Origin: Marchantia polymorpha subsp. ruderalis | Lineage: Eukaryota; Streptophyta; Marchantiopsida; Marchantiales; Marchantiaceae | Assembly (NCBI GenBank): GCA_037833965.1 | Contig: AP031352.1 | Location: forward strand, 600,501-664,500 | Direction: 5' to 3' | DNA: 64,000 bases | In this document: piece by piece, positions 1 to 64,000 of the stretch | How the letters are laid out: the number at the start of each line of letters is the position of its first letter | Position numbering within the stretch: position 1 is the first letter of the stretch | The notes under the pieces: model-generated | Told to the model about the DNA's origin: nothing | What the model saw: only the letters and a program-made list of their open reading frames with translations | Databases searched by the model: none | Translations under genes and position numbers: made by a program

Positions 1-1407
1 CAAGGGATCAAGTCATTCGCAGAAGTTCTGAAGAAGAAAAGGATAGAAGGATAAAAATTGAACTCCACAGGACGAAGAGACGGCCGGAGGTGAGACAACC
101 ATTTGTTCTATCCTATCCACACGTCAATTCATATGAACAGAAGAAAATTCAACGGGTTACTGTCAACAAGACAATGTCGGCCAACGTTTCCCAGCTCCGT
201 TCAGATGTGTTCAGAAGTCTGAATTCTACACAGTCAACAATCTCCAAATGCAAACCATAAAAGCGAGAATTAAGTGGCAGGAACACCATGGCCTGCAGTT
301 AATGAGACCTTCCGAATACAAGTTTAACATTCTGATTTTAATAAACAGAGTCAATCCCGGCAAATCGTAGCCTAGACGAAGACTGGCCGTTTGTTAAGAA
401 ATGGACACAACCGGAATTTATAAGTATGTGGCGTAGTACAGTTCCGAGTAATGAGCGATAGGCTAGAAACTTGTATACATCCTCTCCTCCTCATGCTGTC
501 TGGCAAATCGTCAAATTCTTTTGCAAATTACGTACACCTCAACATAACTCAATCCATTAGCACGCCGCGGGAATAAAATTGAAGAAGGAAGATTCCTCAA
601 CATAATCAAAACTCCCTGCCAGACAACGCTTCAGGTTCTTAACAAAAAAATTCGTGACTCAGCCAGCATTGACATTCCAACGACGTACAAGCTCCTCGCA
701 CTCTATTTCAATGTGCAGCTGTGAGAATATTGCACACACAAGAACCATGCCGCATCAGATTCGTGCTCATCCACAATCAAAAACCATCTCAGTACACAGA
801 CAGACATTTATAATAGAAGTGTGGTTAGCACCGCAGACTTGAATCATCGCGACCTCAATTTTTGGTATTTCAGTTTAAAACAGAGGACAGAAGTAGGGAA
901 GCAGATGGAAACATATATTAGAAATATATACAAACACCCGCAAATCCTTCCACCACATTGCTTAGGTTGGTACAACACGGTCCAAAGAAAAACCGTACAT
1001 CTAGCTCACTGAAGGATAGAACAAGCAGAGGCTTGTTTAGTGTGAAGTTTGTGATCAAGCTCAAACGGCTGCTGAAATGTGAAAACTACGTACTTCCAAT
1101 CCTTTGAAATCTCAGTCTCCCTTCGTCTGCTGTGAATGAAAGAAATTGAGGCAAAAGCTTTCATCAAGCGTTGCAAGAATGAAATATTTGAGAGAACTCC
1201 AAAACTCATTGACAAACTACGGCCTAACAAATCCCGGTATTGGTTGTAGGGAACACAAGCCTGGCCGCATGACACTAACAAAATGCGTTAGGAGGTCGTT
1301 TAAAAGGGCCAGCTGATGTGACGACCAACAAATTAATTTTCAGGTCAATCTATAGTGAAAAATAGTGAAATGTCACAATTGTTGAAGGCAAGAGCTGGGG
1401 GGGAAGA
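1..1407. other. Non-coding DNA downstream of the XXT gene
   Basis: No open frame here gives a recognisable protein. The part next to 1408 should hold the 3' untranslated region of the minus-strand xylosyltransferase gene. I see no tRNA, repeat array or transposon termini. Confidence 0.5.
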
Positions 1408-2712
1408 TCAGAGAACGTCCAATGGTCGGTCGGTATCGTTCCTGGTGCGCGTCACCTTGGATGTACTCAGAGCCACGTGCTGCAATCCATACCTCTCCAG
1501 TACTTGGTTGTCAGCAAAGTTGAACGCCCTCTCCATCTCCTTGAAACATCTAGAGTTCGAATACTCGCCGGCGTTTCCTTTACAAGGCTTGCACCCGACG
1601 AAATGAGTGACAAACGGCCACCGATCATCTCCCAAACCCGGGTGGTACTTCTCCATCATCAGCTCGTATTTGTCCACCAGAATGACCCAGTACCCGTGCA
1701 GATAGTACGTGTTCTCCAAAAAGACCTTAGAAGCCAGCTCATCCTTCTTTGAGGCGAGCAAATATATTAACGCGGACTGGTCATCAGCTTCGAAAACCGG
1801 CCTGCCTGCGAGAGCTGCGGTGAGAACCTTCCCAGCTTCTTGTCGGATGCTTCTGGGACCGAAAGGAGCCCACATGTCCAGCAGATCCAAAGACCACTGA
1901 TTGTTGCGTATAAGGAAACTACCGGTATTGAGCCCGATCCAGTTCCTTTTCTTGTACACTAGATCATCCCAACCGTGGAGGACAAGATTGTGATCTCTGT
2001 ACTTGCCGATGGGAAGCTCGAACAGCATATCCGTAAACATTGCGTCACTGTCCATCCACCACAGCCATTCCACCTCCGGATGAGACAGCATCAACTTCCG
2101 AAGAAGTGGAAGCTTCGCCCAGAAGCCAGACATTTCTGCGTCCATGTGAGCCATATTGTACATGATCTTTATACCGTGTAACCGGCAGTAATCAATTTTG
2201 TTCTTCACAGCCTTGAGAAGATAGTGATCTCCAACCGGATTCTCACATGCGGTAGGCTGCGAGCCTGTGACAAGCATTATTCGAGGCTTTCCGTCTGGAG
2301 GAGTCCTCATGGAGGGATTCTGATCAAACCACGCAGCTCGCTGCTCGTCCCAATCGACGATGCTGGGACCCAAACTGTACTCGCCTTTGGGAAACTCCTT
2401 AGAAAAATCTCTCAGCGGCTCCAAACCTTCTTCTTTTTCATGAAGAACTCGCTTCTGCTGCTCGTGCCTGTAGGCGAAATACTCGCGGACTCCACTATCG
2501 GGAGACGACCAGCCTTCACCAAACTTTCCGATTCCAACACTACCCCTGAGCACCACTATGGTGACGAAACCGCAAAGCATCGTCATTTTCGCGCTGTGAA
2601 AAGCTTTCGACGAATTGCGCCCCCTGAAGGCAGCCAACGCGGTTTTGGGATGCGAAAGATTCAGCAGCCCCAAAGCTGCAGATTTCAAAACTTCTCTCAT
2701 ACTTTCCCTCAT
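1408..2712 (-). CDS. Xyloglucan 6-xylosyltransferase-like GT34 glycosyltransferase
   Basis: A single-exon type II Golgi protein of about 434 residues. The chosen ATG is at 2712; an upstream GTG-led extension to 2793 is open but has no ATG. A hydrophobic signal anchor lies near residues 43-59 (CGFVTIVVLRG), followed by a short stem. The luminal GT34 domain has the DSD metal-binding triad at about residues 221-223, within WLWWMDSDAMFTDM. It also has VTGSQPTACENPVGDH near 148 and EADDQSALIYL near 308. The layout and wording match Arabidopsis XXT1/XXT2, which transfer xylose from UDP-xylose to the beta-1,4-glucan backbone of xyloglucan; family length is about 460. GT34 also contains galactomannan galactosyltransferases, but the close similarity favours XXT. 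All key motifs are intact. Another ATG at 2700 could also be the start. Confidence 0.93.
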   Translation of the reverse strand: MRESMREVLKSAALGLLNLSHPKTALAAFRGRNSSKAFHSAKMTMLCGFVTIVVLRGSVGIGKFGEGWSSPDSGVREYFAYRHEQQKRVLHEKEEGLEPLRDFSKEFPKGEYSLGPSIVDWDEQRAAWFDQNPSMRTPPDGKPRIMLVTGSQPTACENPVGDHYLLKAVKNKIDYCRLHGIKIMYNMAHMDAEMSGFWAKLPLLRKLMLSHPEVEWLWWMDSDAMFTDMLFELPIGKYRDHNLVLHGWDDLVYKKRNWIGLNTGSFLIRNNQWSLDLLDMWAPFGPRSIRQEAGKVLTAALAGRPVFEADDQSALIYLLASKKDELASKVFLENTYYLHGYWVILVDKYELMMEKYHPGLGDDRWPFVTHFVGCKPCKGNAGEYSNSRCFKEMERAFNFADNQVLERYGLQHVALSTSKVTRTRNDTDRPLDVL

Positions 2713-5700
2713 TTCGGCGCACTCCTCAGAGCTCCCAAACCCGCCCTCTGTGTAAGTTCCAACTCCTGCAACAGACCGCTCCCGCTTGATCACAAGAAAA
2801 TTACAAGCAGGCTCCGCACCACTTCAACTTTCAGACCATGAGCTCTCGACGTCTACCCGTGGCACTTGAATCGCTTCCTCCAAAACTGGGACTCTTCAGA
2901 AGGATTCAGAATCCTCCAATGTACACTCACTGCACGTTCTCGACCGTCCCATCACAACAGCTGATCCTGGATTCCCTTCTGGACAGAGTGGCTTCTAAAG
3001 CTCTCTGGTTCTTCAGCTCCCAACTAGAGTGAACTCGTTCCCATGGCCAAAACAACACAACCTCTTGCAGCTCGCGTCAGTGTCAGCTCAGCTCTCCAGC
3101 TCACTCTATCATGGACCATACCGTTTAAGTTTCACATGTGATAATACTCGCGTCCCTTTCTCAGCAACAGTGGGAGTATTAGCGCGGACAAACTTTCGAA
3201 ACACGTAACAAATCAAGCTGATGAGAAACCCGATCAAGACGGGTAGAGAGCGACAGTTCAGATGTCGAGCTCACAGCTTCGGCTCATGGGTTCCATCAAG
3301 CTGTGGTTGGCGGGAGCAAGCGGGTACCGACCTCCCTCGTTCCAGCTCGTCCGATCCAGTTTTGGAGAATTTCTTACAGGCAAAGCACTCGACTTGGCCC
3401 AGCAGCAGATGATGAAACCACTTTCGCTCCGAGCCAGCAGCTTTGGCCTCCTGCTGAATTGTTCGGAATCCAGGAATCCTCAAACCACACTACCAACGAC
3501 CAGACGTCTCCCCGCCACTGCCAGTGCTGCAACGTCTGCCAGTGAATGAATGTCCCTGCACTCTTTAGCTAACAATCTGGTGCAATCAATTAATGACCAC
3601 CACATCACGGAGCAGTGAAACGAGCAGAGTCAGCAGACAGCAGTGATTGAGCGAAGGACTTCGTACAGACAGACACAGACAGGATGTAAGACAGTGAAAG
3701 CCTGCATGACTTTGGTCCAATTCAGCTACTCACACAGCTACGTCTGAATCTCTGCAACCGTACCTGTCTGAATCGGCACTTGAAGCATTACGCTTCTCAG
3801 TGAAAGTACTGGCCGGGGAAAAGCCTGGTGCACTCCGCCAGCCAGACCGAAAAGAATCGATTCCTTTTCTGCTCCTCTGAGTCCACGATTCTCCCCTCAC
3901 CGGGTACCTCCACTCCCTGGCTTGAGATCCGACGTTCAGAGCGCTGCGCACTCCAAACTTCCTAGTCCACCTTCAGCGCCTTCGCCAATTCATACTCCCG
4001 GCTTACCGAAGCTCTCTATTCTTCCGGCGGCGTGATCCAACTGGGAAGGCCAAACAGGACAGCTGGTACGGTGGGCCCTCCGTCCTGGAACCAATCATAA
4101 TTTCCAGCTAGGTCGGTTCAGCCACCTCACAGACGTTGCCGAGCAGGATGCTGGGTTCGATTGGCTCCCAATGGGAAGACTCCAAGTTGGCGACGACGTC
4201 AAAGTAGTAGTGCATGGAGCCGAGTCCCAGAACAGCGCAGCGGACATTCAGCCCCGTTGGTTGCTCCGTATGATTAGCTTTAGGCTCATGTCCCTGAAAG
4301 TCGACCGGACTTGGGCTTTTGTTAGTACCACTAACGACGTCCTGAAACTATGCCGCTCTACCTGGATTAGCTTGTGTTCTCCCAGAGCGATCTGAAATTA
4401 CAAGAACATTCATGACCAACATTAGGCACACCTTTCGTGATAATGGAGGGAGGCCCAAATTTAGTGCCTGTTGAACATCGAAATAACTTGCGCCATAGAA
4501 AAATATTAAACTGATACGGAGAGGAACATGAGCATAAATGCGCGGAAGAGCCTCGACCGATTCCAATGTCCAGAGGAAGTTCAAATAAAGAATCTCATGT
4601 TTTATCCATGTCAACAACAACAGTAACAGCAACAACAAATCAAGTTGAAAGATGTACAGTCAAAGAAAGATGAACTAAAACAAAAGAAGGGCTTGGCATT
4701 TACAGAGCTCTATGACTTCATAATTCTCAACAATGTTCATAACTCGTGGGATTCAGAGTGCCTGGCGCATGACTTCGACTCAAGCACTGCTGTATTTATG
4801 TTCCAGTGGTTTGTGAGATAAAGTTGGTAAGGATGTCATTTGCGCTTGTAAAGCTCCCATGCAGTCACCATCGTGTGAAGGTGAGTTGGTCCCGTTCAGC
4901 TCAATATGAGCTTGCAAACGATATTATCCGTTCCAAGAACCCCCTCCCAAATCTGCATGCATGTAGCTCTGAAGTTCGCAGCCTCTGCTTCACGAACGAA
5001 ATTTGAGAAAGAGCACACGGAGACAGGTTTGGGTTTCTGAGAATGGAAGTTCACTCGCACCACCGGTGGCCGACTTTTGGGAACAAAAGCCCCACCTGAA
5101 GTGCTCCTTTTGAGGGTCTAGAGCGTTGACAAGAATACAGTAGTTTCTTCACCATGCGGTTCATAGAGATCTGGAGACTGGATCGAGAGAGTGCGGAGGT
5201 AAAGACAAAACTACGGCTGCATCTGGATTAAAAGCTTAGAAAAAAGTCGACACCCGAACAGTGTGCAAAAGTTGATTTGTGAACTCCACATCAAGAGTTT
5301 CCGACACGAACTAAAGAACAGTAAAAGTATCTTTTTTAAAGCATGGAACTGTTCATGTTCTTCGAAAGAGGTAAACGCCACAGTTGGAAAAATACTGTCA
5401 ATGTATACATAGATTATTATATATTTTGTTTGCATCAGTACCAGGCCGTAATCCTCATGACTTTGAACTCGTCATCGAAGCGAACAATTTCATAAGCACT
5501 TATATCAGGCTTGCCCATGTTACTTCTCAATTCGAGCGATAACATGGAAACAGTCTACTGCAACTCGTTATTCTAGGCGTATTTTTTCCTCTGAATGTAA
5601 ATGTCAAAAAGGACAATCTTGTTTAAAAAATTCAACCTCAAAAAACAATTTTGTAACTAAGGCATCCTTGGAAAGGGTGTTCACTCCTCTTGGATCCCGT

Positions 5701-5814
5701 AAAAGAACGCTCTCGATAACAAGACGCGCATCGTGATTCGCGATCTTGCCAGCAGTCGCTAGCTTATCTCACCTCCGGAGTAAGGAATCCAGGCAGTTTC
5801 CTAATGGCTTCTCA

Positions 5815-5832
5815 GACGACGACGACGACGAC
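5815..5832. repeat. (GAC)6 microsatellite
   Basis: Six uninterrupted GAC triplets. They lie in a short open frame with no recognisable product, so no coding role is claimed. Confidence 0.8.
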
Positions 5833-6764
5833 AACTACAATCGCCACCCGTCCATGAAAACCGTGATGTTCCTAAGTAGACCTGGTAACCTAGTAAGTGA
5901 AAGGAAAAAAGGTCCATTTGCCCGCCAAGCCAACCTTAGCTCTACCTTCCTACGCCCAATAGCAATTGTGTGCCATCTTCTATCTATAACACTACATCTG
6001 GGCCTCTCAAAAGCCCCCAAATACTCTAGCCTTTACCGCCGTCCCTTCATTCTACCGAGTTGGCTACCTCCAATCCGAGTCTCACTTTATCGGAGTCATC
6101 GAAAGATCAGCGAAAGTTTCTTTGCCACCTTCTTATAACAAAGCTCGCCAAGCTCGTATGCGGACAAAACTTATCGCTTCGCCAAGCAAAGTCGAAGTCA
6201 GTTTCTGCCTTCCGGTTCTTTCGATTATTTCTTTCGGGGGTCAGATGACCGTCGGCCCGCGCGCTGATGTCATGTCTGGCGCACTCTGACCACCAACGGG
6301 GTAGTTCGGGGAACCTGTTCGGGTGATCCGGTCTGTTATACACCGGTAGCCAATAACAGTCAGACGAAGCGGGCAAGTATGTGACCGGCAGGAAATCCGC
6401 TTGGACTAACGAGTGTCGCTGTGTTGTTCAATCGAATGAGGTCCAACTGCCCACTATTTTGGTGAGATACAGGCCACTCTTTAGGTGCGTGGATCATCTT
6501 TGACAGAAGATCGTCCACGTTATTATTTTAGCGAACTTCCGCAAAAATATTTCTCGCGACTAAAATTGGACCCACATACAAGATGTACTCCTTTCGGGCT
6601 ATCGTGGTAGTCTTCTTCCGGTTACATGGACAAACACCGGATTGTCCGGTCTAGACTTTGTGGTGCATTTCCTCTTTATGAGTTCAGTTCACCGTCTGTA
6701 GAAGGTCATCATCTCAATTAATTTGTTGGCGAGCTCACTGGATCTGTCTACATTGGAGAGGGAG

Positions 6765-6789
6765 GGAGAGAGAGAGAGAGAGAGAGAGA
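6765..6789. repeat. (GA)n microsatellite
   Basis: An uninterrupted GA dinucleotide run of about 25 bases, preceded by imperfect GGGA repeats. Confidence 0.85.
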
Positions 6790-8557
6790 AATCTAGCTCG
6801 AGGTCTGGATTCGTAAGCGGTCCCTATCGGGAAAAAAGATGCATGGAGTTGAAATCTAAGCTTCCCCTGGACAAAACAATCGGGTCCTACGCCGAGGATG
6901 GCCTACATCGTAAGTACAACGAGGTCGACGCAGTCGCCAAACTTCTCAAAGGAAGTCTGGACCTAACTGTAGCTTTGTTGTCGAACCGCGTACGTACTGA
7001 GGAGACCATACCAGGGTCGGTCCCACGGTTTATCACTCTAGACCTCGACTCTTTTCGCTTCTGAGCACCAACACCGTCACCGTGATGCATTAGTTGGGCA
7101 CCAGTTCCCGCTTCCCTTCGTAAAAGGTGTGTGCTCTTTTTCTCTTTCATGTGTGGGTGCTGTGCCACCTGGTCAAACGGATATGTGGCGTCTGTTGTTC
7201 GCTTACGATTGAAACATTTGTGACATAAAAGTGCACGGTTGTAAGGTCGTGGTCTGAAGACTTCTTCCAAACACCGAGAATAGAAGGACATTATTAAGAT
7301 GCATCCTTCCACATGAAATGAAAGGTGAAACGTGATCCGAATATGGAGAAGCACGTCTTTCCTTTAGATTCATTCAACACTTCGATCAAAGAAGAGGCAA
7401 GACTTTAGTGATATAGATTCCTTACGATATCTCGAGTGGCACTGGTGGGCAATAACTAATCTCTATCCTCCTGTTTTTGCATTAACGAGCCACCAGTTTT
7501 AGAGGAGTGTGCATCATATCTCTCTACTTTAATTGATAATCTCCGTCTACCTGAAATTATCTCATTCCAGAGAACATGGACATTAACAACACGGTGGACT
7601 TCACGTTTTCTCCATTCGTGAGGGACTTCTTTTTATTATCAAAAAGACTTTCTTCCCACTGTTTCATACAGAACGGTAGTTAGAGGATCTTGACGAAAGT
7701 TTGTAAGTTTTTTGGTTCACGAAGTCTGTTCCGTAACCTTCCAAAAATATTTGAAGATTCCATCACCATATGTGTCGATATCAAGACAAATCTTATTGTT
7801 GACAAAGTGTTCTTCTAGAGAAACTGCACAACAATTTTAAGACAGCTTAGTCAAAGTCCAACAATGCATAAGATCTTGAGCACAATGCTTCAGGTTGTTT
7901 ATAGCATCAAGTGGTGTAGGCGACATGTATGAATCTCTTGCGTAGAGTTGAAAACAATAAAACTCTCGGTATGTGGACTTCTTCACCGATTCAGGTAATA
8001 CATGTGAGAGGACCACTGTGGATAAAATGCATAGTCTCTTCCAAAAAACAAAACCAGGGGACCATACTGTAGAGATGCAATCAGTATTCCAAAAGATACC
8101 AAATTCAAATGTACCCTGACACTGCCAGAGATCTTTAGGGGATCTATCTCCACGTGTTGTGTAGTCGAGCTCGATGCGATGACGTTCCACGGCACGTAAC
8201 TTTTCGCGTCCCAGTTCGGAGTCCATTTGGCGAAGATGCAAAACATAGCAGTACAGATTGAACATATCCCGTTCAAATTGGCAGGAGACGGTTTCACCTG
8301 ATCCCCGAGGGTTTCTATTTTAGTACAGACTTAGCTTCTGCGGCATATCCCAGCCACTCTATTCACCATAAATTTCGGTGTGTCTAAATCGGCGTTGTTA
8401 CCACCTCAACTTCCTTTTCCGTTTCCGTAATTTCCCGTCTACATACAGCGAGAATGCTACTGTCCTACCAAAACCTCTCAACAACATGCAAGAGATCATA
8501 AAAGCTGCCGAGTGTCTGGCGCCGTATTCCGTACTCGGAACGCGTCTCGCACCTGAG

Positions 8558-8691
8558 CCCTCGTAATTTCAACGCTTATTGGACGAGTGACTGTGACCTC
8601 GAGCTTTCTCTATAGGGCGGTGAACCCTCGTAATTTCAACGCTTATTGGACGAGTGACTGTGACCTCGAGCTTTCTCTATAGGGCGGTGAG
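8558..8691. repeat. 67-bp tandem duplication, two copies
   Basis: Copy 1 spans 8558-8624 and copy 2 spans 8625-8691. The first 66 bases are identical; only the last base differs (A versus G). No gene is recognised around it. The identity points to a recent duplication or an assembly effect. Confidence 0.95.
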
Positions 8692-10300
8692 AATGGCGGT
8701 CATGCAAAATCCCTCAGATATTCAAGCCATGGAATTCCCGTTCAACCGTCATCGTGCCCAGATCCAGCATTCAGGACGTGCGGTGCCTGGTGTGTGCTTG
8801 CTCTGGTGCCTCCTTCCAATTTCATCCCTCACCGCTTTTGTTTTCTGCAGGAGATTCTATCATTGAGGTTCTTCGGTCACGCATTGAACTTGGTTGTGCA
8901 TGCGGTGGGGCTGGATCTACTTGTTGACCCGTCGAGCATCTTTCCATGCTGGAACATGTGGATAAGTGAATTTGATGCCTTTCTTCCTTCACAAAATGGT
9001 TTTGGGGTCTTGGATGCACAACTCAAGATCACCAGTCGTCTAGATCAAATATGGGAGGCTATTCGGATCAATAAAGAACGGTATACGTCATGGATTAGGA
9101 CGATGAAAAATATCCTATGACTTGACAACGGGAGACGAAGTCCATAGCACGACCCTGACTGGCTAGGAGAACTAATCAGTAATGTAGATAAAAGCTCCGT
9201 AAATGAATTACTGTATAGCCAAAGCATTTAGCATCTACGTTCAGAAAGTATCTGTTCTCACATCAATATACATCCTCTCTTCCCTATCCCTGCATGCTCG
9301 CACACAGGAGTTTGTATGAGGTGTTTTAGATTTGCAGAAAATCTACAGCCCCATAACACCGACCCATCACCAAACACTACACAAATTTTACATCATAGCG
9401 GTACGAGTACAGAAAACTACGTCCTCTAATGTCTACTGGATATTTTACCCGCGTTGAGGTCTAAGACCAAGCAAAAAGATGGAGGGTCAATGTTTGTATT
9501 TCTTGTTATGGAATGGTGTTGACACCAAAACATCACCAAAAGACGATCAACTGAAGGAGAGTCGGAAGGGACGCTAAGTTGTAACGTCAGCAAGCATCTA
9601 TATGGAATATTTTCCTATCTCACATATTTCACGTGGTTTTCCTATTGGTCATTGTTATCCTATTGGGTCTACCTCTGCACTGTCATACTATTGGGTCTAG
9701 CCGCTGGTTACCTTGCCGGATCTTCTTATCTTTTTACTACTTGCTTGGCCTCTTTTCACCTTGAATCTTGAAGCAATCAGTTTTCGAGTCACTGATGAAT
9801 CCGTACAGTGTGAAGTAACAATTACGGAGACCGTGCCAAGTTTGCTCTTGATGTGAGGTGAGTGTTATAATACCTCGAATTATAGATTCACCATTTTCTC
9901 TTAGAAAATTAATATTTATTTTTTTTAAATAACTTGAATTAAAACTTGTGCTCTTAGCAAAACAAAAGCTCTCCAACCGATAAGAACGAACAATATCTTC
10001 CCTTGGGTATATCTCTTTGCGCGTGAGACTGATTTAGACAAATTATTCGAGCGAAAATGTTCATCCATGGCCGTTGTAACGAAACTTCTGTCTCTCGCGG
10101 CAAGAATTGATTCTAGAATGAATTCTCCGGGCACTTTAGGCCTCCTCTGCTTCCAGTGACTGGCATAAGTGTATGAACCATCTCGCGAAGTTCTCATATC
10201 CTCCAATGTTGAAGGCATTAAGTTCACGAAATAACCAATAAGACACCACTTGTCACTTCAACATGTTCAAGGTATGGACTCAATCACAACTGATTTACGT
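8692..10300. other. Non-coding DNA, nothing recognised
   Basis: Mixed-composition DNA with several open frames of about 60-110 codons on both strands. None has a recognisable domain, and none shows convincing splice-supported continuity. Confidence 0.4.
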
Positions 10301-13300
10301 AGAATTTTTACTCATTTCCTTTCAAAATAGACAATAACGGAGAGGTTAAATTATGAATTTCAAACATAAATAACGAATTCTGTAAAGCGTCTGTTAATTA
10401 AGTAATCAAGTTATCAGATATTAAACATGACAAGCATACCTTGATTGATATAACTAAAAACAACTTTTGATCAAGTTCTGTATATTGATCACTATGCGAT
10501 GTTAAAATTGATCTTTTATCAAATATTATCAAATCAAAAAATGATGTATCATTATACAAACAGAAAACTTACCTTATTGAACATTCAAAATTCAAAATTA
10601 GATGTTTGACAACACTGAATATCATATTGATTCAAAGAAGAAATGGAATAAAACTTACATTCTATTGTGAATTGAAAAAAAAATTTGAAATATATTTCAC
10701 ATGCTGAATTATTTGATTTAATATTCATATAATAAATTAAATTTCAAACAAATTCATTTGTATGCAACACTATTTAGTTTGAAAAAAATTCTGAAAATTA
10801 CTGATATACAAATATAAAACCAAAATAACAATATTAAGGCATTAAAATTTAATATTCAATCAACATTTTCATTTTCTTTTTAAATTTGTTTGTTATTATA
10901 TATGATTCACATAAGATATGACTGTAATAATAATCAAAGAATAACAACTAAAAGTATAAATATTTAATGAATGAAGAAATGATTCATTGGTAAAACTTTC
11001 TAAATTTAATATATACACATTTAAAATGATTTTTCATAAAAATTGAATACAATTATACAAGAATGAATGCACATGCATATTTGAGCCATCCAATTTATGA
11101 TATGATGAAAATTTTGAATTTAATTGAAAAAAAGTTAATAATCATGATTAGATTATGTTGAATAATATATATGAATTTATGCTTTACAACTAACTTTTCA
11201 TAATGAAAAAATGTCATGATCATAAACATTTTTTGATGAAAATTGTTCATTTTTATATAAAGATTTTTACCTTATTTTGAATTATATATTTGATGATTAT
11301 TTATAAATAAATAAATAGTGTGTGATAGAGTCTTAATTTTTTGAAATATTTTTGTTTCTAGATGGTGTAGCAGTCATGTTACTTTAATGTTCAATATTTG
11401 ACATGGATGTATACAATGTGAAATAATATTTGTGTTATTTTTATGTTAGTAATTTTTTGGAATAAAAAAATTGTCTGTAGATGTTTTTATTACGTGTTTT
11501 TTGATAATCCAATTTTATATAATATAAATATAAAATTAATAATGTTATGTATGTTAAATTTACATTGATACGCATCAGTATCAATACTATAATCATTGAC
11601 TTGGTACATATGAAAGTTAATAGCACTTTGAATGATAAGATAACATGTATAAGTTGATTTATAAAAATAATGCAGGAAAAAAAACGTATATTCATTTTAA
11701 AATAAGACAAAGTGTGATTAAAATAGGAAATTATAACAAAAAATATATTTTTTTAAAATATTTATTTTAATTTAAAATATTAAAATATCTAATCTATATT
11801 TATTATAAATTAATATTTCATTTTTTCTGACTAATTTGAAATAAAGTTTGCAAATTTCAAACTTGAATACAAAATGTGTGAAAGATGATATATAACAATA
11901 CTAAAACAAAATATTTTTTAAAAAGGTAAAATATCAACTAGATCAATTTTGATGCATGATAATTTTTATTAAAAATATGACATTTTAGAATTTATAAATT
12001 TAAACCTGATTTCTAAATAAAAAAATTAAACATCACTATTAAGAGATCTTACTAATAAGAGAAAAGTGTACATCCTACATCGTTGTTTGGTTGAAAATTG
12101 TATTCATTTGCTATTATGTATTGTTCAAATCAGACAATGTTTGGCAATATTATTATGTTCAAATACAAATACATGCACACATGCATGTTGATGCAAAGAA
12201 GATTATGCTATTGGAGTTAAATACTAAGTTGACAATTTTCAACTTTATGAGTCAACTTGGAGCCATTGATGAGCAGGCAGCATACAATTTTTTAATCCGC
12301 GTAGAACCATTTCAAAAATTTGGACCGAGAAAAATCATCAATGAATTAGATTAGAATTCAATCAAAATGATACTATAATTTATTATTACATTATCAAAAT
12401 TTTCAATGATCTAGAAGGAGAAAGAAATTATCAAGCATATCAATTTAGAATTAAATCAAAATGGAATTAAAAATTTGAATGCACTTATTTACAAACATGA
12501 TATTTTAATATCTCTTGCAAAGTGCCAATAATTCATGTGACAATGATTAGAAAGTTGATCAAATCAGCATTCAAAGTTATATATGATCTTTAATCGTTGA
12601 TTGATAGAAAAAATAAAATTTGAAAAAATTAGATTTATGAAACAATCAATTATAGGAGTTGTATTGAAGTATTATAATGTAGCCTAAAAAGAATAATTTG
12701 GATTGAAATAGAAGTGCAAATAAATATATGAAACATTTATTTTTCTCATAATTCCTTATTGCGATCATGATAGGATTTGTTAATTCAAAATTACATTTGG
12801 AATTGATACAATTAAATATAACTTGTCAATACAGTATTGACATTAGTGATGTAATATTATTATTGTACACATCAACTAGTTAAAAAAAATGAATCTAAAA
12901 TTTGATGTACCCAATAGAATAATGTCATTCATGCAAGGTAATATTATTGAAAAGTTATACAAAGTCATATTCCCAATAGTGACACATATTGATGTTAGAT
13001 TTTCACGTCACTTTTGGAAGATGTCACAAGTAGATTGGGTAGCATATAGTGAATCATATAAAAGCATTTTCATTGCATGTTTAGCGGATTGGTTAGATAT
13101 TCATCGATATTCTTGACGACTTGTCAACAATAACGTAAACTCATATCGTCAAGGTAAAGTAGAGTTATAAATTGTGTAAAGTGAGCAAGCAAAGATGAAA
13201 TTTCCAAGGTAAAACATAGTTATAAATGATGACAAGTGACTATTCAGATATGAGGAAATTTGTAGAATGATTTATATCTTTTCTTGCATATAAAATGGTT

Positions 13301-14500
13301 GAAACAAAAAAATGAAAGTAACATAACACGAATAAAAATGAACAGGGTCGCATGATGGAAATATGTGACAAATAAATTTTAATAAATTAAGGATACATAA
13401 GCATCATTTCTGTTTTTTCCCGCATTTCTCCTAGAGAAGTATGTGAGAGAGTTAATACATGATGGATGAGTGAGTGCAAGTAATACTTGGAGCAACAAGG
13501 AGAGTCAAGGCAGACTACATGATGTGGTTCCACGTCATGTTAGCGGCGTGTAGGAGGCGTAGTCAGAGGTTGGAACTTCTGCTGGAGTAAGAGCAATAAA
13601 GAATCAAATACAAATTTTTAAAAAAAATTATAGTTGTAATCGTCACTATTAGATAATATCATGTCACTATTGTCAATAGTGACAATACTTTATTTATTGG
13701 ATAGATTTACAAGTTCAAACCTAATGGTTTTTGATTTCTATATCACTAATAAGAGTTGACACTATTCAAAGGTTTAACTCTTAACTTTGGAAAAAAAATA
13801 TCTAACACATGAAAATTACAAATGAATAACAATGTTGATATAAAATGTAATTGACTATGAATCATGATTGATTAAAAATTTCATTTGCAAATCTAATATT
13901 AAACATACATCTAATAGCTAATCTATAAAAATATAAAGAAATCATACAAATTTTGATGTGAAATTCAGAATGTCAAAAAAGCATAAAATTTGATTAAAAA
14001 GATTCAAACTATATAAAATACACAAAGGATAAATTTGTTCATAATATAAATAAATAAATAAATATATAGAGAAAAGAGTACATGAGACTTTTCTTTCATC
14101 TATTGATATGGAAAAAAAATTAGAAGTAGTATAGACATTTTGGTTAGATAATATTTCTTTCATTCAAAATAAGAATTTTGAAATTTGATGTTAACATTTT
14201 AATATGAGATACAATAGATGTATAGTGAACTGATATATGAAATTTTTTGATGAAAGTATTAGGAATTAAAATTTCAATATGCTTGTAAGATTTGATTAAA
14301 ATTTTTTATTGGCAATGGAATTCTGTACTGTATTCATTTTATATAAAGAGAAACATATATTTTCTCTCTATTTGAAATCATTATTTTTTCAATTGAATTA
14401 ACATTGTTTAAACGTATGCAGATAATCAAGCAAAAATGAAGAAAATTTTTCAAGGCAGTGAAATTTTCTCTTGGTAAATAATAAGGATCTGATGTGATAT
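10301..14500. other. AT-rich intergenic block
   Basis: Visibly A+T-dominated sequence, about three quarters by eye, with many homopolymer runs. Two plus-strand open frames at 12091-12354 and 12889-13116 give no recognisable protein. A less AT-rich patch near 13430-13600 also gives nothing recognisable. An inverted repeat built on GTCACTATTG lies at 13663-13683. The block is probably decayed repeat DNA. Confidence 0.6.
13663..13683. repeat. Perfect 10-bp inverted repeat with 1-nt loop
   Basis: GTCACTATTG and its exact complement flank a single T. Related GTCACTATT or CAATAGTGAC strings occur nearby, around 12976 and 13642, which suggests remnants of a small repeat family. Confidence 0.75.
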
Positions 14501-14812
14501 GTTAGTTTTTATTTTTTTATTATAATGAACTAATTAAGGAAGAACCTGCAGAAAGTTGCGGCAATTGTTCAAGGCGCTGGTATTCGAAGCGGACAGGATT
14601 TGGAAGGAAGGAGGTTTGGATGGAAGAATGAGAGCAGCGTACCTCGTCCTCGCAGGTACCGAGACAAACGACGCCTCTCGTCGCCTTTACTCGTCGAACG
14701 GGGTTCTTTCTACCACGAATAGGGCGTATTTGGGTCAATCTTGAGTAGATTGATGTATGGACGTAATTGATTCAGAACATTGTCGAGTCGAATTCGAAAC
14801 TTGTTCGGAGCT
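14501..14812 (+). promoter_or_regulatory. Promoter and 5' UTR region of the INO80C gene
   Basis: Base composition changes abruptly from AT-rich to balanced near 14530, as expected where a gene begins. The stretch lies directly upstream of the INO80C start codon. No TATA box is evident, so this is inferred from position only. Confidence 0.4.
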
Positions 14813-16203
14813 ATGAAGCGTAAGTCGGCCCAGCTTGATTCGCTTAGCAACTCCGCCAGTGCCGCAGTGGTGGTGGATTTGCCCTCGCTCTCTGGGACGA
14901 AGGTTGGTAGTAATGCCTCGACTGTTGCGGCCGGAGGAGGTCCAGGCTATGAGCCTTTGGATTCCGACGTCATTCTACCCTCGGTGTTGCCTTTCAAGCG
15001 TTCACAGCTGCTAGATCGGTACCCTAAAGGGCACAGTCGCGGTCGACATTGGAAGCACTTAAAGCAGATAATTCAGGCGGAGAATTATCAGCTGTACCCT
15101 GCTGACGAGCCGACTTGTACGTGTACTCTAAACGTGAAAAATCTTTAGCTTCTGGAGAAACTTAGATGATTTGTCAGTTGTGCACGTGTTTTAACATACT
15201 GGTATCTGCTGTGAAATGGATCTGTCCGTCTGCACAGGGATGCCTTTTTGACATATGAACTCTTAGAATTTTTTTGTTTATGCCAGCTACGTTTCGCTCG
15301 AAGAGAATGTATAGAGGGAAGTGAGTGTCGAGCATAAATTCAAGAGGCGATAGTGAATACACCACGGAAATGGCAATTGTCACGAGTGTGCGGTAAAACT
15401 AGGACATTATGTTACGGGTAACTCCGAATGCAGGGCATTAGGGTAGGAATCTTTTAAGTGTATTAACAAGTGAGATTTTTTTGTGGCAGACGTAAGCATC
15501 GAGGCGCCTCCTTCGATGTATCCTGCAAAGAAATACTGTGATATTACTGGATTTGAGGTACGTACCCTGGCTTACCTATCACGTGGCTTGCAGTGAGTGA
15601 GTGGCTTTGTGAGTCTTTTTTGGTTCACTTATAATTGGCCTATGTAACTGCAATCTGCATGCCTCGTATATTGTTGATCGTATCATGCAAGATTGTTAAA
15701 GCTTGAAATCTTACAAGAGGTTCATTACCTGATTGTGTTTGGGTGGACTCAGTAATTGGAATGGTTGTAGTTGGTTGGTTCTCATGATCATAGTTGCAAT
15801 TTTCTCGACTTTCCTCTTGTAAATATGGAAAGTATCAGTAGAGTTAATAAGTGTACAGAATAATAGTTAATTCGATTCTCTTTTTGTTAAGTATTATTCT
15901 TTTAATCTCCTGAATGGAACATGTGTTTTCTGTCCCCAACCCGCGAAATGTTTTCTTCAATTTTTTAAGCATGCTTCCGGAGGCTTTAAATGCAAAGCCT
16001 GTTCAATCACGGTTTGGATTGCCTCGTAGAAGACTGTACTACGTTCCTGACCTGCGAAGTGTTTTACACAGGCGCCTTACACAGATCCAAGAACCAAATT
16101 AAGATACGCCAACGCGGACATCTTTAAGAGGATACGGTCACTGCCAGATGAGTTTATTCAAGGCTACTTGGCACTTCGAAATGCTGCTGTAATTATCAAG
16201 TAG
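14813..16203 (+). CDS. INO80C: INO80 chromatin-remodelling complex subunit C (YL1_C domain)
   Basis: Three exons: 14813-15116, 15490-15557 and 16072-16203, 504 coding bases, 167 residues. Both introns are GT-AG; intron 1 splits the TAC codon of Tyr102 and intron 2 is phase 0. Residues 61-92 (FKRSQLLDRYPKG, then GRGRHWKHLKQI-type sequence) and the YL1_C module (about residues 102-140, CDITGFEAPYTDP then LRYAN) match plant INO80C/IES6 proteins. These are nuclear subunits of the INO80 ATP-dependent nucleosome remodeller; IES6 is needed for the nucleosome-contacting Arp5 module. The N-terminal 55 residues are low-complexity, rich in Ser, Ala and Gly. The start is the first ATG in frame; upstream codons are open but lack ATG. 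The MutS2 gene begins 80 bp after the stop on the same strand. Confidence 0.93.
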
Positions 16204-16283
16204 CCATATTGGCTTTTGCAACTTGGACGGACTTGTACCACGAAAGTAGACTGGGAATACCTGCTGTCTGTAAAGTAATCAGT

Positions 16284-19200
16284 ATGGAAACTGTAATTGG
16301 ATCATCATCAGCCTGCCAAATGTCTTATTCTTTCGGCAGGTCTGCTGCATTGCAGAGTTATGTTCGAGTGGTGAAGATCTCAACAGATGCATCGGTGAAG
16401 AAAATGTGCTCAACATTAGTTTGCTTACCTCCACGCACCTTACATTGCGTAGGCCAACTAAATTCTGGACATTGTTCAGGAACCAATGGACATGCTTTAG
16501 GTTTTAATTGTCATACCCCTTCTAAAAGATTTCTTCTTAGTAGGATACGTGCACATACGGCCAATTTTGTATATAGATCAAGAATCTCAAATACAGACAG
16601 ACTCAATGTTCATCCGCGCTTATATAGGAGTAGATCCTTTTTGCAAGAAAAGGAAGGAGTAGCACAAGTTGAAGACGCAGGTGAAGAGAGCGAAATGAAC
16701 AACTTAGAGTCTGACGCCGACTTGGATGACCGATTTATCATTCAGGAGTCTCTAAATTTGTTTGAGTGGCCTGCAATATGCGCTCAGGTAGCCCAGTTTG
16801 CCTCAACTCCTATGGGCACGATAATTGCCTTAGATGGAAATCTGACTGTTGGATCCACGCAAGCTCAAAGCGAGGAACTGTTGGATCAAACTGCAGCTGC
16901 TTTTGCTTTGAGTAAACCTCTTTATTTCTCAGGCATCGAAAACCTCCAGGGTATTGTTGGAGATGCGCTATCAGGCAACGTCTGCGGAATCAAGGATCTC
17001 AGTTGCATAAGATCAACCCTTTTAGGTGTTCAAAAGGTCTATGATCAATTGTGTTGTCCATCTCCTGAGTCCAGTAATGAAAATATCTTAGCTCTACAGG
17101 CTCTCATTTCAGATTGTGATTTGTGTTCTGATTTGGTGGAGGAAATTGAGCATTGTGTGGATAGTACGCTAGAGACCGTTCTCGACAGGGCAAGCCCGGC
17201 TTTGGCAAGTGCAAGACTCAGCAGAAAAGAGAACGTTAAGGCTCTCGACTCACTACTGAAAGAAACGGCAGTGTGGGTTGTTCAACAAGGCGGCATGGAT
17301 TCTGTTGTTATCACCCGGCGAAGAGCCCGTTCATGTATTGCAGTGAGGTCCTCTCATAAGAATCTACTTCCCGGCGGAATAACTCTGGACGTTAGCAACA
17401 CGGGCACAACTTCCTTCATGGAGCCAGAACCTGCGTTGAAGTTGAATAACGAGGAAATGAGACTTGCTGGTGTAGAGAAGGCCGAAGAGCTAGCAGTCCT
17501 AGAAATGTTGACAAGGAAGTTCGTAGATAAAGCGGAGGTAATAATGGACCTTATGGGAAGGATTACAATGATAGACCTTGCTTGTGCCAAGGCCTCTCAT
17601 GCGAAGTGGTTGGGGTCTGTTAGACCTTTCTTCCATGATTCAGATGAATCAGATTTACTAGATGATTCCTTTATGGTTGATATTGAAGGGATTCGACATC
17701 CACTTCTTCTCGGGTCTACAAGCAAGTTGCCAGTCTCTGACAGGATCGGAGTTCTCCAGTCTACGTCAATGTCGAGACCTCATGTGACAAGTTCAAATAT
17801 GAAGGAGAATTCCAGAACTGCATCCACATTGAAACCTCCTGTTCCAGTTGATATCAAGGTGAAGGCGAAAGTTAAAGTTGTAACTATAACCGGACCCAAC
17901 ACTGGTGGAAAGACTGCAACTCTGAAGACTCTGGGAGTAGCTATCCTGATGGCGAAGGCTGGGTTGTTCCTCCCAGCTGTAGGTCAACCGAAGGTTCCCT
18001 GGTTTGACCATGTTTTAGCCGACGTCGGAGATGAACAGGTAACATCGAGAGATAGAGGTTGTATTGCAGATTTCTTGATGACCGTAACGATTTTACACCT
18101 TCATTTATTTACAGCAAAATATCGATTTCTTTGATTTGGCAGTCACTCGAGCGAAGCTTATCAACTTTTAGCGGTCACATTCGTCGTCTCCGACGCATTC
18201 TAGAGATTTGTACTTCTCGGTCTCTGGTTCTGCTGGATGAGGTCGGAGGCGGTACAGATCCAACAGAGGGTGCAGCTTTGGCCACTGCCATCTTGCGACA
18301 CCTATCTCTGAAAGTGAGACTGTGTATTGCCACCACACACAGTGCAGAACTTAAGGACTTGAAGGCTAAGGATACAAGATTTGAAAATGCCTCGGTTGAG
18401 TTTGATATCAAAACGTTGAGACCCACGTACAAAGTGTTATGGGGGGTTGCTGGACAGTCCAATGCCTTAGACATTGCGGAATCTCTGGGTTTCGACAAGG
18501 CCGTCCTAATTCGTGCAAGAGAACTTCTGGTGAAGATGAAACCTTCACAACTTGGGGTTCGCACGGTGGAGCTACTTGTGCCTCTTGTGAAGCAGCGAGA
18601 TGATCTGGTTGAACGTGCTAGAGTAGCATTTGACGTTCTTCGAAATGCTAAAGAATTACACAATGAGGTGGGTTCCCTTGATCTCTGTTGATTATATTTG
18701 AGGTATAGATTAGACTAGCTTTTTCTGTTGGTTGCGAACCTAAACTTTAACCCTGTATCCTTTTAGGAAACGTTACTCTGTGAAATTTTTTTAAAATGTA
18801 TTTGTTCATCGTTAAATTCATGGAGAAAATTAAAACACAAGCCTGTGTTAATAAACGTATATATTTCTACTTCATCTTCTTGTTAATATTCTAGGATAAT
18901 AAAGTGTGAGCATCTTTTTGATACTTCTTTTACTCTGACTGCAATTTTAAATTTTGCAGTTAAGTGCAGCAGCTGTCAATTTGCCCAAGCGAGAAAATGC
19001 CTCTAAAAGGATGCTAGCACAGGTGGTTGAGGACGAAATTGTTAAATGTAAGCTTGAAATCGAACAGGCAGTGGAGACGTTTCAAGAAAACTTTGAAACA
19101 GATAATGCCCTATCAATCAGAGACGTACATGCCGAAATAGTCTCTATCGTTGAGAAGTATACGTCTGAGAAGGGGCAAAGCACAGCCCTGGATTTCTTAC

Positions 19201-20187
19201 CCCCAGCAGTCAGCACTCCTAAAGGAATCGCCCAAGAAGCTGAATCGCTGACGGTAGGCGAATTGGTCCTCGTTAGGAGATTAAGTAAGACTCCAGTTAC
19301 TGTGGTTGAAATTCCAGAGAGAAGTGAGTACGTGACGGTGCAGCTGGGTAGCCTGAATATGCAGGTGAAACTGAACGAGGTGATAAAAATTCGGAGTGCT
19401 GGATCTGTTTCTGGGTCAAAGTCGACTGAGCAGGTTTGTTATTCCGTTGAAGTTTTTCAGTTACTCCTCTTTTTCGCAAGGAATGTAAGATGCTGGTACT
19501 AAGGAGTGTGACCAAAAGTGAACTTTCAATGTTAGAGGATAGGTGCCTGCTACTCTCAGACATCTATCATACAAATGTCCACAATGTTGAGTGGCTCTAA
19601 CTCTAACGGTAGCAGCTGATGTTTAGAAGTGACTAGACCACTCCATGTGGTTGTTGTCGCGAATCGGCATACTGCCATCATATCGGATGAGCAGGCTGTA
19701 CTACTGAATGTTCCTAATAGTCATTAAGGGCAAGCTCACCTACCTACCATGAGACTTTCTACGTCGTATACATACTACGTTTCTCAACTCATCAAAGCAT
19801 TGAGCAGTAAAGTTTATGCTAGGCCTAACTGAGAGGTCACGTCTGTTCTTTCTTCTGCAGGTAACAAACAAAACGAGACCCAACAGACAAACAAGAAATC
19901 AAGAGGATGGAGCAGGAACGTCAGATTTAGATAAATTCCAAGTTGCGGTGCAAACATCAAAGAACACTTTGGATCTTCGAGGCATGAGGGTTGAGGAAGC
20001 CATGCGAGAGCTTAATATGACACTTTCGACCAAAAGCCCAGGGTCAGTGTTGTTCGTCGTTCATGGGGTCGGTACTGGTGCAGTCAAGGAGGCTTCCTTG
20101 CAGACGTTGCGAAAGCATCCGTATGTGGCCAGATTTGAAGAGGAGAGCAGAACAAACGATGGTTGTACAATTGTTTATATCAAGTAG
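16284..20187 (+). CDS. MUTS2: Organelle-type MutS2 protein with C-terminal Smr domain
   Basis: Four exons: 16284-18038, 18143-18667, 18960-19433 and 19861-20187; 3081 coding bases, 1026 residues. All introns are GT-AG and phase 0. The first 110-130 residues are rich in Ser, Arg and Cys and poor in acidic residues, like a plastid transit peptide. The MutS core and clamp follow. The ATPase has Walker A GPNTGGKT (537-544), STFSGHIRR, Walker B LVLLDE (613-618) and the THSAELKDL switch. A basic and acidic coiled stretch then leads to the Smr domain with LDLRG (955-959) and HGVGTG (986-991), the motifs linked to Smr nuclease activity. Bacterial MutS2 limits recombination and rescues collided ribosomes; plant homologues are probably organellar. 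No catalytic motif is missing. ATTAAA at 20247 may be a poly(A) signal. The gene starts 80 bp after the INO80C stop. Confidence 0.93.
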
Positions 20188-21027
20188 CATTGTCTCTGGT
20201 CAATTATCATATCTAATTTAGTTGCCTAACCTTTGTTTCACGAGTATTAAAGCGCACTGAAAGCTGGAAGTTTCTTGCTACCTAGCTGATATTGGACACT
20301 ATGAAGAAAGTGAAAGAGCGCTTGAATTCAGCGATCTGACCAATCTCTAACTGTCGTTGAGTGCTTGGAATTATATGACAAGTTGTTCACAGTAGTTCGT
20401 ATATTATAGCAGTCCTCACGGTTAAGAAGACTAGGTTGCAAACTTGACCTCACCACCGAGCTTAGAATAAATAATGTGAGTGTATGAATAGTAATGTCGA
20501 AGAGCATGGTCAATTTTAGCTTCTTACAGCGCGTAGCTTGATCGAAGATGTGTTCTCCGAATCTTGAAGTCCCCTGCTCTATTGTATGAGCAGCACACAT
20601 ACATAACGATGAACTATGTTGGCGACACCTTCATGGTCACTGTCTCAGAAAGACAGTGAATGCCAGGAAGGTACCTAGCTGATATTTCGGATGGATTTTG
20701 AGGATGCAAACTACCCTACAGGATGACGCAAAAGCGATTAATTTAGCCACATCATATATTGAGGTTGTAACATTAAAATTTTTAGTAAAGGTAATAAACT
20801 GATTAGACAAAATTATGGCAAACAAAAATCTGACATTGTGAATTTCCATCCAGAAGAGTGTCAAATATCTAAATGTGATTTTAGTGATGCGTGTGTATTT
20901 AAAAAAACATCAACTTTATGTAGGCATGGTATGTGATATTAGAGCCAAGATTTGCTATAGATTGAATCATGTTGACTCTGAAACAAAATTATCTTTAATG
21001 AAAATCTTTGTCACTTGCACAAGTTAA
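20188..21027. other. 3' flank of MutS2 and spacer
   Basis: Contains the likely MutS2 3' UTR with an ATTAAA hexamer near 20247. Nothing else is recognised. A CTACCTAGCTGATATT-like string occurs near 20278 and again near 20671, a minor local repeat. It ends where the partial LTR copy begins. Confidence 0.5.
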
Positions 21028-21130
21028 TGTCGTGCGACTCAGTATCGTCATACATCGCTGACATGCTATACTCACAACTCGAACATACATACACAAGGAA
21101 CGAGAGTGTCCATACACAAAGGTATCATAA
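21028..21130 (-). repeat. Partial LTR copy beside the gypsy element
   Basis: About 103 bases aligning with 21411-21522 inside the adjacent LTR, with a few substitutions and a deletion of about 8 bases. In element orientation this is the 5' end of an LTR (TATGATACC, against TGTGATACC in the main copy). It abuts the full LTR after about 10 bases. It is either a fragment of an earlier insertion or a rearranged LTR. Confidence 0.75.
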
Positions 21131-21140
21131 CTAAAATAAG

Positions 21141-21519
21141 TGTCGAAACACAAGTACACAGAGAGTCGAACCAAACTCACTACTCGCAGGTAGGATCAGA
21201 GTCGAAGCTAGCGGGACTGACATCTCCCTACGCGAAAGGCTCAACTCGAAGAACTGACAGTTCTTCGAGCTCGCCTCAAATATATCCTTGGAAGGTGTCG
21301 ACTCCATCCAACACTCCTCGCCCGTCTGCCGCGACCCAACGTTAACCGACTCCAACTCGAACTCAACGTGTCTCAACTCAAATCGACCCAACGTCTCGAG
21401 CCATGACAGCTGTCGTGCGACTCAGTATCGCCATACATCATACATCGCTGACATGCTCTACTCACAACTCACACATACATACACAAGGAACGAGAGTGTC
21501 CACACACAAAGGTATCACA
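21141..21519 (-). repeat. 3' LTR of the Ty3/gypsy element
   Basis: Bounded by TG (21141) and CA (21519) on the plus strand, so in element orientation it runs TGTGATACC to TTTCGACA, about 379 bp. It follows directly on a purine-rich tract, as a 3' LTR should. It contains a perfect 11-bp hairpin at 21245-21269 with loop GAC. No matching second LTR is found to the right of 26670, so the ends are set by termini and tract position rather than by an LTR pair. Confidence 0.7.
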
Positions 21520-21535
21520 ACTCGCCCCCCTAGCT
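21520..21535 (-). other. Polypurine tract candidate
   Basis: In element orientation the run AGGGGGGCGAG lies immediately upstream of the LTR's TG terminus. This is the position and composition of the primer for plus-strand DNA synthesis in LTR retrotransposons. Confidence 0.7.
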
Positions 21536-21680
21536 GGCGATAAGGTCCCTCTAACTCCCAGGTAGCCCTATCTACAACTACATGCTATGCACCTTCGTGG
21601 GTGCGCGAACCAGTAGGCCGGGTGCTATGTCGCCCCATCGTTAATCGCCTATCTGCAATTCATAACATGTGAAGATCAAG

Positions 21681-22133
21681 TCATCTACACTCTGAAGTAC
21701 ATCGAGGACAAACCCACCGTCCAGTAGGAACAACATCGATAGGTGGAATCAAGCACGACATGTGCCATCCCCTAGAACACCTATCACACACCAACATATG
21801 GGCCGCCTGATCAGTTGAACTACATAACATGCACCTCAAGCCGGCACGTACAATCGCCAAGCTTGGGTCCATAGTACCATCCACGTTTGGGAGGTGGCAT
21901 GGCGCACAGTTGCGCACATGATCCTTCCAATCGACACCGTCACGACCCTCCAACATGAAAACTCCAGAAGGTAACACCTCTCGCACTCGCAAGATAGTGC
22001 GTACTGCCGTCACATCCAACGTAGTCGGTGCAGTCTGCTGTAGATAGACGTAGTCTCCCACGCGGAACCTACGAATCGATGATCGATAACCTCCTCCTTG
22101 AATAGTAGCATACCGCAACGTATCTCGGTGCTA
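21681..22133 (-). pseudogene. Pol C-terminus: integrase tail and PHD finger
   Basis: This 145-codon open segment is in the same frame as integrase, separated by a TAG at 22131-22133. Residues 17-60 (RRFRVGDYVYLQ onward) resemble the small beta-barrel at the end of gypsy integrases. Residues 96-140 form a C4HC3 PHD finger: Cys96, Cys99, Cys111, Cys114, His119, Cys122, Cys137 and Cys140. The diagnostic Trp135 lies two residues before the seventh ligand. PHD fingers typically read histone H3 tails, so a targeting role like that of the chromodomain in chromoviruses is inferred. All zinc ligands are intact although the element is dead. The zinc domain spans about 21699-21833. Confidence 0.85.
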
Positions 22134-23178
22134 AGCAATCGCAAGGTTCTCAAACGCTGCAGGCATAACTCTCTGAAAGAGCACTGCACGTTGAGAACAC
22201 ACTCTCACCCACATATCTGGATCATCAAGGTTCACCACCTCGCTAGACTCACGACGAATCGCTGCAGGCAAGTCTGGATCTCGGCCGTACAATAGAAAAT
22301 ATGGTGAAAACGAAGCCAAGGATGCTTGACGACTGAATCGATATCCCATGGCCAACCATGGTAACTGAATATCCGAGTTCCCAAGATGCCCCTTCTGTAG
22401 GCCATACTTGCGCAACGCTCTCTTCACCGTCTGTACCATCCGCTCAGCCAAACCATCCGCCTCTGGATGATCTCGGGAAGTAGTCCGGTGATCAATCAGC
22501 GTCTTGTCACACAAAACCTGAAACTCACCTTGAAACTCTGTCCCCTGATCGGTCAACACCTCAGCTGGTGCACCAAAGTGACTAAGCACCCTGTCAAGGA
22601 AAGCATATGCTACTCCCTCACTCGCCTTGTCAGGTAATGCCACCAACTCAATCCACTTGGAGAAATGCTTCACCATCACCAACACATACCGATGATGTCG
22701 TGTAGTCAAAGGTAGTGGTCCAGCAAAGTCCAAACTCCAACGGTAACCCAATCCCATGATAGGTAAGGGATGTAACTCTGGTGTCGGGGCATTGAACGAT
22801 GCCCTCACTCGATCACAAACCATGCAACGTGATACCAACTGCTGCACCTGCGTATGCATACCACGCCACCAATACTGACATAGGAGTAAGGTGTACGTAC
22901 GCTTCACTCCAAAATGTCCCAACTCCTCATGAGCATGCCTCACAATGCGTGCTCTCTGAGTTGGATGCGGTACTACCCGTACCCTACCCGTCCTCCCACA
23001 CTCGGAGAACATGTGGTCCCTCCAATCGGTATCTCTTCGCCCTCTGGAGAACACGATCTCGCTCCTTGGCACCCATTGTGCCTGGCACCATACTAGTCCG
23101 TAGGAACTCCAACACCAACGCATCATCGTGAACATCACGCTGGTCCACACCATCATCCTCAACCTCAGGATCCGAAGA
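22131..23178 (-). pseudogene. Pol: integrase
   Basis: Contains the HHCC zinc-binding N-terminus (HEELGH, then CMVC), followed by the catalytic core. The DDE triad is D145 in WSLDFAGP, D205 in LTDQGTEF and E240 in GLAERMVQ, numbered from the first codon at 23162; the last two are spaced as D35E. The true reading frame arrives from the RNase H side, then shifts by one base near 22990, so the first 55 or so residues of the 23162 frame are probably out of phase. It ends at an in-frame TAG at 22131-22133. Integrase inserts element cDNA into the host genome. Confidence 0.93.
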
Positions 23179-24814
23179 CTAACTATCTACTCTCTGACTA
23201 GAGTAAGATGTCAAGTGGTCCTCACAGCTAGAGGCTCCACAAAACCAACACATGAAGGCCGATGCATGCCAACCGGACACCATCTCCTCATCAACCTCAC
23301 CATGCCACCTAGCTCTAGTGTCATCCTCCTGGCTAGTGCATGGGTTCCGACTCAAACCGTCGGCATCCAGGTTCGCAACTCCAGGCCTATGCACCACCTG
23401 AAAGTCGTACTCCTGTAAGATGAGAGCCCACCGTGCAAGCTTCCCTGTGAGCTTGTCAGACTCCATCAACCACTTGAGCGGTTGATGATCGGTAACAAGG
23501 GTAAATTGCGTACCAAACAAGTAACACCTGAAGTGTGCCACAACCCACACCGTTGCCAAACACTCTCCCTCGTACGAACTATACCGCGACTCTACTGCAT
23601 TGTTCGAACGACTAGCGTACGCAATCACAAACTCCTTGCCCTCATCATCACATTGCGTCAACACCGCTCCAAGTCCCAACATACTCCAATCAGTGTGCAA
23701 TTGGTATGGTCGACCTCTGATAGGTCTCCTCAAGATGGAAGCGGCCACCAACCTGGCCTTGAGCTCAACAAAAGCTCTCTCCTGCTCATCTCCCCATTGC
23801 CACTCCTGATCCGACTTCAGCAACTGGTTCTAAAGCTTCGCTATAGCACTGAATCCCTTCACATATCTCCGGTAATAGTTCGCCAAACCCATGAATGCAC
23901 GAACTCTACTCACATCCGCTGGACAAGGAATGCGTGCAATAGCCTCCACCTTTGCCTGCTGAACTCCCAAACCACCTGGGTAGATCACATGACCCAAGTA
24001 CTCCACCTTCTCCTGGAAAAACCTACACTTCCCAGGATGTAACCGCAGACCATGAGCCCTCAACCGCTCAAGCATAGTCTGCAAATGTATCTGGTGTTGC
24101 TCCACCGTGTCGCTAAACACCAAGATATCATCAATGTAACAATCTGACGAAATCTAGCCCCGCTAGAATCCTGTCCATCACTCTCTGGAACTCGGCAGGT
24201 GCATTCTTCAACCCAAAGGGTAAGAATCGCCACTGATACAAACAATCCTTGCCGTGAGAGTTGACACCCCAAAACGCTGTCTTGGCCTTGTCCTCCTCTC
24301 GAATCGGCAACTGATGGTATCCCGCCCGAAGATCCAAAGTACTAAAAATTTTCGCATGTCCCACCACATCGAAGATCTCCTCAGGTGTAGGCATGGCATA
24401 CTTATCGGCCTTCGTCTGCCGATTGATAGGACGGTAATCTCCACACATCCGCCTATCCGTGTAGTTGCCATGTACATCCTTCTTCGCTGGCATCACAGTG
24501 GCTGAAGCATACTCACCATGCGACAACTCCACTAACTCAGCCTCCAATAACTCCAACGTCCGACTCTTAATCAAGTCCCTTTCCATATCACTATATCGAT
24601 AGGGACGACGAAAGATTGGCGTATCACTAGCCAACTCTATTCGTATGCCGGGTCCAATCAAAGTACCCAACTCCTTCATACTGAAGGCAAAACAACTCCT
24701 ATAGTCACGTAGGAATTGTATCAACCGTCGCCTCTCTCCTCCGGTGATCTGAGAACCAATCGATGGCTCCCACTCCTCCTCCATGGACCCACAAGAGGGA
24801 GGCGATACTGTCAC
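23179..24814 (-). pseudogene. Pol: reverse transcriptase and RNase H
   Basis: The RT fingers and palm include RRMCGDYRPINRQT, STLDLRAGYHQLPI and FLPFGLKNAPAEFQR. The catalytic YIDD box lies at 24127-24138 but in another frame from the upstream RT, because of an extra base near 24140. The thumb and connection continue to a TAG at 23830-23832, then RNase H follows in frame: LHTDWSMLGLGAVL, YSSYEGECLA, VTDHQPLKWL and NLDADGLSR. The frame stops at TAG 23179-23181 and reads on into the integrase linker. Together these enzymes would copy element RNA into cDNA. Confidence 0.94.
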
Positions 24815-24820
24815 TGGTTG

Positions 24821-26298
24821 CTATGACACCTCCTCCAAAGGAGGGCTCTCCGTACCCTCCTTCGTAGCAACCTCCCCGTGACTAACATCTCCAACTGCAT
24901 GGGCGTCTACTCTCGCAAGTCCTCTCGTCACGTCCCATGAACTCCAAGGATGACGAATATCTTGCAAGTCGCCCCCAGCCATTGCCACTACCGTCCCGGT
25001 AGGCAATGAGCTAATAAGTGGTGTAACAACTACCAAATCTGCGCGCAAACGGCGTTGCTCGGCCAAACCCAAGCTCACAATCCACGTCAAGCAGTTCAGG
25101 TCCATAGCCTGATCCAAAACCTGACGACGCGATGCCTCTGACACTGAAGAAGCCGCGGTCACACCAGTAAGAAACCCCATCGCACGCTCTCTCTCATCAG
25201 CGTTGGGCTCCACCAACTGATGTAGGACACTGTCCCACAGTAGTCCAGGTCCCCCATCACGATATGCATGTGATGTCGGATAACTGACCAACGTAGGCAA
25301 AGCCATCCGAGGCTGACCTACGTGGTTCATCAATGCCATGGGTGACCTATCCGCCACTCTCACCACCTGAGAGTATCGAGAGACATCCAAGATCATGTCA
25401 ACGGTGAGGGTAGGATCACGATGCACAGAATCATACGCATGACGCAATATCCCTCGTGGTACAAGGTTGGTCCACCACAAACGTGCACGATGAGCACGTG
25501 AACCAACCCTCGCAACATCCAACAACACTGCTGATCCAATCCATGCCCTGTCCTCATGGACACTCGCCATCAACTGGGCCGAGTGTCACCCAACAATGGT
25601 ACGTTCTCTAGAATGTATGCGGGAGAACGTGTCTGCTGCTCTTGGAGATGACGTAACACTCGTAGCATCTCCCAAAACATCCGAGATCTCGGGTCATGTA
25701 ACCCTGCTCCATGCCCAGCGCGTGTGTGCCCCTGACATGGCCATCCTGCAATCACCAAATCGATATGTCCAACTCGATCGAGGTCTGGCGCCCCCAACAA
25801 TGAAATGTCTGAACGCAACGCCTTCTGGTATCCTCGAACAGCTGATCGCGGCAACAACAAAGGAAAACGCTGCATCAACTGTGTAACATGTCGTGAAGAA
25901 ACCCGACGTGCAGTCTCGTCCTTCTCCACGTACAAGTATCTACGTACAAGAATACCTGACTGCAACACTGCAGCCAAACCCGTGCTGATCCCTCCAAAAA
26001 GATCCAGCAAACAAACACCCTCTGGAGAATACTCCCATACGATAGGTGTAGTAACTAATGGTGATAGGGTGCTAAGACCACATACTAGCCGACCACCTGA
26101 GACTCGCTCTGCCTCTGCTGGTAAAGAGGCCTCACTCCAAGCCTTCTTCACCAACCTATCAGCCTCATGCTGTAATGCGTGGCAAGAATCCCAAAGTGGA
26201 ACATCCAAAGATGATGACACTGCCGCTGCGAGACTCAGCATCTCCTCCACCTCCTCATGATGTAGAGTATCCTCGGCTGACCTGTTCCCCTCCAACAA
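24821..26298 (-). pseudogene. Pol-embedded DNMT3-like cytosine-5 DNA methyltransferase
   Basis: Two overlapping open segments, 26298-25570 and 25573-24821, are offset by one frameshift near 25570-25590. Motifs occur in canonical order: I (LLDLFGGISTGLAAVL, SAM binding, from 26010), IV (VIAGWPCQGH, catalytic Cys codon 25735-25737), VI (ILENVPLL), VIII (AHRARLWWTNL), IX (ERERAMGF) and X (QAMDLNCLTWIVSL, to about 25060). The unrearranged order excludes a DRM-type enzyme. The GISTGLAAVL and AHRAR wording resembles animal and plant DNMT3. About 95 residues precede motif I and about 75 follow motif X before the TAG at 24821-24823. Such enzymes methylate carbon 5 of cytosine using SAM. Catalytic residues survive, but the breaks mean no full product is expected. 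Confidence 0.92.
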
Positions 26299-26307
26299 GT
26301 CATCAGG

Positions 26308-26670
26308 TCATGTGAGCACTCCACTGAAACCCGCAATAGAGGCTAAAACTGCAGGAGAAGATCCAAGAGGTCGATCTCGAGAAATGAACCTCACAGGCAG
26401 CTCACTCATACGTCCATCACCGGACTCCCAACCAGGGCGATAAGCTGCCGTCTCCGTCCAATAATCCATCCGAAATCCCATCGGATATAACACCGCTCCA
26501 TCAACAAGCACATCATATGACTCTGCTGATGTAACCACCGCTCGAACTCCAAACTGCGAGCTATCCTGAGCATGACCATGCCTCAACTGCACTGATATGC
26601 GCTCTCTGGTCATCCTGTAAGACCTGTCGTTGGTGCCACCGAGTGATGTTTGAATCTGGAACGGACAAGG
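26308..26670 (-). pseudogene. Pol: C-terminal half of retroviral-type aspartic protease
   Basis: The segment ESYDVLVDGAVLYPMGFRMD is the typical protease C-terminal half of this gypsy clade, followed by YRPGWESGDGR and a basic stretch. The upstream half with the D-S/T-G active site is missing. The reading frame can be followed to about 26670. The frame ends at TGA 26308-26310 and resumes in the same frame into the methyltransferase, so the stop is a point change. Confidence 0.75.
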
Positions 26671-29600
26671 CTAATTTGTATTTTTACTTTATTTTTACTA
26701 ATTTGTAAAATCTTCATACAAGCCTATACATTTCATATTCATACCATATACTTTACGCTTTTGCTATGAACTAGTTTCAAAAACAATGAATTCTTGATGA
26801 CAATTGTCACGAGCTATCAATCATATGTTCATGAATTAGCTCTGATTCAAAGTTTGGCATATATTAAGTCAATATTATCTCCAGTACTTATATTCTTGTA
26901 GATCAAGATGCAAACAATACTTTTTTGACCAAAATTAATATTTTTTGCAATCTTTGAAACTTTTGGACTTACAAAAGTTGAAATCTGAACATGATGAAAA
27001 TTACAAATGTCATTGCTAGTATCAAATTTCAGATCAGTACTAAAGTTGAGATGAAAGATTTAGAAATAGTTACCTATAGTCTATATTTACATCTTAAACA
27101 ATGTTCCACGGAGTATGTTTTAGTAAGAAACAAATTCCAAGTATTAAACAACTGATGTTGCTTCTTTGATGAAATTGCTCATGATGCTACTTTACTTGGA
27201 CTGATTAGAGATGTTTATGGACAGCGTGACGAGGAGGAGAATTGATGGTTTTTTAGTTGGTGATTGACTTGGAGAAGGAAAACTCTTGATTCCTTATTAC
27301 TGACACTACTGTTGTAAGCCTGAAAAAGGCGGCAGTACGGAAGTATGTCTTCATAAGAAAATATAATGTAACAGCATGTACCGAAGAGAGACAGGTAGAA
27401 AGCCATGGTAAGGTTACGCATGGCAAGAAAACGGGATGTCGACAAAGATAAAAAAAACCGGGATGGCCGACAAAGAGGATACGACACAATGCTTTCCAAT
27501 CTCGAACATGCATTTTATTCTCGACATTCATGTCTGAGAAATAATACTCTAGATCTTTGAAAGTCTGCCTGCTCGCTCTGGCAGAATAAAACCGAGGAAT
27601 CAGATCCTTTGACATTAGACGATATACGCTGGATTGATGATTCGGGTCCCACGTCGGGCAGGCAGAACAGTGAAATCATACAAATTGAATTGTTTCAAAC
27701 GAGCAGTCGGTCTTGGGCTTTTTCTGAAGCAGGCCAGAGCCACTGCACAAGTGTAGCTGTGGTGACTGCCCCCGTGTTGTCTAGGGGCACGCACGTACCA
27801 CGAATGCCTATGCGGTGGGGACGTGGAGCTATTCTGATGTTTCTGGTATCATGAAAGTCGGAAGAAACTGCTATGTGGTTTGCAACAAGCCTAATTACAG
27901 TGTCATGTAGACTTCACTGCAGGTCATGGAACCATAGCACTGACAAAATCCTAAAAGCTGCTTTTACTGGGGCTTGTGCAAAAGGAGCATGATAGCAAGA
28001 CCATTAAAAGAAAGGCAGGCAGAAACCGCCGAATAAGGGCCAGGAGTAAAGGCAGGAGAAGCGAGGGATGGGCAACTGTCTCGTGATATAAAGTTATTTT
28101 TTGTCACAGAGGGTTCAACACCTATGATGTTGCTACCTCCGAATTGCAGGAAGAATTTTGTGACTCAGATAAATGGAAGAAATTGACACTTGAAAGTGAT
28201 GAAGTTGAAGTTCAAATCAGCTCCTGTTCTGCTGGAAGTTTGAGTGGTCTCTATTCTGGTCGATTTACAAAAAGAATTTCATGCTGCCATGCTGCCTATA
28301 AAACGACATGGAAACAAGGATAGTGCTGACGCCGTTTTAAGACATGAAGGTAAATGATGAAAGATTCGACCCTTGATTAAATTTGCACAGTTATCTGCAT
28401 ACCTTGCATTGCAGTTTATGAGGAGTCCGGTCTGCAGTTGACATCGATCCATTTCCGGGTGTAGACCGCCAAGTCTCCAGCTCTCTTATCAAAGAACAAC
28501 AACGTCGTCGTCGTCTTTGATAATCTCCATCTGACTTCAAGGTCGATCACCTTTGCCCATATTCACAAGCTCGTGTTCTGGTCATCCGGTGATTCGAGCG
28601 TTCTGAAGCTCAACTGCCACTACCACCCCTATTCCTAGAAACTGTAACAGCTATGTCAGCGTTGTATTTAGTTGAGCCCTTGAAGTGATGAGATCAAGTC
28701 CAGCACACAGCCGTTCATATGCAGAGGCGTTTGAATTTGAGCCAACACCAATTCTCATAATGCCTCGAGATGCAAATTTAGCACTTTGAAATGATTGAAG
28801 GCATGATGGAATTTCAGTCCAGTGCTACCCGAGCTCAGAGCAATAGGAGACTCGACGGGTAGATGTGGAAGCAAAAGAAGCAATGTTGACTGACGCAGTC
28901 TTCGACTGAAATTGAAGGCGGACTGGTGGATGAAGAGATACTATCTACCTCAACCGTCGATTGCAGTGAGCTTTTGCTTGTCAATACCTTATTTGCGACA
29001 TGTTACAGCCCATTACTCGACTCTCAGGTAAGAGTGTAACGCCAAGAGCAGGGTATTCTTTCACGTCCTCGATGAAAATTACTCCAGAAAAATTGGCAAG
29101 TACAAATTGACGAAAGTTGCATTTGTTAATGGTATTGGTAGAGAGATCAAGCTCGTGGGACCCAAAGGGTCAAAAGGCTGGAAAATTTTATACTAGCCAA
29201 ACATCCACTGACCAGGGAAAGTGAAATTGAAAGTGAAGCTAACGTTAAGTCTGCGGAAAATTGCTTTGGCGTAATTCTGGTCGAAATAAGGTGGGATAAA
29301 GAGTGCATCTCACGTAAGAAGATGGTCGACATCTAAAAACCCTTCTGCATTTTCGGACAGAAAGGCTACTTTTAAGCCTCAGCTGTTAAAGCAAGAAAAA
29401 TTTTGGGATCTGGTCAAGACTCCAGAAGCTCTGCATTCGAGAATACCTGAAAGTTCCCGACCATTTCTCCTGTTGTAGTCATCGTCCCTGCCGTTTGCGG
29501 AAAGACTATAGGATTCCCGAAGTCGCGGGACTCGTAGCTCTCTAGCAGCTCCTCTTTCTAGTCAGTTTGTTTAGTTCATGGTCCAGAAAATTCTCAAATA

Positions 29601-32401
29601 TATTTCTTTGCTTGAATGTCGACTCGACCCTTATCCACTTAACATGCTTCAGCAATCCCCGTCCCAAAAAATCTAAAGATCGAGCCATTCATGTACGTAC
29701 GTTGACATTCCATTTCATATACACCTAATGGACGTGTCCGACCGAAGGTGACCTCGAATTCTTCAACGAAAGGCATACTCTCAAAAAAAAGTCGGACAAA
29801 TACTTCACGAACACACGAGTATGCGAAACACGAATATATTCCATCCAAGTAAGAATGCAACTTCGGTACTCCTCCCAATTCGATCGGGCAGGAAACGTAC
29901 AATAATGACATGACCGAGCCGCTGAAGATCGTGCCTTAATAGCAGAGTTTTCTTATCATACTACGATCTTGCCCGACTACACCTGTCTCTGCAATGACAT
30001 GCGAGGGCCCTCTGCAGCTATGCTGGTGTACTGTGCGTGTCTGAGGGGCAACCAGCAGTACGTGTAGTTGTCGATCTGAGCCTTGGTGCCACTGTTGGAG
30101 GCTAGGCCTTCATTCCTTCACACAGCACACGTGAAAAATTCAGAAACGTGCCTCCCTGTCTCGGAACGTGCAAGTCGGCATAGCCGCCTAAACATTGAGC
30201 AAGGGGCGGCAGAAACCGAAAGTTTATGCTCGAGTCTCGGAAATGCGGATCGCCTGACGAAGAGGGAGAAGTAAGCCGTGACAGGACCGAGAAGCCTCCG
30301 ATCATGTTCTACGTATTTTGTTCATTACGTCTGGGATTGCAGAAGAACCGCTGTCTTCCTCCAATCTCTTCCTCGGGTCAGAGGAAGGAATATAATCCCA
30401 TGAACCTGATCCAGACAGCTTTGAACTAGTTTCATGGCTCTTTGTTTTTTTCAGAACATAACAAAAAGGTTCCATCATGGTTCCCGAGACGCGTCCGTCT
30501 GATATTTCGAAACCCTATGATTGGCATATGCCACAGCTAATAATTATTCCGAGAGTTTTGTTTTCATTTGCACGTAAGGGTTAGGCCCTAAAATGACAAA
30601 TTTGTGATCGGGTCTGCGTACAATATCTCTACATCGGGGAAGGAAACTTTCGCTCGAGTAGGAGAATCTGAATATCAATGTCCCAATCCACAACCCTCAT
30701 TGGCCTTGATAACTGCACGTACAATAATCTCGCAACTCGAGGAGTGACGTGACGGTACAGCCTTCATAGCTTCTCATGAACTTCACTTCCTTTACCTTAC
30801 TTCAGAGAGCTGGAAATGGAGGAGGTGGAGGAGGATTTCCTTTTCGCACCTCCAGCGAAAGAATCGGACACGATCAGAAGAGAAGAATGAGCCCAGATCA
30901 CTGTCACTGGTTAAAGGTGAAAACTTCAGGAGGGTTTGTAGCTTTGCAAATCGAAGGTCTTGAGGTGCTCTACTTTGCCCGCAGCTTCAGCAGTACATCC
31001 TGCGGTTAGCATCTGAGAATAAGCGCTAGAAACATACAGATTCAACCATTGGCTCATTCATCTAGATCTTCAACGTCACACTGGTCCACTGTTGGCCTTT
31101 GGAGCAGGTTCTTCAAACCAGTTTAAATATACGAATTTATCGTTCTCAAAAGGGAAAAACGAATCCTCCGTCAGTAGAAGATCATCTGCATATCTGCCAC
31201 CACTGTCCTCATTCCGAGCACCAGCCTTACCCGCAGTATTTAAGTACGCACGTAATCCATCCTGAAGGAATTCCGGAGATAACTCTACGACTTAGCTTCT
31301 AGAGCGCTCCCTTCCTGCATGCAGCGTGTCAGCATTTGACAAGTGTAGAATCTTCACCTCAAAACTGTGCACAGGCGATTGATAAGTTGTGACTCCTACA
31401 CAGATATGTACGCTCACGAGTAGATACAACCTGCGCCGATCTCGTTCCAGGTAAGCTTCAGCATGAAGGATCCGGTCTGGGGACTGCAGAGTTTTCCTTC
31501 TCAACAGAATTGACGAACCATTGCACGAATCCTTCACCGAAACTCCGACAGACTCAGAGACGGAACGTTACGGCGTGCCCTTCCCTTACAAGGAACGGGT
31601 ACCGAAGGGATTGGTTTGTCCAGTCTCAGCTCAGATACTGTCAGGACGATCGGCTGCTGATGTCGGTCCAAAAAAAAAAAGCAGAACGAAGTACTGTAAT
31701 CTGATTCGACGTGAATCGTTGCATGAGTGGACGAGTCGTCGCAGTTGTGGGGATGGCTCGTCGGGCGGCGGGGTTCTTGTGAATCTCTTCATAAATAACT
31801 CGACGGGAGTTGTTTAACTTAAGGATCGGCCAGAAGCGTCAGATTAAGACAAACTGTTGAGCATATTTGATTGTGAAGTGGCGAGACAAGAGGCACGGAT
31901 CACTGGAAACGCTGTAGATGATTTGTCTTGCGAAGTTGATCAGCACGGCCGGATAGGAGTAGCTTAGAGAATGGTCAAGACAAGCTCGGAAACAGCTAAT
32001 GAAGAGAATCGCTTCAGCATCCGATGAATATTGAACGATGAGTTGTTGTATGATCTGTACACATGATGCCCGGTCACATACTTCTCGAATTGTGCTCAGA
32101 CCGGGCTCTACAGGCTGCGGGCAATTTCCCTCAAGGGGAAGCATGTCCGAGTTTCTGTAGCATGCCTTTCGGGCGCAACGGCCCGTGCATGGCTCGGATT
32201 CCTCTTGCAGCAGAAGGCTACGTCTGCGATGCTTCTGATCTGCGACGGCATAGGGCACGGTTTTCAGCTGAATACACATTCCCGAGCGCAGCACGGGGAG
32301 CGAAATCATATTCTAATGGCGCACGGAAGGGCGCCCGGTCACATGGTTTGCAATCGCCAGGCTCACGTAGGAGGCTCGGACCGAGACGACCCGGCGCCGG
32401 G
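26671..32401. other. Long intergenic region, no gene recognised
   Basis: AT-rich from 26.67 to about 27.2 kb, then mixed composition. Short open frames on both strands (for example 27253-27615 minus, 29639-29911 minus and 31839-32309 minus) give no recognisable domains or splice-supported continuity. The last 500 bases become GC-rich and belong to the promoter of the receptor kinase gene. A non-coding RNA gene cannot be excluded. Confidence 0.45.
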
Positions 32402-32408
32402 TATAAAA
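32402..32408 (+). promoter_or_regulatory. TATA box of the LRR receptor kinase gene
   Basis: TATAAAA in a GC-rich setting, about 205 bases upstream of the chosen ATG. Transcription would start near 32430-32440, giving a 5' UTR of about 170 bases. Confidence 0.65.
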
Positions 32409-32605
32409 GCAGCCCCGACGATTATACTCATGGCAAAGAGCTCCAGTACTGTCAAGTGCTGCAACAGCGGGGTTAGGCCAAACGGAGGCACAAAAGGACT
32501 AGCGTAGATGCGGTGAACGTCGGGTCCAACCTCGAGCTCTGAATGCCCTGTTCTTGGTTTCATGCAAATCGTTTGCACAGTTTGTTTGTAGCAGGCTCGG
32601 CAGAA

Positions 32606-35496
32606 ATGGCCCGAAGCGCGAGGGGCTGCTTGCAGGCTGCTGCGATGAACCTTGTACCATGCTTCTTGATCGTGCTTTTGAGTCAGCTCGTGATCCCAGC
32701 CAGCGGGCAGAGGGCGCGCGTCGCAGCCGATATTCAAACAATGCTGAAAGTTCGAGACGAGCTTTTCGGAATTCCCGAGAACAAGATGATTCTGGCCGAT
32801 TGGAGCACAGAGCCGGACCCGTGTAACTGGACTAGAGTAGAGTGTGAAGGCGTGGGCGCGTCCGCCACCGTGAGGAGGATCGATCTAAATCAGAGGAATT
32901 TGGCCGGCCCCGTTCCTCCGAGCTTCGGGCTCCTCCTCAATCTGACCCACATCAGCGCGGACGACAATCGGTTCGATAGCATCCCCGCGAATTTTTTCAA
33001 AGCGAAACAGCTGAGATTCATCTCCTTCCGCAATAACCTCATCTCCGGCAGCGTGCTCGAGAGCCTGAGCGCGTTCCAGTCCCTGCGCGTGCTGCTCTTG
33101 GGCCAGAACCTGCTCTCCGGGCGCATCGACTCGCTCTCGCGCCTCAACAAGTCCGTCGTCCAGGCCATCGACCTGGCGGGCAACGGCATGCAGGGCAATC
33201 TGAGCACGCTCGCCGGCTTCACGAAGCTCACCGTCCTGCGCCTCGGGCAGAACCGGCTGACGGGCGAGCTGGCGACCATTCGCGACATGCCCGCGCTGTA
33301 CGACCTGTCGCTGGAGGACAACTCGTTCAGCGGCAGCGTCCCTCTCAGCACCCTGTCCGGCATGGTCTCCGTCAACCTGTCGCGGAACGCGCTGCAGGGA
33401 CCGTTCACATTGGACGACATTTTTGTACCGGGAACCATCGCCTCGCTCGATCTGTCCGACAACAGGTTCTCGCAGGTGGCTCCCCAATTTTCCGGCTCGA
33501 GGAATTCGTCCGCGCAGTCCACCGTCGACTTCTTCTGGGCCCGGGGCGTGGACAAAATTCTGCTCGGCGGCAACGGGCTCTCGGGCTCCGTCGTCTCCTT
33601 CCCGGAGTCGGCGGCGACCTTGAACCTGTCGCACAACTCGCTGGGCGGCGACTTGCCGCAGACGGGCAAGGCCACCTTCTTCGCCGGCGTGGAGACGCTC
33701 CTTCTGAACAACAACAGCTTCACTGGCCCCATCCCGGCGGGGTTCTGGACCATGGCTAACGCCGTGACCATGGACCTGAGCCGGAACCAGCTGAACGGGA
33801 CTCTGCCGGCGGGGCCCCTCTTCATGCCCAATTTGCAGACCCTCAACCTGTCGTGGAATCTGCTGTCCGGCGGCATTCCTGCGGCCATCTCCAATCTGAC
33901 CAGGAACTTCCGGCTGCGCACCGTCGACCTCTCGTTCAACAACTTGAGCGGCCCTCTGCCGCCGGGCCTCCCGCAGGGCGACAACTACTCCTACTCCTTC
34001 ATCGGCAACCCGGGCCTGTGCAGCGACGACGACTCATTCCGGCGAGCCAACTTGCTCGGGCGATGCTCCAAGCCCTCCAAAGGTACGCAAATTCGGACTT
34101 TTGCTCGGTGGGAGCCAATATGGTACTTCAATACATATTTCTATCCTCTGTTTAATCCTTGCTAATTTCTTCTTTTTGAACGGGATTTTATTATTTTGAA
34201 AACACGTCAAATATATGTACGGGGCCTTCCGACGGCCTGACTGCCGGATGGCCGGGTTGTTTGAGCTGACTGACTTATTGACGGCGGCGGATTGCAGCGG
34301 TCCAAGCGCTATGGGCAGGAGTGGGGAGCATGCTGGTGCTGGTGCTGGCGATTGTCGGCGTGCTGCTGGTGCTGTGGCGCAAGCAGATGGTGAAGGACAA
34401 CCGGATGGACGCGGATCTGGTGAAGGCGGTGAACCACGGGCTGATCAGCACGAGGCTGATCCCGCTGCGCCAGCTGAAGACGGCGACGTCGAACTTCGCT
34501 GAGGATGCGAAGATCGGCGAGGGGGGCTTCGGGTCCGTGTACAAGGGGTTCCTGGAGGGCAAGGAGGTGGCCATCAAGAAGAGCTCGAACGCCATCCTGC
34601 AGCTGGTGGCCAGCAAGCAGATGTTCATGAACGAGGTGCAGATCATGTCCAGCGTCAACCACCGATACCTGGTGAGCCTGCTGGGCTGCTGCATGACCAA
34701 CAAGAGCGCGCTGCTGGTGTTCGAGTACGTCCCGCAGGGCACGCTGGCCGAGCACCTCTACTGCCGCCGGGGCCAGGGCCTAGACTGGAACCAGCGCCTG
34801 AAGATCGCGCGCCAGACGGCCGAGGCTTTGAGCTACCTGCACTTCACCGCCAACCCGCCCATCTTCCACCGCGACGTCAAGTCGGCCAACATCCTGCTGG
34901 ACGACCAGCTGAACGCCAAGGTCGCGGACTTCGGCATCTCCAAGCTCGCGCCCAACCTCGACGCCACGACGCACTACTCGTCGCTGGCCGTGCAGGGCAC
35001 GCCGGGCTACATCGACCCGGAGTACTACGTCTCGTACCAGATGACCGGCAAGAGCGACGTGTACAGCTTCGGCGTGGTGCTGCTGGAGCTCATCACGTCG
35101 CGCGCGCCGCTCGACTACCGTCGCGGCGAGCGCGACAGCACGCTGGTCAAGATGGCCACGCACCTGGTGCGCACGGACGCGCTGCACCTGCTGGTGGATC
35201 CCATGCTCATGATCGTCTTCGACGACGAGGAGGAGGTGAAGAAGTCGATTCTGAGCGTGGCGGAGTTGGCCCTCCGCTGCGTCGATCGCAGCCCCGACGA
35301 CCGCCCCGACATGCAGCAGGTGGCCGTCGAGATCGAGGCGCTGAGCTCCGTGCACTACAACGTTTCCAAAGCCGACGACGACGACATGGACGTAATTCCC
35401 ATAGCGAACCCCGTCGCGCGCCGCCCGCAGGCCTCGTACACCAGCTCCACCACCGGCCCCGGGAGCCGGGAGTTCCAGTCGCCTTTCGAGAGGTGA
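32606..35496 (+). CDS. Leucine-rich repeat receptor-like protein kinase
   Basis: Two exons, 32606-34082 and 34298-35496, with a GT-AG phase-1 intron; 2676 coding bases, 891 residues. The signal peptide contains CFLIVLLSQLVIPASG; ATGs at 32543, 32606 and 32645 are all possible, and 32606 is a compromise. The LRRNT domain ends with the DPCNW cap (71-75). About a dozen or more LRRs with LxGxIP/LxGxLP-type spacing follow, then a transmembrane helix (about 501-519), a juxtamembrane segment and a kinase. Kinase motifs are GEGGFG (566-571), VAIKK (Lys586), Glu605, HRD (683-685), DFG (703-705) and GTPGYIDPEYY. All catalytic residues are present, so an active RD Ser/Thr kinase at the plasma membrane is predicted. 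The kinase wording resembles WAK-like and LRK10-like groups more than BRI1. The ligand is unknown. Coding GC is strikingly higher than in the flanks. Confidence 0.95.
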
Positions 35497-36697
35497 TCGG
35501 TCGCTTTGTACATACATTTGTTCGCTCAGGTCTAGGTTTGATTTACGTTTCGTAGTTGATTCATCGATGCAGAGATTTAGTCTATATGAAGTGTAAATTT
35601 AGGCACGCACGAGTGTGCGACTCGCTTGTTGCGCACCGCAGAGTTCCGTTTGCTGAAGTGTACCATTCTTAGAACCCGACTCGCAACTACCAACTTAATC
35701 AACCAGATTGTGCAACTCCTGCTGTGTGCTGCCCCGCGGTACCGGTGGCAAGGTCGCTGTCTGTTTCGAAGCAGTAGAACCAGACCATTCATTCCTCATT
35801 CATTTTGTGTACATAGAAAAAACTTCGTGATTCGCAATAAAGCTGACGATCACTTGACTGACCGGAAGGCTGACAGGCCGTGAATTGAGGTCAATGTGTC
35901 ATGATTTGTTTCTGAATGCGCGACTGAGACTCTTTCTCCTCATGCAGTATTCCCCGATCTTTCATTGAATACTTTTCTGTGGGTAGCTCGAGTTATCGCT
36001 GTCGCCAGTTCATGGGGTAACTCTTGAAAACCTGTCATGATTGAGCAGAGTGTCCATGGAGATAAGAGGAAACCTGAATGGAGACGGTAGACTTCTGCGA
36101 CATGCCTCGATCGAATGACGTTTTAATATCCGAATTTTTCATTTCCAATCTGTCTGTCTCGTCTAAGTAGAGCGTGACTCGTGCACCGCCTGAAGCTAGA
36201 TATATACTTCGTCGTTTATGCCGTCTTCCCGTCCTTCTTGCTACATATTTGGCCCCCGAATATCGATATGACCGTCTCTATATCATCTTCTTATGGATTC
36301 TGGATCCATTGGGCTCAACACGACGATGAAAGATGCAAACATGTACATATGCGCAGCGCTGAAAAGTAGAAAGAGCATATCTTCAATTTCACAAAAGTAG
36401 ATATGCTTGTCAGTAAACACATATAGCGCGTAATCCAAACTGTAGATTGCTTAATGCCAACGCCAGTGCAGGTAAAAGCTTCAGCATCCCAAGACTCTCA
36501 GCTGAGAGAGCTGACTAACAGACTCCTTGCGATCGCGTCTGAAGATCCTTTGTACTACCATAGGCCACATACATCCACGCTTGAAATCTGAACAACAACC
36601 ATCGAATTTGGACTGTCAATCAAAGACGTGAACATACCACTTGTAAAATGTTGATTCCAAAGAAGCTGCTTTATTCGCGTCGATGAAAATGCTATCT
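35497..36697. other. 3' flank of the receptor kinase gene
   Basis: Likely 3' UTR followed by spacer. AATAAA at 35836-35841, about 340 bases after the stop, is a candidate poly(A) signal. No gene is recognised up to the germin-like pseudogene. Confidence 0.45.
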
Positions 36698-37087
36698 CCA
36701 GAATTTCAATGTCGGTACCACTCCCCGAACAAAGCTGAAGGCACCAGGATTTTGATGGTTCAAAAAGTTCAGACTCGATGCAGGCACCTTCCCCTTGTGG
36801 AGCTGAGAGTGTAGCAGAACTCAAGGAAAAATAAAAGCCTCTCCCTCTTTCATGATCTTCGCATACAACTTGTTGGATATTCGATAGTCGTTGTCGAAGT
36901 TGTTGGTGACCAGGCCGGTGTATAGATCTCCTTCTACCACGTAAGAAACTCTGTGGCCAAGTTGTGGCTGTGAGGAGTGACAATGTCCGTCCGTAGAAAC
37001 TCTCGCGGGATCTGCAGCTTCAGCAAGCCCAGAGAATGCAAGGTCTTCGAGCCCAGAGCAGGCAACTTGCAAGGAAACCCTTTGAAA
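36698..37087 (-). pseudogene. Germin-like protein (cupin) pseudogene fragment
   Basis: One minus-strand frame reads VSYVVEGDLYTGLVTNN, then NKLYAKIMKEGEAFIFP, a TGA at 36821-36823, and then in the same frame LLHSQLHKGKVPASSLNFLN plus HQNPGAFSF. These match the cupin core of germin-like proteins (EGxLYxGFVT, then KGDVFxFPxGLxHFQ, then NSQNPG). The metal-binding PPHTHP segment is degenerate, reading CHSSQPQLGH, and the frame ends again at about 36698. The N-terminal exon and signal peptide are not found. Germins are extracellular oxalate oxidase or superoxide dismutase-type cupins; this copy has lost metal ligands and is broken, so it should be inactive. Confidence 0.75.
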
Positions 37088-39813
37088 TTGGTCAAGTGGC
37101 AAAATCCGCGATGCAGAAATCCTACAGTGGATCAGGATCGGCTGCATGGACAACGCGAATAACTGGAAATTTTCGAGTTGCAGGGATCGTAACAGCACAG
37201 CTGCAGCGCTAATAAGTTGGAGCTATTTTTGGAACAAATCCATCCTCGCCATTTCCTTCATGCTTGGAAAACCTTCAGGGTACCTATCTTGGACCCCGAT
37301 TTAACTTCGGTTTCATACTTCGGAGTTGTTTACTAAATATGCATTGATTTTGAAAAAACAAATGATGCTTGTTCGTAATCAAAGTATACATTTTTTTGTT
37401 CCAGTGAGGTTAAGTAAAATGTTGTTGTAAAGTGTGAAATCTAATCGGTAATTTATTAGAAAATTTAGTTCATATTTGAGAGTTTTAATGATTTGACTAT
37501 GCAGTTGAACAATAATTCAACTTATGAAACATAATAATCTGAAAACAAAATTTGATAAGTAATACTGTATTCAAGTAACAGTAGTAGATTACAACAACGT
37601 ATTCTCATATAGAGGTAAATATGTTATTATCTCATCTCTCATAAGCAAGTATTGTGCACATACGTGCACAATACTTGCTTGAGTATGTATAGAATACGAA
37701 TAACAGGTCTCATGACAATTTTGTATAGATTTCGGAAATAAATATGAATGAATTCTAAGTTACTAACCACGAAAAAAAAAGTTCAAAAAAGTTAGTCCGC
37801 GGAGTTTTCTAAAATCTTTGGATAAATGGCAGCAAGCTGGCAAGGAATTATATGAGAGATAATGAAAGCAAAAAAAACATATAAAAAATGTGTTTGAACC
37901 ATTTGTACAACTAAAAAAATTGTTTGTTTTTAGACTTCATTAATTTATATCTTATGTTTATGACGTGGTATTTTTAACAAAAGATCAATTTTATTTTGAT
38001 GAATGCAAGAGAGAACAAAAGTATGTATTATGTTTGAAAAATTTGGATGTATTCCAAAATATTTGGCTATGGAATTTTACAAAGATTTGAAAATAATAAT
38101 GATATCTCTTTTGTTCTTTTTTAATCTAGCAATTTGTGTTCAAACCAATTATGCAAAATCTCTTTTAGCAAAATATGAGTATCCATGTATTAGTATTTTC
38201 ATGAAGTATGTGATTTAGAGATTCATTTTAGATCTCAATAACAATGATTTGTTATCTCAATTTTTGTAGTTTATAATTTCAATGATTCTCTGTTAAATTT
38301 TTTCTTCAAATCACAACACACAATTTATAATGATCACAATAAAAATTATAAATTTTTTTGCATTAAATTTTATCTAACAAAACTTATGATTCCATAATTT
38401 CTAACATGCACATCATTTTAAGATTAATTAAAATAATATTTTTGGGATGAATTATGTAACACATCCTATAGTTTTAATTATTTTTTGAAAAAAAATAACA
38501 ATATGTAACATCATAATCTATCAATTTTTTTTCCCAAAAATTAAACAAAGTAACACAAAACATCAATTTAATACAGGTTATTTTTCATGCTTTGAAAAAT
38601 TGTATTCCAAACAATTTCAAATTCATAATTTCATATGGATCAATTTGCAACCCGTTTTTATTCAAATAATAATTTTTTGGGTATATTTTTAAATAAATTT
38701 TTGAAATGATTGTTAGAATAAATGATATGATGATATTATGAGTCAATATAATAGATGTAAGAACATCATAATAATTTTATTTTTTTATCATTTTAGGCTA
38801 GATTTACAAGAATAAAAGTCAAAACTATAGACAAATTTAAATTTACTATGAGTCTAATGTTATTTATGAAAAGAGCTTTGCACCTTGTGTACGTGTAAAT
38901 GTGTCTGTTACGGATAATCGGAGATCAAAAAAAGGTAAAGTCAAATTTACTTTTGACATATTATGATTGTTTGACATTGTGTAAAAATATTCTCTCAATT
39001 ATTATGATGAAGCCAACAAAATTCACGCAAAAGTAATCAGCCTTGTTGTTCGAATTAAAAGTGTTGGATCCGACCACAATCAAGGAATATATCTCTGAAT
39101 CTCTAATTACACAATCAAAATGTGAAGATAAAGATTTAAAGTAATTGAAGTAACGATGAGTGTATTTTGTTAGTCTGAGTTTTTGTTTGACCACAACCAA
39201 TTGACAGTCAGACACATAGTAAAACACAAGACATGAAGATAACGTGGTTCATCCACGTGCACGATTACGTCCACGGCTGAAACACACGACATAGAATATA
39301 TTGCAATAGCAAAAAGTACAATATAATCTGAAATCACTAGGATTAAGTATCTCCGGTACTTGCGACCTAGCCATATTTCCTAACTTCATTTAGCTGGTAT
39401 CGAGATTACTCCTTCACAGAAGTTAACCTTAACAATTTTTTCCTTAATTCATGTTAATGGAAGTATAAACTCATTATCCTATAATATTACTTCGTGGTAA
39501 GTTTTAGAAAAAAACCTAACTTAAGATCTTCTTGTCAACAAAGTTAACTAGAAGTAGGTCGTAGCCATAATTGGATGGAGTAATAATATAAAGAGCTAAT
39601 TAATAAACCTGCTGGCATAGAGGGAGCAATAGATTCCTTAACCTATATGATTAGTACTCAAAAAATTCTAGAAGAAAACATAACACAATGCCCCACTTTA
39701 TACAAAAAATTAACTAGTTTTAAGCCGTAGCCATCACATAATAGAGTAATTATATTAAGAAGTATTTGAATATATTATGTTAGAAAACTCTACCCGTGCT
39801 TCACATGCAAAAC
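37088..39813. other. AT-rich intergenic block
   Basis: Low-GC DNA from about 37.3 kb. It contains a perfect hairpin at 37643-37680. Near 39240-39285 is a GTGGTTCATCCACGTGCACG stretch followed by TACGTCCACGGCTG, which resembles the end region of plant copia LTRs. Two diverged copies of a TTAACTAG...GTAGCCAT segment lie near 39542 and 39708. No gene is recognised. Confidence 0.5.
37643..37680. repeat. Perfect 17-bp inverted repeat, 4-nt loop
   Basis: AAGCAAGTATTGTGCAC (37643-37659) pairs exactly with 37664-37680 around loop ATAC. No ORF or transposon is attached. It could be a remnant of a small inverted-repeat element or a structured transcript. Confidence 0.9.
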
Positions 39814-40140
39814 CAGCATAGTAGTACAATGTCGTGTGAAACTCTTGAAAGTAATAACATTGATCAACGCATGAGTTGGATTGAGTTTACCGTCTGTCTT
39901 GATTAACTCAATCATTTTATTAGACACTTCTTGTTTGATAAAATGTTATTTAACGTCAATGTGTTTAATTCTGCTATTCATAAATAGATTAATAATCAAA
40001 TGTATAGCACTCTAGCTATCACAATGAAGATAGATCACATCTTGTGTCAATACCATTTCTATGATAAGTCTGTACTTCAACCTCTAGGTTGAATCTCACT
40101 CAAGTTTATTTCAGTTGGCTTTGCAATAGCTCACCATGAA
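39814..40140 (-). pseudogene. Ty1/copia RNase H relic
   Basis: The minus strand from 40029 reads LHCDS, stop, SAIHL, then RIKHIDVK, stop, HFIKQEV, then LIKTDGKLNPTHALINVITF. These are the copia RNase H signatures LHCDSQSAIHL, TKHIDVxYHFIRE and NPAD. Weaker similarity (an STLDSRFM-like STTEAEYM) extends to about 40140 with frame changes. Several stops show that the copy is old and dead. A candidate LTR remnant lies downstream, near 39240-39300. Confidence 0.8.
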
Positions 40141-42317
40141 TCTAGAGTACTAAGATTTTGCTTCATGCTCAAGTTCCAAACACACTATTACACATTTTTT
40201 CCATTCATCATTCAAGTTCAAACACAAATCGACATTCCAAAATATCAAAACGTCACTCTTTCATTGATGAAACAAGTTTCTAAACATGAATTCTCCAAAC
40301 TTGTTCAAGATTCTCTTTCCTATCTCTTTCTATATATACTATTTGAGAATTTAAAATAAAAAAAATATTTCTTATCTAATTTATTTTTACAAAGATAAAT
40401 AATTGTATGTTTGATTAGTTCCCAATGAGTGACAACATGTCATTGGCCTCCTAAACTTTTAATTTTTTTTCTAATTCTTAGGTTTAGATGGGAACATGCC
40501 ATTTGAGACTTTTAAACTTATAGAAACTCCACTTGTCACAAAATCAACATTAGACTTATTCTAACCAATGAAACCCTCATTACTTAGTCAAACAAATCAA
40601 AATCGATTAAATAGTCAAAATCTTACATCCTTGAAATCTAGATTTTATAAAAAAAAATAGTTTTGTTCACTCAAAACTTCTAGAACTCCGCTTATTATTT
40701 TTCCAAGTATAAACAGTATATCAAAACTTAGTCATCACTATGTAAACTTAGTTATAACTAGCTAGATTTAGTTATACTTAAACTAATCATGATCAAAGTC
40801 TTGATTACTGCTAATACTACTTCACACATACACAAATCGGTTTTACATTTACCCTGGATCAAGATATCATTACGCCATCGGAGTGAAAAATTTGATTTTG
40901 ATAAAAAAAATTAAGTTATCGTGGTTGACTCGATCAAAATGATGTACTTCTAACTACTTGATGTAATAAGTGAAGTTTTTCCAAACATTCTCAACTATGA
41001 AAAGTCCAAAGTACTTAAGAAGAAATTTTTTTCTAACCCTCTTGTATCTAATTGCATCAAAAATCATCATCCAATCAACTTTCTTGAATAGTTCAAGTTG
41101 TGACTTCCGACACGCTTGTTGTGGTACTTTTTTTTACAATTATCGAGTCGGCGCCACTTGTATCATGGTCATAACTTAAGATTACTCCAACTCCATTAAT
41201 TGTTGCAGGCGAGATTTGATAACTTTCACTCTATTTGACCTTTTCAACTTTTGTTGGATTGTCATGAGAATATATTGTGACTAAGAGAAGTCATTGATCT
41301 CCATGTAGAGAGAGTTAAAAAGTACAACTTGTGATTTGCAGATATGGATGTGACTGGAAGAAATTCAATACCACAATGGCCAATGGGTATGATATTCAAC
41401 TTTGTTTTATGAATAATCATCAATTTTGGATCTACATTGTGACTTATTTGGATGTAGATTTTATGACTAGAGTAAAGAAATCTAGAATGTTCTTGATATT
41501 ATTGATTGTTAGTCATAAATCGTGTTCTATGATTATAAATTTTTAAAATTATTGAGCTATAATTTCATTGAAAAATTGTAAAGTTTGTTTATATTAATTA
41601 GTTTTAACATGAAAATTTTGCCACAAAAATTAAAAATAACATATTAATGTTTTACAAGATCTTGTTCTTATTTTTAAAACCTCATATCATAAAAAAACAG
41701 AATTTATATTACATCTTTTAACACATTTCTGCATTTTATTCATGCATTTATTGATTTAGGTGTTGATTTTGTATAATGCAAAAAAAGTTATTTGTAAAAT
41801 ATTTCAAGTCTTATATTATTTGATATTTTATAATTTAAGACTATGATATCATATTTTCAGTTATACTCATTTGATACAATGTTAAATGTGATTTGAAATT
41901 AATCATATTCGGAATTTTCAAAATTTTTATAATCAAAATCAAATTTAAATATATATTTTTTAATAAAATAATAAAAATTCAATTTATGATAAAAAATGAT
42001 TATGTATTAGAAATATTGTTTAAAAATCAAAACTAATAATATTTACTTAGTCAATAAATTTCAATTTTCATATTTTAGATATAATAGATTGGTTGATGAT
42101 GAAATATTACTTCAAAATTTTGTTTTATGCATATCATCAAAAAACGTTGATGATATAATGTTTCTTCATAATATTTTTATCACATTTGTGAAATAAAAAA
42201 ATTATATATTTTTTAATATTACGTAATGTATATGTTACTGCTATGATTAATCCTTGTCACTGAACTTTAGATAATGGTGGATAAGTGACAGTGTGTAAGT
42301 AGCGTTGAATTTTCTTC

Positions 42318-42340
42318 AATTGATAGTTGAACTATCAATT
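42318..42340. repeat. Perfect 11-bp inverted repeat
   Basis: AATTGATAGTT and its exact complement are separated by one G, in AT-rich non-coding DNA. Confidence 0.8.
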
Positions 42341-43942
42341 TGAGAATATTTTAAGTAAAAGAAAGTTAGCTCACGGTCTTAACACTCTGAAGACTGTTGT
42401 AGTAAAATACTAAATTTATAGTGTTTTTCTGTGTATTGTGAAAATTGGTATAAGATATATTTTTTCAATGAATTCAAATCATTGAAAAAGAGAGAGAGAG
42501 AGTTTTCAAGCTCCCGTATAGACAAGTAAAAGTTTCTATTCAAAGATGTTGTTGAGGGAAGTATTGAAGATTATGTGCTTTAATGATGTGACACAAGGAA
42601 ATATTTGTCTCAAGTATTTGCACTAAAATATTCTACTATGATATCATCTAATCAAATTAGTGTAACTCTTGCAATGTATGGATTGTGTACTCATCCATTA
42701 ATTTCTTTTAAGATCGTGATATTGATAATGAGGATGATGAATGACATGACGTTGATTTGGAAGAAGTAAACCTTTTCTTTATAAAAAAGTCTGTAAAATA
42801 AACTTCACATGTATAAAAAAATGAAGTAACTTCTGGCTAAAAAATTAAAAAATAGATGTTGTGAGACTGTAGTATAAGAAGATAACAGAATGAATAGTAT
42901 AATATTCATTTAAGTCATCAAACTACTTTCAACCCTTCTGGATTAGACGACAACACATCATCAAATTTATGATCAACACTGTCGGCCAAGATAGCTTTGA
43001 CATGAGAGAAGATGAAGGAACTGGTGATCAACCAATCAGAATCAAGGCTAGAGTATGAAAACTTAGACGCCCCGAACAAGTCATCAACCGAAAAAGTTGC
43101 TGCGTTAGCGGGGAGATGGGCAGTGCTACAACAACCTCAAATTTTTGAGGGAGACAATCACACGACATCGTCGGACGTGGAGAACATCATGATTTTCACA
43201 CCAAAGAGCGAACGGTGGAAGGTTCGAACCAAGGAATCCACAACCGACACACACTGAACTTCCAAAAATCTATCTCGCCGGAGTCCCCGCAACTATTTGG
43301 CAACAAATCATCGGATTATGATTTCTTGGAAAACTAATATCAATTAATGATGGAGCACAATTGCACACGACTAATAATCGAAAAGTTAGATAGCATTGAT
43401 AGTAGTACTAGTAGTTGGATTTATAGTATCCAAAGTTTTAGTGATATGAAATTTAAATTTTTATGATTTAGTTGACAACTTGGCTGGGGAAATTTTAGAT
43501 TAGATTAGTTAAATCACTAGTTTTCAAATCAAAAGTTTTCCTAAAACAAGGTATTTATTTTGTAATTTTTTAGTTCTTGAAATTGGAAATATGTTTTTGA
43601 AACTCTCTTTCATCTGAGTATCGAAAGAAGAGAGAGAATGTTCATTGTGGTCTCGGTCGGAAGTATTGTTATTACTAGTAAAAATTTTTGAAGTCATCCG
43701 AAAAGAATAACAGTGTAAGAAAAATATCGATTGTCAGATCAAAATGTCGTTGTAGTGAACTTTCTAGAGTAAATTCCATTTCCAAACCGTCATCCAGACG
43801 AATGGAGAAGCCAATTTGAACTACTTGAGTATCAATTGTTAGCAAAGAAATAGTGGGTATACAAACTCATTCCAATCTAGAGAATGAAACCCAAGACAAT
43901 TGACATACTAGTGAGAGATCCAAAAGACCAAGAGTCTATAAA

Positions 43943-43966
43943 ATAGCTTATTAGATAATAAGCTAT
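43943..43966. repeat. Perfect 11-bp inverted repeat
   Basis: ATAGCTTATTA and its complement flank the dinucleotide GA, in AT-rich non-coding DNA. Confidence 0.8.
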
Positions 43967-44186
43967 CTTTGTGGGAGAGTACTATTAATCTTTGTGGAAA
44001 CAAAATCGGAGTGGTTTACATTGGACATTATTTAATAACAATTTGAGTGTTTTATGAAGGAATACTAACACCTCGTCCAATTACAAGAAGTTGAAATTTT
44101 TGTCAATAAGCTTAAATGATTTGTTGCTATGTAGCATGAGATGCAATTGCTGGTGGATTACAAGATATGGGAGCTAATATACCTAT

Positions 44187-44211
44187 CAATCAATCAAACT
44201 TTGATTGATTG
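44187..44211. repeat. Perfect 12-bp inverted repeat
   Basis: CAATCAATCAAA and its complement are separated by one C. The arm is itself a short CAAT repeat, so it may be fortuitous. Confidence 0.7.
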
Positions 44212-44589
44212 AAGCAAATGGATGTACAAACTAAAGTACAATCGAATTCAAATTCTAATTGATGGCTACAGATTTCACACGATTACAATTAAATGTTCTC
44301 ACATGTAGTAATGTGATAGTGCAATTTTTTTGTTTATTTCAAAAATAGAGTAGTTAGGACAAAAAATCCATGCAGGTTTTAACTATTAAGGTAGTATTAA
44401 TTAGATTAGAAGAGAATAAGCCTTTTTACTATATATGCTAAGTAAGAATAGGAAGTCCGAAGGATCGTTAGTAGAAGCGATGGGCCTTTGGAGGTTGATG
44501 AAGTCCTAATCCGAAGAAACGGATCATGAAAACTCAAGGAGTGGTAGGAGGTACGATGATCTAATTTTTTCAAATACCAAGTAAGGTAT

Positions 44590-47130
44590 TTGGACAGGGG
44601 TATTCGGTTTTTGGAGATGATGACCTTGGAGTTCCCTCGGGAACCCAAGTGGCAAAGTATCCCTAGGAAAGTAAAAGATAGCGCCGCACAGAAAAAAAGT
44701 TTGAATGACGACATCTTCAATTCGCACAAGTTGGACAGAGAGTTACGACGGTGGGGTATACCCGAGAGAAGAGAGTTGGTTCCCACATTCCACGAACGTA
44801 TTATGGTAATTGACGAGAGATTGGGGTGTGGAAGCTCGAACAAGAGGAAGCAGCTATGGCGCGTTTGATTCGATTAACCGCTCTGAAAGTTCCCGAGGCA
44901 GGATTAAGAGCTTATCGTTGTAACTTGATTCTCGTGAAGATGAATTTTTTGCTCTGGAGCTGGAATTGGGCGAGCGCAGCGATAGTGCAAGAGTGGAACA
45001 ATAATGGTTTACCGAAGCCATCAAGATATCGAGGAAATCTCGAGATTTGGCAAATTTGGCATTGGAAGAAAGTCTTGGGACGCTGCGCAGATGACGATGG
45101 CGACCTTACCTTCGACAGTGAAAGTGTCAAGGTAATATGAGAGGAGGAAAAGTTCTACGTAACTTTGTTTAAGTACCCACGCACCGACAAGAATGGATAT
45201 CGGATCATTTGGTATCACAATCGGTTCTAAAGAAATGTGGCGATGGCGTTAATGCAGATCCTTCGACCTGTTGGAACCACTTATATGATGATTTGGCAGG
45301 TTCGGTTCGTGAAACGAGCATTGCGAGGAGAATGTATTCATTGGGCGCGCATCTTCTTGACAGCGATTTGGCAACACATCGGGCTAGTTCTAGAAGGATC
45401 AAGCAATTACTTGTCCCTGTTTTTTATTAATTTCTATAGAGGTATGGAATTGTTAACTGCTGAAGAGAGGAAGCAATTACTGATGCAAACTCAGGCGCAT
45501 GAAAGAGAAGAGGTTGTGAGTGCCAATGAAGTCAATACGGATTCAAAGGACGAGCAACTTAGTTCGCCTCCGCAAAGAATAGAACAAACCAGGGGTAGAC
45601 ATGAATCACGATCACGAAAGAGAAGGAGGACTTAGGAGGTCACTGTGTCTGAAGAACGTGTACGCCGGACAACTTCCATCAAGTTGAAATCATCCAATTC
45701 TTGGGCAAGGTCGAAGATGAAAGCAAGGCGATTGAACTAGAAGCGAACATCAGCACGGAGAGTAAGGTTGCTACGTCGCGAGGGCGTTTCACTCCAAAAG
45801 CGAGAGCAGAGTTGAATATGGTGAGCGAGAAGAAAGCACCAATGGAGAAGGACTTTCGGACTTCTGCGGTGAGCCTTACGCCAATAGTGTCAGGCCGGGC
45901 TACGAGAAAAGAGAAAGGTAAAGCTATCATGACGGAGTAAGTACCTCCGGGACGAAAAAGGTTCCTTCAGCAGGTATTAGAATGAATGCCTCTTTGGAGA
46001 AGCCAGCTGAAGTGTTGGCAGTATCATCAGACACTAAGGAAGACACTGTGGCCCTGGAGAAAGTTGTTGAGAGGGTTGTAGAAGATGTAGTAGGAGAAGC
46101 GTTTGCACCACAAAAGGTGGTGTCACCACGGACGTCCACTGGGACAGTCACATTGGAGTCGGGCGAAGATCCTTTGGCGGAGGAAACACAGTCGCAAGTA
46201 CTAAGTGCCGCTAACGTTATGTGTGAGTAGGTGCTTCCGTTACTCCAGTATCTTGACCGCAAGTGTGGAAAGTATGCATGAACTATCACAAACGGATCTT
46301 ACGTGGAGCTAGTGCATAATAGGACGTGTGCAAAGGTGGCAGCGACTTCCGTAGCTGCAGCGAAGGAACGGCAGACCCAAGAGACTGAGGCGAAGTACAA
46401 GGTACTTTGGAAAAGATTGGCCGAGGAAGTCAAAAAGCTGAGGTATTCAGAAAAGACCTGTGAAGGTCTTTGGGGTGATATTGAGAAGTGTGCGAGTGTG
46501 CGATAGTAGATCTCCCGAATAGGCTGGAGGCATCTCGGACTGCCTATAACGCCGAATCGCAGAGGGTTGACAAAGTTACGGCGGCATCGGAGAAGAAGTA
46601 ACATGAGCATGTAGCCGAGCTCGCAGCGAAGATGAAGGATCTATGCGAGTGTGAAGCTGCTAGGATCTCGGACTTGAAATTGATAGAGAAGCTAGAGGCT
46701 TAGTGCAATGAGTTGAGGTCTCAACGTACGCAAGCCGAGGAGCAGTTATGCGAAATGAAGACAAGATTGTCGGAGGCAGAAGAGAAGAACCGACAGTTAT
46801 TAGAGTAGACGAATGACGCCTTGACCGTGAGGGTGAACCATAGCCTGCGAGGGTTTGTATTATGGCAGGTAGAGATGCATAAATAGTTGTAGTTACGAGA
46901 TCTTGAGCGCCGTGCGATTGCAATGATAGCGAGTAGTGTTAGTGGGCAGCGCCGGTTAGCCAAAAAGTTGGACGCGTTTCTTCCAAGTTCGCGCGACGCG
47001 GTATTGAACTTGGAGTTGGAATTGGCGGCCGTTTTGCAAAGGTTAGGTTTAGATCAGAAGTTGGACGGGAAGGCAACCGCCTATTCCGCGGATGTAGGAC
47101 ATGTTCGGAGCTCTCATAGGAGCAAATGAT
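44590..47130 (+). pseudogene. Decayed copy of a repetitive coiled-coil protein gene
   Basis: Plus-strand fragments in shifting frames form a coherent order. First comes a folded N-terminal part (RELRRWGIPERRELVP at about 44733; GLRAYRCN and KPSRYRGNLEIWQ, then LGRCADDDGDLTF, at 44900-45110). Then FYRGMELLTAEERKQLL (about 45430), charged linkers, and a long coiled coil: VAAAKERQTQETEAKYKVLW, KRLAEEVKKLRYSEKTCEGL, IEKLEA, QAEEQLCEMKTRLSEAEEKN. It ends in RRLAKKLDAFLPSSRDAVLN and LELELAAVLQRLGLD. At least four in-frame TAG/TAA stops and several frameshifts break it. The pieces resemble, from memory, a multicopy hypothetical-protein family of Marchantia polymorpha. Function is unknown; repetition and decay suggest that a mobile element carries it. 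The GC content is higher than in the flanks. Confidence 0.7.
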
Positions 47131-48166
47131 AACTCAGAGTTAGTTAGGAATATAGGGGTCCTAGGCATTGGCCTTCGGGGACTTTTTTTGAATTTAGTTT
47201 TCTCAGGTCTGAAGTATGCATTCACTGCGCGTCTGTGTATTGAGTGTTTTGTCACCGCGCGAGAGGTACTTCAGTTTGTCGAAGATACCGCATCCAAGAT
47301 AGTAGCCCAATTCGAATGTTCTAAATAGCGATTGATTAGATCAAGATTTAAACAAGTTCGCAATTGGTAGCTGCCTACAGATCCTAAGTGTACTCTTTGG
47401 GAATTTTCTACCTTGAATACTAAGAATAGATTGCGATCGACCTTTGTGATGCTATATTTGAGAATTTCAGGAGTGATGTGTGTATTACGCTGCATTGCGT
47501 GTCCTTTGAGTTGAACATCTGCAGTACTTCTGGGAGTGACAGTGGCCTGAGAATTCAAATTTCTCAAAAGACTATCAAATACTATGACACTTGGTACTCT
47601 TTGTGTTGTTTCTATCCTCAAGGAATTAGATCTTTACCATTATGCTCCATTTTCATATTTATCTGTCATTACAAAAAAAGTATGGTACAATTTGTATAGT
47701 ATGTGCATTTGTTGCTATATTTAATATTGTTATGGATTTGATGGACGTAATTACGACATTTTTCTATGTATATCTAGTGGAGTAAATTTACATGAAATAA
47801 TCCGTTGACTTTGAGAAAGAATGTCAAGAAAAATTAGTTTGTAGATTGTTGAGATTGATGTTTTGATTAATCCAAGCTATTAGACAATGAAATGCAAAAT
47901 TTGATATTTCATGAAAGCACAAGATTTCTCATAAAATGTGTATGAACATTGTGTGTACATGAATAATAAGATTGAAGATCTTACTATTCATATTTTTAAA
48001 TACTAATCTTAGTATTCCGATATTTTGCATGAATGACATGTTCATCTTGACAAAGAACCATTATAACATTGACTTATGTAAGAATCAGTTGAAACTTACA
48101 TTTAAGGTGATGTATTTGAATAAATTTCAGAGTATGTTTAGGGTAGGGTTTCATGGTATGTTTAGG

Positions 48167-48202
48167 TTCATCAACTCCATATGAATATATGGAGTTGATG
48201 AA
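48167..48202. repeat. Perfect 16-bp inverted repeat, 4-nt loop
   Basis: TTCATCAACTCCATAT (48167-48182) pairs exactly with 48187-48202 around loop GAAT. It lies in AT-rich non-coding DNA, just after sequence with TTTAGGG-like units. Confidence 0.9.
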
Positions 48203-50738
48203 AATACGCTATGGTTGAATGAATGCAAGTACGTTTGATAAGTTTAGGGTTGTATTTGATAAGTTTAACAATACAGATTTTAAAGAAATATAAATTCCTT
48301 TGACAACACAGTTTAAATTTTTGGTAATTCAATGAACAATTAAGATGGTCATTAAGAGAAAAAAATGTTATTACTTATGACAAAGTTGTGGAAATTTCAT
48401 GTATTTGATGATGTGCACAAAACTTGATATTGCTTTAGATATGAACAAGATAATAAAAAACATGTCAATTGCAAAAATTTGCACTAAGAATCAATGAAAT
48501 GTATTGTTAAATACATAAAGAGAACTAACGATTATGATTTATTAGACTATATCAATTTTTTGTTAAATTATGTTGATGTTTACTATGTACAAATTTTGAA
48601 TCAAGGTAAATTTAGAAGTGTATATGTATTTACATTTTATGATAGTTGCATTAGTTGGAGATCTATTTTACAAAATATATTGTTCAGTGTACAACAAAAT
48701 CAAACATAAAAAAGAAAAGAAATTATTTATTTAGATAAATGTATCATTAAAACATAATATTGTTAATTTTCATTCTGATAATCAGATTGTATTATATCTT
48801 GCTACAACTTAAATGACGAACAGTAGAATGAAACAAATCAATATCAAATATTACTTTGTCAAACATTGAATTTTTTTAATGAAAATGTTGAACCAAGCAA
48901 AATTGATGATAAATTTAATATACCTAAAACATTTAAAAAAATTCTTTAGAATAATTTTAATAAAAATATGATACTATGTTAATTTTGTGATAGTAGCACG
49001 AGTAGAATTTGCTAATAGATTTTAGTTATTACTATATATTTTTATTTTATCATATTTTGATTATAACTTGATTCTAATCATCTCTAGTTTCAAAAATATA
49101 ACTTTGCTACGTGTTATTTTAAAAATTCTCATAAAAAAGTTATATAGAGTAATGATCATTTTTACAATATTAGATCAAAAATTTACTAATAAAACTCTAA
49201 ATTACAAAATTTTGAACTGAAAAAATATTACAAATACATTCATTAATAATATAAACATTAAAAAAATTAGCGAGAGATAAATCATACAAAAAGTTTTATA
49301 TTAAAATAAAAATAATAAGATATCCTAAATCATATTTGAATTGATTAAATTTCATTTCAAAAATACTAAATTTATTGCCAGAATACGATTTTATGTAAAA
49401 TCAGTCCTTTTAATTTCATTTGTATTTCACATTACCTATAAATACATCGAAAAGTTTTTAAATTTTCAAAAAATAGATCATTGTGAATAAATTTAATTTC
49501 TGAGGATGAAAGTAAGTTCAAGTGGATGAAACATTGAGAATAACAAGACAAAACCGACATGAAACAATGCGCGAAAGTCGAGCTGATTGAGAATAACCGG
49601 AGTGGGCGAAAATTTCGGACAGTATTATTTCCTATAATAACTCCTTCAAACTTTGAATGGAAACATAGAACTGTATGAAGCTGCCCCTGCGGATGGCTCT
49701 TAATGACATCCAACAACCAGTTAATAAGTAATCGCTAGAGAAATTTATCTGCAACCTCAATAATAAGTAGAGTTGCTGAAATATGGGATATGACTGATTT
49801 ATTCTGCTTGCTCGAGTACGGTTCTTGATGAAAACAATGTACAGTTGACATTATTCTCTTTCGAAATGAAAACTCACTCAACATTCATCTCCATATTTCA
49901 CCACAAACGGCAGTGTATTCATCAACCTCCTGCATCATACAGACATGTCTCTCTTAGTCACCAAGACATTTATTGCGACTACAAATTGTCATCGGAAGCA
50001 GATCCGAAACCTTTTCTGTCGCAAAGCAAATATTCATGATATGGTTCGTAATGTGTTCGGTCTCATATTGTTCTCTCTTTTCTATAATTATTTTATTTAT
50101 TTTATTTTATTTTTTAAATTTTTATAAAATAAATATATCTAATATTCTTGGATATAATAGTATTTGTTAAATTTTATTTCTTATTCTTTTTTTAAGTAAA
50201 AATTTTAATTAAAATTTTCAATCTATTTTTTGAAATTAGGTCACATTTCAAAAATTCTTTTTTAATGAATCAAAAAAAATTTATTTATGATTTAATTTTA
50301 TATTAAATATAAATTTTAAATACTTTAGCATCAATGAATGCGATTGTAGAAAAATATTTCTACATTTATTAAAATATCGTAGAAATTTAATTCTAATCAA
50401 ATGTAGGATCTATTTTTCATGCGATAAAAAATGTCAACAAAAATTTTTGAGGTTGACTGAATCAAAGTAGAATTAAATTTACTTATATGACCACGTTACT
50501 AAATTAGAACGTTACATGTATTTTTAACGATCTGAGTATATTTCCGTTTATGTTTCATACTAGTATGAATCATTTTCTTTTTTTTCTTTTTTTTGAAAGT
50601 TCTAAGTTATTATTCATCGTTACATATGTTTAATTGTTACTATCAATGTTACTATTTTGTATCCGTAATAGAAACAGTTCTACAAACTTCTGTGTTTCTA
50701 GGAATTATTTATGTTAAGTCTTTAATCAGACAATATTC

Positions 50739-50834
50739 TAGAAAATTACTGTTGTTTAAACATGATGTAGTGATCCACCATTTATTTAGAAAATTACTGT
50801 TGTTTTAACATGATGTAGTGATCCACCATTTTTT
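50739..50834. repeat. 48-bp tandem duplication, two copies
   Basis: Units 50739-50786 and 50787-50834 share TAGAAAATTACTGTTGTTT and a downstream GATGTAGTGATCCACCATTT, with only one or two differences. Non-coding. Confidence 0.9.
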
Positions 50835-53580
50835 TAGAAAGTCATATATCGTTATCCTGTCCTTTTTTATCATAATTTGAATTGAACTAATGGTTACAGA
50901 TATACATTTTCAAAGCGATCCTTTCTGAGCTGAACTTATATTCTCTTTAGTTAACTCATAATTTGTATCGAATACATCTGATTCGGAATGTGAGCCTGTT
51001 GAAAAGTTCTATTTACTTGAAATGTTCCTCGTATATATTGATACAAATGAATTTGAGTTTCAATGTGACAATCTCGCCCCGTTTGCAAGATGTTCAAGAC
51101 CCCGAGATAAACTAGAGAATGATGTTCGTAATTAAGTGAGACAAAATCTACGTCCATTTACACAATATAACAGATCAAAGCTTACACTCAATTCTCAATG
51201 ATCAGGTGCAGCTATTCATTACAAATGACCAAGATTTCCACGTCATGAAAAGAGTCAATTATAATTCATTCAGTCCCCAGAAATTTTGACATGGATTAAA
51301 TTTGATATCCTCTATTAAAAATTTCCATCAACCAAAACTGTACTGCCAAACAACATCTAACATTTAAGTATGATACATGTCATCTAAGCAAACACAACAC
51401 AAATCATCTATACACTCTAAAATAAGAACTCAACAATCTAACAGCCTGAGTTCCTGGACAGTTCAACCATCCCCACGCATGACAACGAAAGACTAACAAC
51501 CTCCTTGCAAGAGTTGCATAATTTACCCACCAAGAAATCTACGTCAATGAAATAACGAATATAACATTTAGCATTATCATCATATGCAGAGCAAGGATAT
51601 AAGGTAAAGAATTCTGCACTTGCCAAAGAGGGAAAGTCAAGTAGAAACATATGTCTTCAACGCTGGTCTCATTTTGCAAAGATGAATATGTTGAGCTTGC
51701 TCCGGAGAATTGCTTACCTTCATACAAACATACAAGAGAATTGTTCACTATAAGAATGTTGGATTATGATACTATCCAGAATCTTCTCAGCTAGGCTCAT
51801 CTGCCTTTCGGTTCTGCGCTCGATGGTCTCGGCGAATAGCATCTGCTCTACAGCGAAATTACTTCACTGCAGACATTTTCCATGAGTACACACATACCAA
51901 AGGGACAAGGAAAGCCCGTACATCGATTCATTTACACTGGAGCAAAAGTTAATATACACCGTCCACAATCTTTATCTGCTTCCTATGGAAAAGCGCGTTG
52001 ATTTTTGTCAAACACGTGCCACTACGTCCACAAGAATAGAGCAGTATCTAAAGATCCTGGCATCATCTTTGTCGGGACACTTGCAGGTCAGAGCTTTGGG
52101 GATCTAGCAAATAAACGATGAGGGTTGCGGTAGTTGCTCACTCTCACATTGCTCAAGGTATCTGTACATCTCCTGTCATCACAAAATTCTCTCGGGTCAC
52201 CGTACTCAGAAGTAAAGGCCAATCTGGACTCCTTACTTGCCGAGCAATGCTAGAACTGGCAACGTGGTCAGCAGTGTCATAACAGGTGAAACTTACAGCA
52301 GAAACTACATGTGACCCCTGCGAGTGAGTATGGGATGAAGCGGCGATATACGCATGGCAGATGGATCAGTTTCAGGAGTTAGATACAAGGATGATGCTCT
52401 AATCAGTTAGTTAGAGCACCTTTACTGGAAACGCTTGTTAAAGAGCTACCACAATGAACTTGACAAGAAGTAGGTATTGTATTCTACAACAACCACTTGG
52501 ATAAAGAGGAGAACATGGTACCATCTCAGAATCCTTCATCAGCCGTGTGCATCCATTGCCATCAGGAATACTTCTCCATCAGAGTTCAACAGCTTTCTTG
52601 AGACTGGTCGCAATCGACGTTGATGTGGGAGCTGGAACTGCTGACACGCGTGGCTGCACATAACCACAAAGGACATTACAGGTGTGAAGACCGCTCCCTT
52701 GCGTATAAAAATTTTGCTTAAGCACTCAGATCAAAAGAGAAATACAAACCGGACCACCGACCGATGAAACGCTATTGCAGTGGGGGATATCACATGATGC
52801 ACTGCTTAACAGGCTAACAGCGCATGTTGCTGTTCATTGCTCTACCTCACCCCTCAATAGCAGGAACTTTTCCGACACTCATCTGCACTCACGTAGACAC
52901 CACGAATGCAGCAGTTTGTGAGTTGTCGGCGAAGATGGTTTTTAGAAGTCAGGGTAAAAGAGATTATCGACTACTACTAAGCTAGCAAATGAGTGAGAAT
53001 GAACAAAATCAGGTTGGTGGTAGGCGTACCTACGGTGGAAAGCTCACTGAAGGTAAGTTGAATTTGCTATTCCCGTGCCAAAGGGTGTTATACGTACCTG
53101 CCTTAGGTACGAAATGGACAGTTTGTCGGGGATGTGGTGTGAGAGAAGCACAAGTGTGAAAGAACTCTAGGTTCTTATGACAAATTTAGATGTTGTAACA
53201 ATCATCACGAGGAGAAGTTCATCAAACCAAGGCGTCTTTTTTGAACAACCTGGACTCTGCTCTGTATACGCTACACTGGTTTTCAATTTTGGTTTTCTAG
53301 TTTGACTTCATAACTTGTAGCAAACATGAAATACGTCATCATCTAGATAGCAGTCGCAATTGCAACAGCTGAGCTTCGAGCCTCGCGGTTTAAATTATAG
53401 AGATTGATGTAACAAAATTCACTTCTTTTAAACTCAAGCACCTTGTGTATCTACAATATTCAATTCGCTAATTCTTCTTTTTAACGATTATTTAACTTGT
53501 TAACAAAAGACCCAACCCGGAATGGCTCCAAATTGTTATCGTATCATGGAATAACAAGAAATATGACAGCCGGACCAGCT

Positions 53581-55204
53581 CTAATGATGCCTGATTTTCT
53601 GTGAGATATATTGACATTCGGCTTGACTAAACGCTATGAATAGTGGACTCTAAGTAAAACGATCCTATTTCACGTGCACAGGTATCGGACATATGACATG
53701 TTTGGGATGAGGCCAAAATATGTACTAACCTTGGCGACAATAACGCACATGAAGTGATCAAACATTTTCGTCACACTGCATCTGGAGACTTCAACATTCA
53801 GTTGCTCGAGCACTCTCATTGTACTGCTTAAATAGTCGGATCGACATTTGCATCTGGTCAATTTCGCTGCCTCACTGCAACCCTCCAGCTGGACGTGGAA
53901 TTCCACCAGATGGAACAGTTTTGGTGGAACTGTTTCCGTGTCTTCCACGCCAGCGTCGATAGCTGGACTGGTAGAGTCACGTGCGGGTGAACTGCTGGGA
54001 CTGGTAGCCTTGGCTAGCTGAGGAAGGCTGCTGATCTGAGTGGTCGTGATGGTCGTAGTGATAGTCGTTGCAGGACTTCCGTTGCTCCGCTTCAGGGCGA
54101 CGAGCTTCTTCTGCAGTTCTTCCACTCCTTGTTGCAAACTCTTCACGTACTGAACACTGTCATGAACGATGGATGCCCTGTCTCGCTTCAAGTCCAAACA
54201 CGAGTTACCCAATCAGCACAGATTTCAGAAACGACAACAGAAACCCGTTACAGCCTGCAGGGACTGTGTCTCTCTAGCATGGAAAGCACTTTTGTCATGG
54301 ACCGCAAGCAGGCATCAAGCAAGTTCGCATCTGCTGCAAGTGGGAAACTGTTCCATCGCATCCCATTCAGGCTAGAAATCTGACATCGCCGAGACAAATG
54401 ACTAATAATGGATACCTTCGGGCACGGCGGAAGTAGCCCCTCCAGAATGGCAATTTTACAGCTCATGTCGTCTCTGCGCTGCCGTTCCCGTAACACATGC
54501 TCTACTTGTTCGGAAGGAGCGAGGGTCACCTCTCTCGCCCATTTTGGCATTCTCTTTGGCTTTTGCTGCCCTCTGTCACAACGCTTGGAGCCACGTGCTT
54601 TCAAAGGTTTGGGGACAACAGCAGCAGCGGGAGGAGACGTCGCGCCCAGGCTCTGCGGGCAGGGAGGAGAAAATGCAGCAGCCTCGAGCACAGAGTGATT
54701 GGAATCGGGGCAGATTGGACCCGTCTGATCGATGTCCAGCGGTAACGGCACAGCTCCGGCACAAGTCGGGGACGACTGCTGATTACTTTGGCCCTCCTCC
54801 GCTTCAGAGCTCAAGAGGTCCAGCGACACTGGGAGAGGGGAATTGAACGGCGAATAGTTCGAGAAGGGCGCGGAGATCTCCGCCACGGGTACATGCGTCA
54901 TTTCTTGACTGATAACGGGTAGACCCTCGAAAACATCACTCATCCAGCCCGTGTCAATCTCGGTCAGGGGTGGGCTGTCGCAATGCATAGGTTGATAATT
55001 TGCGTAATTGCCAGGGTCGTGGATCTGCTGCTGCGCTCGCTCACAGCTCAGAAGAAGAGCGCTCCTCCGGTCATCGTGCAGCTCGAAGAGGGAATCGAAG
55101 GCCGCGTTGAAAAAGCCTTGTTGGGAATCACATTTCTGAAACGTTTCTTGCGGGAAGAAAATCCCAGGCCTCGAGTAGGGACCTCTAATCACGTCGGGAC
55201 ACAT
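53581..55204 (-). CDS. bHLH transcription factor with ACT-like C-terminus
   Basis: Exon 1 is 55204-54416 and exon 2 is 54185-53730, with a GT-AG phase-0 intron that falls inside the bHLH loop. The start is the first ATG of the open frame. The N-terminal 220 residues are Ser/Pro-rich. A basic stretch (KPKRMPKWARE) precedes the basic region HVLRERQRR with the His-Glu-Arg (236, 240, 244) pattern for E-box contact. Helix 1 ends PPCPK and helix 2 starts RDRASIVHDSVQYVKSL. The C-terminal 60 residues (LVEFHVQLEGCSEA to MFDHFMCVIVAK) look like the ACT-like dimerisation fold of plant bHLH proteins. It is a nuclear DNA-binding regulator; the target is unknown. The 3' end is uncertain: a donor at 53729 could join a six-codon last exon (53598-53581), or the frame could run on to a stop at 53670. 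Confidence 0.85.
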
Positions 55205-56900
55205 CTTGACGAGCTCTCGCGCTCCGGACGATGCGTCTGAGAAGAGAACGCACGTCAACAAAACCAAGACCGTGTTCGCGGGGCCAGATATGCGAACAGA
55301 CCGCAACACGGCATCAACAGCGGCTCGGACCAGGACCAGCTGATCGGCTTGCAGAAAAGGTTATCCGACGACAATTTACAAGCACATTGCAAAAAACCAC
55401 CACCATCGGTCCGAAGTCCAAAATGCGAACGCTAATGGATCGAAATCTTTTCTGCCTCACGATCAATCAAGGCATCCAGCGAAAATCCGAGAAAGCCGAA
55501 ATCGCACAATCAGCCCCTTACTCCTTCCATCGCTCTCAGACGAAGGCAGACGGACTGATGACCAGATATAGTGCTCGCCACGTTTCGATTGCGTCCAGCC
55601 AGCCAGCCAGCCAGCCAGCGGGCCAACGATCGAGCCTCTTACGGACAAGTCCAGTCCAACCCCAGCCGGCCCAACCAGTCACCGGTGAGGCGCCGAAAAC
55701 GCTAGAGGGAGGCTTGCCTGCCACGGTGCAACCATGCTCGCTCGCCTGCTTGCATCTGCTCCCGGGCCTCGGAACCAGACGCAGTATTGAGGACCTCGCC
55801 CTCGAATCGGGACCGGAACGCTGCAGCTGTTGCCACCGCGCTGAGCCAGCTTATTCCTCTGTTCCTCCAGAGGTGAATGCCCTTGTTTACTGCGACCCTA
55901 CCTACGTTCGAGTGGATGAGGATCCGCAAGTGCCCCTCATAAAGTTACCATTCGAATCATGACATCATCAGCGCATACGCCCCCCTGGCCCTACCCGTCT
56001 CGATACGATACGCATACTGTACGTACTATCCTATGACTACGAATACTATCGCCCAAGGCCCGGCAGAGTGCCCAGTCGTGCTCTGGTCTCCTCTCGCCTG
56101 CTCGGCCGCGGGGCCTTGCTTCGCTCAGCCGCAGCGGGCGATACAGTATTTCGAATCGTAACTGGGACAGGAGTGGCGAAAGTTCCATGGATATAACTCC
56201 GTACGGGTGGGGTGCCACAGATAACGAAGTCTCGCGTGGCTCTCTCCCGATCTCTGCTTCTTCACCGACCCATCCCAGATCAAACTGTACGCTCCTTTGC
56301 CTCCCGTCCCTCCCTCCCTCGGTCCCTCCTTCCTTCCTTCCTTCCTTCCTGCCTCCCTCCTTCGCTCGGTCCCTCCCTCCTCCTCGTCCTCGTCCTCCTC
56401 CTGCTGCTGCGCTCTGTCTGCTCTGCTCGGCCTGCCCTGCCCTGCCCTGCCCTCTGCCTGGGCCTGCACTTGCTGCTGCTGCTGTTTTTATGTTCTGATC
56501 TTCTCTGTTTTACCATTTCGCGTTAGTTCAACACCGCAGGCTCCTGCCGGTCGCCCAGTGTCACGAGATTATGCCGAATCGACGACGCCAACTTCTCTCG
56601 TGTCGTACGACGGCTATCGGAAGGTCGGCGATTTTACCCTCGCGTTGCTGCATTTGCCCAGCGCGGATAGTTGGGGCACATTCCCCGTCGCGGAGATCAT
56701 CCGGAACGGCGGACGGCCGAAAAACTAATTTTTGTTCTGAAGCACATCCGAAGAATGTTCCTGCACCACCGGTTCATAAAGATAATGACGACAAAACCCA
56801 GCGAAACAGTAGGTCATCTGGTAACAACGAAATGTAATACGACCGCCTCCTGTACCTACTTGACAGCGTATGAAGTTCAAACGAAAGTGCCAAAATTTAT
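55205..56900 (-). promoter_or_regulatory. Upstream region of the bHLH gene, low-complexity
   Basis: GC-rich DNA upstream of the bHLH start, with a CCAG repeat near 55595-55620, a long CT-rich tract with CTTC and CCTGC repeats at about 56295-56490, and CTG repeats. The open frames here are low-complexity products on both strands and are not believed. A 5' UTR and promoter role is inferred from position. Confidence 0.45.
56295..56490. repeat. Pyrimidine-rich low-complexity tract
   Basis: Consecutive short arrays of CCCT, CTTC (about five units at 56331-56350), CTCGTC, CCCTG (near 56436-56455) and CTG on the plus strand. Long CT tracts are common around plant transcription starts. Confidence 0.8.
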
Positions 56901-59900
56901 CTCGCGACGCGTATAAGAAGGGATGCTGGACGGGAACCTACGGTTCATGCTTGGAACCTAAATTTAGGGCTGATGGGAAGAATTAATTGATAACGTCCGT
57001 CATGATGCTTTGTGAATATAATTTTTCATCGTCTAATATTGACAAGCAGAGTTTGTTTGAGGAGAAAGATTTTTTTGAGATATTTCGCCCTTGTTTTTTG
57101 GAAGTCTTCTAGGCATCTTGCCAAAGCTGTAGAATGTAGTCAGTATTCGTGGCAATCTACATTTGCTTCCATCTACATTCGATCAACCGCAATGACGATA
57201 ATCGAAGGCATTAGATTCGAAGCCAATAGCAGTCCACCAAAGAGTTACCCTGTCGCCATATCCCGACTCAATCAACTTAAACATAGTCATCAAATATATA
57301 AGATTCCGAGACCAGTTGTAAGAACAATTTACCAACTGGTCAACTCCTCGAACTGGTTGTTTCCTCACTCAAGAAATCTTCAAACTATAAAGTATCTCAT
57401 AAATACTTTAATGATTTTTCATGTTGCAAATTATTATTTTCTGTGATCAACATTAAGCTTTTGATTTTTTTCCAAAAGTCTGTAGCATCACTTGTGATAA
57501 ACCTTGTGTTTATTGAAAATGAGAATGATCAGAATTTTAATTTCACAAGGATTTTTTTAAAATATTCCTTCTTTTCATGTTCTTTAAACTTCTATACACC
57601 AAAAAAAGAATCCTATGTCATTTTGATGTCGTATAAAATTTTGATGTTAATCCCAAACATTAAATATTGAAAAAAATTCCTCATAATGAAGATTCTACAT
57701 ATAATGAAAATTTTATGACAATAAACTTTTTATATTGCATAATTTTTCAGAAAATAAATCACCATTCGTGACTATTTAATAACATACAGATTCCATTTGA
57801 AAATTTTAAAATTTTCTAAAATAAATTTAAATTTAAGATTTAAAATAGTGTAATAAATCAATAAAAACGTTATCAAACAACACGATAATGTAAAATAAAT
57901 AAATTTCCAAAATTTCAAAAAAACCATATAAATTAAATTCTGATTCTGATAATTACCACTATAATCTGATATTATAAACAGAAAGAATCTTATAATTTCA
58001 ATCATTATTTATTAGATATAGTAAGATAATATAATATTTTCATGAATTCAAATGTATAATAATTTTAAATATTTATTATTCAGTGATAAAAATTCATTAG
58101 CAATAATTTATTTGACTAGAAAATAACACATATAAATAAATACACAATACATAAGGAATCTTTTGAACGTTACAATATTTTCTTCTACACATATTTAAGT
58201 ACATGGCAATTGCTTTAGATTGATTTAATCTAGAGATCTACGATTTTTTCCAATATTTAAGAATATAATCGAATTTTTTGATTTTAATGAATAATTAGGA
58301 ATATTTATATGGTTTAGTTTTTATTACCGTATTTCATTTCTTTACTCTAAATAAGTTATTTTTTATATACAAGTTTAGATCTTTGTCAAATATCCACAGT
58401 AAAAGTTTATTTATTATTGATATCATTTGTATATAAAAAATGACTTGTAAGTCTATCATTCATGATAGCATAGAGGTTCTTCATAATTAAAAATATAAAT
58501 ATATGGATCAACATATTTACTATGCTCAATCTATTGGAAATTCTTATAGCTAGTAAGATGGATCAAGACTAACATTGTAGAAAAATTTAAATAAGAATGC
58601 AATGTAACTAATGATTTCGTATCTATTAAAAAAATTCTTTAAAGGACTTTATTTCACAAATATTTAATGTATTCTCGAATTATTTTTAAATATTAAAAAT
58701 TAATGAAATTTAAGAGAAAATATCATATACATATTATATTTCATCTTGAAATACGATTTGTAAGTAATCAGAAACTATCAAAATTGTCCACATCTAGTAA
58801 AGAGTGTTGCATATGGCTTCAATATAGAAGCAGAATTGCAGAGAAACTTGGGGTTTCACATTTCACAGAAAAAAAATCACAAGTTTAAAATAAATGCCAA
58901 CAAAATCAAATTTATTCACATCACTTCACATACATATGATATAATAAATTGATTTTCAATCTACAATGTACGTCTTATGCTCTGCCATACAGAAATCAAC
59001 TAATCGAGTTCTGTGTATTACAAAAGTCATGTTGCTATCTAATTAACTATTCATGTAGTCATATGTAGCACATGCTCATTCTTCTGTCGTGTTTTAAAAC
59101 AGCTTCTTCTTCGTTTACTTTAACGACATGTTTCTCTCATTCTCAACGTTCCAAATTGATTCTCTGTCTTATTTTGATCTAGGGATCATGCACCGGCTCT
59201 GTTGGATTGATAAATTTCCAAAAGCGTAAGATGAGTGCATGAGCCTAATTCAGTTTGGAGCAATAGCAAAGATATCAGCGCATGTCAAACTTCTTTTATA
59301 GTAATATACCGGACACTGACTGAACATGAACAATTTGGATGGAGTGTCATGTAGTAATCATTTGAAACCTCGTAGTCTTCACAAACGACATATTTCAGAA
59401 ATAGGAAGGTTGAGACCCAATATAGATATATAAAGCATCGCATTACAAAAATAGGAAGTATAAAGCATCACATATTACCCTCGACATCTCACATGATTCC
59501 AAAACCGTAAGATGAGTTTGCATCTAGAAATGAATTTTCTAATAAATAATCTCTGCGATCTTATGGGTTTGCCAACCTCAACTGGAATGGATAATAATGA
59601 GATGGCTTCCACTAAGTGCATCTGACCCTTAGTCTGGTTTGACCTACCATATCGACAAACTCTCTTTCTTTTCACTTGTTGGTGGATTCGTAGGATGAAT
59701 TCAACGTACTTGCAAAAACATTTGCATGGTTTCGTTCATTGGTACATCTTATGTACCTCTAGATTGTTCAGGGCGTGCCGTGGTGACGACCTATCTGTCG
59801 GGATGCACTTGAGGTCCTTGCCTTTTCTTTGACTTCTGTAGTCTGTAGATGAGAAATCTTTCATTACAGTACTTACTGATTACAGCGAGCTCTTTTCACT

Positions 59901-62900
59901 GAAACCTAGTTCTCCCGTTGATGTCACTTCAACATGTGCGACGTAAATAACGTCGACCATGTGGGGCTCCATGATTTTCACGATCGCCTAACAAACATAT
60001 CCTATTTGTTCCAACAATCGCGGCAATGGAGCCACATGAAGATCGCCCCCGAAACTTGGACGACATCCTCTCAAACTCATCCATGCAAACTGTCTACACT
60101 GATACTGGGATCAGGAGTGTTCGGTAAGTGAGCGGCTTGAACCTGCAATTGCCGCTCGACACAGAAATTTAGAAAGGGATAAATCTTGAAGATCCTCTTA
60201 CTTTGTTTTAGGCTTCGAGCGGGACCTTTGAGCCACCTGAGCCAAGCAAGCTCTTACTAAAACCATGATTTGTAAGTGTGCACAGCGTTTCATTATTAGT
60301 AGCTGCCTGGAACAGATTAGGGTTTGCAGTAAGTAGTACGTTGCCTGCTGTGCGTCTGATCAGTGGTTCCAGTTTTCAGGGTTATTGTCATGTCCAATTT
60401 TTTGCCATCTAGAGTTGCAGGTGCTGGATGTGGAGGATTTTGTTTTTCAAAAACTGTACTCTCACTATCGTCAGCAGATTCGTCACTGGATTTAGCCCTG
60501 GAGGTATATAACACAGTCTATTCATCCTTTATTTATAAAATGTATTGACATGTTCGATCCTCACAGGCCTCACGCCTTACCTTACCTTACCCGATGGTGG
60601 ATCACGTTGGAATACGTAATGGAGTGTCCTCGAAAGCTCGGACAGAATAATGTGACTACCTAAAGTAGCAGGCTCCTTTCAATTATTTGTTCTATACTCG
60701 ATCTGCTCGTACCCTGCCGCCGTGCCAGCAAGTTCCACACTAATTAGCAACAGGTGAATAAATTCTTGCTGATGATTAGCCCTGGTCGCACACTACAAAA
60801 TCACTTCAAGAGTTCCAATCTCTGACCATGAGCTTCTCAGGGTTGTGTGACGAATAGAGTTTCGGACCGAAAGGTACCGAGTCCTGTTTTGGGCTGTTTT
60901 GGGTTACCGTACTTCCTCAGCCACGAACATGGCTCTTATCGATGAAACAATTTAGCACTTGCACTGCTTGTGACTAAACAACTTTCACGAAAATATGTGT
61001 ATGGAAATCAGAGCCCTTCACTCGCGGATCACTGTGACAGTAGTTACTGTCTCAAAGTAGCTCTGATTTTGCTCGAGTTTCACAAAGCTTAGGAAGTGTC
61101 GATAAGTCGGATCGGGATGTGGGTTGCCAAACAACTTAACGCTACTCGAATCTTACGCGTAAGGTCTGCAAGGTCGACCTTAGTTAAATGGTTACAATTG
61201 GCGACTGGCCCCGTTTATTCCCGTCTTCCCAATTTTTTAATTTATCTACTTGGCCCGCCTTGCTCCTCGTATTCCTACTCCCGTGAACTTGTAGTCAATG
61301 GACAGCAGATAGTGGATTGACTATTCTACATGATATCCGCTAGTGTACTTCGGGAAATATCCAATGCTGATCACAGCAACAAACAAACATGTCGCAATCA
61401 TAGCACAATGCTAAAGAGGAAAACGAAAGAAGGAAAAGGCTACATGCGATACAAAGGTGAAAAGCTGTTCAGACCAGCAGACGTCAACAATGTCTAAGAA
61501 AGCATAGCTCAATGCCAAAGAGGAAAACGTAAGGAGGAAAAAGGTTCATGCGATACACCAGTGAAAAGCTGCTCAGACCAGCAGAAATCAACAATGTCTA
61601 TGAAAGACACGGAACAACTTAAAGAGCTAAAGAAAAAGCTTTTAATCTGCATCCTTCAAATCCACACATGGTTGTAGTCTTGGAGGTCTCTCAAAGCTCT
61701 GTAAATATTTCATCGGGTGTGTGACAAAAAACAGATATGGAAATAAAATCCTTCTAGAAAGTGAAATGGTCCTAATTCTTGATATTGCGGACCCCCAGAG
61801 TCTCTTCAAAAGAAAAAAAAACATTGTAAAAGATGCCAAATGAATGACAAATAATTTTCTTTTCCGGACGTATATACTGATAAACTTTGAGCTTTCTAAT
61901 TCTTTTTAATTGTATTTGGCTGCTGCAAAATATATATTATTTTCATGACAACTAATTTTCTACTCTATATGTTGAACTAGTTTACAATATGGAATCACCT
62001 GATTCTTCCAGTCAGAGCAGCCTCTTCTAATATACTCTTCCTTGACTATCGTATATTTCATTAATTTATACGTAGTAAATTAAATGAGACTTTAAGAGTT
62101 TCCAACATTCCGTTTATTTGTTGGAGTAAACATGTTCACTATGCTCAAGCTACATTATCCATTCAGACAGCGTTGTCAGTTATTCGGATATCAACAATCG
62201 AAGCAGAAGATAATATCCCCATCAACTCTATATAAGATTCGATGTATAAGAAAGAAATATTCTCTTTGCACGATATGTTCATCACATCAGATATACGAAA
62301 ATATTAAATATGACCTTAACATTAAATAAATTTTCTAGTCAAGGTATAATTGAAATATAGAAATATTTGGATAATTAAATATATCATCCAATGATATCAG
62401 AGTAAAATTAAACGTTGTGAGATGGCAAAGTGTGGCACCAGTTATAAAAGGTTGAAACATGTAAGATGGTTCACAATGTACACAATGAGTAGAATATAAT
62501 ACATTGTAGATTTAGACAAAGCAAGTGGGAACGAGGTCACACGTATTGAGCATTTGGCTACTTGATATATCAATGAAATGTCTTCATCAGGCATATTGAA
62601 TGTGAAAGAAATATATTTGTAGGCAACCATGAAAAGAAGGAGATAAAAACGGAGTAACCTTAACACCATGCTAAAGGCTCTAAATATGCGAATTTCATTT
62701 GTTTAATCTTTTGTACAATATCATTATCTATATTAATGCTGAAATTTCCAATAAATTAATTCTATATTGTTATGTACTTTTTGGAGATTTTTCTTCAGTA
62801 TATAGATAAGGAAAAATTGTCATAAAGTTCAGCCTAAATTATATTGAGGGTTTAGTCCTGATTTTTATTTCCTTTTTCAAGGAAATAAGAAATCAAGCAG

Positions 62901-63033
62901 AGGAACTTATTTAATACTATTTATTGGAAAAAAGTGATCCTCGTAATTTACAAATACCAATCTCTGTATTTATTGTTGTTGAAAAAAACTACAATACGAA
63001 CTGATTAAATTGGTGGCTCAAATTGAACGTACA
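56901..63033. other. Intergenic region, largely AT-rich
   Basis: Open frames such as 57012-57446 plus and 59934-60131 plus give no recognisable protein. DNA is AT-rich at 57.4-59.1 kb and 61.8-63.0 kb, and more balanced at 59.1-61.8 kb, where a diverged 104-bp tandem duplication lies. No RNA gene was recognised before the tRNA. Confidence 0.45.
61399..61606. repeat. 104-bp diverged tandem duplication
   Basis: Units 61399-61502 and 61503-61606 align along their length with about a dozen substitutions (for example AGAGGAAAACG, GAAAAGCTG, CAGACCAGCAGA and TCAACAATGTCTA in both). Non-coding; older than the 67-bp duplication at 8.56 kb. Confidence 0.9.
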
Positions 63034-63104
63034 GCATCGGTGGTCTAGGGGTAGAATAGTTCCCTGCCACGGAACAGACCCGGGTTCGATTCCCGGCCGA
63101 TGCA
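63034..63104 (+). tRNA. tRNA-Gly (anticodon GCC)
   Basis: A 71-base cloverleaf: acceptor GCATCGG pairs with CCGATGC plus discriminator A. The D arm is TGGTCTAGGGGTAGA. The anticodon stem GTTCC/GGAAC encloses loop CTGCCAC with anticodon GCC at 63066-63068. The T arm is CCGGG-TTCGATT-CCCGG. There is no intron and no encoded CCA. It is a standard eukaryotic nuclear glycine tRNA transcribed from its internal A and B boxes. Confidence 0.98.
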
Positions 63105-64000
63105 TCGTCCCCTGCTTTAGTTTATAGTAATATCTCGAACAAGCGCTCTTTTGCAGTGGGTTGTTAATGTCACAACTTACTGCTACCGCGCTTAAAAGAT
63201 TTTGGGTTGGACCTCGCTGAGAGACGGTCCAACGCTGCAATTTTGACGTCCCTGAGACATTTTTTTTTTAAAACAAAGAGTACTTTTTTAGCGTAATGTA
63301 GTGCAGATATCAAAACTTAAATTGTACTCTTTATATTTTTTCAAACGATATGACACAGAAATTGACCAAAAAGATGAAAGGGCGAATGATGGTTAAAAAC
63401 AATGATGTCAATTCGTAGATTGCCTTTTCTTTTTCTTTTTCTGAGAATTGAATCAATCAATAGATGTACCATTGGGATAACTATTATGTTGAAATTGTGA
63501 AGACTCAGATTTGTTCGATAAGATATATTCAAGCTTATAAGGCGCATGGAGCTTTTATAAAAATTGCGAGCGAGATGATTTGTGGAACTGTGAAATGCTG
63601 AGTTTTTGTTAGTGAGAGTTTCGTGCTTATTATCCAATAAAAAACCTCTTCCACAACATTTGATGATATATGCACAAGGTAGATGGAAATCCTCAATGTG
63701 AATATATGGTGCATTCCGTGTCAAAGCAGAAGTAGTCAGCTTTCAAACGAGAATTTCATGGCAGATACAGTGTAGTGCAACTTGGCGCCTACAGTAGATG
63801 AAGTCAGTATATTGGTCATTATATATACAGGTGAAGATAGAGTAAGAAGTATTTTGTTGAAGTATCGTCTAAGAAGTTTCGTTTTGTAAGTTTTGTCGCT
63901 TATTCAGAAGAAAAAGTGAAATTATTTAAAGAAAAAGCTACAACTATTCAGGAGAATAACAAGAACGCTTTCTCAGTAATTCATGTAAGAGAATGATTGA
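63105..64000. other. Non-coding DNA to the window end
   Basis: No gene is recognised. A minus-strand open frame (63341-63724) has no identifiable domain. Confidence 0.4.

Follow-up and report, generated by a model that had tools for sequence, protein, structure and literature searches.

Retrotransposons that carry a DNA methyltransferase (DNMT), and with it the chemistry by which hosts such as plants silence mobile elements, have been reported from dinoflagellates and from the charophyte Klebsormidium (PMC5890265). The closest known system to the Marchantia element analysed here is KnitGypsy-Dnmt3 of Klebsormidium nitens (de Mendoza et al. 2018, PMC5890265). As described in that paper, KnitGypsy-Dnmt3 shares with the Marchantia family the Gypsy domains, a DNMT3-type methyltransferase (MTase) with canonical motif order and purifying selection on this MTase; according to a figure legend, it also has DIRS-like repeats in the order A-coding-B-A-B. 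Both also show the odd pairing of DIRS-like split repeats with an integrase of the DDE type (PMC5890265). The Marchantia family lives in a land plant and numbers at least a hundred copies, whereas K. nitens is described as having fewer copies than Symbiodinium (PMC5890265). In the Marchantia family, the MTase lies before a conserved UAG in the Gag-protease ORF; in KnitGypsy-Dnmt3, it is placed in the Pol polyprotein ORF (PMC5890265). The Marchantia integrase carries a C-terminal PHD finger, and the terms PHD and readthrough are absent from the main text of PMC5890265. The dinoflagellate elements SymbioDIRS-Dnmt3 and SymbioLINE-Dnmt are described as encoding a cytosine DNMT under selection, as the Marchantia family does, and the DIRS type also shares the A-coding-B-A-B repeats (PMC5890265). 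However, they belong to different classes, and the DIRS type uses a tyrosine recombinase instead of the rve-type integrase of Marchantia.

A 2025 survey mentions DNMT3 in retrotransposons "in streptophytes and dinoflagellates", citing PMC5890265 (PMC12344493), and a passage of a 2019 review states that transposons with DNA methylases are not found in land plants "such as tracheophytes" (PMC6338049). Literature titles and abstract openings, a scope outside which subscription papers and preprints fall, held no report of the family in Marchantia or any other land plant. As far as literature titles show, the land-plant family, with its copy number and integrity, is new, as are the placement of the MTase ahead of a conserved UAG, its PHD finger and the 4-bp duplications around split repeats.

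The window copy and its family in Marchantia

The window, which is the whole 64,000-nucleotide stretch of Marchantia polymorpha DNA that was analysed, contains on its minus strand a decayed, 5'-truncated Ty3/gypsy copy with a DNMT3-like cytosine-5 MTase (Table 1). The copy begins inside the protease, so only the C-terminal part of that domain is present; alone, this remnant gave zero Pfam matches. As the initial annotation had claimed, DNMT-type motifs follow each other in canonical order, and the MTase lies between the protease remnant and reverse transcriptase (RT) on one strand, as seen from ORFs and Pfam. Pfam DNA_methylase matched the ORF at 26307-25570 above the cut-off (1.7e-9). The C-terminal half (25585-24821) had no Pfam match by itself and is up to 96% identical to other copies. 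The ORF list shows frame breaks and nonsense codons in the MTase, RT and RNase H-integrase parts, and the window copy itself is dead.

Table 1. Parts of the minus-strand element copy, in window coordinates
Feature	Position	Strand	Evidence
MTase-gypsy copy; gag and catalytic protease part absent	21028..26672	-	blastn, 96-97% to L011-L015, ~5.66 kb
Aspartic protease, C-terminal part	26308..26670	-	ORF; aligns with protease region of other copies' ORF1
DNMT3-like C5 cytosine methyltransferase and spacer	24824..26307	-	PF00145, motif positions
MTase motif-bearing core	about 26040-25030	-	motif positions
MTase motif I	26007-25990	-	
MTase motif IV, GWPCQG	25746-25729	-	
MTase motif VI, ILENVP	25614-25597	-	
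MTase motif VIII, GSRAHR	25504-25487	-	
MTase ERERAMGF	25195-25172	-	
MTase motif X, QAMDLN	25111-25094	-	
In-frame UAG between MTase and RT, context UCA-UAG-CAA-CCA	24821..24823	-	
Reverse transcriptase, two ORF pieces	23830..24820	-	PF00078 on each piece
RNase H	23179..23829	-	PF17917 (1.1e-35), PF17919
Integrase, H2C2 and rve core	22131..23186	-	PF17921, PF00665
Integrase C-terminal end with PHD finger	21681..22130	-	PF00628 (6.3e-11); PDB matches PHF12, CHD4, KDM5/Lid, PHF21A
Terminal repeat B1	21411..21522	-	99.1% to L014 B repeat
Terminal repeat A2	21132..21408	-	81% to L014 A repeat
Terminal repeat B2, element 3' end (...CACGACA)	21028..21132	-	88% to L014 B repeat

The family was searched for in a 241.5-Mb Marchantia assembly of 9 contigs, in which the window is G000:C3:600501-664500. 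The N-terminal half of the MTase gave 551 first-look candidates; the 150 that were scored, window copy included, were 81-100% identical, which excludes chance for the window MTase. Two subfamilies were distinguished, with about 95% and 84% identity to the window copy. The search for intact frames succeeded: counted by eye, a stop-free frame of 1348-1365 codons accompanied 26 of the 150 scored MTase matches, and a stop-free ORF2 of 1042-1045 aa was found in 43 of the best 150 RT matches. Twenty copies picked for long open frames were studied more closely. ORF1 had 1355-1365 codons in 19 of them (L017 has an additional stop), and ORF2 was intact in 15 of these 19. The family has at least a hundred copies in Marchantia, and many look intact.

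Linkage of the MTase to the element was also examined from the RT side, where the best 150 of 2893 candidates were scored; more distant gypsy families lie outside this count. An MTase match was located within 3 kb upstream of 115 of these RT matches, at the expected spacing in 98, and at 3-9 kb in 4 more. Among the 31 without a listed MTase match, the C-terminal half directly adjoined RT in 17 (by eye). In 12 of the remaining 18 loci (14 plus the 4 distant ones), at least 50 MTase-domain residues adjoined RT. In total, 144 of the best 150 RT matches keep MTase-domain sequence, many as remnants only. The proposal of a DNMT3-like enzyme as a family trait of a land-plant Ty3/gypsy element is therefore supported, and the concern that other copies of the family might lack the MTase did not bear out. 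Four of the 150 (L040, L051, L058, L059) retained only the end of ORF1, with at most 25 MTase residues, and in L041 and L054 the stretch examined (2.0 or 1.4 kb) was devoid of ORF1 sequence. L040, L041 and L059 have a stop-free ORF2 of 1042 aa with little or no MTase sequence; copies with intact pol but without MTase therefore exist.

Two further features were observed among these loci. The MTase remnant begins at residue 1164 in L046 and L062 and at residue 1166 in L053, which may reflect a shared deletion or insertion point. L020 (G000:C2:20.745-20.755 Mb) contains a 1584-bp repeat that is 99.9% identical; this implies tandem element copies with a period of ~8.3 kb, such as a circular or joined intermediate could produce.

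Architecture, termini and the conserved UAG

The complete element has the order A1 - leader - Gag-NC-PR-MTase - UAG - RT-RH-INT-PHD - B1-A2-B2. ORF1 contains zinc knuckles, a protease motif and the MTase; in L012, its Pfam Gag match (E 0.006) is below the cut-off, and the protease is recognised by motif only. ORF2 of L012 contains RT, RNase H, an H2C2 and rve integrase and the PHD finger (Pfam). The Gag-PR-RT-RH-INT order with an rve integrase, seen in L012 and by Pfam in the window, is that of Ty3/gypsy. ORF1 and ORF2 of L012 have no recombinase domain and carry PF00665 rve instead, which does not fit a DIRS element. Chromoviruses are Ty3/gypsy elements whose integrase has a C-terminal chromodomain, a domain of the chromatin-reader type. 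The Marchantia family has the same gypsy pol order, with a PHD finger in place of the chromodomain and with the MTase and split repeats in addition. The leaders of two subfamily B copies (L025, L027), between A1 and ORF1, contain a sense ORF that runs for ~117 codons from its Met; the leaders of three subfamily A copies lack a sense ORF this long.

No paired direct LTRs were found in 10-kb stretches, most of which lack the 5' end. Ordinary LTRs were rejected when five longer copies, with both ends, showed split repeats: A1 lies at the 5' end and B1-A2-B2 at the 3' end. In these copies, the A repeat is about 270-300 bp and the B repeat 112-119 bp. The complete element measures 10.5-10.8 kb in three subfamily A copies and, by arithmetic, about 12.3-12.5 kb in two subfamily B copies. 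All five elements end in TG...CA and are flanked by 4-bp target-site duplications (GTGC, TACT, GGTT, ATCT and TGTC, read by eye), which demonstrates integrase-type insertion. A1 and A2 are 99-100% identical and B1 and B2 100% identical, indicating that these five insertions are recent. For DIRS-like elements, the split-repeat junction has been proposed as the template that restores the cDNA ends; by analogy, the B1-A2 junction could play that part here, for both ends of the cDNA.

The initial annotation had placed the MTase inside a gypsy pol. In full-length copies, it instead closes the Gag-protease frame, just ahead of the conserved UAG. That annotation had also read point breaks in the MTase stretch. 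One of these, a 1-nt deletion near 25581 that breaks the frame, reflects genuine decay. The UAG at 24823-24821 does not, because an identical UAG is present in all 19 other copies examined, and a decay stop between MTase and RT was rejected on this ground. Across the 19 copies, the stop context is UAG-CAA in all and UAG-CAA-YYA in 18, with L015 departing from YYA. The 72 residues between the MTase domain and the UAG are weakly constrained (dN/dS 0.61), so conservation of the protein is unlikely to account for the retention of the UAG. The best evidence that the context is functional comes from the distant relative L038, in which UAG-CAA-UCA recurs with the same domain order and an MTase only 48% identical. 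We take UAG-CAA-YYA to be a readthrough signal of the tobacco-mosaic-virus type. Plant viruses have readthrough signals of the form UAG-CARYYA. The Marchantia signal resembles them in that UAG followed by CAA-YYA stands between two in-frame ORFs, with readthrough only predicted; unlike them, it divides Gag-PR-MTase from RT-INT. Gypsy-type rice retrotransposons are among the readthrough candidates cited in PMC2754532.

Class, selection and relatives of the methyltransferase

By profile and by structural model, the MTase is grouped with DNMT3A/B, and its predicted fold is DNMT3-like. DNMT3A/B are the nearest solved structures, well above DNMT2. The motifs are canonical and unrearranged and include the catalytic Cys, and DNMT3 is a closer match to the domain than DRM, DNMT2 or bacterial enzymes are. 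Motif IV reads GWPCQ and does not match the PCN of DNMT3, as seen in the DNMT3A alignment; PCN is typical of DNMT3, not defining. A DRM-type enzyme was rejected, given the canonical motif order in place of DRM's rearranged order and DNMT3A/B as nearest solved structures. Two host DRM-like genes in the same genome, identified by reading of translations, have the rearranged order. The 50 matches listed for the MTase in one search include no DRM entries, which excludes nothing. In a viral fold search, 9 of 86 matches reached E 0.001 or better; the named ones were C5-MTases of phages or chloroviruses, apart from one DNA polymerase.

Motifs were scored in 28 loci; because L002, L003 and L007 are repeats of L009-L011, these loci stand for 25 distinct copies. 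All 28 have motifs I, IV and VI, 27 have VIII and IX/ERA, and 25 have X. A separate alignment of 25 sequences (L012 and 24 of 45 relative proteins) showed invariant catalytic Cys, ENV-motif Glu and motif VIII Arg; a recognisable motif IV was missing in 5 of the 45 relatives (P0002, P0007, P0026, P0041, P0045). Between subfamilies, dN/dS was 0.138 for the MTase, 0.152 for the Gag N-terminal part, 0.158 for the protease and 0.066 for RT, among copies picked for open frames and in pairs that are not independent. Within subfamilies, the values were higher and scattered (MTase 0.200 in A and 0.225 in B, with pairs up to 2.07). The between-subfamily value bears out purifying selection on the MTase, read from sequence comparison. 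Along ORF1 of the A and B copies, dS between subfamilies spans a nearly threefold range, which suggests recombination or gene conversion between the subfamilies.

Named relatives came from M. polymorpha, M. paleacea, Riccia sorocarpa, Calypogeia fissa, Sphagnum fallax, S. troendelagicum and one bacterial MAG; the others among the matches listed were mostly metagenome proteins. None was named Klebsormidium among the 45 relatives of one search and the 120 listed of 206 in another. Viral contigs gave two weak relatives (L036, L037). Among the metagenome proteins, P0038, P0039 and P0042 carry the MTase after RNase H and before integrase; P0040 and P0043 have it just ahead of integrase. These five formed one clade (support 100), apart from the Gag-PR-MTase clades, in an MTase tree rooted on a DNMT3A fragment, with L038 included and L014 left out; the domain therefore holds two polyprotein places in different lineages. 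L038 (CADCWO010000201.1, 1-9285; 9285 bp) is a complete-looking coding unit with Gag-PR-MTase, UAG-CAA-UCA and RT-RH-INT-PHD. Its contig has an exact terminal overlap of 127 bp, which points to a circular or tandem assembly. It is filed under a cyanobacterial (Synechococcales) MAG, which is probably a binning error involving a eukaryotic contig. The MTase of P0069 (Sphagnum) is 74% identical to Marchantia copies over 75% of the query, whereas host MutS2 is 59% identical between Marchantia and Calypogeia. The high moss-liverwort identity of the MTase may reflect slow evolution or horizontal transfer.

Predicted role and competing explanations

In other readthrough retroelements, the Gag-side product is the main one and the extended product is minor. 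By analogy, most ribosomes would stop at the UAG, giving Gag-PR-MTase as the main product, and a minority would read through and add the RT-integrase part. Since the MTase belongs to the Gag-side product, it would be made at Gag level and many copies would be built into particles; the element's own cDNA would then be its likeliest substrate. The MTase may methylate new cDNA inside the particle or the pre-integration complex, so that a new copy arrives already marked. Such a mark might shield the copy from being sensed by the host, or determine the chromatin state where it lands. We regard it as an even bet that this recently inserted Ty3/gypsy family makes its MTase at Gag level by UAG readthrough and carries it in particles to methylate its own cDNA.

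The integrase may contribute to this process. Several of the PHD fingers of PHF12, CHD4, KDM5 and PHF21A bind unmodified H3 tails, as does the ADD domain of DNMT3. The PHD finger of the Marchantia integrase, which resembles readers of the unmodified H3 tail, might help in site choice, and the element may unite reading and writing functions, which DNMT3 holds within a single protein. The fuller proposal is tentative and, in our judgement, somewhat doubtful: a de novo MTase packaged at Gag stoichiometry through UAG readthrough, together with a PHD-bearing integrase, would methylate the cDNA before integration, read target histones and constitute an uncounted source of 5mC.

Alternatively, the MTase may limit the element itself, mainly marking integrated copies for maintenance silencing by the host and giving no protection to the cDNA. 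The family might then persist because the host is less damaged; a similar idea was raised by the 2018 authors (PMC5890265 Discussion), and a tolerated element would be in keeping with the relatives found in liverworts and Sphagnum. The copies also mutate like methylated DNA, with a C-to-T bias in all contexts. In subfamily B, singleton C-to-T changes numbered 18/376 in CG, 21/394 in CHG and 53/1372 in CHH, against 12/1977 for A/T transitions; the counts are quoted from this set only, as the A set is dominated by L009, whose ORF2 is disrupted. CpG observed/expected was 0.72 in 16 copies and 0.90 in the window, and TG/CA was 1.34 and 1.12, respectively. However, host silencing explains both the C-to-T excess and the low CpG with raised TG/CA, and needs no element enzyme. 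Selection for a copy that restrains itself is also hard to sustain, and expression at Gag level, as predicted, suggests a role in the particle; we consider self-limitation improbable. In the window copy, transitions were more frequent in CHG (18/394) than in CG (5/431); as a signature of the enzyme's target site, this excess was rejected when it was not repeated in subfamily B, and no context-specific signature of this kind was found in the window copy and subfamily B.

An effect in trans, by which the MTase would alter host chromatin or compete with host methylation in favour of the element's own transcription or integration, would agree with the high copy number with intact frames and with a chromatin-reader-type PHD domain in the same element, but its benefit would be common to every other element, and we think it distinctly improbable. 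The MTase might instead act on RNA, or have a structural role in nucleic acid binding and not methylate DNA. It stands in one frame with Gag-NC, and RNA methylation was suggested for the dinoflagellate LINE DNMTs (PMC5890265 Discussion). The invariant Cys, Glu and Arg, and nearest solved relatives that are DNMT3A/B and not DNMT2, make such a role very improbable. A chance nested insertion, or a passenger in a single copy, would suit the broken window copy taken alone, but it is rejected as virtually impossible in view of MTase-domain sequence in 144 of the best 150 RT matches, the open frames, the purifying selection and the same architecture in L038.

With this family, an element carrying a DNA methyltransferase is now found in a genetically tractable land plant with published methylomes, where the reason for carrying such an enzyme can be asked. 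Methylation studies and DNMT gene counts in Marchantia should consider element-encoded enzymes, and the conserved UAG yields a specific prediction on enzyme dosage in the particle. If methylation by the element occurs as proposed, expressed copies would contribute uncounted 5mC in addition to the five DNA methyltransferases given in a Marchantia methylome paper (PMC5784723).

In the remainder of the window, very AT-rich stretches (10001-14000, 38001-42000 and 48001-52000; 23-30% GC) lie between GC-richer gene segments. A MutS2/Smr-type gene lies on the plus strand (16152-20187); it is 99% identical to M. polymorpha subsp. ruderalis over 68% of the query, compared with 65-68% to Riccia and 59% to Calypogeia. 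An ORF that by eye reads like a leucine-rich-repeat protein (32543-34165) and a tRNA gene (63034-63104, Rfam) are located on the plus strand.
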